From contig MBPM02000004.1 of the NCBI GenBank assembly GCA_001695595.3, positions 496,001 to 560,000 of the forward strand: a stretch of 64,000 nt of DNA, written 5' to 3'. Shown piece after piece: positions 1 to 64,000 of this stretch; the stretch's first letter is position 1, and every line of letters begins with the position of its first letter. The translations under genes were made by a program, and so were the position numbers. The DNA is from Plasmopara viticola. Its lineage: Eukaryota > Oomycota > Peronosporomycetes > Peronosporales > Peronosporaceae. A model generated the notes under the pieces. It was not told the origin of the DNA. It saw nothing but the letters and a program-made list of their open reading frames with translations, and made no database searches.

Positions 1-221
1 ACGAGCTGCACATTGCAAACATGCATAACCCAGGATACAAGCGCATTGGTTACATCAAGGTCACTACTGCAAACAAGAAGGTTCATGAAGCCGGCAAGGT
101 TAAGAAACAGTCGGACAACTCTGTAGTCTGTACAGCTCCTGCTGGACAGCAACTCGGGGGGTTCAGCGGGAGCGCTGGGCAAGAAGTGGATGTGCTCACG
201 CCTATATGGACACCGATTTAA
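1..221 (+). CDS. Jacalin-like lectin, C-terminal part (5' end off the window)
   Basis: The frame is open from base 3 and ends at the TAA at 219-221; the start lies outside the window. The 72 visible residues align along their whole length with the C-terminal part of the complete lectin gene on the opposite strand at 28650-29183. Shared features are ELHIANM at the start, RIGYI, and a closing GGFSG...DVLTPIW strand typical of the last beta-strands of a jacalin fold, which binds mannose- or galactose-type sugars in other organisms. It is one end of the inverted duplication: lectin followed by a decayed secreted-protein gene on the opposite strand, as in the other arm. No lesion is visible in this part. 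Family assignment is by motif; sugar specificity cannot be read. Confidence 0.6.
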   Translation, partial: ELHIANMHNPGYKRIGYIKVTTANKKVHEAGKVKKQSDNSVVCTAPAGQQLGGFSGSAGQEVDVLTPIWTPI

Positions 222-454
222 AATCCTAGTCTGTGGCCACGCCTACAAGCCAGCCTACTCAAACCCAACATGACCAGGCTTGGTATCGATTTCAGCCGCC
301 ATTCTTCTTTTTTCACGGTCATTACTTCGTTTCTGTAAACAATAGAGTAAACAAATAGAAAGAGTTTTGATTTACTACTTTAAATCTCTGTCCAGCGACC
401 AATTTAGCAAAGTGAAGCTATTTGATTTTGCACTTGATCACAAAAGACACTGGT

Positions 455-1078
455 TTAATCCTCATCTTTTCTACCAGAGCTCTGCTTCCATCTGTCCCGC
501 TTCAAGGCATGAGTCATCGAGACCTTAGCTCCTTGTATCTTCTGACGAGGACTTTCTTCGTTCTCATCAGAGATGTCGTCGTCACTGTCGTCTGTGGTGG
601 AACAATGGTGACCGATCTTCGCTCCAATATCACCAGCTTGATTGAGCTGTGCCCAATAAACCGACTGAGCTGATCCACATGTGGTGTCGCGTTTGAAAAC
701 GGCGATAACGTCCGAAAACGTGCCACCTTCTTGTGAATTCGATAAACTCGACGTGCCTGATGCGTGGTGGGCCATGCTTCTGTCCAATTTGCACCTTCCA
801 CGCAACAACGTCACTGTCATCGACCAGATTGAAGTCGTTCACTTGTCCTGCGACATGTCGTGCGAAAATCAAGCGAAGACGCCGAAACAAATCACGCGTT
901 CACCTTGACCACTTAAAAGAGTCTTTACTCGTTGTCCAAGGCTGACAATCTTTGAGTCTTTAGGCATGTCTCCGTGAGGCTGTCTCATCATACAGTACGA
1001 AGTGGTCCGTTGAAAACCTATTTTAGCAGCGATAGCTTGTACAGCAGCAAGCGCAACAATACCAAGTATGAGGTTCAT
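455..1078 (-). pseudogene. Decayed three-exon secreted-protein gene (copy X-left)
   Basis: ATG at 1078 opens a frame with an obvious signal peptide (MNLILGIVALAAVQAIAA). Exon 1 (904-1078) is followed by a 56-nt GT...CAG intron (848-903), exon 2 (795-847, reading GQVNDFNLVDD), a 68-nt GT...AG intron (727-794) and exon 3 (455-726), which ends in a strongly acidic stretch (TTDDSDDDISDENEES) and a basic tail. The splice sites were placed by comparison with the inverted copy at 27843-28300. Exons total 500 nt, one base short of a continuous frame; the other copy has one extra A at the end of exon 2. So this copy carries a 1-nt frameshift there, unless a different splice is used: reading exon 2 straight through gives a 130-residue frame ending at 630. 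No known family is recognised. Confidence 0.5.
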
Positions 1079-1997
1079 TGGAGTCGGTTGGGTCGTCAGA
1101 AGAAGTAGCGAAATTTTCGAGGCAAGTAAAAGAAGGATTTTGCGGGATGAATGCGTTACGTAAAGTGCAATGTTGAGTTGTTTGTCCGTGTTGTGGCGGT
1201 TCTAACCCAAGACAGTTAGTCCAGTTTAATCAACTGATCCAAACTTCATTCCTGCCCACAAAAACCATCGACATATTCCATTAGTCCTACATTATTGGTC
1301 TATGCATGCTCAACAATGGTAAAAATCGAGATGGTGCTGCATTTTTAAGTCCAGAATCAATGACTAGCAGCGTTAACATATAAACTACATACTACCAGCT
1401 TTTTGCACTGCACAGTAATCATTTTTTGTAGTAATACTTAAAGCGTAGCGTAAGCAATAGCATGTATAAAATTGCCATGCGGATGATTCGGCAAGACCAT
1501 ATCAATATCTTTCTCAACTATGCCTAAGTAAATCTTCTGTCGATAAATAGTAAATTTGAGGGATGCTATCAGTCAGATCTTGATATACTATACACGCAGA
1601 ACCGCTTTCAAGAACGCACAATGTACTATCATCATCCATGCCCGAGTGATATCAATTTTTAGAGTGTAGAGTAAGACTTAGTGCATCACAGGCGAGAAAT
1701 CTTCTCCCGAAAGCAAAATTCGACTTTTAGCACGGGTCTCCCTCCAAACCCTCACTTTAATGTATATTTTTTGCTCGCCTTCAAGTGAGTCGCTTGCACA
1801 CTACCTCAAGGCTTTAATACTCCTAAAAACTTTCGCTTATGACTCACCGCTAATGAGTTTAATAAAACTTTCTAACTTCTTGATAGGATACATAACAAGT
1901 GGAGCTGGGGATGGTCATCGTTGTTGCCTTAAGAAATATCCGGAAATGTTCGTGAAACTCTCAAAGACAATTCAAGCTTTTTAGGCATTAGATCTCT
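1079..1997. other. Non-coding stretch between gene X-left and gene-Y remnant
   Basis: Bases 1079-1460 are recognisably the inverted copy of 27460-27842 (upstream region of gene X). Bases 1461-1997 show no open frame with a recognisable motif, no repeat shared with the rest of the window and no RNA gene that I can see. Confidence 0.5.
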
Positions 1998-2139
1998 TAA
2001 TACATGAAGTTTTCTTTTCGTCTCGTACTAAGTCCATGCGAGTGGAGCAGTATCTCCAATACGAGCTCGATAGGCTCAAGTCTCGTCGTCGACTGCAAGC
2101 ATACTGTCAAACCTGCGAAAAAGCTTTGGTAGTGTACCT
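1998..2139 (+). pseudogene. Gene-Y remnant, part upstream of the copia D insertion
   Basis: This stretch is the inverted counterpart of about 26890-27010, and the match resumes immediately after copia D at 6792. Before the insertion it was therefore continuous with 6792-7400. No translated domain is recognised. Confidence 0.45.
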
Positions 2140-2319
2140 TGTAACGGCCTCTAATTGGGTGTCCCACAGTATGTGTCAACTTGACATATAAGAGAATCGG
2201 TCACATTCTAGAATATCGAGACAGAAGAACACGTGGCTACAAGTGAGTAAGAGCCGATAGTTTGCTTTACTCCTATGAATTTACTTTCCATTTTGCACTG
2301 CGACAATCACATTGTTATA
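2140..2319 (+). repeat. 5' LTR of copia D
   Basis: 180 bp, beginning TGTAACGG and ending TTGTTATA, with short imperfect inverted termini (TGTAAC/GTTATA). It should carry the promoter and the start of the genomic transcript, but I cannot place these exactly. Confidence 0.9.
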
Positions 2320-2331
2320 GGTTATGAGCCC
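2320..2331 (+). promoter_or_regulatory. Primer-binding site of D, half-tRNA-Met type, overlapping the gag ATG
   Basis: GGTTATGAGCCC follows the LTR directly. It is the reverse complement of the anticodon arm GGGCTCATAACC of initiator tRNA-Met as known from yeast, not of a tRNA 3' end. Drosophila copia is primed by such a 5' half of initiator tRNA-Met. The gag start codon at 2324-2326 sits inside the site. Confidence 0.65.
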
Positions 2332-5300
2332 AATAACGAACCCGAACGAGATCCTCAGCGACGACAACTACTTCCTGTGGGAGTTTAACGCCCGCATGGC
2401 ATTGGCCAGGAAGGACCTCCTCGATCATCTCGAGGTGAAGCCAGAAGACGCAGTGAACGCCCCCGCCCAATGGAAAGCCGCCGATGTGAAGGCGCTGGCT
2501 GTGGTGTCGAAGCTGTTGAGTCCAACGTACCAGATGATGGTGAGAGAAGCCAATTCTGCATGGGAAGCATGGCAAATTCTGCGTGCATTTTTCATGTAGC
2601 AGAGTCTGCACAGCCGTGTGCAGCTGCGCAAGCAACTCCACGAGTTCGCGATGGCCGGTGGTGGGAGTCTCATGAGGCATCTGGTGCAGTTCGATGAATT
2701 GTGTGCGAAGTTGGCTGCGGTTGGTGACGCTCCGCCTGAAGAGGAGAAGCTGGTGATCCTCCTTGGTAGTCTGCCAAGTGAGTACGACGCGATGGTGCGG
2801 CTCATCGAAGCGCGCGACCGTGTGACACTTCTGGATGCGAAAGAGATGATCCGACGCGAATATGAGATGATTCAGAAACGCGAGGTGAAGGAGCAAGCAT
2901 TCAAGGCGACGGTGAGTGATAATGGTGGAAGGTTCCAGAATGGGCGTGGAGGCCGACGTGGACGAAATGCCAAGGGACACGGACGCAAAAAGCATAATGG
3001 TGGTGACAAGAAGGAGTTCAAGGGCCGATGCTATGAATGCCACGAAGCTGGCCACAAGAAACAAGATTGCCCGAGGCTGAAGAGCAATGCCGGTGGTTCG
3101 GAGTTCGCGTTCTCCGCTATGACCGCTGGTGGTGAGCAATCGTCCACCTGGCTCCTTGATAGTGAAGCCAGCTCGCACATGACTACGGATCGGAATGATT
3201 TTTCGGGAATACCGCCCGCTTACCGAACCAATCGAAATCATGGTGGCAAATGGCCAGCGAGTTGCCGCCATAGGTATGGGTACCGTGCGAGTTTACTTTA
3301 CCAGAGACGTGCGGGTGAAGTTGACGGAAGTTCTCCACGTTCAGAAATTGGACCGAAAGCTACTGTCGGTTCCTGCACTCATGTCCAAGAATCTCGCTGT
3401 GCAGTTCGACAAGATCGGTGCCTCCATTTCGCAGAATGGCCATGTTGTTGTTCGAGTCCCTCGGATTGGGAAACTGTACGCGTGTGAACTAAAGTACAGA
3501 ACGGAAGGCAACGCGTATACGGCATTTGATGGTGAGTCAATTGATAAAGCTTACGAAGTTATTCACGCGCGCCTGGGGCACGTCTCCGATACCAAGCTAA
3601 AGCTAGTTACTCGCGCGTGCGATGGTATCCCCCCTATGGCTTTGTCTCAATCGGATGGTGGTGTTTGCGGTGGCTGTGCGCAAGGAAAAATGACCACGAG
3701 CTCGTACGCGCACCAATCGGGTAGCGAGATAAAGACAGGTCGCCCATTCGAGATTGTGCACACGGATGTGATGGGGCCAATTAAACCGAAATCCAAGGGT
3801 GGTGCGGTATACATCGTGGTCTTCGTGGACGACTTCAGCCGAGTAGTGTTCGTCAACTTCATCAAGCAGAAGTCTCAAGTGTTCGATTGCATCAAGGCAT
3901 TTTGCACTCAGGTTAAGGTGCAACACGGCTGCAAGGTGATGTGTGTTCGTAGTGACAACGGTGGTGAATATGTGAGCAAGCGCTTCGGCAAGTTCTGTGC
4001 GTCCAAAGGGATCATTCATCAGACGAGTGCGCCATACAGCCCCCAGCAAAATGGGACCGCTGAGCGTATGAACCGGACACTAGCTGACATGGCCCGATCG
4101 ATGCTACACTACATGCGAGTGGACCGTGTGTGGTGGGCTGAAGCGTTTCGGACTGCAGCTTACATCGTCAACCGTATCCCGAATACTGCGCGACCGGATC
4201 AGAGCCCCCTCGAAGTATTAACCGGAAAGCGCCAGTCACTCGAAGACCTTCGTGTATTTGGTGCTCGTGGCTACGTACATGTTGACAAGCCAAACGTAGG
4301 CAAACTTGATCCTCGAGCTCACCGTTAACTCTTCCTTGGATACGCTGATGGTTCAAAAGCGTACCGTGTGTGGGACTACGACGACGAGCGCATCGTGATT
4401 TCGCGATCGGTGCATCTGAACGAGCGACCAACAGACACGTTCCATGCCGTCAGTGATGACTCAAGTTGCTCTCCTTGGGTGGTTAGCATCAATGATCACG
4501 ATTCCGTGAGTAATATTCCGCCACCGCGACCAGTGAATGCGAACGACCATGATGCAACTGCGGATGGCGACGATGTTGCCGACGTTGAAATGGAAGAAGT
4601 GCCCCCTACCGATGCTCAAATCTCACCCGTTCCTACTGATGCTTTGGACAGGGGGAGTAACAGCCAGATGCAAGTTGTCCAGCGCATCAGTCCTGCTACT
4701 GTTACCGAAGATCAGCAGATGCAGCTCGCCCAGCGTCCTGATTGCGACATCGTCCAGCATCTCAATCCGAGCCTTGACCTCGTCCATGCTGCCGCATGTG
4801 ATCCGTGCACACCGTCAGCAATTATCCCTCATGGTGAAGGTGTTGGCGTCGGCGTCGATGCATCAGAGAATCGCATGGTGTTCAGTGGTGGTTCCATTCG
4901 CCCTCGGTCGATCACGTATGAACAACCGCGTCTACTGACTGATTGGGATATGCCTTTGCATCTTGGTGGCGCTGAAAATGACGTTGAGCCAGAACCAGAA
5001 AGCAAGCGACCACGCCTGGATGAGTACGAAATTGCGTTGGCGGTGTCTGAGCTACCTACATCATACGCTGAAGCAATGGCGGTCCCTGACGCTCCAGAAT
5101 GGAAGGAAGCTATTCGTGCTGAGATTCGGTCGCATGTGCGGAGCCACACGTGGGACATGATGCGACGACCTCAAGGAAACAAGGTGATCGGATGCAAATG
5201 GGTATTCGCGAAGAATTACGACGAGAATGGAGCGGTTAAGCGATACAAGGCACGTCTGGTCGCTCGAGGTTTCCTCCAGACTCGTGGCATAGACTATACC

Positions 5301-6611
5301 CACACATACTCACCAGTGGCAAGCATGAACACGATCCGGGTCTTTCTCGCATTGTGCTGCTCTCGACGCCTCATGATTCGCCAGTTTGACATTGAGACCG
5401 CATTTCTAAATGGCAAGCTTGACTAAACAGTGTTTATGAATCCCCCTGAAGGAGTGAATGTGGCGCCGGAATTGGTGTGCAGACTCCGCCGCAGCCTCTA
5501 TGGACTCAAGCAAGCTGCAGCTGTGTGACACCGTACCATCCGCGACGTGTTCAAGCGTCTCGGTTTCAAACAGTGTCGAGCTGATCCTTGTCTCTTCGTT
5601 CGACGAGATGACAGTGACCCAGCGGCCGCGGTTTTTGTAGTGCTCTACGTGGACGATCTACTTGTTGGCTGCAAAACAGAGGAACAAGCGCGATCCGTGT
5701 GTACTGTATCTTGCGTCGCACTTCACGGTCAAATCACTCGGTGATGCTCGTTTCGTTCTCGGGATGGAAGTACTTCACGATCGGGAACGTGGTGAAATGG
5801 TGGTGAAGCAATCTCAGTTTATAACCAAGTTGCTCGAGCGTTTTGGTCAAGTATCTGCTCATGGTGTCCGCAACCCAATGGTAATTGGTCAAGATCTCAG
5901 CCCATCCGACAAGCACGGTGTATGCACAGACAAAAATCAGTACCGCGAACTAATCGGATCAATGCTGTACGTTGCCAATGCCACACGTCCCGACATTGGC
6001 TACGTGCTGTCGATACTCTCTCAGTACCTCGATACGCCGCGTGAGATGCATTGGAATGCTGCGCTACGTGTACTTCGCTACCTCAAGGCCACTGATTCGA
6101 TCGGCATCCACTACACGGCAAAGGGCAAGAATATCGTGACATACTGCGACGCGAACTGGGGTGGTGATTAGGAGACGCGACGTTCGACGTCTGGTGTGAT
6201 GGTAAAGATGGCTGACGGTCCGGTCATCTACAAGAGCAAGCGTCAAGCGACCGTCGCATTATCAACTGCTGAAGGCGAGTACATGGCTCTCGCACTTACC
6301 GCTCAAGAAGTACTGTGGCTGCGTTTCCTCCTCACAGAGATGGGTGTAAGCGTGTCGAGTGCGTCGACGATCTACATGGACAACCAGTCGGCGATTAGTA
6401 TGGCAACTAATCACGGATACACCCCACGCGCCAAGCACATCGACCTCCGAGCTCACTTCATCCGTGACCACGTCGAGAAGGGCACTATCAAGGTGGAGTC
6501 GTACCATCGGAGTCTCAGCTAGCGGATATGTTAACGAAGGCCATTCCGACGCCGCGCTTTGTGGAGCTTCGTGTCGCATGCGGACTTGTGGACTGTCAAG
6601 TTGAGGGGGAG
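2324..6611 (+). pseudogene. gag-pol of copia D with five stops and three frameshifts
   Basis: Compared with element E, the frame is broken by stops at 2597 (TAG, in gag), 4326 (TAA, after integrase), 5424 (TAA, RT), 5526 (TGA, RT) and 6169 (TAG, RNase H), and by single-base frameshifts near 3207, 5705 and 6498. The zinc knuckle CX2CX4HX4C near 3031-3072 is intact, unlike that of E. The protease active site reads DSEAS where E has DSGAS, so the catalytic Asp-Ser-Gly is lost. The integrase shows HTDVMGP, SDNGGEY and QQNGTAER, and the RT has YVDD near 5644-5657. A polypurine tract (TTGAGGGGGAG, 6601-6611) precedes the 3' LTR. It cannot make its own polyprotein. Confidence 0.9.
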
Positions 6612-6791
6612 TCTAACGGCCTCTAATTGGGTGTCCCACAGTATGTGTCAACTTGACATATAAGAGAATCGGTCACATTCTAGAATATCGAGACAGAAGA
6701 ACACGTGGCTACAAGTGAGTAAGAGCCGATAGTTTGCTTTACTCCTATGAATTTACTTTCCATTTTGCACTGCGACAATCACATTGTTATA
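6612..6791 (+). repeat. 3' LTR of copia D
   Basis: 180 bp, identical to the 5' LTR except for C instead of G at its second base (6613), which alters the terminal TG. Confidence 0.9.
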
Positions 6792-7400
6792 TGCCTTCCA
6801 TTTCTAACACCAATAGTGGCGGGAGCGTGGTCAATGACGCTGAGTTTCTCTTGAAAAAGCTTTCATGGCGTCAATTCACTTTTGCTAAGTAGGGCCTTTA
6901 ACTTCTCATTACTTTTAGAGTGAAGGTCGTTCGTTTCTTCAAAAGGCTAAAATGGAATCTGACGACGGTATGCTAGCAATTTCCTTCTTTTCAAAGAAGA
7001 GGAAAAGGGAAGCGAAGGGCAGCGTACAATTGTGTTTGTCCTCAAGAAGCTTGCGACCGGCGTTTGGCGGATGAAGCCAATGGTGTCGCGCAGACGACCT
7101 CGACTATCGCCGTCAAGGCTTGCATTGAAAGCCTTAGATAACAAAATCAGGCTCTATTCGATCAAAGCTTCGGTCTCGTGTGTACAATCGCACAATTTCG
7201 CAATCAGTCGCTCGACTTGCGCCCCCCCCAAATTAGATATTGTGGTAGTTTGTGAATAAAAGTAGATTTCGATCTATCTATTGGGTCGAATTTTCTTGGC
7301 CGAGTCCTCACTTGACTCAGCGCCAACACTCCTGCGCTCACATCAGTTAAGGTTTTGAGCAAACCCACGTAGAATAGTAGCTGTAGTAGCAATCTCTTCG
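6792..7400 (+). pseudogene. Gene-Y remnant, part downstream of copia D
   Basis: The start reads SNTNSGGSVVNDAEFLLKK followed by WRQFTFAK and a stop at about 6889. The inverted copy (26572-26886) reads SNTNRGGSVVNDAEG and RRQYTFAKLGLKLL and stays open further. This confirms that copia D split a once continuous sequence. The rest, to about 7400, remains alignable to the other arm as DNA but with frame breaks. Function not recognised. Confidence 0.45.
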
Positions 7401-8009
7401 TGATCCATTATTCTAAATACTTATGTATTACTTCTTTCCATCAAACAAGGCGATCACAAATTCTTGAACCATAGTCAAATGCTGTATGCTACATCTTTTG
7501 ACAGGCCGAACTGATATTAGTGTAATGGCACTGGCAAGCATGCCAGTAGTGCGACCACATATGCAAGTTTTTGACCTGGTGCACATTTCGCATGTGCGCT
7601 CATATGTGTAGACCCATTTAAATATTCTAGACCACATATAATGAGCTTACCAAGCCATGCATCTTTACCAAGATGACTGACAAGCATAAAATCAAGAAAT
7701 TAACGAAGAATATGAAGTAAAAAAGAATATTGAGAGGAAACGAAGATGGGATAGGTCACCTAGATCTATGCTACAGCACGTTCCACAAATATGAATCTCG
7801 CGCTTAGTGACCTCAAGGCTAGTTTTTCTGTCTGAGCCTTAAATACTATCAATGCCCTTCATAGTCTAAAGCTGATCTACGCATGTGTCACCTCGTGCGC
7901 ACGTGACACGGTTTATTTAGTATTACAGCTGAAGTCACAGCTGAGACAAAAGCTAGATTATGGTTCAAGATGCATTAGCCAAAGCACTTTAATTTTCTGA
8001 AAACATACT
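7401..8009. other. Non-coding part of left inverted arm
   Basis: This is alignable in patches to the reverse complement of about 25740-26280, for example around 7860-7930, where both arms share a motif containing GCGTAGATCAGCTT on one strand. No supported gene, RNA or separate repeat is seen. Confidence 0.4.
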
Positions 8010-8321
8010 TCATCTGGTACAAAAACGGAAATCCAACAGGTTATTTTCTGCGACAGGTGTTCCAACTGTGTCGCTATGCTTATTGGTGCATGATGCGAAT
8101 ATTTTGCGAACAGCTACGAGCTTACCAAGTAAGCGCTTGTATCGACAATAGCTCACTGTTCCGTAAACATCTTTCTGTATTAAGCACGATAGTTTCTTTT
8201 GGCAGCTTGCGGCTATAATGCGCTCACTTTTTTTTCCCTCAGCGTCTGCTTGCAGTAGTGCAGTGCCGATGTCAAAATTTGATGCGTCACTGATTGATTG
8301 GATTGGATTCAGCGAGACCAA
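8010..8321 (-). pseudogene. Ty3/gypsy RNase H remnant (left arm)
   Basis: The 103-codon frame begins with SDASNFDIGTALLQADAEG followed by ERIIAASCQKKLS. This is the pattern of the gypsy RNase H start (a catalytic Asp in DAS, then G-aLLQ, then R.IA..S..L). The following part carries TNKHSDTV where a TDH-type motif would fall, in a shifted frame. Two other decayed copies lie at 25050-25730 and 43750-44110 on the plus strand. The assignment rests on these motifs only, and the frame is not continuous. Confidence 0.5.
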
Positions 8322-8391
8322 CTTACTTAGCTGCTAAGTTCTCAAATTTCTTTCTATATACATCAAATAGTAAATTTGCCATTAATAAGAA

Positions 8392-8700
8392 AAAGGAGAG
8401 CCACTTAGTCAGTAATTTACTCTCCGAGGACCCATTACAAGGCAGATTGCGCAAAAGCGCGCTCAAATTTTAGCATTTTGCGAGCAGAATACGAAAATTG
8501 TCGTGGGGAAAGGCACGGATTCGAAAGGGTCTCTTAGTCAGAGACTATGATGTATCCCGATCTCAAGCAAATTAAAGTGTGAGAGAGGAAAATTTTAGCT
8601 GTTGACTTGCGTGTTGATTCTTCATTTGTGATAATGTTCACTACTTGACGCCGAGTGTTACCTGCATCCAGTTCGCCTCGACACATCAAAATACTTGAGC
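8392..8700 (+). repeat. Left flank of the copia-A target locus
   Basis: This stretch aligns directly with 41960-42280. Both contain CGCAAAA(A)GCGCGCTCAAA, GGCACGGATT, and CTTAGTCAGAGAC followed by ATGTATC. In the 42-kb copy the sequence then runs straight into the counterpart of 13215-14600, whereas here copia A intervenes. No coding sequence is recognised. Confidence 0.6.
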
Positions 8701-8715
8701 ATCCCATTCGATCAG

Positions 8716-8775
8716 GCCTTCTCGTTCGGCGGGCAGTGCATCCAGCGCCGAGGTCGTGAGGGTCTACCATTTCTT
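8716..8775 (-). repeat. Retroposon R fragment
   Basis: A 60-base piece matches the three longer R copies, including CTCGTTCGGCGGGCAGTG and GAGGTCGTGAGGGTCT. It abuts the truncated left LTR of copia A. Too short for boundaries or target duplications. Confidence 0.55.
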
Positions 8776-8784
8776 TCGGTTAAA

Positions 8785-8914
8785 AAAAACGAAGTGAACA
8801 AATTTATCTAGACCAATGAACGGCTACCATATGTAATTACTAATTGTGACGTACTTGTAAATACTGTGACGCCATCCGCCTGTTCAACATGCATTCAGCG
8901 GTGTGATATTAACA
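8785..8914 (-). repeat. 3' LTR of copia A, outer end missing
   Basis: Homology to the other five LTRs of this family starts at about 8785 (CGAAGTGAACAAATTT) and ends at ...TTAACA (8914). About 15 outer bases, including TGTTGAGTAG, are gone. A polypurine tract (GGTGAGTGGGAG on the minus strand) is at 8915-8926. Confidence 0.85.
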
Positions 8915-11900
8915 CTCCCACTCACCGCTAATGCTGTGTGATTTTGTTGCTGACTCGGTCTTGATTTCGAAAATTTCGCGCAGATAATTCAGCATCTTGG
9001 TTCTAAGCGCCTTGGTTAGCCTATCTGCAAGCTGACTCTTCGTAACAATGTAGCCAATCTTGAGTAATTCATGCTGCACGTTCTCCCGAGTAAAGTGCTG
9101 TCTGAAGTCCACGTGCTTTGTACGTGCGTAGTAGCCCACGTTGTTTGCCAAAGCTATCGCACCTTAATTGTCTTCCCAAACCTGTGTGCCTTTAACGTGG
9201 TCGTGACCCACGTCCTTTAGCATTGCCCGCGTCCAGAGAACTTCTTGTGTGCATAAACTGAGAGCCATATACTCAGCTTGCGCTGAGCTCAGCGCAACTG
9301 TCCGCTGGTACTTCGACTTAAATAACACTGGTGCGCTTGCAATCATGACCATAATTCCCGAGACCGAGCGTCTGTCATCCGTGTTGCTGCCCCAATCTGC
9401 ATCCGAGTATGCTTTGACCGCAACGCTTCCACTTCCTCGGTAGACGGTACCGATTTGACCCGTGGTCTTCAGATACCGCACTATTCGAATTGCTGCACTC
9501 CAATGTTGTAGTCCTGGGTTCTCCTGAAAACGTGATAGCTGTGTCACCACGTAAGCAATATCAGGCCGAGTGCATGTCGATATGTACAGCAAGCATTCAA
9601 TCAAAGAGCGATAAGGCTTTGATCGCATTGTCGACCATCCCTCTTCCATTTTGGGTGACTGCTTTGACGACAGCTTCAGTCCTGATACGCATGGGTTTTC
9701 GACACTCTTGGCATCTTGTTGACCGAATCGCTTGACCACGTAATCGATGTAGCGAGTCTGTTTGATCATCAATATTCCAGCTGACCTGTCGCGATCAATT
9801 TCCATACCCAAAATAAATTCCACCTGACCAAGCTCCTTCATCTTGAAAGCATTCTTGAGTACTCCCGTTACTTGATTTAATTCTTTGCTGCTTCTTGGTG
9901 TGATAGTCATGTCATCTACATATACTCCAAAGAACGTAAGCAAAACCTTCTTTAGTGCTCTTGACATTAACACATTGATCTGCTCCGCAACTCTCAAAGC
10001 CATTTTTGACGGAGATACGATGTATTGTCTTGTTCCAGGTACTTGCTGTTTGCTGCAGCCCGTAAATAGCCTTGTTTAGATGACATATGTATCCTTGAGC
10101 ATTGTCGACACCAAGCGGAACTTCCACAAAAACGTTGTCCGTCAACACGATATTGAGAAAAGCCGTGTCGATGTCCAGCTGTTTCATTAAATAGTCGCAT
10201 TCAGCACATGCCGCGAGAATTATTCGGATCGAATTCATGTTAGCAATCGGGGAACATGTCTCGAAAAAGTCAACGCCATACTTCTGCTTGAAACCTTTCG
10301 CGACCAGTCGTGCCTTGTATTGCACGATAGCGCCATTCTGACCACGCTTTTTGGCAAATACCCATCGTGATCCAATTGTGCGTCCAGTCTTCCCTCGTGG
10401 CTGCAATGTCCACGTTTTATTCTCTTCGCGAGAGCGAAGCTCAGCATTCATTGCTTCACGCCATTTCACTGCATCGTCGCTTGCCATTGCTTGAGTATAG
10501 GTAGTCGGCGAGTCCGTATCATCGTCAGTATTCACGGCGTAGGCAAGAAAGGCTTCCGCAATTAGTCCATCTTCGTCAATCCTAGCACGCTTTATGGTCG
10601 GTGGGCCCTCTCTGCCTTCCGTTGACTCTCCGCCATCGAGTCGTTTCTTATCATTAGCACTGGCTCACGTCTTATTCGTGTTCGCTCCACTTCAGGCCGA
10701 AACACCAAACGGTCTTCTTGTTGCACTTGAAATGATTGATGATACTCCGTTAGCTCAAGCCTGTTTCGTTTAGGGCTCTCAGAAGGCATTAGCCGCTGTA
10801 CAACGGCGCTTGGCGTACGATCCACATCATCCATATCGATATCCTCGACTGTCTTTTCGCCAGCTCCCATGGGATCGTCCGGAACTGACTGTCGATCCAC
10901 TTGATGCTGAACATTGACTTCATCACCATCCTTCATTACTTGAACAATTGGTTCCGGCTTAAGCTCTTGCGTGTCGTAGATGCCGCCCACCTCACGCTCA
11001 TCCAACTTTACAGAGCGGGTCGCTTTAATCTTGGCATTCTCCAAGTCAAACACGCGATAGCCCTTGACATTCTCTGCATAGCCAAGAAACATATACTTGA
11101 AGCTCCTAGGATCCAGTTTGGTCCGTTTTACATCGTCATATGAGCGTAGCCTTGTGAACCAAATACGCGCAGGTGATCCATTCGAGGCTTCATCTTGAAA
11201 ATTAGCTGATACGGCGTGATGTCAGGATGGACCGTATTACTGGAGCGATCAACTGAAAAAACCGCCGTATTTACCGCTTCCGCCCACCATTCCGTCGAAA
11301 CGCTCTTGTAGTGTAACATGCTGCGGGCTTTCACCATAATTGTCCTATTCATACCCTCCGCCATTCCGTTCTGCTGCGGGCTGTATGGGACGGAGCACTG
11401 AGGTACAATGTCGTTCTCTTGACATATTCCAGCCATTTCCTTGTTTACAAACTCGATTCCGTTGTCGGATCGCAAACAACTTAGTCGTGTACCCCACTGG
11501 ATTTCGTATAACGTCAGAAACTCCTTGAACTTGCCAGCCACTTCACTCTTGCTCTTGATCAGATAAAGTGCAACATATCGTGAAAAGTCGTCCACAAACG
11601 TGAGAATGTATTTGGCACCACCCTTCGAGATAGTTCTCATTGGCCCCATGACATCTGTGTGAACACGCTCCAACACACGTGTCGTCTTTGTCATTGAACG
11701 AGACGGAAGCACTGTGACCGTCTGCTTGCCCAAACACCCGGCACACAATATTTTCACACTTTGCTTGATAATTGGGATACCATTCGTTAATCGCTATGTC
11801 CCGATCAGCGCATCCTTGCTGGGGTGCCCCATGCGTGCATGCCAAAGCTCCCACTGATTGTCAGCCCCGGAATATTCAACGAGTCATGCTTCTTCTTGTC

Positions 11901-13012
11901 CACAGTCAAGAAAATACGACTTCTCAAATTTTGTACCCGACGCAATTGTTTTGTTCTTAATTTAGATGACGCATGACGAACGCGAAAGTTCCACACTCAT
12001 GCCACGCTCTGCCAGCTTGTTAACTGACAGCAACCTTCTGTCGAGTCTGGGAATGTGCAGAACTTCAACCAAGCGAATCTTCATTCCGTTCAAACCAGTC
12101 AATTTTACCGTGCCGGCTCCTTTGACAAGCAACTTCTTCCCGTCTGCAATCGTAACTTCGATGCTAGCTTTCAGCCCTTGTAATCAAACAAGTCCTTCCT
12201 GTGTGGGGTCATGTGGGAAGTTGCTCCACTGTCAACCGGCCATCCTGATGACTTCCCTTCACCAACAGCAAACACCGCGTCGTCGCTGTTGAATCTTTTA
12301 CCGGCCGGGCAGTTCCACTTTATGTGTCCAAACTGGTCACAGTTGAAGCATTTGCCCTTAAATCCGCCGTTATTGCGTGGAGGACCACTGTTTCGTCCAT
12401 CGTCCCGTCCACCTTTAAATCTTCTAGCAATTCCATTTACTCGAAACGCTTTCTCTGTAGCTTCTTTCCTCTGCAGCTTCTCTGACTCTTTGAGCAGCTT
12501 TTTCTTGCCTTCTATCAACAAAATGTCCCTTGCATTTTCCACAATCGACGAAATCAAGTCGTACTCCGAAGGTAGACTGCTGAGGAGTATCACCAGCTGG
12601 TGTGACTCATCAATTTGCTCTTCCGTAGTCTGTAGTCCCACTACTAGCTCGTCAAAAGAGTCCAGATGCTCTGCCATGCTTATTCCACATTCCATCTTGA
12701 ACTCATGTAGTCGACGAGTCATCACAACACGATTGTGAAGAGTCGAGCGTTTGTAGAAATCGCGGAGGTTCCCCACGCCTCCATAGCACGCAAAGCCGAC
12801 CGAATTTTGGTCTGGTGCTGGATCTCAACGCTTTGAGCAATGCTGCCTAGCGCCTTGGCATCTTTAAGAAGCCACGCCTACGTGACGTCCTTCTCTTCCT
12901 TGACGGCCATGATGTGTCCCAGTACACCCTTTCGCGCCAGAGTCATCCTCATGTTGAGCTCTTAGTGGTAATAGTCACCACTTCCTAGGGGGACTTCGGT
13001 GCGCTTGTTCAT
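8909..13012 (-). pseudogene. gag-pol of copia A
   Basis: The gag ATG is at 13012, but a TAA at 12962-12964 stops it after 16 codons. Later parts are readable in pieces: gag with zinc knuckle CFNCDQFGHIKWNC and protease DSGATSHMT (12171-12776), integrase with HTDVMGP, RSDNG and NGMAEGMNR (11128-11757), a linker (10592-11092), the first RT half (9912-10535), then a frameshift into the RT half with YVDD and RNase H (9164-10003), a TAA at 9164-9166, and the tail (8909-9163). The RT frameshift and the RNase H stop are also present in B and C. Unlike B and C, the zinc knuckle and protease are in normal orientation. Confidence 0.88.
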
Positions 13013-13050
13013 ATTGGGCGAGAACGTTGCTTGAGAAGGAAGGCTTCTTG

Positions 13051-13062
13051 CGGCTGTTAACC
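13051..13062 (-). promoter_or_regulatory. Primer-binding site of copia A, half-tRNA-Asn type
   Basis: On the minus strand GGTTAACAGCCG follows the 5' LTR directly. It is the exact reverse complement of CGGCTGTTAACC, the anticodon arm of eukaryotic tRNA-Asn (GTT). It starts at the same tRNA position as the tRNA-Met match in D/E. Confidence 0.55.
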
Positions 13063-13209
13063 TGTTGAGTAGAAAGTAAAAACCGAAGTGAATATATTTT
13101 ATCTAGACCAATAAACGGCTACCATATGTAATTACTAACTGTGACGTGCTTGTAAATATTGTGACGCCATCCGGCTGTTCAACATGCATTCAGCGGTTTA
13201 ATTATAACA
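13063..13209 (-). repeat. 5' LTR of copia A
   Basis: 147 bp, bounded on the plus strand by TGTTGAGTAG and ATTATAACA. It is base-for-base identical to the right LTR of B (18903-19049), including ATATATTTT and GTGCTTGTAAATATT, which C lacks. Confidence 0.9.
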
Positions 13210-14630
13210 GCGCCAACGTTTTAGGAGCCGAGATCTAACGGCCAATGATTCGTCTAGTATGCCGCAAAGAGGAACAAGAATGTCATGTATGCAAAAGCCA
13301 GCCGACTGTAATAGAGCTATGTTCGATCGAGTCTCAGAAAGTCATCAAAACTTAGGTCCAAAGAGCTTTGAGCTATATGATACAGATTTTCCTTCCAAGT
13401 CTAGCTTACTGAGTGTAGAGAAAAGATGATCTTGGGAGTCCTTATTGACTCCGTGTATACTTTATACTGAAAAAAAGCCATTTAAATGTGAAAGCACTCA
13501 GAGCGCATCCTTTTTCATATTTTTAATTCTCATAGCGAAAGGAACGAGTGTTATTGGACCTCGGCGCTTATTGCATAGCCTAGGGTGTCTCGTCCGAGAC
13601 GAAGAAGGCATTAAATTGCCTTCAATCGGCGATAGCGCTTGGCTATATACACTGCAAAGGTAAGATTGGGTAACTATCAAATCTTGGCTATTCAGAGGCT
13701 TTTAACGCCAAAAACATCGAAGAAACGGTGATGACAAAGCCAGAAGAAGAGACCAAGTTTTCGTCATTTTTGAATGCAACGGTCTTACAAGTCATTAAAA
13801 GAACGCTTGATATCCCTGATTGTTTAAAATACATCGAATCTGAATAATCCTACGGAGTAGATATATTAGGTTGCAGTCCCGACCATGGCGCCTCCATCAA
13901 ACAGTTGTTCTTAAAGTTTGTCTGAATCTGGTAGGCAAATACTGTGCGATGCATTTGTGGACTTACATAAATGAAGTTTGACTAGGACCCGCCTTCGGCG
14001 TCTACTGCATCAAGGTGCCTGTTGTGAAATTTACTTACACTGCGTGCTACGGCAGTGGGCTTAAGTAAGACATCATTGACACATTCTGAAATGCATAACA
14101 CAAGTCATGTTGGCTCAGGAAAATTGGCCCTTTCGTTTCTGTGCGAGATAGAAGATACGAGTGGCACATCGTAACATTTGTAATAGATTAAATGACCACC
14201 ACCTGACACAGATGTCGTTTCTAGCTGCAAATAAAATTGTGGGAGGTGCAATGTGAACTGTACTTGACTTAGTTCACAGCCTTTTTTTTCAAAGCAGTGC
14301 CGACTGTAAGCAGAACATTAAGCGTACAGTCGGGCACACTTTCAAGGCATTCAAGACGTTTAACAAACTGTTGACGCAATTCTTTAGGTCCCGCTGGGCG
14401 TATCGACAACCATTTTCGAGTACCTTTTCGTCCGAAAGTATGCGGAGCATGAACAGACGAATGTGGTAGCAATATTGTGTACCTACAGATGGTGCTCAAC
14501 TTCATGCAAGCAAGATAGCTTTACTTAATGTATGGTTGGTGCGGAAAGTTTTCCTCTATTGAGTGCTTCATCGACAGGACCATAAGACAGACCATACTAG
14601 GAAGCAAGACCAACTAAATTTCTTGGTTAC
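13210..14630 (+). repeat. Spacer 1 between copia A and copia B
   Basis: Matches spacer 2 (19050-20470) with four differences noticed, and matches 42290-43600 in diverged form (both have TTTTAGGAGCCGAGAT, CGATCGAGTCTCAG and CCAAGTCTAGCTT). It holds no gene I can support. Because the 42-kb counterpart leads into a gypsy RNase H remnant, this may be upstream sequence of the same decayed element. Confidence 0.7.
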
Positions 14631-14776
14631 TGCTGAGTAGAAAGTAAAAACCGAAGTGAACAAATTTATCTAGACCAATGAACGCCTACCATATGTAATT
14701 ACTAACTGTGAAGTACTTGTAAATACTGTGACGCCATCCGCCTGTTCAACATGCATTCAGCGGTGTAATTTTAACA
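14631..14776 (-). repeat. 3' LTR of copia B
   Basis: 146 bp, starting TGCTGAGTAG and ending ATTTTAACA on the plus strand. Same as the left LTR of C (20471-20616) as far as read. The polypurine tract is at 14777-14788. Confidence 0.9.
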
Positions 14777-17700
14777 CTCCCACTCACCGCTAATGCTGTG
14801 TGTCCTGGAGGTTTTGCGCAGATACCTCAGCATCTTGGTTCCAAGCGCCTTGGTTAGCATATCTGCAAGCTGACTCTTCGTAACAATGTAGCCAATCTTG
14901 AGTAATTCATGCTGCACGTTCTCCCGGGTAAAGTGCTGTCTGATATCCACGTGCTTTGTACGTGCGTAGTAGCCCGCGTTGTTTGCCAAAGCTATCGCAC
15001 CTTAAATGCCTTCAAAAAGCTGTGTGCCTTCAACGTGGTCGTGCCCCATGTCCTTTAGCATTGCCCGCGTCCAGAGAACTTCTTGTGTGCATAAACTGAG
15101 AGCCATATACTCAGCTTCCGCTGAGCTCAGCGCAACTGTCCGCTGGTACTTCGACTTAAATAACACTGGTGCGCTTGCAGTCATGACCATAATACCCGAG
15201 ACCAAGCGTCTGTCATCCGTGTTGCTGCCCCAATCTGCATCCGAGTATGCTTTGACCGCAACGCTTCCACTTCCTCGGTAGACGGTACCGATTTGACCCG
15301 TGGTCTTCAGATACCGCACTATTCGAATTGCTGCACTCCAATGTTGTAGTCCTGGGTTCTCCTGAAAACGTGATAGCTGTGTCACCACGTAAGCAATATC
15401 AGGCCGAGTGCATGTCGATATGTACAGCAAGCATTCAATCAAAGAGCGATAAGGCTTTGATCGCATTGTCGACCATCCCTCTTCCATTTTGGGTGACTGC
15501 TTTGACGACAGCTTCAGTCCTGATACGCATGGGTTTTCGACACTCTTGGCATCTTGTTGACCGAATCGCTTGACCACGTAATCGATGTAGCGAGTCTGTT
15601 TGATCATCAATATTCCAGCTGACCTGTCGCGATCAATTTCCATACCCAAAATAAATTCCACCTGACCAAGCTCCTTCATCTTGAAAGCATTCTTGAGTAC
15701 TCCCGTTACTTGATTTAATTCTTTGCTGCTTCTTGGTGTGATAGTCATGTCATCTACATATACTCCAAAGAACGTAAGCAAAACCTTCTTTAGTGCTCTT
15801 GACATTAACACATTGATCTGCTCCGCAACTCTCAAAGCCATTTTTGACGGAGATACGATGTATTGTCTTGTTCCAGGTACTTGCTGTTTGCTGCAGCCCG
15901 TAAATAGCCTTGTTTAGATGACATATGTATCCTTGAGCATTGTCGACACCAAGCGGAACTTCCACAAAAACGTTGTCCGTCAACACGATATTGAGAAAAG
16001 CCGTGTCGATGTCCAGCTGTTTCATTAAATAGTCGCATTCAGCACATGCCGCGAGAATTATTCGGATCGAATTCATGTTAGCAATCGGGGAACATGTCTC
16101 GAAAAATTCAACGCCATCCTTCTGCTTGAAACCTTTCGCGACCAGTCGTGCCTTGTATCGCACGATAGCGCCATTCTGATCACGCTTTTTGGCAAATACC
16201 CATCGTGATCCAATCGTGCGTCCAATCTTCCCTCGTGGCTGCAATGTCCACGTTTTATTCTCTTCGCGAGAGCGAAGCTCAGCATTCATTGCTTCACGCC
16301 ATTTCACTGCATCGTCGCTTGCCATTGCTTGAGTAAAGGTAGTCGGCGAGTCCGTATCATCGTCAGTATTCACGGCGTAGGCAAGAAAGGCTTCCGCAAT
16401 TAGTCCATCTTCGTCAATCCTAGCACGCTTTATGGTCGGTGGACCCTCTCTGCCTTCCGTTGACTCTCCACCATCGAGTCGTTTCTTATCATTAGCACTG
16501 GCTCACGTCTTATTCGTGTTCGCTCCACTTCAGGCCGAAACACCAAACGGTCTTCTTGTTGCACTTGAAATGATTGATGATACTCCGTTAGCTCAAGCCT
16601 GTTTCGTTCAGGGCTCTCAGAAGGCATTAGCCGCTGTACAACGGCGCTTGGTGTACGATCCACATCATCCATATCGATATCCTCGACTGTCTCTTCACCA
16701 GCTCCCATGGGATCGTCCGGAACTGACTGTCGATCCACTTGATGCTGAACATTGACTTCATCACCATCCTTCATTACTTGAACAATTAATTCCGGCTTAA
16801 GCTCTTGCGTGTCGTAGATGCCGCCCACCTCACGCTCATCCAACTTTACAGAGCGGGTCGCTTTAATCTTGGCATTCTCCAAGTCAAACACGCGATAGCC
16901 CTTGACATTCTCTGCATAGCCAAGAAACATACACTTGAAGCTCCTGGGTTCCAGTTTGGTCCGTTTTACATCGTCATATGAGCGTAGCCTTGCGAATCAA
17001 ATACGCGCAGGTGATCCATTCGAGGCCTTATCTTGAAAATTAGCTGATACGGCGTGATGTCAGGATGGACCGTATTGCTGGAGCGATCAACTAAAAAAAC
17101 CGCCGTATTTACCGCTTCCGCCCACCATTCCGTCGAAACGCTCTTGTAGTGTAACATGCTGCGGGCTTTCACCATAACTGTCCTATTCATACCCTCCGCC
17201 ACACCGTTCTGCCGCGGGCTGTATGGAACGGAACGCTGGTGTACAATGTCGTTCTCTTGACATATTCCAGCCATCTTCTTGCTTACGAACTCGGTCCGTT
17301 GTCGGATCGCAAACATCTTAGTCGTGTACCCCACTGGATTTCGTATAACGTCAGAAATTCCTTGAACTTGCCAGCCACTTCACTCTTGCTCTTGATCAGA
17401 TAAAGTGCAGCATATCGTGAAAAGTCACCCACAAACGTGAGAATGTATTTGGCACCACTCTTCGAGATAGTTCTCGTTGGCCCCATGACATCTGCGTGGA
17501 CACGCTCCAACACACGTGTCGTCTTTGCCATTGAATGAGACGGAAGCACCGTGACCGTCTGCTTGCCCATAAACACCCGGCACACAAAATTTCCACACTT
17601 TGCTTGATGATTGGGATACCATTCTTTAATCGCTGTGTCCTGATCAGCGCATCCTTGCTGGGGTGCCCCATGCGTGCATGCCAAAGCTCCCACTGATTGT

Positions 17701-18852
17701 CAGCCCCGGAATATTCAACGAGTCATGCTTCTTCTTGTTCACAGTCAAGAAAATACGACTTTTCAAATTTTGTACCTTACGCAATTGCTTTTTTCGTATT
17801 CCAGATTGGACACATGAAGCGGAACTGCCCGGCCGGTAAAAGATTCAACAGCGACGACACGGTGTTTGCTGTTGGTGAAGGGAAGTCATCAGGATGGCTA
17901 ATTGACAGTGGAGCAACTTCCCACAAGACCCCACACAGGAAGGACTTGTTTGATTACAAGGGCCTGAAAGCTAGCATCGAAGTTACGATTGCAGACGGGA
18001 AGAAGTTGCTTGTCAAAGGAGCCGGCACGGTAAAATTGACTGGTTTGAACGGAATGAAGATTCGCATGGTTGAAGTTCTGCACATTCCCAGACTCGACAG
18101 AAGGTTGCTGTCAGTCGGCAAGCTGGCAGAGCGTGGCATGAGTGTGGAATTGTCGCGTTCGTCATGCGTCATCTGGTCACAGTTGAAGCACTTGCCCTTA
18201 AATCCGCCGTTATTGCGTGAAGGACCACTCTTTCGTCCATTGTCCCGTCCACCTTTAAATCTTCTAGCAATTCCATTTACTCGAAACGCTTTCTCTGTAG
18301 CTTCTTTCCTCTGCAGCTTCTCTGACTCTTTGAGCAGCTTTATCTTGACTTCTATCAACAAAATGTCCCTTGCATTTTCCACAATCGACGAAATCAAGTC
18401 GTACTCCGAAGGTAGACTGCTGAGAAGTACCACCAGCTGGCGTGACTCATCAATTTGCTCTTCCGTAGTCTGTAGTCCCACTACTAGCTCGTCAAAAGAG
18501 TCCAGATGCTCTGCCATGCTTATTCCACTTTCCATCTTGAACTCATGTAGTCGACGAGTCATCACAACACGATTGTGAAGAGTCGAGCGATTGTAGAAAT
18601 CGCGGAGGGTTCCCCACGCCTCCATAGCACGCATAGCCGACCGAATTTTGGTCTGGTGCTGGATCTCAACGCCTTGAGCAATGCTGCCTAGCCCTTGGCA
18701 TCTTTAAGAAGCCACGCCTCCGTGACGTCCTTCTCTTCCTTGACGGCCATGATGTGTTCCAGGAGAACCTTCCGCGCCAGGGTCATCCTCATGCTGAACT
18801 CCCAGTCGTAATAGTTACCACTTTCTAGGAGGACTTCGGTGCGCTTGTTCAT
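14771..18852 (-). pseudogene. gag-pol of copia B with inverted zinc-knuckle/protease segment
   Basis: The gag ATG at 18852 opens MNKRTEVLLESGNYYDWEF, but one base is lost near 18690 compared with A, shifting the frame. Gag resumes at 18634. Bases 17805-18172 are inverted, so the zinc-knuckle residues, protease DSGATSH and following linker read on the plus strand inside a chimaeric 293-codon frame (17697-18578). The integrase is split by a frameshift near 17300 (RSDNGPSS versus the following TEFVSKKM). The RT halves (15750-16373 and 15002-15841) carry the same frameshift as A, and RNase H the same TAA. The copy cannot be autonomous. Confidence 0.88.
17805..18172 (+). repeat. Inverted segment inside copia B
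   Basis: About 368 bp whose reverse complement equals the corresponding part of copia A (about 11965-12330). The borders show CCAG at 17801-17804 and its complement CTGG at 18173-18176, a short inverted homology that makes the exact breakpoints ambiguous by four bases. Confidence 0.85.
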
Positions 18853-18890
18853 ATTGGGCGAGAACGTTGCTTGAGAAGGAAGGCTTCTTG

Positions 18891-18902
18891 CGGCTGTTAA
18901 CC
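18891..18902 (-). promoter_or_regulatory. Primer-binding site of copia B, half-tRNA-Asn type
   Basis: GGTTAACAGCCG on the minus strand, the A-type version, next to the 5' LTR. Confidence 0.55.
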
Positions 18903-19049
18903 TGTTGAGTAGAAAGTAAAAACCGAAGTGAATATATTTTATCTAGACCAATAAACGGCTACCATATGTAATTACTAACTGTGACGTGCTTGTAAATATT
19001 GTGACGCCATCCGGCTGTTCAACATGCATTCAGCGGTTTAATTATAACA
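18903..19049 (-). repeat. 5' LTR of copia B
   Basis: 147 bp, identical to the 5' LTR of A and unlike the 5' LTR of C (24732-24878). Confidence 0.9.
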
Positions 19050-20470
19050 GCGCCAACGTTTTAGGAGCCGAGATCTAACGGCCAATGATTCGTCTAGTAT
19101 GCCGCAAAGAGGAACAAGAATGTCATGTATGCAAAAGCCAGCCGACTGTAATAGAGCTATGTTCGATCGAGTCTCAGAAAGTCATCAAAACTTAGGTCCA
19201 AAGAGCTTTGAGCTATATGATACAGATTTTCCTTCCAAGTCTAGCTTACTGAGTGTAGAGAAAAGATGATCTTGGGAGTCCTTATTGACTCCGTGTATAC
19301 TTTATACTGAAAGAAAGCCATTTAAATGTGAAAGCACTCAGAGCGCATCCTTTTTCATATTTTTAATTCTCATAGCGAAAGGAACGAGTGTTATTGGACC
19401 TCGGCGCTTATTGCATAGCCTAGGGTGTCTCGTCCGAGACGAAGAAGGCATTAAATTGCCTTCAATCGGCGATAGCGCTTGGCTATATACACTGCAAAGG
19501 TAAGATTGGGTAACTATCAAATCTTGGCTATTCAGAGGCTTTAAACGCCAAAAACATCGAAGAAACGGTGATGACAAAGCCAGAAGAAGAGACCAAGTTT
19601 TCGTCATTTTTGAATGCAACGGTCTTACAAGTCATTAAAAGAACGCTTGATATCCCTGATTGTTTAAAATACATCGAATCTGAATAATCCTACGGAGTAG
19701 ATATATTAGGTTGCAGTCCCGACCATGGCGCCTCCATCAAACAGTTGTTCTTAAAGTTTGTCTGAATCTGGTAGGCAAATACTGTGCGATGCATTTGTGG
19801 ACTTACATAAATGAAGTTTGACTAGGACCCGCCTTCGGCGTCTACTGCATCAAGGTGCCTGTTGTGAAATTTACTTACACTGCGTGCTACGGCAGTGGGC
19901 TTAAGTAAGACATCATTGACACATTCTGAAATGCATAACACAAGTCATGTTGGCTCAGGAAAATTGGCCCTTTCGTTTCTGTGCGAGATAGAAGATACGA
20001 GTGGCACATCGTAACATTTGTAATAGATTAAATGACCACCACCTGACACAGATGTCGTTTCTAGCTGCAAATAAAATTGTGGGAGGTGCAATGTGAACTG
20101 TACTTGACTTAGTTCACAGCCTTTTTTTTCAAAGCAGTGCCGACTGTAAGCAGAACATTAAGCGTACAGTCGGGCACACTTTCGAGGCATTCAAGACGTT
20201 TAACAAACTGTTGACGCAATTCTTTAGGTCCCGCTGGGCGTATCGACAACCATTTTCGAGTACCTTTTCGTCCGAAAGTATGCGGAGCATGAACAGACGA
20301 ATGTGGTAGCAATATTGTGTACCTACAAATGGTGCTCAACTTCATGCAAGCAAGATAGCTTTACTTAATGTATGGTTGGTGCGGAAAGTTTTCCTCTATT
20401 GAGTGCTTCATCGACAGGACCATAAGACAGACCATACTAGGAAGCAAGACCAACTAAATTTCTTGGTTAC
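19050..20470 (+). repeat. Spacer 2 between copia B and copia C
   Basis: Copy of spacer 1. Differences noticed: A to G near 19313, T to A near 19542, A to G near 20184 and G to A near 20327. No gene supported. Confidence 0.7.
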
Positions 20471-20616
20471 TGCTGAGTAGAAAGTAAAAACCGAAGTGAA
20501 CAAATTTATCTAGACCAATGAACGCCTACCATATGTAATTACTAACTGTGAAGTACTTGTAAATACTGTGACGCCATCCGCCTGTTCAACATGCATTCAG
20601 CGGTGTAATTTTAACA
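20471..20616 (-). repeat. 3' LTR of copia C
   Basis: 146 bp, TGCTGAGTAG...ATTTTAACA on the plus strand. The polypurine tract is at 20617-20628. Confidence 0.9.
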
Positions 20617-23600
20617 CTCCCACTCACCGCTAATGCTGTGTGTCCTGGAGGTTTCGCGCAGATACCTCAGCATCTTGGTTCCAAGCGCCTTGGTTAGCAT
20701 ATCTGCAAGCTGACTCTTCGTAACAATGTAGCCAATCTTGAGTAATTCATGCTGCACGTTCTCCCGAGTAAAGTGCTGTCTGATATCCACGTGCTTTGTA
20801 CGTGCGTAGTAGCCCGCGTTGTTTGCCAAAGCTATCGCACCTTAAATGCCTTCAAAAAGCTGTGTGCCTTCAACGTGGTCGTGCCCCATGTCCTTTAGCA
20901 TTGCCCGCGTCCAGAGAACTTCTTGTGTGCATAAACTGAGAGCCATATACTCAGCTTTCGCTGAGCTCTGCGCAACTGTCCGCTGGTACTTCGACTTAAA
21001 TAACACTGGTGCGCTTGCAGTCATGACCATAATACCCGAGACCAAGCGTCTGTCATCCGTGTTGCTGCCCCAATCTGCATCCGAGTATGCTTTGACCGCA
21101 ACGCTTCCACTTCCTCGGTAGACGGTACCGATTTGACCCGTGGTCTTCAGATACCGCACTATTCGAATTGCTGCACTCCAATGTTGTAGTCCTGGGTTCT
21201 CCTGAAAACGTGATAGCTGTGTCACCACGTAAGCAATATCAGGCCGAGTGCATGTCGATATGTACAGCAAGCATTCAATCAAAGAGCAATAAGGCTTTGA
21301 TCGCATTGTCGCCCATCCCTCTTCCATTTTGGGTGACTGCTTTGACGACAGCTTCAGTCCTGATACGCATGGGTTTTCGACACTCTTGGCATCTTGTTGA
21401 CCGAATCGCTTGACCACGTAATCGATGTAGCGAGTCTGTTTGATCATCAATATTCCAGCTGACCTGTCGCGATCAATTTCCATACCCAAAATAAATTCCA
21501 CCTGACCAAGCTCCTTCATCTTGAAAGCATTCTTGAGTACTCCCGTTACTTGATTTAATTCTTTGCTGCTTCTTGGTGTGATAGTCATGTCATCTACATA
21601 TACTCCAAAGAACGTAAGCAAAACCTTCTTTAGTGCTCTTGACATTAACACATTGATCTGCTCCGCAACTCTCAAAGCCATTTTTGACGGAGATACGATG
21701 TATTGTCTTGTTCCAGGTACTTGCTGTTTGCTGCAGCCCGTAAATAGCCTTGTTTAGATGACATATGTATCCTTGAGCATTGTCGACACCAAGCGGAACT
21801 TCCACAAAAACGTTGTCCGTCAACACGATATTGAGAAAAGCCGTGTCGATGTCCAGCTGTTTCATTAAATAGTCGCATTCAGCACATGCCGCGAGAATTA
21901 TTCGGATCGAATTCATGTTAGCAATCGGGGAACATGTCTCGAAAAATTCAACGCCATCCTTCTGCTTGAAACCTTTCGCGACCAGTCGTGCCTTGTATCG
22001 CACGATAGCGCCATTCTGATCACGCTTTTTGGCAAATACCCATCGTGATCCAATCGTGCGTCCAATCTTCCCTCGTGGCTGCAATGTCCACGTTTTATTC
22101 TCTTCGTAAGAGCGAAGCTCAGCATTCATTGCTTCACGCCATTTCACTGCATCGTCGCTTGCCATTGCTTGAGTAAAGGTAGTCGGCGAGTCCGTATCAT
22201 CGTCAGTATTCACGGCGTAGGCAAGAAAGGCTTCCGCAATTAGTTCATCTTCGTCAATCCTAGCACGCTTTATGGTCGGTGGACCCTCTCTGCCTTCCGT
22301 TGACTCTCCACCATCGAGTCGTTTCTTATCATTAGCACTGGCTCACGTCTTATTCGTGTTCGCTCCACTTCAGGCCGAAACACCAAACGGTCTTCTTGTT
22401 GCACTTGAAATGATTGATGATACTCCGTTAGCTCAAGCCTGTTTCGTTCAGGGCTCTCAGAAGGCATTAGCCGCTGTACAACGGCGCTTGGTGTACGATC
22501 CACATCATCCATATCGATATCCTCGACTGTCTCTTCACCAGCTCCCATGGGATCGTCCGGAACTGACTGTCGATCCACTTGATGCTGAACATTGACTTCA
22601 TCACCATCCTTCATTACTTGAACAATTAATTCCGGCTTAAGCTCTTGCGTGTCGTAGATGCCGCCCACCTCACGCTCATCCAACTTTACAGAGCGGGTCG
22701 CTTTAATCTTGGCATTCTCCAAGTCAAACACGCGATAGCCCTTGACATTCTCTGCATAGCCAAGAAACATACACTTGAAGCTCCTGGGTTCCAGTTTGGT
22801 CCGTTTTACATCGTCATATGAGCGTAGCCTTGCGAATCAAATACGCGCAGGTGATCCATTCGAGGCCTTATCTTGAAAATTAGCTGATACGGCGTGATGT
22901 CAGGATGGACCGTATTGCTGGAGCGATCAACTGAAAAAACCGCCGTATTTACCGCTTCCGCCCACCATTCCGTCGAAACGCTCTTGTAGTGTAACATGCT
23001 GCGGGATTTCACCATAACTGTCCTATTCATACCCTCCGCCACACCGTTCTGCCGCGGGCTGTATGGAACGGAACGCTGGTGTACAATGTCGTTCTCTTGA
23101 CATATTCCAGCCATCTTCTTGCTTACGAACTCGGTCCGTTGTCGGATCGCAAACATCTTAGTCGTGTACCCCACTGGATTTCGTATAACGTCAGAAACTC
23201 CTTGAACTTGCCAGCCACTTCACTCTTGCTCTTGATCAGATAAAGTGCAGCATATCGTGAAAAGTCACCCACAAACGTGAGAATGTATTTGGCACCACTC
23301 TTCGAGATAGTTCTCGTTGGCCCCATGACATCTGCGTGGACACGCTCCAACGCACGTGTCGTCTTTGTCATTGAATGAGACGGAAGCACCGTGACCGTCT
23401 GCTTGCCCATAAACACCCGGCACACAAAATTTCCACACTTTGCTTGATGATTGGGATACCATTCGTTAATCGCTGTGTCCTGATCAGCGCATCCTTGCTG
23501 GGGTGCCCCATGCGTGCATGCCAAAGCTCCCACTGATTGTCAGCCCCGGAATATTCAACGAGTCATGCTTCTTCTTGTTCACAGTCAAGAAAATACGACT

Positions 23601-24692
23601 TTTCAAATTTTGTACCTTACGCAATTGCTTTTTTCGCATTCCAGATTGGACACATGAAGCGGAACTGCCCGGCCGGTAAAAGATTCAACAGCGACGACAC
23701 GGTGTTTGCTGTTGGTGAAGGGAAGTCATCAGGATGGCTAATTGACAGTGGAGCAACTTCCCACAAGACCCCACACAGGAAGGACTTGTTTGATTACAAG
23801 GGCCTGAAAGCTAGCATCGAAGTTACGATTGCAGACGGGAAGAAGTTGCTTGTCAAAGGAGCCGGCACGGTAAAATTGACTGGTTTGAACGGAATGAAGA
23901 TTCGCATGGTTGAAGTTCTGCACATTCCCAGACTCGACAGAAGGTTGCTGTCAGTCGGCAAGCTGGCAGAGCGTGGCATGAGTGTGGAATTGTCGCGTTC
24001 GTCATGCGTCATCTGGTCACAGTTGAAGCACTTGCCCTTAAATCCGCCGTTATTGCGTGAAGGACCACTCTTTCGTCCATTGTCCCGTCCACCTTTAAAT
24101 CTTCTAGCAATTCCATTTACTCGAAACGCTTTCTCTGTAGCTTCTTTCCTCTGCAGCTTCTCTGACTCTTTGAGCAGCTTTATCTTGACTTCTATCAACA
24201 AAATGTCCCTTGCATTTTCCACAATCGACGAAATCAAGTCGTACTCCGAAGGTAGACTGCTGAGAAGTACCACCAGCTGGCGTGACTCATCAATTTGCTC
24301 TTCCGTAGTCTGTAGTCCCACTACTAGCTCGTCAAAAGAGTCCAGATGCTCTGCCATGCTTATTCCACTTTCCATCTTGAACTCATGTAGTCGACGAGTC
24401 ATCACAACACGATTGTGAAGAGTCGAGCGATTGTAGAAATCGCGGAGGGTTCCCCACGCCTCCAAAGCACGCATAGCCGACCGAATTTTGGTCTGGTGCT
24501 GGATCTCAACGCCTTGAGCAATGCTGCCTAGCCCTTGGCATCTTTAAGAAGCCACGCCTCCGTGACGTCCTTCTCTTCCTTGACGGCCATGATGTGTTCC
24601 AGGAGACCCTTCCGCGCCAGGGTCATCCTCATGCTGAACTCCCAGTCGTAATAGTTACCACTTTCTAGGAGGACTTCGGTGCACTTGTTCAT
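20611..24692 (-). pseudogene. gag-pol of copia C
   Basis: Same broken architecture as B: gag ATG at 24692, frame lost near 24530, gag resuming at 24474, inverted zinc knuckle and protease (23645-24012), interrupted integrase (22806-23533), linker (22270-22770), RT in two frames (21590-22213 and 20842-21681, the latter with YVDD), TAA before the RNase H tail (20611-20829). It differs from B by roughly 17 substitutions, among them an E to K change in the RNase H motif SSAKAEYMAL (SSAEAEYMAL in B). Confidence 0.88.
23645..24012 (+). repeat. Inverted segment inside copia C
   Basis: Same inversion as in B, offset by 5,840 bases, so it predates the tandem duplication. Confidence 0.85.
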
Positions 24693-24719
24693 ATTTTGCT
24701 TGAGAAGGAAGGCTTGTTG

Positions 24720-24731
24720 CGGCTGTTTACC
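24720..24731 (-). promoter_or_regulatory. Primer-binding site of copia C, one mismatch
   Basis: GGTAAACAGCCG on the minus strand; position 4 is A where A and B match tRNA-Asn with T. Confidence 0.5.
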
Positions 24732-24878
24732 TGTTGAGTAGAAAGTAAAAACCGAAGTGAATATAGTTTATCTAGACCAATAAACGGCTACCATATGTAA
24801 TCACTAATTGTGACGTACTTGTAAATACTGTGACGCCATCCGCCTGTTCAACATGCATTCAGCGGTGTAAATTTAACA
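24732..24878 (-). repeat. 5' LTR of copia C
   Basis: 147 bp, TGTTGAGTAG...AATTTAACA on the plus strand, with diagnostic ATATAGTTT and GTAATCACTAATTG. Confidence 0.9.
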
Positions 24879-25049
24879 GCTCCATCATATACATATAAAA
24901 GATGATATAGTAATGCCTCAGCCTTTTCAATAAATCACAAAAGTTCAGTGCAAGCAAAGCAGAAGCGGCAAATTTACCATTTGATATATACAGGAAAAGT
25001 GCGGAACTGATTCTGACATCCTAACAATGTTACGGGGGCCGACTTTGAT

Positions 25050-25730
25050 ATCGCTGAATCCAATTCCGACAATCAATGACGCATCAAATTTTGACATCGG
25101 CACTGCACGTCTGCAAGCAGACCCTAAGGGTCAAATAAACGAGCGCATGCCAGCCGAAAGTTGCCGAGAAGAACTATTGTGATTACGATGGAAAGATTTG
25201 TATTACGTTATCGCGTTGCCAAGTTATGCACGTGCTAGGCTCAGTCTGGCTAGTCCACGGCATAGAGTGGTGTCCGCATACGTCGGGTCTCGTTCGGCGG
25301 GCAGTGCAGCCAGCACCGAGGTCGTGAGGGTCTTCCATTTTTTTGTTTAGCTTGACTGTGTAAGAGCCCAGGTGGCGCCCTGGTGCTGGAGACCGTCGCG
25401 TCGAGGGTGAGACTCGTTAGAGACCTGCAGATGCCCGAGAGCACATGCCCAAAGCGCGCGAGCATTTAGCCCCCGTGCTTGGAAGGAGGGCGTCACCCCA
25501 ACCTTTTTCGATGGAAAGATGTGTACGGAAAAGTAATTGTTGTCGATACAAGCGCTTACCTGGTAAGCTCGAAGCTGTACATGAAATATTCAGATCATGC
25601 ACCAATAAGCATCGCGACACAGTTGCAACACCTGGCGCAGAGAATATCCGGTTGGCTTCTCTTTTTTGTATCAGATACAGTATGTTTTCAGAAAAGTAAA
25701 ATGCTTTGGCAGATGCATAGTAAACCATAA
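25050..25730 (+). pseudogene. Ty3/gypsy RNase H remnant (right arm), split by retroposon R
   Basis: Before the R insertion the frame reads INDASNFDIGTARLQADPKG. After it come DTSAYLVSSKLYMKYSDHAP and QLQHLAQRISGWLLFFV. These resemble the catalytic start, the region before the TDH motif, and the LN.RQARW.EFL stretch of gypsy RNase H. Removing R (25198-25508) and one target copy joins the two pieces as in the left arm. There are stops and frame changes; it is not functional. Confidence 0.5.
25198..25508 (-). mobile_element. Retroposon R, copy 1 (311 bp) with 12-bp target duplication
   Basis: CGATGGAAAGAT occurs on both sides (25186-25197 and 25509-25520). Read on the minus strand, the element starts near AAAAAGGTTGGGGTGACG and ends in CGTAATACAA. 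The same sequence recurs at 27072-27399 and around element E. A long target duplication plus a variable A-rich tail points to LINE-type retroposition. No A or B box was found, so it may be a SINE with an unusual head or a LINE 3' fragment. Confidence 0.65.
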
Positions 25731-26571
25731 ACTTGCTCTTGTCGCAGCTGTGCTTTCAATTGTAACACTACATAAACCTGTGCACGAGGTGACACATGCG
25801 TAGATCAGCTTAAGACTTTGAATTGCTTTAATAGTTTCAAAGGCTCAGACAAAGGAAGCTTTGAGGTCACAAAGCGCGAGTATTCACATTTATGGAAGTG
25901 GGGCTGTCGCGTTGAAGTATAGATATAGGTGACCTACCCCATCTTGGTCTTCTCTTAATTTTTTTTTGGTTTCATATTCTTTGTTAGGCTCACAATTTGA
26001 TGCTTGTCAAGCTCATCATTTGTGGTCTAGAATATATAATTGGGTCTGCACAGATGAGTGCGCATGCAAATTGTGCACCAGGTCAAAAACTTGAATAATG
26101 TGGTCGCACTATTGGCAAGCTTGCTAGTGTCATAACATTAAAATCAGTCTATTTGGGTTCGGCCTGTCAAAAGATGTAGCTACAGCACCTGATTTTGGTT
26201 CAAATTATGTAATCGCCTTATTCTATGGAAAGAACCATTGCATATGTATTTTGGGAATAACCGATTACAAAGAGATTCTGACTACAGCCACTGTTCTACG
26301 TGCGTTTGTTTGAGACCTTAATCAAAGTGAGCGCAGGAGTGTTGGCGCTGAGTCATGTAAGGGCTCGGCCAAGAAAAGTTGACTCATCACATAGACCAAA
26401 ATCGAGCTTTAAGCCACAAGCAAGCCTTCACAACATCTGTTTCGGGAGCGACTGTTTGCGAAATGTGCGATTGCGCACAAGAGACCAAAGCTTTGCTCGA
26501 ACAAGGCGTTAATTTTTTAAGTCCAAGGCTTTCAATGGAAGCCTTGACAAAGATAGTCGAGATCGTCCGAG
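25731..26571. other. Non-coding part of right inverted arm
   Basis: Patchily alignable to the reverse complement of about 7000-7930. No supported gene. Confidence 0.4.
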
Positions 26572-26886
26572 CTACATCGCTTCATCCGCCAAACACCGGT
26601 CACAACAGTACGCTATTCTTCGCTTCCCTTCTTCCCTCATCTTAGAAGAAGGCAATTGCGACCATACAGTTGTCAGAATTCGATTTAGCATTTTGGAGGG
26701 ACGAACAAGCTTTACCTCAGAAGAAATGAGAAGCTTAAGACCTAATTTAGCAAAAGTATACTGACGTCGTAAAAGTTTTTTTTTAAGGCCCTCAGCGTCA
26801 TTGACCACGCTCCCGCCACGGTTGGTGTTAGAAGTGAAAGGAACACTAGCAGAGCTTTCTTGATGACTGCTGCGGAAGGAATGCAT
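26572..26886 (-). CDS. Unrecognised 104-codon frame (gene Y, right arm)
   Basis: ATG at 26886, stop at 26572-26574. The product is basic, with SNTNRGGSVVNDAEG, KKKLLRRQYTFAKLGLKLL and a C-terminal CCDRCLADEAM. There is no signal peptide at this ATG and no known domain. The left-arm copy shares the first third and was split by copia D. Because both copies decay elsewhere, this may be a relic. The frame is kept by similarity between arms, which is weak evidence that it was once coding. Confidence 0.3.
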   Translation of the reverse strand: MHSFRSSHQESSASVPFTSNTNRGGSVVNDAEGLKKKLLRRQYTFAKLGLKLLISSEVKLVRPSKMLNRILTTVWSQLPSSKMREEGKRRIAYCCDRCLADEAM

Positions 26887-27071
26887 GATGTAGACCGTAC
26901 GGCGCAGGTTTGACAGTACGCTTACAGTCGACGACGAGTCTTGAGCCTATCGAGTTCGTATAAGAGATACTGCACCGTTCGCTTAAATTGGACTTAGTAC
27001 GGGCCAAAAAGATAACTTCATGTATTTATAGATCTAACGTCGAAAGAGCTCGAATTTTAGAGTTTCATACT

Positions 27072-27399
27072 GTGTATTGTATTGTATTACGATATCGCGT
27101 TGCCAAGTTATGCACGTGCTAGGCTCAGTCTGGCTAGTCCACGGCATAGAGAGGTGTCCGCATACGTCGGGTTTCGTTCAGCGGGCAGTGCAGCCAGCAC
27201 CGAGGTCGTGAGGGTCTTCCACTATTTTGTTTAGCTCTGACTTGGTAAGAGCCCAGGTGGCGCCCTGGTGCTGGAGACCGTCGCGGCGAGGGTGAGACTC
27301 GTTAGAGACCTGCAGATGCCTGAGAGCACCTGCCCGAAGCGCGCGAGCATTTAGCCCCCGCGCTTGGAAGGAGGGCGTCACCCCCATCTTTGCCAAGAT
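27072..27399 (-). mobile_element. Retroposon R, copy 2
   Basis: Flanked by TTTCATACT (27063-27071) and TTTTATACT (27400-27408), a 9-bp target duplication with one change. The tail is longer than in copy 1, reading CGTAATACAATACAATACA on the minus strand, i.e. an (ATACA)n tail. It is inserted between gene Y and gene X of the right arm. Confidence 0.6.
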
Positions 27400-27842
27400 T
27401 TTTATACTAAAATGCGAACAATTCAATATTCCTTATACCTATAATGGCTGAGATAAGCGTTGCTTCGCTACACCTTAAGTATTGCTCACGCTACGCTTTA
27501 AGTATTACCACTACAGGAAGATGAGTGAGCAGTGCAAAAAATCTTTACTTTGTATGTTGACGCTGCAAGTTATTGATTTTATGCAGCACTATCTCTATTT
27601 AAACTGTTGTTGAGCATGCATAGACCAACAATATAGGACTCATGGGATATGTTGATGGTTTTCATGGGTGGGATTGACGTTTAGATCAGTTGATTCGACT
27701 GAACTACCTCCCTTAATGAAGAACCGCCACAACCCGGACAAGCCCAACATTGCGCTTTACGAAACGCATTCTTCCCGCAAAGTCTCTTCTTTTCTTGCTT
27801 CGATTAAATACATTTTCTCATCTGACGACCCAGTCGACTCTA
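27400..27842. other. Upstream region of gene X, right arm
   Basis: From about 27460 on it is the inverted counterpart of 1079-1460 (for example TTGAGCATGCATAGACCAA at 27609-27627). No gene seen; any promoter of gene X would lie here. Confidence 0.45.
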
Positions 27843-28300
27843 ATGAAATTCATACTTGGTACTGTTGTGCTTGCTGCTATTGATGCTGCCGCTGTTGAAG
27901 TAGGTGTTCAACCGACTGTATGCATGGGAAGACAGACACGCATCAAGATCCAGCGCGTGATTCGTTTCGGCTTCTTCTCTTGATTTTCGCACATGTCGCA
28001 GGACAAGTGGACGACTTCAATCTGGTCGACGACAATGACCTTGTTGCGTGGAAAGGTGCAAATTGGAAAGAAGCATGGCCATACACGCATCAGGCACGTC
28101 AAAAACCAACAAACAGGTGGCACGTTATCGGACGTTATAGCCGTTTTCAGAGGCGACACCGCATGGGAATTAGCTCAGTAAATTGATCGAGCACAGCTGG
28201 TGATATTGGAGCGAAGATCGGTAACCATTGTTCAACCACAGACGACAGCGACGACGACATCTCTGATGAGAACGAAGAAAGTTCCTGTCAGAAGATATAA
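27843..28300 (+). pseudogene. Decayed secreted-protein gene (copy X-right)
   Basis: ATG at 27843 gives a signal peptide (MKFILGTVVLAAIDAAA). Exon 2 (28002-28055, GQVDDFNLVDDNDLVAWK) and a 61-nt GT...AG intron (28056-28116, phase 1) are well preserved and restore the frame into exon 3 (GGTLSDVIAVF). The intron 1 donor is destroyed (GATCC where the left copy has GGTGA), much of the end of exon 1 is deleted, and a TAA at 28179-28181 stops exon 3. The acidic tail (TTDDSDDDISDENEESS) then follows in a shifted frame and ends at 28298-28300. It is not functional as it stands. Confidence 0.5.
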
Positions 28301-28649
28301 GGAGCTAAGGTCTCGGTGACTCATGCCTTGGAGCGCGACAGATGGAAGCAGAGCTTTAGTAGAAAAGAAGAGGATTACACCAGAGTCTTTAGCAATCAAG
28401 TGCGTGCTTTACTTTGCTAGATTGGCCTGAATCATTTACCTCATATATGCAAGGCATCAACCCTTTACACATTCTTCGCCTTCTCGCACTTGCGAACCAG
28501 AAATTCAAAGTACACTTGAGAGGTAGATCAAAGCTCCTTTGATCTACCTCAAGTAATGACCATAAAAAAAAGAATGGCAGCTAAAATTTGTATCAGTCAT
28601 GTTGAATTTGAGAAGGCTGGCTTGGAGGCGTGGCCACAGACTAGGAAAT
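28301..28649. other. Spacer between gene X-right and the lectin gene
   Basis: Continuation of the gene X tail to about 28370 (counterpart of 430-490), then the 3' flank of the lectin gene. A perfect hairpin CAAAGGAGCTTTG lies near 28530. No gene seen. Confidence 0.4.
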
Positions 28650-29183
28650 TTAAATCGGTTTCCATATAGGCGTGAGCGCATCAACTTCATCCGCAGCGAG
28701 CCCGCTGAACCCCCCGAGTCGCTGTCCAGCAGGAGCCGGACAGACTATAGAGTTGTCCGTCTGTTTCTGAACCCTGCCGGCTGCAAAGGTATGTTTCTTT
28801 GTACTTGAGAGCATGATGTAACCAATGCGCCTGGATCCTGGGTCATTCATGTTTGCAATGTGCAGCTCGTACGAAGTAATGTGCTCATTACTCTCAAGAT
28901 CATATACCTTACAATTCCTTCTAGAGCCGTGGAATACAGCTCGATCCGGCGCGATCATGTAGCCAATGCCATCCAGACGCTCGTCACTGCAGAGCGTGAT
29001 CTTCGTCAAGACTTGCCCATCTTTAACTAGCGATGTGTCGTCGAAATACTTACCTCCGGTCCCGCCCGCATCTTTGCACGTTAAAGGTTTAGATGGCACT
29101 CTCTGCCCTGTCGCGGAAACCATGACTGCCCCTCTGTCTTTAACAAGCGCAAGCATCGCCAAAACGTGGAAAAGGCGCTTCAT
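28650..29183 (-). CDS. Secreted jacalin-like lectin
   Basis: 177 residues. The start at 29183 was chosen over the upstream in-frame ATG at 29330 because it gives a signal peptide (MKRLFHVLAMLALV, cleavage probably near residues 20-26) and because an initiator-like element lies 37 bases upstream. A single jacalin-like domain covers about residues 37-175: GGTGG at 40-44 and FDD at 47-49, DGIGY at 71-75, FHG at 84-86, and a closing GGFSG (157-161) with DALTPIW. Cysteines at 36, 65, 91 and 148 could form two disulphides. Expected product: a secreted carbohydrate-binding protein. The sugar-contact loop GxxxD is not clear, so binding is inferred. Its partial sister is at 1-221. Confidence 0.7.
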   Translation of the reverse strand: MKRLFHVLAMLALVKDRGAVMVSATGQRVPSKPLTCKDAGGTGGKYFDDTSLVKDGQVLTKITLCSDERLDGIGYMIAPDRAVFHGSRRNCKVYDLESNEHITSYELHIANMNDPGSRRIGYIMLSSTKKHTFAAGRVQKQTDNSIVCPAPAGQRLGGFSGLAADEVDALTPIWKPI

Positions 29184-29219
29184 CGAAGTAGATTGGGTGG
29201 GTAGGAGAAAGGTTTTTTT

Positions 29220-29226
29220 AAAGTGA
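29220..29226 (-). promoter_or_regulatory. Initiator-like element of the lectin gene
   Basis: TCACTTT on the minus strand fits the oomycete initiator YCANTYY and is followed by an A-run and CCTTTCTCC. It lies 37 bases before the chosen ATG. Confidence 0.4.
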
Positions 29227-30989
29227 CGAGGTATAATGCAAGTGTCTCCAAGCTGGAAGAGAGCATGTTGTTGGATTGAGTTGATGATGACGACACAAGG
29301 ATCGAGCGAGGGATGTGTCGATAGAAGCAACCCACTCGTGTCTATGCACGTCGTGGTATCGGATTGTTATGCGACAGAGCGTACAGATGGTTCTTCCGTG
29401 TCTATTGAATAACCCTGACGAAACAAACTAATCTTGAGGTGGACTTCGTACATTTCACTGGTGTTCTTTGGTACTTGAGCACGAATTGAATAAGTCTTAA
29501 ACGACCAACACCCTTCTGTAGGATGACGCGATCGTGGTTCAAGAGCGGCTATCTACCACTGCCTTTGTGTTCTCTTAAGGGTCTACAAGTCACGAGAAGC
29601 GTTAAACACGGCAGTATTTTAGCCCAGTTGATATTGTGCTGTATGACAGCATGGGAACTTGACTGCTTAAAGCCCACAAGGTCTCTTAGCATTGTGCATG
29701 CCCCTCAAATCTCGGTTGAAAATCTAACAACGTATCAAAATTCTGCGCCTATTTCTATCGTATCGTCAAACAAGCGGCATCATACAAACAAACCGAATAT
29801 GTGTAGCATGGAGCTTAGCTTTTCGATGTTTGGTAACATTAAAATTTGTAAGACTCTGCAACGCAACCACCAACCATAATAAATTATTAGTGAATTGTGT
29901 TATTAAATGTCCATCAATGAGCGCGCTGCAATTGGCTAGATCGGGCCATTCTGAGCTAATTCAAGACATACGTGCTCTTTGATGTCGTAAGAAATAACGG
30001 CAAGAGGCATTGTGTCAAGTTTTGTGACAATTTTTTTCAGCCCCCCAGACCTAAGTTACTATCCCAAGCAACTACTTGGCCTTCCACACTAAAAACTGCT
30101 GTTGGTGGTAACGTAGCTCGTGAAATAGATTACACGAGAGGGATGATAAATTGCAGAAAGGAACATCGAGTCAAACTTAGCAAGATGACTTGCGGGACGC
30201 AAATTTTGAAACCGTTCGCACTTTCTCTACCAGCATAACCAATAATGATCTTTTACTATTGACCGTCAACCTTTCGAATGATAATACTTTCATTTTGATA
30301 TAAAGCTGGTTATCACGCACGCACATTCTGCATATGTCGGTCTCTGCACTTCAAAAAAGTTTGGTGCTGAGTAAATAGGAGTTGCTTGTGCCGATATTAC
30401 TTCCAACTGTGCATACCAAAAACGCAAAATTAAATTAGCTTGCGTGAGAAAGCACGTCTTGAGTTTAACGTACAGGCGACCTTTGTGCATAAGAAGAAAG
30501 ATGAGACCTTTATAATCACTTTTAGACAATCTACAGAGCCGCTGTGCACGAAGATGGAAGCGAAACGTTTTGGCGAGAGTCGTAAAAAGATACTTCACAG
30601 CGCAACGATTTCGCTGGCGCCAAATCATTGTTTAACCCAGCCAAGGCAAAGCTTAGCTTTGAAAATACTTCAAAAGTTGAGGCCGTACTTCAGCCGGACT
30701 GCGCTGACATTAAACGTTTGTAATCACGATGGTCACCAGATTTAAAGGACCACGCTTCACGCCGTTTAGAACAAGAGCATGGGGGTCACGAGCAGAGATG
30801 TCTTGATGTTTTTTGTTACCGCTGCAAGAAAAGAGATTGGTGTTGCAGACCATATGTCTCAAGACAGTTGCCAACCGGTAGGTCTTGAGCTTTGCGAAGT
30901 TATGTAAGCTATACATAATGTAATGACATTGTTTACACAATCTTGATTTTACTGCTGCGTCTGTTTTGACCGTACGTACATTTGAAGCC
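29227..30989. other. No gene recognised
   Basis: Only short frames without motifs. No repeat shared with other parts of the window was seen until retroposon R begins at 30990. Confidence 0.4.
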
Positions 30990-31046
30990 CTGTATTATAT
31001 TGTAATGTATTACATTATCGAGGTGCCAAGTTATGCACGTGCTGGG

Positions 31047-31226
31047 TGTAACGACCTCTAATTGGGTGTCCCACAGTATGTGCCAACTTGACATATAAGG
31101 GAAATAGTCACATTCTAGAATATCGAGACAGAAGAACACGTGGCTACAAGTGAGTTAGAGCCGATAGTTTGCTTTATTCCTATGAATTTACTTTCCATTT
31201 TGCACTGCGACAATCACATTGTTATA
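31047..31226 (+). repeat. 5' LTR of copia E
   Basis: 180 bp, TGTAACGACC...TTGTTATA. Differs from the D LTR at about eight positions. Confidence 0.93.
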
Positions 31227-31238
31227 GGTTATGAGCCC
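31227..31238 (+). promoter_or_regulatory. Primer-binding site of copia E overlapping the gag start
   Basis: GGTTATGAGCCC directly after the LTR, identical to D. ATG at 31231-31233 within it opens gag, so the translation start is the complement of the CAU anticodon of the presumed primer tRNA. There is no untranslated leader between the LTR and gag beyond four bases. Confidence 0.65.
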
Positions 31239-32025
31239 AATAAAGAACCCGAACGAGATCCTCAGCGACGACAACTACTTCCTGTGGGAGTTTAACGCCC
31301 GCATGGCATTGGCCAGGAAGGACCTCCTCGACCATCTCGAGGTGAAGCCAGAAGACGCAGTGAACGCCCCCGCCCAATGGAAAGCCGCCGATGTGAAGGC
31401 GCTGGCTGTGGTGTCGAAGCTGTTGAGTCCAACGTACCAGATGATGGTGAGAGAAGCCAATTCTGCATGGGAAGCATGGCAAATTCTGCGTGCATTTTTC
31501 ATGAAGCAGAGTCTGCACAACCGTGTGCAGCTGCGTAAGCAACTCCACGAGTTCGCGATGGCCAGTGGTGGGAGTCTCATGGAGCATCTGGTGCAGTTCG
31601 ATGAATTGTGTGCGAAGTTGGCTGCGGTTGGTGACGCTCTGCCTGAAGAGGAGAAGCTGGTGATCCTCCTTGGTAGTGTGCCAAGTGAGTACGACGCGAT
31701 GGTGCGACTCATCGAAGCGCGCGACCGTGTGACACTTCTGGGTGCAAAAGAGATGCTCCGACGCGAATATGAGATGATTCAGAAACGCGAGGTGAAGGAG
31801 CAAGCATTCAAGGCGACGGTGAGTGATATTGGTGGAAGGTTACAAAATGGGCGTGGAGGCCGACGTGGACGAAATGCCAAGGGACACGGAGGCAAAGGGC
31901 ATAATGGTGGTGACAAGAAGGAGTTCAAGGGCCGATGCTATGAATGCCACGAAGCTGGCCACAAGAAGCAAGATTCCCCGAGGCTGAAGGGCAATGCCGG
32001 TGGTTCGGAGTTGCCAGGTGGATGA
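31231..32025 (+). CDS. Copia E gag
   Basis: 264 residues from the ATG in the primer-binding site to the TGA at 32023-32025. The N-terminal two thirds are of the copia gag (UBN2-like) type: LSDDNYFLWEF near residue 10, the WEAWQILRAFF region, LVILLGSVPSEYD and IQKREVKEQAF. A basic Gly/Arg/Lys-rich stretch (about 207-233) precedes the zinc knuckle. The knuckle reads C236, C239, H244, S249: the last cysteine is serine (TCC at 31975-31977), whereas D has TGC, so RNA packaging by this copy is probably impaired. The stop comes from the hairpin rearrangement at 32013-32062 and separates gag from pol in what is otherwise one frame. Confidence 0.88.
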   Translation: MSPIKNPNEILSDDNYFLWEFNARMALARKDLLDHLEVKPEDAVNAPAQWKAADVKALAVVSKLLSPTYQMMVREANSAWEAWQILRAFFMKQSLHNRVQLRKQLHEFAMASGGSLMEHLVQFDELCAKLAAVGDALPEEEKLVILLGSVPSEYDAMVRLIEARDRVTLLGAKEMLRREYEMIQKREVKEQAFKATVSDIGGRLQNGRGGRRGRNAKGHGGKGHNGGDKKEFKGRCYECHEAGHKKQDSPRLKGNAGGSELPGG

Positions 32026-32062
32026 TCGCTCACCGCTGGTGGTGAGCGATCATCCACCTGGC
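32013..32062. repeat. Perfect 22-bp hairpin at the gag/protease junction of copia E
   Basis: Arms 32013-32034 and 32041-32062 are exact inverted copies with a 6-base loop (GCTGGT). In D the right arm exists in nearly the same form but the left arm is replaced by unrelated sequence, so in E the left arm is a templated inverted copy of the right. The TGA stop lies in the left arm. Confidence 0.93.
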
Positions 32063-35000
32063 TCCTTGATAGTGGAGCCAGCTCGCACATGACTACGGAT
32101 CGGAATGAGTTTTCGGAGTACCGCCCGCTTACAGAACCAATCGAGATCATGGTGGCAAATGACCAGCGGGTTGCCGCCATAGGTATGGGTACAGTGCGAG
32201 TTAACTTTACCGGAGGCGTGCGGGTGAAGTTGACGGAAGTTCTCCACGTTCAGAATTTGGACCGAAAGCTACTGTCGGTTCCTGCACTCATGTCCAAGAA
32301 TCTCGCTGTGCAGTTCGACAAGACCGGTGCCTCCATCTCGCTGAATGGCCGTGTTATTGTTCGAGTCCCTCGGTTTGGGAAACTGTACGCGTGTGAACTA
32401 AAGTACAGAACGGAAGGCAACGCGTATACGGCATTTGATGGTGATAAAGCCTACGAAGTCATTCACGCGCGCCTGGGGCACGTCTCCGATACCAAGCTAA
32501 AGTTAATTGCTCGCGCGTGCGATGGTGTCCCCCCTATGGTTTTGTTTCAATCGGATGGTGGTGTTTGCAGTGGCTGTGCGCAAGGAAAAATGACCACGAG
32601 CTCGTACGCGCACCAATCGGGAAGCGAGATAAAGACAGGTCGCCCATTCGAGATTGTGCACACGGATGTGATGGGGCCAATAAAACCGAAGTCCAAGGGT
32701 GGTGCGGTATACATCGTGGTCTTCGTGGACGACTTCAGCCGAGTAGTGTTCGTCAACTTCATCAAGCAGAAGTCTCAAGTGTTCGATTGCTTCAAGGCAT
32801 TTTGCACTCAGGTTAAGGTGCAACACGGCTGCAAGGTGATGTGTGTTCGTAGTGACAACGGTGGTGAATATGTGAGCAAGCGCTTCGGCAAGTTCTGTGC
32901 GTCCAAAGGGATCATTCACCAGACGAGTGCGCCATACAGCCCCCAGCAAAATGGGACCGCTGAGCGTATAAACCGGACACTAGCTGACATGGCCCGATCG
33001 ATGCTACACTACATGCGAGTGGACCGTGTGTGGTGGGCTGAAGCGTTTCGGACTGCAGCTTACATCGTCAACCGTATCCCGAATACTGCGCGACCGGATC
33101 AGAGTCCCCTCGAAGTATTAACCGGAAAGCGCCAGTCACTCGAAGACCTTCGTGTATTTGGTGCTCGTGGCTACGTACATGTTGACAAGCCAAACGTAGG
33201 CAAACTTGATCCTCGAGCTCACCGTTGCCTCTTCCTTGGATACGCTGATGGTTCGAAAGCGTATCGTGTGTGGGATTACGACGACGAGCGCATCGTGATT
33301 TCGCGATCGGTGCATCTGAATGAGCGACCACCAGACACGTTCCATGCCGTCAGTGATGACTCAAGTTGCTCTCCTTGGGTGGTTAGCATCAATGATCACG
33401 ATTCCGTGAGTAATATTCCGCCACCGCGACCAGTGAATGAGAACGACCATGATGCAACTGCGGATGTCGACGATGCCGCCGACGTTGAAATGGAAGAAGT
33501 GCCCCCTACTGATGCTCAAGTCTCACCCGTTCCTACTGATGCTTTGGACAGGGGGAGTAACAGCCAGATGCAAGTTGTCCAGCGCATCAGTCCTGCCACT
33601 GCTACCGAAGATCAGCAGATGCAGCTCGCCCAGCGTCCTGATTGCGATATCGTCCCGCACTTACAACATCCAAGTCGGTCGATCGATCGCCCTGCCATCG
33701 TCCAACATCTAAACCCGAGCCTTGACCTCGTCCGTGCTGCCGGATGTGATCCGTGCGCACCGTCAGCAATAATCCCTCATGGTGAAGGTGTTGGCGTCGG
33801 CGTCGATGCATCAGAGAATCGCATGGTGTTCAGTGGTGGTCCCATTCGCCCTCGATCGATCACGTATGAACAACCGCGTCTACTGACTGATGGAGATATG
33901 CCTTTGCATCTTGGTGGCGCTGAAAATGACGATGGGCCAGAACCAGAAAGCAAGCGACCACGCCTGGATGAGTACGAAATTGCGTTGGCGGTGTCTGAGC
34001 TGCCTACATCATACGCTGAAGCAATGGCGGCCCCTGACGCTCCGCAATGGAAGGAAGCTATTCGTGCTGAGATTCGGTCGCATGTGCGGAGCCACACGTG
34101 GGACATGGTGCGACGACCTCAAGGAAACAAGGTGATCGGATGCAAATGGGTATTCGCGAAGAAGTACGACGAGAATGGAGCGGTAAAGCAATACAAGGCA
34201 CGTCTGGTCGCTCGAGGTTTCCTCCAGACTCGCGGCATAGACTATACCCACACATACTCACCAGTGGCAAGCATGAACACGATCCGGGTCTTTCTCGCAT
34301 TGTGCTGCTCTCGACGCCTCATGATTCGCCAGTTTGACATTGAGACCGCATTTCTAAATGGCAAGCTTGACGAAACAGTGTTTATGAATCCCCCTGAAGG
34401 AGTGAATGTGGCGCCGGAATTGGTTTGCAGACTCCGCCGCAGCCTCTATGGACTCAAGCAAGCTGCAGCTGTGTGGCACCGTACCATCCGCGACGTGTTC
34501 AAGCGTCTCGGTTTCAAACAGTGTCGAGCCGATCCTTGTCTCTTCGTTCGACGAGATGACAGTGACCCAGCGGCCGCGGTTTTTGTGGTGCTTTACGTGG
34601 ACGATCTACTTGTTGGCTGCAAAACAGAGGAACAAGCGCGATCCGTGTGTACTGGTCTCGCGTCGCACTTCACGGTCAAATCACTCGGTGATGTTCGTTT
34701 TGTTCTCGGGATGGAAGTACTTCACGATCGGAAACGTGGTGAAATGGTGGTGAAGCAATCTCAGTTTATAACCAAGTTGCTCGAGCGTTTTGGTCAAGTA
34801 TCTGCTCATGGTGTCCGCAACCCAATGGTAATTGGTCAAGATCTCAGCCCATCCGACAAGCACGGTGTATGCACAGACAAAAATCAGTACCGCGAACTAA
34901 TCGGATCAATGCTGTACGTTGCCAATGCCACACGTCCCGACATTGGCTACGTGCTGTCGATACTCTCTCAGTACCTCGATACGCCGCGTGAGATGCATTG

Positions 35001-35574
35001 GAATGCTGCGTTACGTGTACTTCGCTACCTCAAGGCCACTGATTCGATCGGCATCCACTACACGGCAAAGGGCAAGAATATCGTGACATACTGCGACGCG
35101 AACTGGGGTGGTGATAAGGAAACGCGACGTTCGACGTCTGGTTTGATGGTGAAGTTGGCTGACGGTCCGGTCATCTACAAGAGCAAGCGTCAAGCGACCG
35201 TCGCGTTATCAACTGCTGAAGGCGAGTACATGGCTCTCGCACTTACCGCTCAAGAAGTACTGTGGCTACGTTTCCTCTTCACAGAGATGGGTTTAAACGT
35301 GTCGAGTGCGTCGACGATCTACATGGACAACCAGTCGGCGATTAGTATGGCAACTAACCACGGATACACCCCACGCGCCAAGCACATCGACCTCCGAGCT
35401 CACTTCGTCCGGGACTACGTCGAAAAGGGCACCATCAAGGTGGAGTACGTACCATCAGAGTCTCAGCTGGCGGATATGTTAACGAAGGCCATTCCGACGC
35501 CACGATTTGTGAAGCTTCGTGACGCATGCGGACTTGTGGACTGTCAAGTGGAAGGGGACTGTAACGACCTCTAA
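32026..35574 (+). CDS. Copia E pol: protease, integrase, RT, RNase H
   Basis: Open in the gag frame from just after the TGA. The first ATG, at 32089, would already lose the protease active site DSGAS (32068-32082). Numbering from that ATG: a His/Cys zinc-binding region of the integrase near 125-170 (HARLGHVSD, CSGCAQGK); integrase catalytic D193, D256 and E292 (D,D35E spacing); an acidic, Pro-rich linker about 430-620; RT from about 680 (ARLVARGF, YSPVASM) with YVDD at 836-839; RNase H with D1003, E1046 and D1080. No further lesion is visible. The end lies 15 bases inside the 3' LTR; a polypurine tract (GTGGAAGGGGAC, 35548-35559) precedes the LTR. Confidence 0.92.
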   Translation, partial: SLTAGGERSSTWLLDSGASSHMTTDRNEFSEYRPLTEPIEIMVANDQRVAAIGMGTVRVNFTGGVRVKLTEVLHVQNLDRKLLSVPALMSKNLAVQFDKTGASISLNGRVIVRVPRFGKLYACELKYRTEGNAYTAFDGDKAYEVIHARLGHVSDTKLKLIARACDGVPPMVLFQSDGGVCSGCAQGKMTTSSYAHQSGSEIKTGRPFEIVHTDVMGPIKPKSKGGAVYIVVFVDDFSRVVFVNFIKQKSQVFDCFKAFCTQVKVQHGCKVMCVRSDNGGEYVSKRFGKFCASKGIIHQTSAPYSPQQNGTAERINRTLADMARSMLHYMRVDRVWWAEAFRTAAYIVNRIPNTARPDQSPLEVLTGKRQSLEDLRVFGARGYVHVDKPNVGKLDPRAHRCLFLGYADGSKAYRVWDYDDERIVISRSVHLNERPPDTFHAVSDDSSCSPWVVSINDHDSVSNIPPPRPVNENDHDATADVDDAADVEMEEVPPTDAQVSPVPTDALDRGSNSQMQVVQRISPATATEDQQMQLAQRPDCDIVPHLQHPSRSIDRPAIVQHLNPSLDLVRAAGCDPCAPSAIIPHGEGVGVGVDASENRMVFSGGPIRPRSITYEQPRLLTDGDMPLHLGGAENDDGPEPESKRPRLDEYEIALAVSELPTSYAEAMAAPDAPQWKEAIRAEIRSHVRSHTWDMVRRPQGNKVIGCKWVFAKKYDENGAVKQYKARLVARGFLQTRGIDYTHTYSPVASMNTIRVFLALCCSRRLMIRQFDIETAFLNGKLDETVFMNPPEGVNVAPELVCRLRRSLYGLKQAAAVWHRTIRDVFKRLGFKQCRADPCLFVRRDDSDPAAAVFVVLYVDDLLVGCKTEEQARSVCTGLASHFTVKSLGDVRFVLGMEVLHDRKRGEMVVKQSQFITKLLERFGQVSAHGVRNPMVIGQDLSPSDKHGVCTDKNQYRELIGSMLYVANATRPDIGYVLSILSQYLDTPREMHWNAALRVLRYLKATDSIGIHYTAKGKNIVTYCDANWGGDKETRRSTSGLMVKLADGPVIYKSKRQATVALSTAEGEYMALALTAQEVLWLRFLFTEMGLNVSSASTIYMDNQSAISMATNHGYTPRAKHIDLRAHFVRDYVEKGTIKVEYVPSESQLADMLTKAIPTPRFVKLRDACGLVDCQVEGDCNDL

Positions 35575-35739
35575 TTGGGTGTCCCACAGTATGTGCCAAC
35601 TTGACATATAAGGGAAATAGTCACATTCTAGAATATCGAGACAGAAGAACACGTGGCTACAAGTGAGTTAGAGCCGATAGTTTGCTTTATTCCTATGAAT
35701 TTACTTTCCATTTTGCACTGCGACAATCACATTGTTATA
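35560..35739 (+). repeat. 3' LTR of copia E
   Basis: Identical to the 5' LTR as read; contains the last codons and stop of pol. Confidence 0.93.
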
Positions 35740-36029
35740 CTGGGCTCAGTCTGGTTAGTCCACGACATAGAGTGGTGTCCGCATACGTCGGGTCTCGTTC
35801 GGCGGGCAGTGCAGCCAGCACTGAGGTCGTGAGGGTCTTCCATTATTTTGTTTAGCTCTGACTTGGTAAGAGCCCGGGTGACGCCATGGTGCTGGAGACC
35901 GTCGCGTCGAGGGTGAGACCTGTTAGAGACCTGCAGATGCCCGAGAGCACCTGCCCGAAGCGCGCGAGCTTTAGCCTCCGCGCTTGAAAGGAGGGCGTCG
36001 CTCCAACCTTTTCCGAAGAACTTGAAGCC

Positions 36030-39000
36030 TTTCACTACCAGAATCAAACAAACTTATTTGTGTTGCTATTGCTCGGTGTATCGGTGAGCCATTTGGGGTG
36101 ATCGCCGAAGCGCGAGATTTGTGATGCACCAAAGTCTACCAAGACAAGAATGTAATTTTTTTATCCTTGTACACTTGCGGGTCTACCGTTAACTCCATTT
36201 TTGTTGGGGCTAATGACAACTTATGATTGACCACAACATGCGCTAATCTATCTACGTGATTGCGTTTCGCCATTTACAAGTCTTGGTCAATTTTTATAGC
36301 TATATAAAGTAAAGTTGTTTGAATATTTGAGACTTGGCCCGTTTGCTTCGTGAAGAGCGTCAGTACCGTCGTCTCCAGTGGTCAGTCCACCGCCCTAACT
36401 CTTCGCTAATATGCTGCCTAAATCTAAGAGACTAAGCTCTTATAGATTGTGTCAACGGCGCACCCGTTATAATACTTTAAGCCTTATCTCTTACCGCACC
36501 TCGCCTCTATTGGTGACCTGCGTTTTCCAGGCTACAACGGCGAGACTATTGCCAGCAAATCTCTAGAATGTTTGAGCGAGATGAACGATGTTGACGTGAA
36601 TCCCTTCAAATCAGGCACAGATTATATGGCCATGTTTACCGCTGTCTTAATAGTGAATGTGTCTCTGCTTGGCAACACATTAGCCCATAAAGATTAGAAC
36701 CGATTCACGGGTGTGCGGACACCCTTTTCTGGACTATATAGGATGAGGCTTATTATGGAATTACGAAGGAGCAAGCATGTCTGAGGCTGCATACCTATCA
36801 AAGAGCGATTTAAATAGCCTTGAGAAATATCGCTACCTGTATATTATGGCGTTAAGTGCACATTAGGCAAACATTTGGGCCCCCGATGATCATAGTAATC
36901 TCAACTTGTCCAAGGAATGGCGCCTAAAATCGGGGACCGTCAGCTCTTTTGATTTAGTACGCTTGAAGCTCGCGCCTGCCTTGCTTGCAGGCAAGAAAGA
37001 GTGAGCGTTAGTGGAAGGCAAGGTTCGCCGAAAGAAATGCCGCTTCATATTACAACTTCATAAGTACTTTAAGGCGGTAAGCACTTCCCTTTTGGCTCGG
37101 CATTTAAGATGGGAAAGTTTGATACCTGATGACCTGTAATAAAAGTCACTTCACTTTTTTAGCCGAGTAAAAAAAAGCTTAATCACATTTTTTATACTAA
37201 CCTTAAACTTCACAATCTTAGATCTCAAACTCATATCTAATGCCGGGTAATCAAGTATGTGCTTTGTAAAGCCTAGAGCATAGACTTTGCACGTAGGCTC
37301 AAACACCTTGGCGCGTTTTAGCTGCCTATCACCGGATGGGCTGCAAATTTAGCCGTATCCTCAGGACCATAGAAGCCAGAATGTCTTGCGGGCAGCGCGA
37401 ACTGCTCGTATGAAAGATGCGGGAAAGTGGCTCGTTTTATTTCGGTCCTCGAAACCTTTGCAAGGGATCTGATAGTTGACTTACCTGCGTAGGCGTAAAA
37501 TTGTTTCTGGATGTAGTGAAGTCACTCAGCATTTTCTACAGAGGAGGCGCCCAGATAAAAGGTAAAACTTTCCAGTGGACATCCATTCACTAAACCTGGT
37601 CTTATTGGGATCGACGGCGCAATAAATTGACCTAATTGATTTTCTCTTTGCAATACATTTTTTATTTGCATTTGGTCTTATTATTCAATTCAGGAGAACA
37701 CTCTGTAATTATGGTGATACCTCAGTTTGCGAACCATTAAAATACCGATAAAGTGCCCATTCACCAATTTATTGATGCAAAAAGTCATCTCTCACTGCAA
37801 AAGATTGGCTTTACGTAACGCTCCAAACGGTCACTATACAACGCGGAGGTTAAGGATTTAAACGCTGACAATTTTGATATCGGAAATATATACATCGCTT
37901 TTAGCAAGCGCAAACAACAGACATGATCGTCCAAAAAATATAGGCTCAAAATCTTAATCTTCAGCACGTTTAAGAGCTGTAATTATTTTTAGACCGAGAT
38001 TTAAGATCTGGCATTTGCAAGACACTCAAATATTTCTTGATGCATGACTGGCTGTGAAGGGACGCTAGGTAAACTGTTGCAAAGCCAACTAGAATATTGC
38101 TACTTTGGTGTTGATAATCAAATGTAATTTTGAGAAAGTATACCTTTGGTATGACATATTCTTATATACCATTACCAGCACCTTATTTATTGCACGTTGT
38201 TTTTTTTACCTTCGTGCAACGAACACCGTGCGGTGTTGATGCAGGACAGCATCATATTTGGTCCCTCATGATGGAAATATACACTTAGCTAAAAACACAG
38301 GTCACTGTTCAAGCTAATTATCTGCGAAGGGCAAGCACGGCGTACCAAGTAGCTTGGTTTACCAGATTGATGTAAGAAGCTGCAGAATATTTCTCCTCGC
38401 AAACAAAAAAAAGACAATTGAGGGAATTAAAGTCTTAATCGGCCGGGTCGTAAACGTTCGGCCTGCGGTAGATTAATCGCAAAATACTAGACCGGCTTCA
38501 CCAGATGGAGGAGCATTTCATGAATCGCTAAGAAAAAATTCTTTGAAAGTACAGTAGGCGGGCGGGGAGGGACGATCGCTGTTTGTGCAACAAAAAATCC
38601 GATAATAACGTAGAATGCAAAAACTGAAGTCGCTTGACTTGTGAGTTTAGCGTTAGCAGAGAAGGTATGTATAGTGCAGAGGTATCTTCAGTAAGCTTTA
38701 ATGCCATGAGAAGCTCATGATATCGATGCAACGGCCAAAGTTCGGTTTGTGGTGTTTATAGCAAGACAATATCACCGGGCTTGAAGGTCACAAAATTTTT
38801 AGCGATCATGTCTAGTCTCATTAAGTTTTATCTACTGCAAATTGTATTGTGACAGTGACATATCTTCATTAATGAAGCAGCAGAGCATTAATTAAGCTTT
38901 CCAGTCGTCGATATTAATTTATAATTGCTACGAGACGTCCAAATTAAATAAACGTATGGCTGCCCTAGCTCGCGATGGGGGACGCTCCGATTCACGAAGA

Positions 39001-41663
39001 TAAGATTTATTCTTTTAGGGTGTAAACATTTCAGTTTGTAAATTAATATTTCGTGTGATGACGAACTCGTAGACGGGTGAAGATAGATTTTGCCGAAAGT
39101 GCCGGTTATGGCTCCGGTGAAGCTTTTTAGAACGTATGAAGCTGCCCAATATCTATTTGCAGGATGCCACTCAACAGAAGGTGTCAGACTTGCTGGTGCG
39201 TAATCGACGCTATTCGAAAATTATCTACAAGATGAAACAAAGCACTTCCAGTCAGAAACAACGTAGCGTATTGCTTAGACTTCGCTGCTAACGCGCTCTG
39301 TTTGGCAAAGTGCGCAACTGCTGTCAAGAGCTTAGTTTCTTTATTTTTTAAGATCCTACCAGATAGCCGACCATAGCTGTAAACAGTGGTGTATACAATT
39401 AATTCGATCGGACTGTGTAGTTGAAAGACATCGTCAACCAAATACAAAGTGGAATCAAACGCCGGGACAAAATCTGTCCCCCGCGATGAGCGATGATACA
39501 TTATCACAAACACAAGAAGTTCTGCACAATCGAACGAGTCAGCGGGGCATCAGACGCTAACTCTGTCGACAAAAAGCGCCGACTCCTATCAGTGTACAGA
39601 AGTGCTGCAACGAGCGAGAAAATGTCAATTTAATCAGATTGAGCCAACCACAATCACGCGATGCGGCCATGAAGGCCTATTGAGGCTTAGATTTTTCCCT
39701 AACGTGTCATGATATTTGTTAATGTCTCTTGCACCTAACTTAGCGTCCTTTCAATCGACGATGAGCAGAGCATCGAACAAGTCTATTTCGAAGAAAAAGG
39801 CGCGTAGCCCATTGCTAGGAACCCCTTATTGTGTAGGAATCTATCCAGCGTGATAAGTATGCGCTTGGTCATTGTTATCAAATTGAACTAGCACCCAGCT
39901 GATGACAAAGCGACCTGCAATACAGATGACTTTAAAGTACTTCAAATCATTGGAAAGCCCCAATATTTGCACTTCTACCTAGCTTTTCATCTCTGCATTA
40001 AGCTGTGCTTGGTGCTAATTAAAAGACCCGCATGAGTTGTGTGGGAATGAGATAAGAGGCTCGTTCGGTATAGTCCAAGTGTACATTTATCGCGTTAGGA
40101 CCATTCACAAAGCGGCTATTTACGACGATGTCGGTAAACTACGGGAACGGAGTGACCGCTTGACCATAACGTAGGACGGAAGCTTCCGCGTGGCTGTCGT
40201 CTCTTAATGTGGGAACAACGCACATGTAAGCGTTGGCTGCATAGCTTACTCACACAGTGACCAAGCCGAATTATATATTATAGCAACAGTCAGTCAATGA
40301 CTAGCTATTACCGTGTAAGCCACAGAATAATAAGCGCTGGTAAAAACATAATAATGCTCGATGACTTAGAAGCTGTCGCTGCCGTGGAAAATTGAACTCC
40401 CGCACCTTAGAACTCGGCGAGACTCACTTTCAATGAGTCTTACGACGTCTTTGTCAGGATACTCACAGAGTAAAACTTTGGATAGCTGTAAGGCACAAGG
40501 TAAATTTTGTGTTGCCTCTGATTCTTAAAGCGACCTGAGTGGTTGCCAGGCATCACTGACGCGAAGGCCGATGATGATTAGCTGTGAGGCGCCGCTTGCA
40601 GTGGTAGTACTGAAATCTGCCTTGCGCACATAAGGGCTAGACGAGCAAGCTGCAAATGAGATCCAAGGGGTCATCAACTAGTCCTTTCACCGATTGTATC
40701 ATACCTTATTTACATAAGCAGCCTGGTAAACGTTGAAGGATGTGTGTGATACCAGCATATACTCAAGTGCGCGGCGCACAGCCACGACATGACCAACCTT
40801 ATCGCATCAAGATATAATATCTAGCAACCGGAACCAGCACGATTCACTGCGGACACTGCATTAGGGATTCCCGTACAAAATGCTTAAAGCAACGACCACA
40901 CCGTTTTTTGCTGGCTCTGTCTTAAAGGCATGGGAATCAGACGTCGAAGTTGTGGCGTACGAAAACTTCACAACGAGCAAAGCACACGTTTTCAGGCAGA
41001 TAAGATTTTATATGTGGGAAACGAAGCCGAGTAATGTCTTCGCGCAAAGATATGGACCTGTGAGCTTATGTGTATTTACTGACTATACGCGAAGCGTGAT
41101 CAGATCAGTGCACAAGTGTTTCTTATCTTTAACCAGCTTGTAAACTTTGTGAAACCGCTGACAGGCCTGTGCATCAAAAACGAGACATAAGAAGATGACG
41201 ACATCGATTTCTCGGAGCCATCGATCGGGTACCAGTCGATTATTACCGACACAAGCATATGCGAGCAATTCTAAATAAATCTGCAATAAAAAAGAAACAA
41301 GAGAATTTAACTCGTGGATCAAATCGGCAAATTCGTTCTTTGATCTTTATATTGCTAAGACAGAGGCATAATGACAAGCGCCTCTCCAGGCACTGTGCAA
41401 AGCGTCCGACGTGTATGTGTTAGATGTGGTGACGTGTATTTCAAAGACACTCGTGGTGCTATCCAATCTGGCCTTGATCCATTGCAAAAGAGTATAAGAT
41501 GTAATAAGTTAAAAGTATAGTAACACCAAGCATATAAGCGTTTACGTCTTGCTTAAATGAGCCTGAGTCCTTGGTCTTTGGCTAGATTAATTCCGCCTAT
41601 GATTTTAAGACTGTGCAAACCACAAATGCAAGCTCTGACTCATTATTTGGCTTTAGGTGGACC
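36030..41663. other. 5.6-kb stretch without a recognisable gene
   Basis: AT-rich, with only short frames. The longest (39184-39513, minus, about 109 codons) has no recognisable motif and no conserved copy in the window. No tRNA, rRNA, LTR pair or tandem array was seen. Probably old decayed repeats. Confidence 0.45.
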
Positions 41664-41679
41664 TTGAGCCGCCAACTTA
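41664..41679 (+). repeat. Target-site duplication of SINE, left copy
   Basis: TTGAGCCGCCAACTTA, repeated exactly at 41864-41879. Confidence 0.85.
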
Positions 41680-41863
41680 GAGATTTAAGCTACCGAAACC
41701 CACGCGCTCGCGGGATGCTGATAGAGAGTCACACACTCGGGTGTGATGGCTCGTCCACTTTAGTGACCTATCTCCGGCTTCCTTAATTCGGATCCTATGG
41801 GAATCGAACCAGGTACCTCCCGGTCCTGGGTCGAACGGCTAACCGCTCGAGCCACAGGGTCGG
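41680..41863 (-). mobile_element. tRNA-derived SINE (184 bp)
   Basis: Minus-oriented. The head (41791-41861) is tRNA-like, with a Pol III A box TGGCTCGAGCGG (41843-41854) and an exact B box GGTTCGATTCC (41800-41810). Acceptor-stem-like ends GACCCTG and TAGGATC pair with one mismatch and a wobble. The T stem pairs poorly, so it is not a working tRNA. A non-tRNA body of about 110 bp follows, ending TTAAATCTC without a poly-A tail. A perfect 16-bp target duplication shows it moved as a unit through LINE-type machinery. SINEs are known in Phytophthora; membership of a named family was not tested. Confidence 0.82.
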
Positions 41864-41879
41864 TTGAGCCGCCAACTTA
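41864..41879 (+). repeat. Target-site duplication of SINE, right copy
   Basis: Second exact copy of the 16-bp sequence at 41664-41679. Confidence 0.85.
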
Positions 41880-41959
41880 TAGCAAATACCATATAGCTAC
41901 TTATTAATTATGTACCTACATTAACAGCTTAGTGCCTCTTCAATGATAGTTACTACTTA

Positions 41960-44310
41960 TGAGAAAAAGCAGAGCCAATTATAGCTGGTAGGTTACTCTT
42001 GGAGGACTCTTTTTCAGGCAGACTGCGCAAAAAGCGCGCTCAAAGCTGAGCTTTTGTGAGCAGCCTGCCTTTGAAAACGGTCGTTGAGGAAGCAAAGGCG
42101 GCGGCACGGATTAAAGAGGATCGCTTAGTCAGAGACCAGAATGTATCTCAATTCCAATTAAATTAAACAATGCCAAAAGTAGGGGGCATTATACTCCTGA
42201 CTAGCATATAAACATCTGTCGATGCTTCATTTGTGATAGATTTCACTCTTCGAGCCCGGGTTTTATCTGCATTAGGTGCGACAAAATTTTAGGAGCCGAG
42301 ATTAAACGGCCGATTTGCCGTCTAGTATACCGCGGGAAACAATAATGTCATGTATGCTAAGGCCGGCCAACTGGGAAAGAGGTATGCTCGATCGAGTCTC
42401 AGGAAGACATCAAAGTATGACAGGGCTTAGCCCCAAAAACCTTTGTGCTATATAACACGGATAGCGTTTCCAAGTCTAGCTTGCTGATTGTGATATTAAA
42501 CGCGATCACGCGAGTCCTTATTGACCTGAAATTAAGCCATTTTAATGCCAGCGTACTAAAAGCGCATCAACTTTATATTTTTGCCAATCACAATGTAATC
42601 GAAACTAATCGTACCTCAGCACTCATCCTATGGTCAGGGCGTCTTGTCTGAGGCGAGGAGGGCTTCGAGTAGATGTGTATTTGATTGGCGAGGAACTCGA
42701 TTATATACACATGAAAGTTAATATTAGGACGGTCAGAGGCACTACCAAATTGTGGCCTATATATGCAGTGAAAGCCTTGCTGAATAGGCTGCGTTTGGTG
42801 GAGTTTGGAGAGGCCTATAAGGCCGATATCATCGTTGAAGCGGTGGTCAGAAAATCAAAGAAGGGGATAGTAACTTCTCAATGTTTCTCAATGAAATAGT
42901 CGTAAGAGTCACTTAAAAGGTGCTTAGTGCATAGAGTAGATTTCAAATTTTTACGAATTCATCGGATCAGTATCATCCTTCAAAGAAGTATCGGGATGCA
43001 ATTCCGCCTTCAACGTCACCCCCACACATGTCGGTCATGGATTTGGCCTGGATTCGAGAGCCAAAAAGCACTTTCACACAGTTGACTTTTTTGGGGTAAG
43101 CCCCGCCATCGGTGCCTCTACCGCATTGTGATGTCTGAGATAAAGTTCACTTAATTTTGAACAACCAAACACTGTATGACACGGTCATGGACCCAAACAA
43201 CTAAAAAAGCACATATTCCTATATGCAAAGCGTGCGGTGAGAAACATGAAGCGCTTTATGCCGCGCGGAAGTTCAAGACTAGAAAGCCAAATGACGAGAC
43301 GCATGGTAGCACTTATGATAAATTAAACAAGGCCACCACCTATCACTGATGTCTTTCCTTTTCACAAAACAGTATCGCGGGGGGTGCAGCGTTCAGTGGA
43401 TTTGACTGAGTCCATACACTTTATGCAAGTGAGTAGTGCTGATTGCGGTCAGCGCCCTAAGGGCGTCTAAGACATGTAGACGTTTTCGGACGCAATTGTT
43501 CGGATGAACGACAAATGTTTCCTTTTTGTCTAGGATTATGCAGAGCATGAATAGACAAACGTGGGAGTCATATTGCCTGATTGCGAACGGTGCTCAGGCA
43601 AGACCAGCTCTTTTGGCTGGTTACAGAAAATACTTTAACCCTCGGTCTGATCATCTAATCACAAAAGTTCAGTGCGAGCTACCTTGAAGTGGTAAGGTTT
43701 CTAATCAATAAAACTTTCGAAGAATACGTTATCGATGTTGAGAAATCAGCAATTGAGCCTTTTACGACGTCAAATTCGTCGGATACAGGCGCTGACCCTA
43801 GTCTTGGCGGATTCAAATTCAGTGTCGTCTGGGACACATCAAATCCTGCGATCGGCACTGCGCAGACGCTGAGGCGCAAGACTGAGTGAGCGCATCGCTG
43901 CCTCAAGCTGCCGAGAGGAGCTGTCGGGCTAACGGTAAAGAGTCCTTACGATGAAGTGTGCTATCGTCAAAACAAGCACTCACCTGCTAAGCTTGAAACC
44001 GTTTGTGGTTTAAATATATTATGCATCAATAAGCATCGCGACTTAGTTGCCTTATTCCTTGCAGAGGATAGCTGCCTGGTTCTCCTTTAAGTAGAATTCG
44101 TTGGCAGATGCGCTATTGTGCATTTTGGACCATGTCCTAGCTCATGTCACAGCTGTGATGTCATCTGTAAGATATATAGATCGTGACGAGGTGACATAGG
44201 CGTAGATCAGCTATGGCCTCTGAGAAGCATTTAGAACATTCAAGGCTCGAAAAGCGCGATAGAAGTGGGGCCGTTGTGTGGAATGAAAACGTTCATATCG
44301 TCAATCTTCT
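41960..44310 (+). repeat. Paralogous locus lacking the copia insertions
   Basis: In one uninterrupted run this region matches 8385-8690, then 13215-14600 (spacer), then 24890-25900. The joins at about 42285 and 43630 mark where A and C sit in the other locus. Divergence is substantial. Retroposon R is also absent here. Confidence 0.7.
43750..44110 (+). pseudogene. Ty3/gypsy RNase H remnant (42-kb locus)
   Basis: Reads DTSNPAIGTAQTLRRKTE, then a stop. INKHRDLVALFLAED and similar pieces are the counterpart of the 25-kb remnant. More decayed than the other two copies; identified mainly through them. Confidence 0.4.
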
Positions 44311-44962
44311 TTAAGACCGGGTATAGTGAACGGTCGTTCACCAGAAGATCTCAGAACTTCCTACTTGTTCCTTTGTACCTCACCCGTGAAACATTTTAGC
44401 ATCCTGAGAACGCATGAAGAAACAACGTTTATTATTCCGGCAAACTTTGAGCTCAGCCGTCGTTAACTCCTTGCTTGCATGCAAGGAAGCCGTGATCGTC
44501 ATGAAGATGCCAATGCTGCCTATACTTTAGTACATGCATTGAAGTTTGCTCTAGGAAGCAAAAGAACCGATACGGTGCCTGGTCGGCCATACTTGACGAC
44601 AGTGTATTACGTTTTATACCAAGCCAAGTACTCTCTGTCGAAAGAAAAAAGATCGACAGGTGTTCTCGTAGCATTGGGTTGGTCCTCAATGAATCGGCAA
44701 ATAAGCTCACCGTTTATAAAACCGACTTGAGCGAGTCCCCTCACATCTTGAGGCTGAGAGCGTTCACTTCAGCATTGCCAAACCCCATCTCGGAAATCAA
44801 CCCCGGTCGCCATTCCAGTCCGAGATATCCTCTCTCTTCTAGCTCGTCAACAGGATTCAGCAGTGTGCCCTGCTCAGTCTCCTCTTGTCGACAGTCCCGA
44901 GACTTTTCGCATGGCCTCACGGCGGCAAGCTCGGACTTCAACCGGTCCACGCTTTCTCTGCA
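44311..44962. other. Intergenic region before the gene island
   Basis: No supported feature. It is the 3' flank of the large minus-strand gene that ends at 44963. Confidence 0.4.
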
Positions 44963-47900
44963 TCAACGCCCCGACGGCACATTATCCTCTGCTTCCGCTT
45001 GTATGGCCTGCCACCGTCGAAACCGTGCAAACGCATCGTACCGCTCTTCCTCTCCTGCCTCGTGCATCGTCTCCATCTTCTTTCGCCGCCCGTCCTTCTG
45101 TTTCTGATCCGTCAACATTGTTTGAAACAGATCCACCCCGCCTTTCCGGTGCGGGGCCAACGCCAAGGCAATGAGGTAATGCTCCGTCGCTTCCTCATAC
45201 CGTGCGTACAACCAGTGCGTACACGCTGCGTAATTAATGTGCGCTTCCGCACTCTCTGGCGTTTGCAGGACGGCTTGTCGAAAGAACCCATGAAAGGCGA
45301 CTCTGTACTTTTGACACGTCGGGTCCGCCCTCTTTCCACGTGCAATCATCGCTTTCACGACCGGCACGTCGTTTTCTAGTGTCACGTACATGAAAAGTGC
45401 GTACGAAAAGAGCACAAAAGGAAGATCGGGGCCACGTGCGATCATTCTTTGCATCAAGACAGGATACAGCCGTCGTGCGCGCTCGTAGTCGTGGGTTATA
45501 GTGTGCAGGTACAAGACATAGTTACTTAACGTAACGATATGGGTCGGGTCGGCCAGATAGGCTCGTTCGCAGGTTTGCATCACGCCGACAGCCTGGAGGA
45601 CGACATGGAACGACCTTCGGGTTACACGCGCGCGCCACCATCTCTGGAGAGTGCATGTGGCGTGGTCCAGCCTTTTCGTGTACCCCCAGTGGACCAAGTG
45701 CTGTCGGGTTATGAAAGCTTCGTGATCGTGTTGTACCCATGGTACAGGTTTGTGCCAGCTACAAGCTTGTGTCCGGCGGTGACAGTAGAATACAATCGGA
45801 AAAGAATCTGCGGAAATCTCAAGTTCCTCCCAGTCTTGGAATTTTCGCATGAAAGTGGCACGTTTGCGATACTCTTTCCATTCGGACGGATGTTTGGGGC
45901 CCAATCTTTGCATCACCCTCTCACGATGCCCTTGTTTTCGGCCCAAAAATCCTCGAAAATTCCGCTGGATAGTTCGTGCAGCGAGTCGACGTCGAAGATG
46001 TTGTTGACGCTGCATGCGATGGCCTTGAGCTTCGCGTTGACGGGTGGAATATCCACGATACGCGGCTTGGATCGATACGATTTTGGTAGATTGTTGCCAA
46101 TGTAACGTAGCTTCTCGACGACCTTGTTGTCTTCGGAATGCTCGCTGGAGATTGACGACACACTGATTTTGGTGCACTAAAGCCTTGACGAGTAGTTTAA
46201 TTCGTCGCGCACGAAAGTGACGCTGGATTTTCACGGCAGCATGAATGTTGTTGCGAAACTGAGCCGTCTCTTCCTTGAATCCGCGAAAATAGTGCAGATA
46301 TTCCATGGCCGACGCACTGACTGCGTCAGTAGATACTTTTTGGATACGACGTTGGAAGCATTTTCTTCGTGTGGCATTCTGGACGATAGTTTGTAACAAT
46401 GCGTAATCAATACGAGGGATTTTCGTCGTCAATTCACCCGTACTTCGATTATGGTACAGATAGTACGGCTTCTCGACAGCCTCGCCACGCACAATCTCCC
46501 AGTTGGCGCCCATACAAGCCTTGAACTCAACAGAAGGCTCCCAAGTGTAGACAGGGTCTCCCGACGGATTGATACTATAGTAAAATGGCATCTCGGATTC
46601 AGGATCAATGTATTGCGTCCATTCTGCAAGAGAGCCCATACAATACGCCCTTGCGACGGCAGTCGTCCACTCGGATACTTTTCGGATTTTTATCCCATGT
46701 GTACCATCTTCCTGAGCGCTCTTAACGCTATACTCTTCTACGTTAAATGTACCCATATGAACCGTCGATCGCTCAATATGACCTGGATACATTTCAGCCT
46801 CTTCCTTTAATCCGTCAAATTTGTCCAATGTGAACGATGCGGCCACAAATTGTACGACCGCTTGCTGGTCGTTCATGCGTGCAAGTCCAATCACTGTCTT
46901 GCCGTCGTAATTCCTATAATTCACATCTCCTCCGTACTCGAGCAACAACTCAAGCGTCTTCACGGCTCCATGGTGAGCTGCAATGTGGGTCGGATAATTC
47001 CCAAGTCGATTTGCCGTCAAAAAGGCCCCACTTGTGAGCAAGAGACGAGTGCACGCAAAGCGAGCATCCTCGAGGCAGCTGACGTGCAGTGGGGCATCGC
47101 CGTCGCGGTCCGTCGCATTGACATTGGCCTCGTATTGAATCAGGAGATGAACGAGAGGTTCGCGCGTCTCGACCTTGCGACAATTGAGAGCAAAGTGGAG
47201 TGGCGTACGGCCAACGGAATCCGTCGTGTCTGGATTCGCATCGGCTTCCAAGAGATTTTTGGTACACTCGAAAAAGCCGTGATTGACAGCGTAGATTAAT
47301 GGAGTGTACCCCTCCACGTCTCGTCGATCGAGTACATCGTACCCAAATACTGACGATCGTTGACGGAGATGAGTGATAGGTACCCGGACACAGTCCGTGA
47401 ACCCTCGTTCGGCACAAGCGTGTACCAAAAAAATGGTCGTGTGCCCACTTTTTCCGCTATCAAAGCTTCCTGACTCGAGCAGTACCTTTAACGTACCCGC
47501 ATGATTGCCTTCGACCGCAAGCTGAGGTGCATTCAAGTTGCCTCCCCACGTTCTGGCTTCCGTGTCTGCTCCACGATTCAATAACATTTCGACTGCTTCC
47601 GTTTGCCCGAATGAAGCACATAGTAAAAGTGGTGTCAAGCCCTCTTTATCGCGTGCTTCCGTCCACGCTCCATGGTCAATCAAATACGCGCCAAGAGCGA
47701 CGCGATCGTCCCGTGCTTTCATCGCCAACGCAGGCTTGTCATTTTGAATTAGAGAAAGATGGGCAAGAACGAGATGGAGGGCAGTCTGGTTGTAAACATT
47801 CACGAGATTGACGTCGATCGAATGACGTAGACAGAGCTTTACCAATCGCTTGTGCCCCGCTGCAGCTGCACAATGGAGGAGACTGTTCCCTTTCGTATCG

Positions 47901-50596
47901 AAAAGGTACCCCACGCCGGTACCAAGTGCCCGTTTTACGGTCAAATAGTCTCCTTTTTGTGTCGCGATAAAAACCTTTTCTGTACGCACAGCAGCTGCGT
48001 ACATCTTGGCCCGATACCTCCGCCACATGGTTTGAATACGAATCGCTGCCATTCCTTCCCATCGACGACGATGAGCTACACAGCGGCCTCGATAGCCTCG
48101 ATACACGCACTGGATCTTCACTGCTGCTCGATGCAAGGACGCTATTTCTCCAAGCCGTAAATGACAGAGATACCGACGGTACTGACGCTGAATCACACAT
48201 GCACAATAATGAACCTGTCGCCACTGCTCAACTCGTTTCTCCTTTCTTAAAGCAACCCTTCCGTGCCAAGAGTGTACCACCCGTTGCTTTATCAAACGTT
48301 GTCGGCGTTGTGCCCTCTCCTTGATCCAAAGTCTTCTCCTTGTAGATTGTACCCATTGATGAAACCAACCGCCAACTTCTCGCGTCCTAACACGACGCAA
48401 AAGCTTCTCTCCTCGTTCCTTTTGCAGCCTTTGCTCTCTTGCCATTGCGCGACCTCTCATTCCTCGATACACGCGCTGGATCACGATACTTTGACAGTGG
48501 CGAGTGCGAAGAAAGGCATAAAATCGACGACCAAGGCGACCGCGATACTGGCGTTGGATACAAAGGATCGCTTGCAGCTTGTGCGTCTTGATCCTCGCAG
48601 TAGATTGCATCCACCACTTGACCCACCGTCGTGCTCGGTGTTGAAGGATCAATGCAACCACATGGTCCCGTCGTTGCTGCTCGTCCGTAAACGCAATCCA
48701 GTGCGTGAAAATGTTCGAAACGACTCGTGTTTGAAGCTTCCGAAGATATTTTTTGGCGATCCTGTTATGTTTGACACGTAGGTTGATCTCTTTTCGAAGC
48801 TTTTTGCGCTCGATTCGCTGACGGATCGAGCGCTGAATCGTTCGCGCGGCTCGGATCAAGTATTGCGACTGTCTCCAGTGTCTTTTCCACTTTTGAAACG
48901 TCCTTTTCAAGCAAAAAGTATCGGCTTGTCGTCGTTGCTGGTGGTTTAAAACACAACGTTTCCATTGCACCAGAACGAGAGCTACTCTCTTCGTCTTCCT
49001 CTTTGCTACGGCATGCTGTACAATCTCTTGTTGCTGCGCATTTCGCACTCCTTTCTCGTGTCGAGCTGGAAGCTCATGCTGGAGATTCTCTTCCTGTACC
49101 TTGACGTCCTTTTCAACAAGCAACGGCAGTTTGAAAACCTCGAAATTTTCGTTCCTCAGCTTCCATTCTCGATCCACTCGAGCTCTTCGCTTCGATTCCC
49201 GATACCGTCGACGAGATCGAAAAGCGTGTTGGATTCGAATGGCCATTCGAACCTTGAGCTCTTCCATCTCTTGTCTCCACGAAAACGCGCGCGAAGGCAA
49301 TGGCGTGGCTCCCGTGCCGTGCGTGTGATACAATCTTTCGACATACGCTTTAAATCGACCAAGCACTGCGCCAAGCATCGACGAGGTTGTGTCTTGAGTC
49401 CAAAGGCGTCGCCTTGCGTGTTGCAATGGTGTATCTGCAAGCACTTGCTCCCAAACCTTCTCCACCATTTGCGTGCTCTCTGCTATCTTCTTCTGTAGAT
49501 ACTGAAGCTCTTGGGCTTGCAGCGAGAGTTGATGCTTTAGCAGACACGATTGAAACTCGTCGATGGGTTCTCGACGCTCCGTCTCCATGGCTTGCCTCTT
49601 TTGATTGCGTACTTCGCGTGCTTGGGCAGTATACAACGCCACGTCCCTTTCGATCGTTGCATCCAGTGCAAGGGTGCTTTGAAGTCGACTGAGGTTAGAC
49701 ATGGATTCGCTATCGTCGGTGTCCTTGAACTGAGCTACACTGTCGTCGTCCACGTCGCGAAACAGCTGCACTAGTGTCGTCAAGAACGTGTCCACTGAAA
49801 TCATACGAGGGCTTTCGTCCGTAAGAATGGGCCATTGGAACCGGTTCTGGATAATGTCATGAGCCAGTAAGCGAGATGGTACTGTTTGAGAAGATGGTTG
49901 CGAGGCAAGCCGAGTCGAAGCGTCCAAAAGGCGTTGGAGGACAATCGCACCAGCTGCTGCAGAGAGAAAGACCTGTTTGTGGCCATCTGGAACGAGTGCG
50001 TGAGGACGGAACGCAAGGAGCTTTGGGTCTATCAATGGTTTCAATCGACTTGAACTCGATCCATAAGCGCGCTTCTCATTGAATGCGAGATTCAGATTGA
50101 ATGCAGCTTGGAACTCTTTGCGTACGAACAAGAAGAAGAGAAGGGTCTCACTCGAATCCACCTCGCGCAAGAACGAGGCAAACAGTGCCACGTGAGGATC
50201 TTGATCACATGTCAACTCGATGGTGTACATGAGATCGAAACACTCTTGATCGGCTAATTGAGGCAACCCGAACGCGTGGTGCATTAACCTTCGAGTAAAC
50301 AACGGCAGGGCTAGCCATCCCCGTGACGTCCGCGCGTCCGGACCCACACGTTCACTCTCGCTTTCGATTTCTCGCATCAAGTTGTCGGTAAGGGCATTGT
50401 AGATTTCCTCGATCGTTCGGAAGAGCCAAGTGATCTCTCGTCGCCGAGGCGCAAAAAGCTTTCCAGGGTGACGTTGCGTTATGGCTTGAAACAGTCGAGG
50501 GTACCGCCTTCGCAGCACTTCCGTCGCGTCTAGTCCTTGACCTTCTCGACCCCAATCGTCTTGATTCTGATGCACGAGACGCTTTGCTGCTGGCAT
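44963..50596 (-). CDS. Large IQ-motif / ankyrin / WW / TPR-like protein
   Basis: 1,877 residues in one exon; ATG at 50594-50596. Order: an N-terminal helical region (about 1-300), a possible coiled coil (310-390), IQ motifs at about 451-470, 587-606, 677-697, 704-720, 800-818, 825-845 and 850-868, ankyrin repeats about 870-1250 (GNSLLHCAAAAGH, EGYTPLIYAVNHG, GRTPLHFALN, GDAPLHVSCL), WW-type modules about 1324-1356 and 1367-1396, more IQ motifs about 1453-1560, a third WW-like module about 1575-1618, one IQ near 1647, and a TPR-like C-terminus (1670-1825). IQ motifs bind calmodulin or EF-hand proteins; ankyrin, WW and TPR bind other proteins. This suggests a calcium-linked cytoskeletal or ciliary scaffold, by inference only. 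No membrane segment or signal peptide. Confidence 0.85.
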   Translation of the reverse strand: MPAAKRLVHQNQDDWGREGQGLDATEVLRRRYPRLFQAITQRHPGKLFAPRRREITWLFRTIEEIYNALTDNLMREIESESERVGPDARTSRGWLALPLFTRRLMHHAFGLPQLADQECFDLMYTIELTCDQDPHVALFASFLREVDSSETLLFFLFVRKEFQAAFNLNLAFNEKRAYGSSSSRLKPLIDPKLLAFRPHALVPDGHKQVFLSAAAGAIVLQRLLDASTRLASQPSSQTVPSRLLAHDIIQNRFQWPILTDESPRMISVDTFLTTLVQLFRDVDDDSVAQFKDTDDSESMSNLSRLQSTLALDATIERDVALYTAQAREVRNQKRQAMETERREPIDEFQSCLLKHQLSLQAQELQYLQKKIAESTQMVEKVWEQVLADTPLQHARRRLWTQDTTSSMLGAVLGRFKAYVERLYHTHGTGATPLPSRAFSWRQEMEELKVRMAIRIQHAFRSRRRYRESKRRARVDREWKLRNENFEVFKLPLLVEKDVKVQEENLQHELPARHEKGVRNAQQQEIVQHAVAKRKTKRVALVLVQWKRCVLNHQQRRQADTFCLKRTFQKWKRHWRQSQYLIRAARTIQRSIRQRIERKKLRKEINLRVKHNRIAKKYLRKLQTRVVSNIFTHWIAFTDEQQRRDHVVALILQHRARRWVKWWMQSTARIKTHKLQAILCIQRQYRGRLGRRFYAFLRTRHCQSIVIQRVYRGMRGRAMAREQRLQKERGEKLLRRVRTREVGGWFHQWVQSTRRRLWIKERAQRRQRLIKQRVVHSWHGRVALRKEKRVEQWRQVHYCACVIQRQYRRYLCHLRLGEIASLHRAAVKIQCVYRGYRGRCVAHRRRWEGMAAIRIQTMWRRYRAKMYAAAVRTEKVFIATQKGDYLTVKRALGTGVGYLFDTKGNSLLHCAAAAGHKRLVKLCLRHSIDVNLVNVYNQTALHLVLAHLSLIQNDKPALAMKARDDRVALGAYLIDHGAWTEARDKEGLTPLLLCASFGQTEAVEMLLNRGADTEARTWGGNLNAPQLAVEGNHAGTLKVLLESGSFDSGKSGHTTIFLVHACAERGFTDCVRVPITHLRQRSSVFGYDVLDRRDVEGYTPLIYAVNHGFFECTKNLLEADANPDTTDSVGRTPLHFALNCRKVETREPLVHLLIQYEANVNATDRDGDAPLHVSCLEDARFACTRLLLTSGAFLTANRLGNYPTHIAAHHGAVKTLELLLEYGGDVNYRNYDGKTVIGLARMNDQQAVVQFVAASFTLDKFDGLKEEAEMYPGHIERSTVHMGTFNVEEYSVKSAQEDGTHGIKIRKVSEWTTAVARAYCMGSLAEWTQYIDPESEMPFYYSINPSGDPVYTWEPSVEFKACMGANWEIVRGEAVEKPYYLYHNRSTGELTTKIPRIDYALLQTIVQNATRRKCFQRRIQKVSTDAVSASAMEYLHYFRGFKEETAQFRNNIHAAVKIQRHFRARRIKLLVKALVHQNQCVVNLQRAFRRQQGRREATLHWQQSTKIVSIQAAYRGYSTRQREAQGHRMQRQQHLRRRLAARTIQRNFRGFLGRKQGHRERVMQRLGPKHPSEWKEYRKRATFMRKFQDWEELEISADSFPIVFYCHRRTQACSWHKPVPWVQHDHEAFITRQHLVHWGYTKRLDHATCTLQRWWRARVTRRSFHVVLQAVGVMQTCERAYLADPTHIVTLSNYVLYLHTITHDYERARRLYPVLMQRMIARGPDLPFVLFSYALFMYVTLENDVPVVKAMIARGKRADPTCQKYRVAFHGFFRQAVLQTPESAEAHINYAACTHWLYARYEEATEHYLIALALAPHRKGGVDLFQTMLTDQKQKDGRRKKMETMHEAGEEERYDAFARFRRWQAIQAEAEDNVPSGR

Positions 50597-50758
50597 CAGG
50601 CCACGCTGTCTATCAACAAATCAAAAAGGTGAGTGCCTAACCATACTTTCTTCTCCGATCCTACCGGAGCTGGCAATTCATGTACTCAATCCTGTTCAAA
50701 TACGGGAGCAGCACGCTCTTTTGCTTCAAAGCGTTCATACTCATCTACACTCAAGTCA

Positions 50759-51037
50759 TCAACGATAAAGGAATGAACAAGGAAGGATCACCGCTTCTTT
50801 GAAATCTACCGGTTGTTGAACAGGCGTGGCTTCGGTTTGCGAGAGTCTTTGAGCAGAAGCTTCGTGGCTTTGAGTAGTCTCATCTTTTGACTGCAAGCTT
50901 GTTGTCAACCACTCTTTATTCGCGTCAGTATCCCAACCGCTTGATGGTTCTCGATGTCTCTTCTTCTTCTTCACTCTTTGGGCTTTAGCTGAAATAGAGT
51001 CATTGATGGCGTACGGCGAGCGCTGTGCTACTACCAT
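50759..51037 (-). CDS. Small basic protein, 3' end uncertain
   Basis: From the ATG at 51037 the frame gives 92 residues: MVVAQRSPYAINDSIS, a nuclear-signal-like RVKKKKRHRE at about 24-33, SSGWDTDANKEW, then a polar part ending VDFKEAVILPCSFLYR. Just before this stop, the next frame is open and looks more like coding sequence: SFLVHSFIVDDLSVDEYERF and AKERAAPVFEQD, ending at 50686. Either a short intron or a single-base change joins the two; I found no good GT-AG pair in the right phase. The gene sits 163 bp upstream of the large IQ gene on the same strand. No family recognised. Confidence 0.45.
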   Translation of the reverse strand: MVVAQRSPYAINDSISAKAQRVKKKKRHREPSSGWDTDANKEWLTTSLQSKDETTQSHEASAQRLSQTEATPVQQPVDFKEAVILPCSFLYR

Positions 51038-51102
51038 AACTCTATTCCAGGTTTTCGAAAAAAAAGTGTTCAAATGGAGTGTGGGCGAATCTACAGAATG
51101 GG

Positions 51103-51108
51103 TTTATT
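51103..51108 (-). terminator. AATAAA polyadenylation-type signal
   Basis: AATAAA on the minus strand, 37 bases after the stop of the coiled-coil gene and before the next ATG (51037). Confidence 0.35.
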
Positions 51109-51144
51109 ATTAGGGGCGTAACACCTCGAGGACCCCCTTTATCT

Positions 51145-51495
51145 CTACTCGCCATCATGCTCTCGTTGAGCTGCTACTTGTGTCATTAAAGTACGGATCT
51201 CGTGAAGATCGTGCAGACCTTGCGTCAGTTGCTGCTGCATCTTGTCGACCGAGTCGCGCATGCCTTGCAGGTCGTGACTGTCAATATAAAGCACGTCATC
51301 CTCTTCCTCGTTAGTCGTCCTATCTTGTAACGACGAGAGCAGATTCCTTTTCCGTGCATCGCTTTTAAAAGCAGAGAGGTAGAGAGCAGGAAGGCAAGAG
51401 CATGGACTCTCGCGCCGTTGCGCGGACCGACGCCGCCGACACGTTTTGTTTTGACAGAAACAGCGTCGACACTTTTGGTTGGAATGGAGGATCAT
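51145..51495 (-). CDS. Small protein with C-terminal coiled coil
   Basis: 116 residues from the ATG at 51495 to the TGA at 51145-51147. The N-terminus is Cys/Arg-rich (KCRRCFCQNKTCRRRR) and may be a non-canonical zinc-binding or basic segment. An acidic NEEEDDVLYIDSHDL stretch follows, then a heptad-like helix MRDSVDKMQQQLTQGLHDLH up to about residue 108. It resembles small coiled-coil subunits of larger complexes but I do not recognise which. The N-terminal half could belong to the 5' untranslated region if translation starts within a missed exon. Confidence 0.45.
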   Translation of the reverse strand: MILHSNQKCRRCFCQNKTCRRRRSAQRRESPCSCLPALYLSAFKSDARKRNLLSSLQDRTTNEEEDDVLYIDSHDLQGMRDSVDKMQQQLTQGLHDLHEIRTLMTQVAAQREHDGE

Positions 51496-52599
51496 GGACA
51501 CGTGAGCTTGTGGTTTTGCAAAGAACGTTTAAAAGTGAGGCCCTTGGGCACGGGTGAGCGTCTGATTACCCAAAGGCAGCATTCGAAACGATAAAAGAAC
51601 GAGGCCGAAGGGAGGTGACGATGACAGACGAGGGAAAGGCAAGTTCTTGAAGTCAAGTCGAGCGCTATTTATTTCCCTCGCACTAACTTCGGCGGCGTTC
51701 GAAGAAGGAGGGGTCCACACTGAAGTAATTGCTGGACTGGACCAACTGGAGACTTTCCAATCGGATCAAATCGCAAGTAACAGCGATGGCAAAGTTCAAC
51801 ATGATTCGACGTGGCTGCTATTGGTGCTAAGGGCCCTAGGCTATGTTAAGAATATGGAGAAATAGAACAAACACCCTCTTTTGTTGATAGGCTTCATGAA
51901 AGCCCAGCTCTATTTGTCGTAATGAAGAAAGGGGGCTGGTTTTGTGACTAACTAATGTCTACTGTTTCAAGGGCTATTCTTTGTGCTGGTCTATTCGCGA
52001 ATGGGACAAACACTTGTACAGGTCATGCTGGACCGCTTCGTGTGTAAGTACACGGGAAAAGAAAGCCACACGGTTTGCTATGGTTTAAAAGTTGGCAAGT
52101 TGTTTCTCTTGCAGAGTGGCATTGATGTGAACGAAATTCGTACGTACATGCACATGTTCAAGCATTGAGTTGAGAGAGTTAAAGTACGCGACACTTTCTT
52201 GCCGCTAGCAATTTGACGCGCTTGGTGTCGAGTTTGAGCAGCCGAACGTGAGCAGTCTCTTGGTTGCGTTCGATGGACGAAAGGTAGGAATTGGGTCCAG
52301 CACTTCATTGCTTTAGGCGTAAAGCGATAGTCTTGCTATCGAAACACAAGGAGTGAACACACCGTTTATTGCCACGACGAGGGGTATGAGGCGACATTTT
52401 GCCGAGCGCGAGCTTCTATCGTCCCTCCTAAAACCTATTACCAGAAGAACTTAGATTCAGCGTGATTGATATAATCCCAAAACTCAGCATTGAACAAGCA
52501 GTTAGAATAGATGCAGCATGTTCAGATACATGTTGAGGTAACCAGCTCCAGTGTATTAATTTTGGATTAGGTTAACAACTGAAGTGTCATGAGAAGAAA
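51496..52599. other. Intergenic region with a possible spliced plus-strand gene
   Basis: A consensus intron is visible at 52044-52114: GTAAGT donor and TTTCTCTTGCAG acceptor, 71 nt. It is flanked by open frames (SIREWDKHLYRSCWTASC before, SGIDVNEIRTYMHMFKH after). Another open stretch, FDALGVEFEQPNVSSLLVAF, lies at about 52213-52272 and is followed by GTAGG. No start codon or family could be assigned, so no gene is called. Confidence 0.25.
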
Positions 52600-53103
52600 T
52601 TACATAAGGATCGTGAGAGCCGCCGCGACAATAGCAACAAGTCCAACTGCCACAGTTTTAGGGCTACTTGCAGAAATGAGATTGTTTCTTCCAGAAGTAT
52701 TGTCGCCGTTCGACGACTCGTCGCCGACGTTAGTGTCATTGCCAGAGGAGGACGATCCATTCGACATTGATCCCGCGGAACCAGTTTCACTGCACAGTGT
52801 CATAATTTGGTTCAACAAGTCACTTTCCACAAAGACATTCAGGCCTGGAATAGTGCAGTCACCGAGATTTTCCGCTGCCACTTCATTTAAAAATGCCATG
52901 CAAAAGGAGCTTTCACATAGGTCCATAATCTGGTCGGCAGTCACACTCGAGAGAGTGTTCATGCTCAACCCCGTGTCTGCCGTACAACCAGCAAGATATA
53001 TGCTGTTTGACAGCTTTACCAATGTTTGAGGAGGGCACACATCACTTGTGACGGGCCCAGCAAAGACGAGACCGATCAGGATGATCGAGGTCAGTGACAA
53101 CAT
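52600..53103 (-). CDS. Elicitin-like protein, GPI-anchored type
   Basis: 167 residues. Signal peptide 1-20 (MLSLTSIILIGLVFAGPVTS). The elicitin domain, 21-105, has six cysteines at 23, 40, 63, 68, 83 and 104; the CX4C at 63-68 and the 14-residue gap to 83 are family hallmarks. A Ser/Asn/Gly-rich linker (about 106-145) is a likely O-glycosylated stalk. The hydrophobic C-terminus (149-167, VAVGLVAIVAAALTILM) fits a GPI-anchor signal. Elicitins bind sterols and lipids; members with a stalk and anchor sit on the oomycete cell surface. Spacing differs from the short classical elicitins (16 and 22 residues between the first cysteines), placing it among the elicitin-like group. Intact, single exon. 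Confidence 0.88.
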   Translation of the reverse strand: MLSLTSIILIGLVFAGPVTSDVCPPQTLVKLSNSIYLAGCTADTGLSMNTLSSVTADQIMDLCESSFCMAFLNEVAAENLGDCTIPGLNVFVESDLLNQIMTLCSETGSAGSMSNGSSSSGNDTNVGDESSNGDNTSGRNNLISASSPKTVAVGLVAIVAAALTILM

Positions 53104-53147
53104 CTTAATTTGATTGAATCGTGGTGAGGCTAAAGGAGGTAAGTTGA

Positions 53148-53154
53148 GGAATGA
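53148..53154 (-). promoter_or_regulatory. Initiator element of the elicitin-like gene
   Basis: TCATTCC on the minus strand, in the context GCTCGTCATTCCTCAACTTA, resembles the oomycete core promoter (initiator GCTCATTYY followed by the flanking region). It lies 45-51 bases before the ATG. Confidence 0.6.
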
Positions 53155-54045
53155 CGAGCTGGAAACAACAATCGATGATCGGATAGATTCTCACCCTTTA
53201 AAAGACCCCATTCGCACATGCGGATGAGACGACGAGTAAGAATCGCTTAGCTGTTTCACCCTTAACAACGACTTTATGGCTTCCTCGAAACCGAACAACC
53301 GAAAAAGCGGTTCTTTCGATTGATATTAGACGTCGCATATGGGGATCACACATTGTGTGTAAAAATAACTCTTCTTCCTTCTATGGAGCGAACGGAGCTA
53401 ATTGGTACTACGCTTTTTGATTCATATATGATTGACCGAAGTAATGTTTTTCAAACTCCATGCTGTTTTATCATATAAATAGGGGATCGACAATAGCAAA
53501 ATATATTATCTACGTCGTACTTTTATGTACACCACCTGTGTGTTCACGTCCTATCTGCGATGTTATAAATATTTAATATAAGAAAAGCATGAAACATTCA
53601 TATTTCATCAATCAAATCGTGGTCCGCCTTAAGGTCGTGATGTGTCAAACTTTTATTGGAGATGCACCGTTCTTACAATTTGGCTCGGCTAATTGTTGTA
53701 GCAACAAGCTTTGTTACGACGCCACTATTACATTGTGAGTGCAATGCTGCAAGGCTCATGGTGCATTAAACTTTTGGGGTCCTGGTATTGCTGGGATAAC
53801 TTTATTTTGACAATTCGAAGATTAGTATTGTCAAGCTCGAAACAAGCGCGTTGATCGAACATGACGGGACAATATTTTGTTCTTTTCTTTCCGCATTTTA
53901 TACGAGCTAAGTCCGGTGGAAATTATAGCATTGTTGAAAGTATCAAAACGAGAAAGCTTATATTATCAAAATCCAGCCAAGATCAAAGCCCGCTCGCTAC
54001 CTTGGTCTTTAATCTCGCTACGTCATTCTCTTCCTCATCTCAATA
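53155..54045. other. Intergenic region between the elicitin-like and cystinosin genes
   Basis: AT-rich, with no supported frame. It contains the upstream region of the elicitin-like gene and the 3' flank of the transporter gene. Confidence 0.45.
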
Positions 54046-54951
54046 TCACTTGGGCAAAAACGGTTTTGTCTCTCCCCCATGCAGGATGTAATGATTATTT
54101 TCGGCATAAAGCACATAGTGCTGTAGAATGAACACCACATCCACAATAATGCTCACAAAGCCAAGCGAAAACTTCACCGGATCCCCCGTCATAGCGGTCC
54201 AGTCATTCGTTGCCTTTGCATCCAGAACCTGCTGTCCAATCGACAAGAGACCTCCGGCAATATCCAAGAGCACATTCCAGATGGTCCACCCCACCGTTGA
54301 TTTGCGCTGATAATTGAGCACAATCTGCGGTAGACACTTGACCAACGTCGTCACCAGCTTGACATAGCTCAGTAGGTACAACAGATTGAGTGTGTTCAGG
54401 ACCGAGTCCTCTCTATTGCCTGTAAAGAGAATGAAAAGGCCAAAGACGACCGCAACGACAAAGGTCCCACTGGTCCACAAGATGGTCGGTTTGCTCACAC
54501 TTTGTCCGCCCCGGGGGTAGATAGAGCACTGGACTAGTGACACAGCCACTAAAAGCGCTGCATGGAGCGAGAAAAAGACATCGTTGAGCTCCACGGCGTT
54601 GCGGTGACCCTCGTGGCGCCGCATGTACTGCTGCTGGACACTCTCGCTAAAGTAAAAGGCCACGTTAAAGACAGAGTAGCACAGGAAGCCTAGCATGTTC
54701 AGCACCGTATAGTCGAGGGATAATCCCACGACGCTGCGACGTTCGTGGTTCAAAAAGACTTGGGGATAAAAGCTGATGCTCCAACAAAAAAAGTAAATCC
54801 AGCCCAAGATACTGGACACGCGATTCCATGGCTGCGGAATGTGTGCATTCGCATCTATCAAGAGGCCAAAGAGAAGTCCGCTGAGCAGGATTAGAGCGGC
54901 AATGACGACTGCCCGCTGGTTTACAGAGAGCCGTAGGAAGGATATAGTCAT
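54046..54951 (-). CDS. Cystinosin-type lysosomal cystine/proton symporter (PQ-loop protein)
   Basis: 301 residues, ATG at 54949-54951, single exon. Seven hydrophobic segments are visible. Two PQ-loop repeats: the first has P63-Q64 and ends RRSVVGLSLD with D80; the second reads YVKLVTTLVKCLPQIVLN with P208-Q209, then KSTVGWTIWNVLLD with D230 and GG. These match the two conserved PQ loops and acidic proton-coupling positions of cystinosins, which export cystine from lysosomes or vacuoles together with protons. GDPVKF and DVVFILQHYVLY near the end also fit the family. Human cystinosin has a long glycosylated N-terminus and a C-terminal GYDQL sorting signal; both are missing here, so targeting must differ. 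Human length is 367 residues. Confidence 0.9.
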   Translation of the reverse strand: MTISFLRLSVNQRAVVIAALILLSGLLFGLLIDANAHIPQPWNRVSSILGWIYFFCWSISFYPQVFLNHERRSVVGLSLDYTVLNMLGFLCYSVFNVAFYFSESVQQQYMRRHEGHRNAVELNDVFFSLHAALLVAVSLVQCSIYPRGGQSVSKPTILWTSGTFVVAVVFGLFILFTGNREDSVLNTLNLLYLLSYVKLVTTLVKCLPQIVLNYQRKSTVGWTIWNVLLDIAGGLLSIGQQVLDAKATNDWTAMTGDPVKFSLGFVSIIVDVVFILQHYVLYAENNHYILHGGETKPFLPK

Positions 54952-57900
54952 CAGATGTAGCGATCAAAAGCGTGAGAAGATATGAAGAGAAGCGTATCCC
55001 ATCAACGAAAAATATTAAAATGTGGTTTTATGGTGTAATAGTGAGCTCAAAATTGTACGGATAAAGTTTACATGCCTTCTTTTGCTCGTACTTTTTGCGT
55101 AATGAACGCAATTTGTAGTTTTCGGGTCTTTTGCACCTGTGTTGATATAATTATGGTACAAACCAGCATTACGAACATTTGAGTTGTAACTTATTCCCTT
55201 TTTACTCATATTTTCTATCGATATCGTGCGTAGTGAACGCTCACGTCGACCTCAGCGAAGTTGTTGCCCCAGACAAATAGCTTAAGAACTGGGTATGCTT
55301 TCTGCAGTGATTTCGGCAACTAGAAACTTATTATCGGCAAGTCGCTGATATGCTTGACGTTCTTTAAAGTAGAATCTTTTCCTCTCTCTCTGGTGCCACA
55401 GCGTGAGCTTTCATCACTCGGTAATTTGCCACGAGAATCTCTCGGTGTTTTTTTGCAACACGTTATCTACGTCGTCCATTCCATTTTTCAACAGAGCCAC
55501 GCTTATATCAAGATTTAACACTATTTTTTTGGACATTAATTTGCATTATAATTGGCATCTATTTTAGTTGCATATGCTGAACAAATTTTCTGCTAAAACA
55601 GAATACTGTTAGCTTCTTCTTAATGAAGCAAGTTCTGGGTTAGATAATCATGAAGAGGTGTAAGCCGAACTCCCACATCTATCTAGTCCTGCGTACTTTC
55701 TTTTAATTCCACTATGTAACGTCTACAGCAGTTGACTAGCTGTGTGTACAGCAGACACCAATGCTAGTACCTGAACATCCTTTTGTCATATTACTAAAAC
55801 ACCTGCGTTCGCCGTAGTCCCTGTGTGAATGTTATTCCCATTGTCGCAAATGTTTAGTTTGCTAAGTTAGCTTAAAATTGACTTTGATGCATATATATCG
55901 TCTAGCTACAACAACCGTGATTTTTGAAAATAAAAGTTGAGCGCGATCGTAAAGTCAACAAAGAGGTACCGGCTTTGATGGATTGACATTATTTAAGGCA
56001 TGCGCTGTGTTAAGTATTACAACAATGTGATTTTGCGTACAAAAAGCGTCCATCGTAGCGCTGCAAAGTAAATATAGCTCTCGTAGATAGCATCAATGAT
56101 ATTGTACAATGCAACCCACCACCGCTGTTTTCGACGAAATCATCGTGAAGCTAGCCTCCCTAGCCAGGTATTTCTTTCTTCCCAGAAAAACCAAGTCGAT
56201 CTTAGTCGCTGCTGATCAAACTTGCAATGGAATGCAGACGTGCGATGGCTTTTGACCTTCTCCTTCCCGTGCCAGCAAGGATTTTCTACAGTTTTGGCAT
56301 GACCATTCTGTCTCGATGTGAAATAGTACACATTTTTTGTGAAGTTTTACTCGACGAAGTAGGTGTTAGGACATAGTTGACAATGCTTTCGTACTGAGCA
56401 TTATGGTTACCATGAAAGTATTCAAAACGGGAGAAAAGGAGTTGCTGCAAGACGCGCTTGCCTTCAGTATGCCATCAAGGGTAGATGTTTCTTAAATAGG
56501 TCCGACATTTGTTGTGGGGTAACTGTCGTCGCCGGCAGTTTTGCCGGTTATGGCTTTTACGAAAAATAATGAAAATATTCCCAGGGCACATATGCATTAG
56601 TACTCTCCATAGGTATACGCGATTACGCACTTCCCGACCAGAAGACAATTCCAAGTGTCTAATAAACATCGGGGGCCAAGAAGTCTTTTGGGATAAAAAA
56701 AATTCAGGATGTGGGAAAAAAGAAGTTTAGGATGTGTAAAAAGCCAATTGGAATAAAAAGAATGATGCCTTTTTTAGGATGGTAGCAGTAGATGGCTGAG
56801 AGCCACCAGTCAGGCTGTAGCAAGAAATTAGTCGTAAGAGCTCTTCATCTAATATCACTCCTCAATTGCTTTATGCAACAACACTCTCCTCTTCTACGAC
56901 TTACCTCGCCCGCGCCTCAGCCTCGTCCGACTGTCGACTACAATCAGCTTTCTCCGCAACTGTGTCACATATGTGCTTTTGCAAGAATGCAAGATCAGAT
57001 CACTTATATCTCTGGACATACTCGGAAAAAGAAACTTGATTCAAAGAGAAAATTAGTACAGTTGTCGAAGCTGACAGGTTTGCCTTTGATAGTTTTCTGA
57101 ATGTCCACTGCCACGATTGCGACTTTTACGTGCATGCATAGTCTCACAGACAGAAGTGACATCTCAAGGTATAATTCACGCATAAGAAAGGGGGAGGCAT
57201 CAGCACACTCAATTAAACTGCGTCCTTCACAACCAGAGTATTTTTGAGCTTTTATGACAAAAGTGGCGAAGGAACCCAAGCTGAAATGAGATCTTAAGGC
57301 TGTGCAAATTCTCCCTTACTCATCAAAAACATGAATATTATAACCATCCGGTTCGTTGTGCTTAACCATTCTTAGCGAACAAGCATGTTAAAAGGCTCAA
57401 TTTCTAAGTTAGGGTATTTACGTTGTAAGAGGCCGCTTACATATTTGGTTCGGATACGTCTTCCCAAGCGATCGAAAACATATTAAACGTGATGAGGTCA
57501 CACAACACCATGCACACTTAGGGTTTGTAGGATCTTCCGGTAAAGGACACCTTACAATCCTTGGTCTTCAGGGAACTGACATGTGCTATAGTTTGCGGTT
57601 TAAATCTAATTTATTGTCAATAATTTTATGCTTTCGATCCCACCTATGATTCTTATTGTGTAAATTTCGCTTTTATCGCCCGATTCATTGCCACTTTCAT
57701 CTTCGGGTGACAAATAGCTGAGATGTGCCACGGACGATCCGGTAAGCACTCAACTGAATTTTTGCCTGCGGTGGCTGCAAAGAATCCACATGGCTCGCGA
57801 TAACGTTGTCAAACAACCTCACTGCCGGGAAGCTTGACTTACTTATCGTCAGACTCTCCTGTCATGCAGAGTTCCTTAATCAATGAATGTAAAAGATATG

Positions 57901-60900
57901 GACCTTGGGGGCTTAAAGTGATCGATTCTTGCTGACAAGGTCAACGATGGTGGGGACCAGGAAAATGAGAATGAAGTCAAGGAGACAACTCTCATACGAC
58001 TACTTGGTGGACAAAGCCACCAGAAATTTGGACCAGGGGTTTTGTCACTTGCCAACCACAGGGTTTGACGCAAGTCGCAATCCCGTATAACAGATTATTA
58101 CTCATTGGACAACGTGCCCGACAACATAGAAGAGATTTTCAGTCGTACCAACTCATGTCGTCCATGGTGCCGAACAGTGTGTTCATCTGCTTTGCGGTCG
58201 CCGGGGCAATCTGAAGGCCATTTTTGCGTGGTATTTAAGCAGGAAGCTGTTATTTCAGCTCTGCTTTACTCCAGCAATGCGTTAGTATTTGGCCGTCATT
58301 AAAACCCGCTCGAAAACTTTATTCGGCATCGTAGTTAGGTAGAAGACAAGGAAGGTATGAGGATACTGTCACCACCACGGAACTATTTCCGAAATCGATT
58401 AACCTTTGGAATATTGCATCGCATAAGGCAACCATGATAAATTAAGTACCTTACATTCGTGAGATTAGGCACCACTGCTTCGGCATAATGCAAAGTCAGA
58501 CGCGAAAGTATGGAGTCTCCCCTAACCTGTCTCAACGCACGATCAAGCTTCGCGATTTACGTACAAGTTGGCCGCAGCTTTAGGCTCTAGATATCAAGAG
58601 CCTTCTGATAGTTGTACCAAAGACGGTTCACCGGCTCTCGCAGTTATCAATTTAGAGAAAGGCAGCTGGCCTTGCAGTTCAAGGAGCAGCGTCGGCCGCC
58701 CCCGCATCGACCACGTTCCTGCTTCGTGAGAAGGAATAGCCCTCGCACATCAAAAGTACGCGCTTAAGAATACAATTGACTTTTGCAGATAGTGTCAGGC
58801 CGCTGCTTATTCAGAGCAACCTTGTACTTATATGCCCTTGAGGAAAAAAATGGCTTTGTTGGCAAAAGTAGCGACATTTTTCATTTTCTCGTGTGTATAT
58901 AAATGAAGCTAAAGCTTACTTTGCTTGAAGTCAGGCGTACTCGAAACCCGTCAAAAGGAATGCTGCTCTCACGTGGAATTTATGTGCAGAAGCATGACTC
59001 ACTGCACCAAGATATATCGCCATCTGATGTGTTTTAGTTACATGGAAACCATTTTCACCACAGTCCTAATTTTGTGTAACGGCCCGCTACATCGTTTTTT
59101 GACTAAGATGTAAACGACATCCAATACGATGAACTAAGTGCTATTTAGTAAGCTCAAAACGTTGGTTTGGTGATAACAACTACCAAAACGGCATAGAGGG
59201 CTGCCGATTGACCGAGTCATCTTAGGATTCTAAGTAAAATGCCTCAAAAGATTACTTAGTTTTAAAAATGTTCAACAGCACCAAAATCGGCGTCTATCTT
59301 TAATGTTGCTTCCATAACAAAGGCTGCGCTTCCGGAGAGACACGATACGTTCACTCTCCAAAGAGGAGCCAAGGCAAAAAAAGCCTGCAAAAGGTCTCAC
59401 TCAGACGTTCATGGTTCTCAGATGAAGACCGATTATAGGGCTATCGCCAAAAAATGGAGGCCAAAAAGATGATAGCAGCATCAAGACGACAAGAAACGGT
59501 ATATTTCTTAAAAGGATTTGTACTAGCGCAGTTGGTAGAAAGCTATGTGACTATCGGATAGCGACGCAAGCCACCGTCTCGAAAGATATCTACTCACTCT
59601 TCCGAAAGCGAATCCGTTATAGACAAGAAGGACACTTTGGATGAGTGATTCTCGGACGATGTCGGCCATGGAGCAAAACTGAATCCTCACCTGCTCCGTG
59701 GGCCCTGAGGAACACTCCTCTCGTGGCATTTAAATCCCACTACAGAAATATATTTGGTTTTGTAAGAAGCCAGAAGACAAGAGTGTTTAGAACTCGGTAA
59801 GAAATATTCTCGGTCTTTGATATCTCCTCACCTCCGTATAAATAGAAAGCTTATTTTACTATTCAATATGCCGTTAAAGTATTACAAATTCAAACTTGAT
59901 CACTTTGGGTAGATTACATTACGTCTCAAACATCAAGAAAAAAATGCTCATTTGTTTGGTCGGAGATAACTCAACTAAGGCTTTTTCATACCCCAATTCG
60001 CACCAGCATACGAACAGTCGTACCAAAGACGCTTCAACGACTTCCACGAGCTATGTGGCTTGGAATAGTCACGCCGCTTCGCAAAAATCTTTTGTCGCTT
60101 ATTAGACTACCACAACTTCACAACGCATTTCACATGAAAGCACTACTGAAATTGGCGGTCAAGAAAAGCTATACAGGGTCACTTCCACCTCCCATTTGTG
60201 CCTTCTCCGTGATGATCAGCAGCTTCTGCGCTAGGTGGTAAGGCACTTGAGATTTCTATGGAGATCTCACTGCTTTTTTTCGAAGCGTCTCAGCCTTTTG
60301 AAGTCCTTGAGAAGTAATTTAACTTTCTGGTTTTTGATACACGAAAACTTTACACTCAAATTAACAGCCGCGCGTAATAGCGCGAGTTCTTCGGACTGCA
60401 TCGAAAAGTCGCATTTAATGCGCTAAATCTCAGAATTGATTGGTCGCTTGAGGCAAACACGCATATGCGTACGCGGAATTGACCGCTAAATGGTGAACTA
60501 TGGCCTTTCGTAATAGATATCGTACTGCAGGCCATCGTTGCTTAAAACGACAACCCGGGCTAAATTTACCGAGTCCATTCGATAATGGAACAGACTGTCT
60601 ACCTTCTTACAGCGATGCATCCGCTGTACACCTGACTGATTGACTATGGAGTCTTCAAAAATCGCGTAAGAGGCTTTATAGTGACATTGGTTCGATATGT
60701 CGGACGAATGCGTATGTAAATGTAACTTTTAGCTCTGTTTGAATAGACCATCATGATTCGGCCTGCGCGAATGTGCATGGGCAAGCACATTGAGTTCGCC
60801 GGGCTTGCTTTTACACAGAGATTGTATTTTGCAAAACTTGAATGTCATGTTGCCTTTCTTTGGAGCAATTAAGGTTTTATCATTACCAGTCTCAGAGAGG

Positions 60901-63900
60901 CAGATTTTTAATAGATTAGAGCATAAAAGATGCATTTATAACTTAAATAGTATGTATATTAACGCCGATTATGTTGTTGTCATGTACGGAAGTATCTCTT
61001 ACGGTAGCTCTAAGCTGCCTGGAGTCCGTCTCCGTCGAGTTGCAGTAACGTACAACCATTGACATGGCGTCTTATACGATGCCAAATAGCTTAGTATTAT
61101 CCGGCAAAGCTGAGACTAGAGTTTGCTAGAGCTTTCCCTTGATGCGATGCCAGTCCTGGCTCTCCAGCATCACTCAGTGTCAGCACCATTAGATCAGTAG
61201 ATTGGACACAGGCGCTGCGAAACCCACATCACCCATCTGAATGATTGTGTAAACAAATCATTCAATGTCATTGGAATATTCGGTAGCCCTTCTGGCATCA
61301 CTTACGCTAGAATTACTAGTCGCCGTGAGAGGTAAGCGTAAGCTCCTTGTTCGGACTTGATAGTAACCAGCTATCAAATTTAGTGAACTTTACAACGAAC
61401 ACCCGAACATGCTGTTAAACAGCACGATCTATTTAAAATGCCAGTGGTAGAGAAAGCGTTCCGCAGTTAAGCTTACTATGAACATGCAACTCTCGTCACC
61501 TTGTCTTGAGTTTTTAAGCATATGCGACGAGTGCAACGATTGTGACCTCCGCACCTTGCAACTATTTGCCTTTTCGGCAAAGAAGGCAGCAACGAGCTCA
61601 CCCTACTCGAGGCAGCTATCATTGCCTTATGATACAGTGTTTTGCACCTGACGCGCGACCAGTCTCGTGCTATATCCCTCTCTTCCGAAAAATAATTTAT
61701 AATGGGTATACAGACATCGCATTCAAGTATTTAAATTGTTAAGAATATACCAAAATCTTTGACGAATCTCTGAGCCAAGGCGCAGCATACGCTGCTTACC
61801 GGAAAGATCCAAGAGATCCTTATATTGAACTAAAGATGCTTTTCAATAAAGAGAAGGATTTTTTATCGTTTAATAAACACCTCTTATATATTCGTTAGCT
61901 TTTTAAATCAGCCAAAGTTTCGAGAGCTTCAAGCTCTTCGAATTAATTAGCTCTGTCATTTATCTAAATTTTCCATCGTATCTCCATTTTCTTGAAAGGA
62001 GCTTTGTTTCTCGCCCTCAACAGTACTCTGTTACTTGCCTACCACCCACCATTTCTTGCGAACCTACGTGATCCGATTGCCAAGCTTTGGCGCTTGCACT
62101 GTGTCATTTTCGGTGAAATCGGGTAAACCACTTTATTTGTGGACCCATGTCAAATGTTGAAAATACACAGAAATACTGACTCTATGTCACCCATGATTAC
62201 AAAGACAATTCAACGGGATGCGAAGTTCGGTTTTGTGTGTATCAAGAACACACTTATCATTAGGGCGGATGAATTTCCCACTAGGGACTCCACTACACTG
62301 ATGACAAGCATTTTTAACGACGCATAACCACTCGGCTACACAAATGTATCGAACATTTCGAGCTTTTACCTTGGAAAAGGTTGACGATGCATTTGCTCAT
62401 AGACCTTTGCAAGGGAATTATGTACTGACGGCTCAATTGCACCACCCTTAGCAATAAGATCATGCAACATTGGCAACTGTATTTTGGGTCAGAGGAGCCA
62501 GAGGTCATAGGTAGCCATGAAACTTAAACAGATCCCAAATATGGAGAGTCGTCTTGGTTAGGGCCAAGCTACGCTCCTAAAAGAATCAGGAGTGAGTTTG
62601 GCCTAGCCAACTATTTGCGCAAGCATAATGCTGGCTGTGTGGGTCTCGTAACACCGCGTACCGTTTTTGGGAAAAGGACGTTAAGCAATGCGACTAGAGC
62701 CAGCATTAATATGCTGAGGCTAGCGTCGAAAAATCACTTTGGCAGACTTCAGTCTTGGCTTTGGCGGACGAAATGAAGCATGTTAGTAGTGAGATTAACG
62801 TTTTCTACTACTTTAATGACCGTGCGTTGCTGCAACCCGGTGAGGACGAACGTGAGCGAGTCATTTCTCTCCAATCAGCTTAGCTATGCCAAATGGATCC
62901 GCTCGGCTCATGACAAGAAACCTTTTGCTACGAAGATGCACTACCAACATCCTGAGAGCTCGAAGCTTTATGTAGACAGTACATCCTTGAGCAATCAGTA
63001 TGCTCCTCTTTGTCCTGCAGAGTCGTAAATCGGGTCCCCCATTTAAATTATAATTTTTGTGCTGAGTACAACCTGGTAAGCCCAACGTTGCCGACGCTTT
63101 CAAGGAGTCCGAGCTACGAGCATGTTGGCTCACATCAGCAGGATTAAATTTTTAAAAGGCAGTCGAATTTGATATGCACACGAAATTGATGATCCCAAAG
63201 TGCAGTTCTTTATCACACTAAATGATACGAAATCGAGTATTATATCCTTTGATAGCGATCGCAGATGTACTGCTGTTAGTGGGCATCCTTTCCGGATGCG
63301 GCAGATTCAACATTAGTCATTTTTTAAGCGACCAGAACCTGAAGTATGACATAATTCATGATACACATATTGCTCAAGTAAGTAGTTGTTTTTTTTCTCT
63401 CGGCCCAATAACGATTAGTTGAAGCATCATGTGCTGCTAAGGACATGAGTTTTCGTATTTTGAAGCAACAAGTCGAGTTGGACCTGTCGGTTCCGACCTT
63501 TTGTGTAACAGACGATCTACCGACTCAGATTGATGCCACTGCGATCGCTGACGAGGTATTAGTCGATCTATCTTGGCATCTTCGCCGTAATGATGGTACA
63601 CGATAAAAGATATAGATTGGCATCTGGAATATATGCCTGACAGGTCCGATAATCAAGAGACCTCTCAGCCTTCTTATCTGCGCGGAAGTGCTTCGATAAG
63701 CACATTAATTTTTTACGTATGAAGCGTCTGGAAAGACCACAAAGGACCCAGATATTCGAATATGCATTTGAGATCACACCAGTGTGTACTTCATGGTAGG
63801 CATAAGTAGAGTTATCTCGCTTTGAAGCTTTGAGCTTCTTAAACCGCAACAAGATGCCAGGTTCATTCAAAGTTAAGACGGAGGACAAACCGAGACGGCT

Positions 63901-64000
63901 TGTACTCTCTCGAATTCAATTTCAACCCTATGGCTACTTGCAAAGCAGCTAAGGACTTTAACTACTCTACTGCAAAAACTTATTTGTTCGTTTTGGCATA
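54952..64000. other. 9-kb stretch without a recognisable gene
   Basis: Only short frames (none above about 106 codons) and none with a motif I recognise. I found no LTR pair, no copy of R, D/E or A/B/C sequences, and no RNA gene. A single tRNA-like A box (TAGCCGAGTGG, minus, 62329-62339) lacks a good B box. Composition is AT-rich; probably old repeats and intergenic DNA. Confidence 0.45.

Follow-up and report, generated by a model that had tools for sequence, protein, structure and literature searches.

A site complementary to the anticodon arm of initiator tRNA-Met contains an in-frame gag ATG in Ty1/copia elements of Plasmopara viticola

What primes minus-strand synthesis in two Ty1/copia elements of Plasmopara viticola, and could the same bases also start their gag? 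The question arises from 12 nucleotides, GGTTATGAGCCC, which a preliminary description of this DNA had placed directly after the 5' LTR and read as a site for half-tRNA priming with the gag start codon inside it. The placement is confirmed, with a gap of 0 nt, in element D (2320-2331) and element E (31227-31238). Coordinates refer to the window, the whole stretch of 64,000 nucleotides analysed. The reading that we favor, with a probability of about 0.8, is that D and E are Ty1/copia elements (Pseudoviridae) whose minus-strand synthesis is primed by the 5' half of initiator tRNA-Met, and whose gag starts at the ATG in the primer-binding site.

Structure and class of elements D and E

The elements and their parts are as follows.

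2140-6791, + strand: element D, young Ty1/copia element with 180-bp LTRs
2140..2319, + strand: 5' LTR of D, TGTAAC...GTTATA, 180 bp (defined by the repeat, the LTR pair and the target duplication)
2324..2599, + strand: gag frame of D, open for 91 codons and interrupted in this copy
6612..6791, + strand: 3' LTR of D (defined by the repeat and the LTR pair)
31047-35739, + strand: element E, young Ty1/copia element with 180-bp LTRs
31047..31226, + strand: 5' LTR of E, 0 mismatches in 180 to its own 3' LTR, exact target duplication
31231..32025, + strand: gag frame of E, 264 aa (Pfam Retrotran_gag_2), opened by the ATG within the primer site
32089..35574, + strand: pol frame of E, integrase domains and then reverse transcriptase RVT_2, the Ty1/copia order
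35560..35739, + strand: 3' LTR of E (defined by the repeat and the LTR pair)

The LTRs of D differ at 1 of 180 positions and those of E at none. E is flanked by an exact target duplication (CTGGG/CTGGG) and D by TACCT/TGCCT, which agree at 4 of 5 positions. Together, the LTR pairs and the target duplications make the boundary between LTR and site firm in both elements. The pol frame of E, scanned against Pfam as four pieces, contains gag_pre-integrs and rve followed by RVT_2, with no Pfam match in the last piece (229 aa). The presence of gag, and of integrase ahead of reverse transcriptase, between two LTRs places E in the Pseudoviridae (Ty1/copia).

At the gag-pol junction of E, two perfectly complementary 22-nt arms of an inverted repeat flank a 6-nt loop (32013-32062). 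D lacks this repeat, which resembles the product of a template switch and supplies the stop at 32025 that terminates the E gag frame. Elsewhere in the window, positions 8784-24904 comprise three tandem copies of a unit of ~5.84 kb, apparently different from D and E.

Complementarity to initiator tRNA-Met

2320..2333, + strand: primer-binding site of D, GGTTATGAGCCCAA, complementary to nt 26-39 of the initiator tRNA-Met gene
31227..31240, + strand: primer-binding site of E, the identical 14 nt, with the same complementarity to initiator tRNA-Met

The site pairs with the anticodon arm of initiator tRNA-Met, as had been proposed, and does so over 14 nt (GGTTATGAGCCCAA), two more than the preliminary description had claimed. 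Beyond these 14 mismatch-free pairs, one G-U pair and then one further pair are observed between site and tRNA. The alignment with this genome's own initiator tRNA-Met, suggested there as a check, was carried out, and the gene does contain GGGCTCATAACC; neither of the two contrary outcomes named in that description was observed. The pairing implies a primer 3' end at nt 39 of the tRNA gene. Since the anticodon occupies nt 33-35 of the gene, one below standard numbering, this nucleotide corresponds to standard position 40. The site is therefore complementary to a short 5' segment of the tRNA and not to its 3' end, the primer type of the genus Hemivirus.

The tRNA gene is 72 nt long. The sequence GGGCTCATAACCC occurs 64 times in the genome; contig C20 accounts for 57 of these, spaced at a period near 550 bp. 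Seven of the 30 loci fetched were submitted to ARAGORN (six from C20, one from C18). A tRNA-Met(CAT) was called at all six C20 loci; the C18 locus, which is an element, gave no call. The C20 region 525983-558396 (loci L010-L038) is a tandem array of initiator tRNA-Met genes with 57 exact sites and at least one further copy lacking the exact 13-mer.

From the base composition of the window, GGTTATGAGCCC is expected in 0.006 copies per 64 kb and 9.4 per genome. The window contains two copies and the whole genome (92,937,831 bases, 358 contigs) 759, against three genomic copies of the pattern read backwards. The tRNA array accounts for 57 of the 759. Although the search pattern comprised only 12 nt, the match continues with AA, as the tRNA predicts, in 731 of the 759, or in about 674 of 702 without the array; these copies are not independent of one another.

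Pairing between the D site region and the tRNA half is calculated at -28.8 kcal/mol, compared with -5.0 kcal/mol for the anticodon arm's own fold, suggesting that an annealed half-tRNA would cover the start codon. Folding of the leader predicts a partly paired primer site. In the D family, positions 2321-2337 could fold as GTTAT-GAGCCCA-ATAAC, with a 5-bp stem and a 7-nt loop; in E, one base of the 3' arm differs.

Priming could instead start from the LTR RNA itself, as in Tf1, or from a tRNA 3' end bound further downstream. We consider both very improbable. The D LTR, the only LTR examined in this respect, contains no exact complement of 6 nt or more to the 14-nt site, and self-priming was rejected on this basis. 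The first TGG lies 59 nt downstream of the D LTR, inside gag, so that no site for a tRNA 3' end adjoins this LTR. Four TGGTAGCA cores are present in the window (14464, 20304, 43304 and 56780), none of them at D or E, and a primer site of this type was likewise rejected.

Copies and families in the genome

The preliminary description had also called for a collection of family members to see whether the site is invariant. Within the D/E family (F1), 49 of 51 copies carry the exact 14-mer; the site is thus nearly invariant, but a nearby 15-nt stretch of gag used as control is intact in 51 of 57, so that conservation within the family does not discriminate. Because the copies are young, near-invariance proves little here. 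The same applies to family F2, with 36 exact sites in 42. The useful conservation evidence is that between families and between species.

Thirty LTR ends of the D/E family were fetched regardless of the primer site. The exact 12-mer follows in 17 of them, and 10 continue into different DNA, as expected of 3' or solo LTRs. Of the remaining three, L066 lacks one C, and L064 and L065 break off inside the site.

The site is also present in other copia families of this genome. We sampled 65 element sites, non-randomly: 9 from site and tRNA patterns, 17 from the LTR ends and 39 from the first 100 matches listed. In 57 of these 65, belonging to five families (F1, 21; F2, 21; F3, 9; F5, 5; F4, 1), the reading frame started by the site ATG leads into a gag-like motif. 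For F5, the N-terminal frame matches Pol_BBD only and no gag model in Pfam, and it is gag by position only. The other eight sites are three frame-shifted ones (L087, L088 and L105), a shifted F2-like one (L009), an F1 deletion (L062) and three of a sixth family, F6.

The gag start codon and the leader

2324..2326, + strand: gag start codon of D, within the primer site, with an in-frame TAG at 2318-2320
2275..2277, + strand: out-of-frame ATG in the D LTR, weak context, 49 nt before the gag ATG; it speaks against simple first-AUG use

The ATG inside the site of D and E is in frame with gag, as had been claimed, and starts 5 nt past the LTR. An in-frame TAG, straddling the junction between LTR and site, lies 6 nt upstream, so that gag of D and E cannot begin further up. 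The base at position -3 is G, which derives from two C of the anticodon stem and gives an acceptable start context. The preliminary description had seen practically no leader. A leader does exist, but it is composed of LTR sequence plus GGTT. In F1 leaders, the upstream out-of-frame ATG (49 nt) has a reading frame that crosses the primer site, and ribosomes would meet this ATG first if transcription begins near the TATA-like box.

The site ATG might be an unavoidable upstream AUG in a genuine primer site, with gag made mainly from a later ATG through leaky scanning or reinitiation. This describes F6, whose site ATG opens an upstream ORF of six codons, MSPNL[SPT]*. The gag-like start of this family, ATGATGAA, is in a different frame, 40 nt downstream of the site ATG. 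F2 is also compatible with it: a second in-frame ATG has a strong context, GCCACCATGG, and 37 of 60 F2 relatives (best 120 of 193) are annotated from another Met. Both features suggest that F2 may use both ATGs. In F1 and F3, on the other hand, no other in-frame Met precedes the conserved N-terminal residues of gag. The next one in F1 is codon 25, within a stretch conserved among relatives. An in-frame stop is found 9 nt upstream of the site ATG in eight of nine F3 sites; the ninth, L083, has none within the 60 nt upstream examined. Given these two families, and the 57 of 65 sampled sites in which the ATG is in frame with gag, we regard a later start as an unlikely general explanation and retain the site ATG as the probable gag start of D and E.

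F6-type sites number four in the genome, and the sampled copies (L069, L080 and L108) are otherwise broken. F6, a low-copy family, offers a natural comparison for the families with the overlap.

Gag relatives in other species

Protein searches with the gag sequences of F1, F2 and F3 gave 268 listed proteins, those for F2 being the best 120 of 193. The gag N-terminal motif was found within 110 residues in 115 of the 268, which were kept; the MSP counts do not include the other 153. An N-terminal Met-Ser-Pro is present in 28 of 39 F1 relatives, 11 of 16 F3 relatives and 21 of 60 F2 relatives (F2, best 120 of 193). The MSP proteins are named from Phytophthora, Peronospora, Pythium and Lagenidium, and one from the fungus Colletotrichum fructicola. 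This last protein (P0016) is 75% identical to the oomycete F2 query and may reflect contamination or transfer.

Codon 4 of gag takes its first base from base 14 of the site. In the motif set (F2, best 120 of 193), all 49 distinct N-termini have a fourth residue for which a codon with initial A exists, compared with 5 to 26 of the same 49 at positions 5-12. Among the MSP proteins counted, this holds for 64 of 66 (F2, best 120 of 193); the exceptions, P0099 and P0119, are remote relatives with Asp. Among N-termini with less than 50% mutual identity, it holds for 18 of 20 (p 1.4e-6 against a background of 0.37). As Ser and Arg also have codons that do not start with A, this footprint is necessary and not sufficient.

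Could the 14 nt be conserved solely for the Met-Ser-Pro of Gag, with a coincidental tRNA match and priming by something else? The conservation of MSP among relatives is what such an account predicts. However, the noncoding GGTT ahead of the ATG also matches the tRNA, the serine codon is AGC in seven of seven family representatives (though these sites were chosen on the 12-mer), and F6 retains the site although its ATG is not the gag start. Moreover, the fourth residues seen (S, N, T, M, R, I and K) have a common first codon base and no common chemistry. The chance that protein conservation alone explains the site appears negligible.

Relatives annotated from further upstream carry the primer-site letters in two frames. 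P0139, P0165 and P0170 read K-V-M-S-P or V-M-S-P. P0007 and P0024 read G-Y-E-P, with the site ATG out of frame with gag. Some F1 relatives begin with MSS, MCP, MNP, MALSSS or MKKPDD, and P0147 from Pythium insidiosum is annotated from an F6-type gag start. A search for F1 gag relatives in viral contigs gave 29 pattern matches, none of which was confirmed.

Comparison with known elements

Within the Pseudoviridae, half-tRNA priming sets apart the genus Hemivirus, for which primer type is the main defining character (PMC8515867). Priming by the 5' half of initiator tRNA-Met, for which the preliminary description had cited copia, is indeed reported for hemiviruses in excerpts of PMC1181622, which put the primer end at nt 40 of this tRNA. 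Excerpts of PMC5371799 treat the half-tRNA primer of Ty5 and RNase P. Plant Osser, Bryco and part of Gymco-II, as well as the fungal Copia-28_PHord, resemble D and E in having half tRNA-Met primer sites; they differ in host, and the excerpted descriptions contain no statement on the start codon (PMC6317226, PMC10886601). Hemivirus members (copia, 1731, Ty5 and Osser) share with D and E a gene order of copia type and a site at which the 5' half of initiator tRNA-Met, ending at nt 40, can pair. D and E have their gag start codon within this site; the difference is drawn here against copia, which has a longer leader between LTR and gag.

Among oomycetes, the centromere-enriched CoLT of Phytophthora sojae is also a Ty1/copia element; it is compared here by description only, and the excerpted description does not include a primer site (PMC7082073). 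In P. viticola, C8:1-255400 and C13:146000-205100 are dense runs of half-tRNA-primed elements, with a partly regular spacing near 5.73 kb on C13. They are possible centromere-type clusters like those of CoLT.

Half-tRNA priming is already known, and its overlap with a start codon may have been described earlier. Word searches of open-access titles, abstract openings and text passages showed no description of a gag start inside a primer site.

Proposed mechanism and implications

The observed complementarity, position and frame of the site, and its presence across families and species, point to the following sequence of events. Initiator tRNA-Met would be cleaved at nt 39 of the gene sequence, giving a 39-nt 5' half. 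By analogy with copia and Ty5, this half would anneal in the particle to the 14-nt site next to the LTR, and its extension would proceed into U5. Gag initiation would take place at the ATG of the site, whose 14 nt would also specify the residues Met-Ser-Pro and supply the initial A of codon 4. Pairing with the CAU anticodon requires an ATG in the primer site, and judged from the letters the tRNA sequence seems to dictate how Gag begins.

Since the annealed primer would occupy the gag start codon, translation and priming should exclude each other on one RNA. More tentatively, the overlap could be a working switch, in which the cleaved half covers the AUG that the same tRNA species reads, and the start of Gag is forced to Met-Ser-Pro plus an A-codon across oomycetes. 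Primer engagement would then silence translation of that RNA, and the initiating ribosome might help to deliver the tRNA. This extension is a good deal less probable than the priming and start-codon assignments themselves.

The sharing of one retroelement RNA between translation and reverse transcription is a major question, as excerpts of PMC3735527 put it. BARE of barley, the subject of these excerpts, resembles D and E in that one transcript has to serve both functions, but it resolves the matter with separate RNA pools (PMC3735527), whereas in D and E both functions need the same bases. As both occupy the same bases here, the trade-off between them is directly testable. An AUG in the primer site is unavoidable for every element primed from the initiator anticodon, and two solutions are observed in P. 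viticola: fusion to gag (F1-F5) or closure within six codons (F6). A host tRNA sequence seems here to specify how a protein begins, in a way that is visible in oomycete protein sequences alone.
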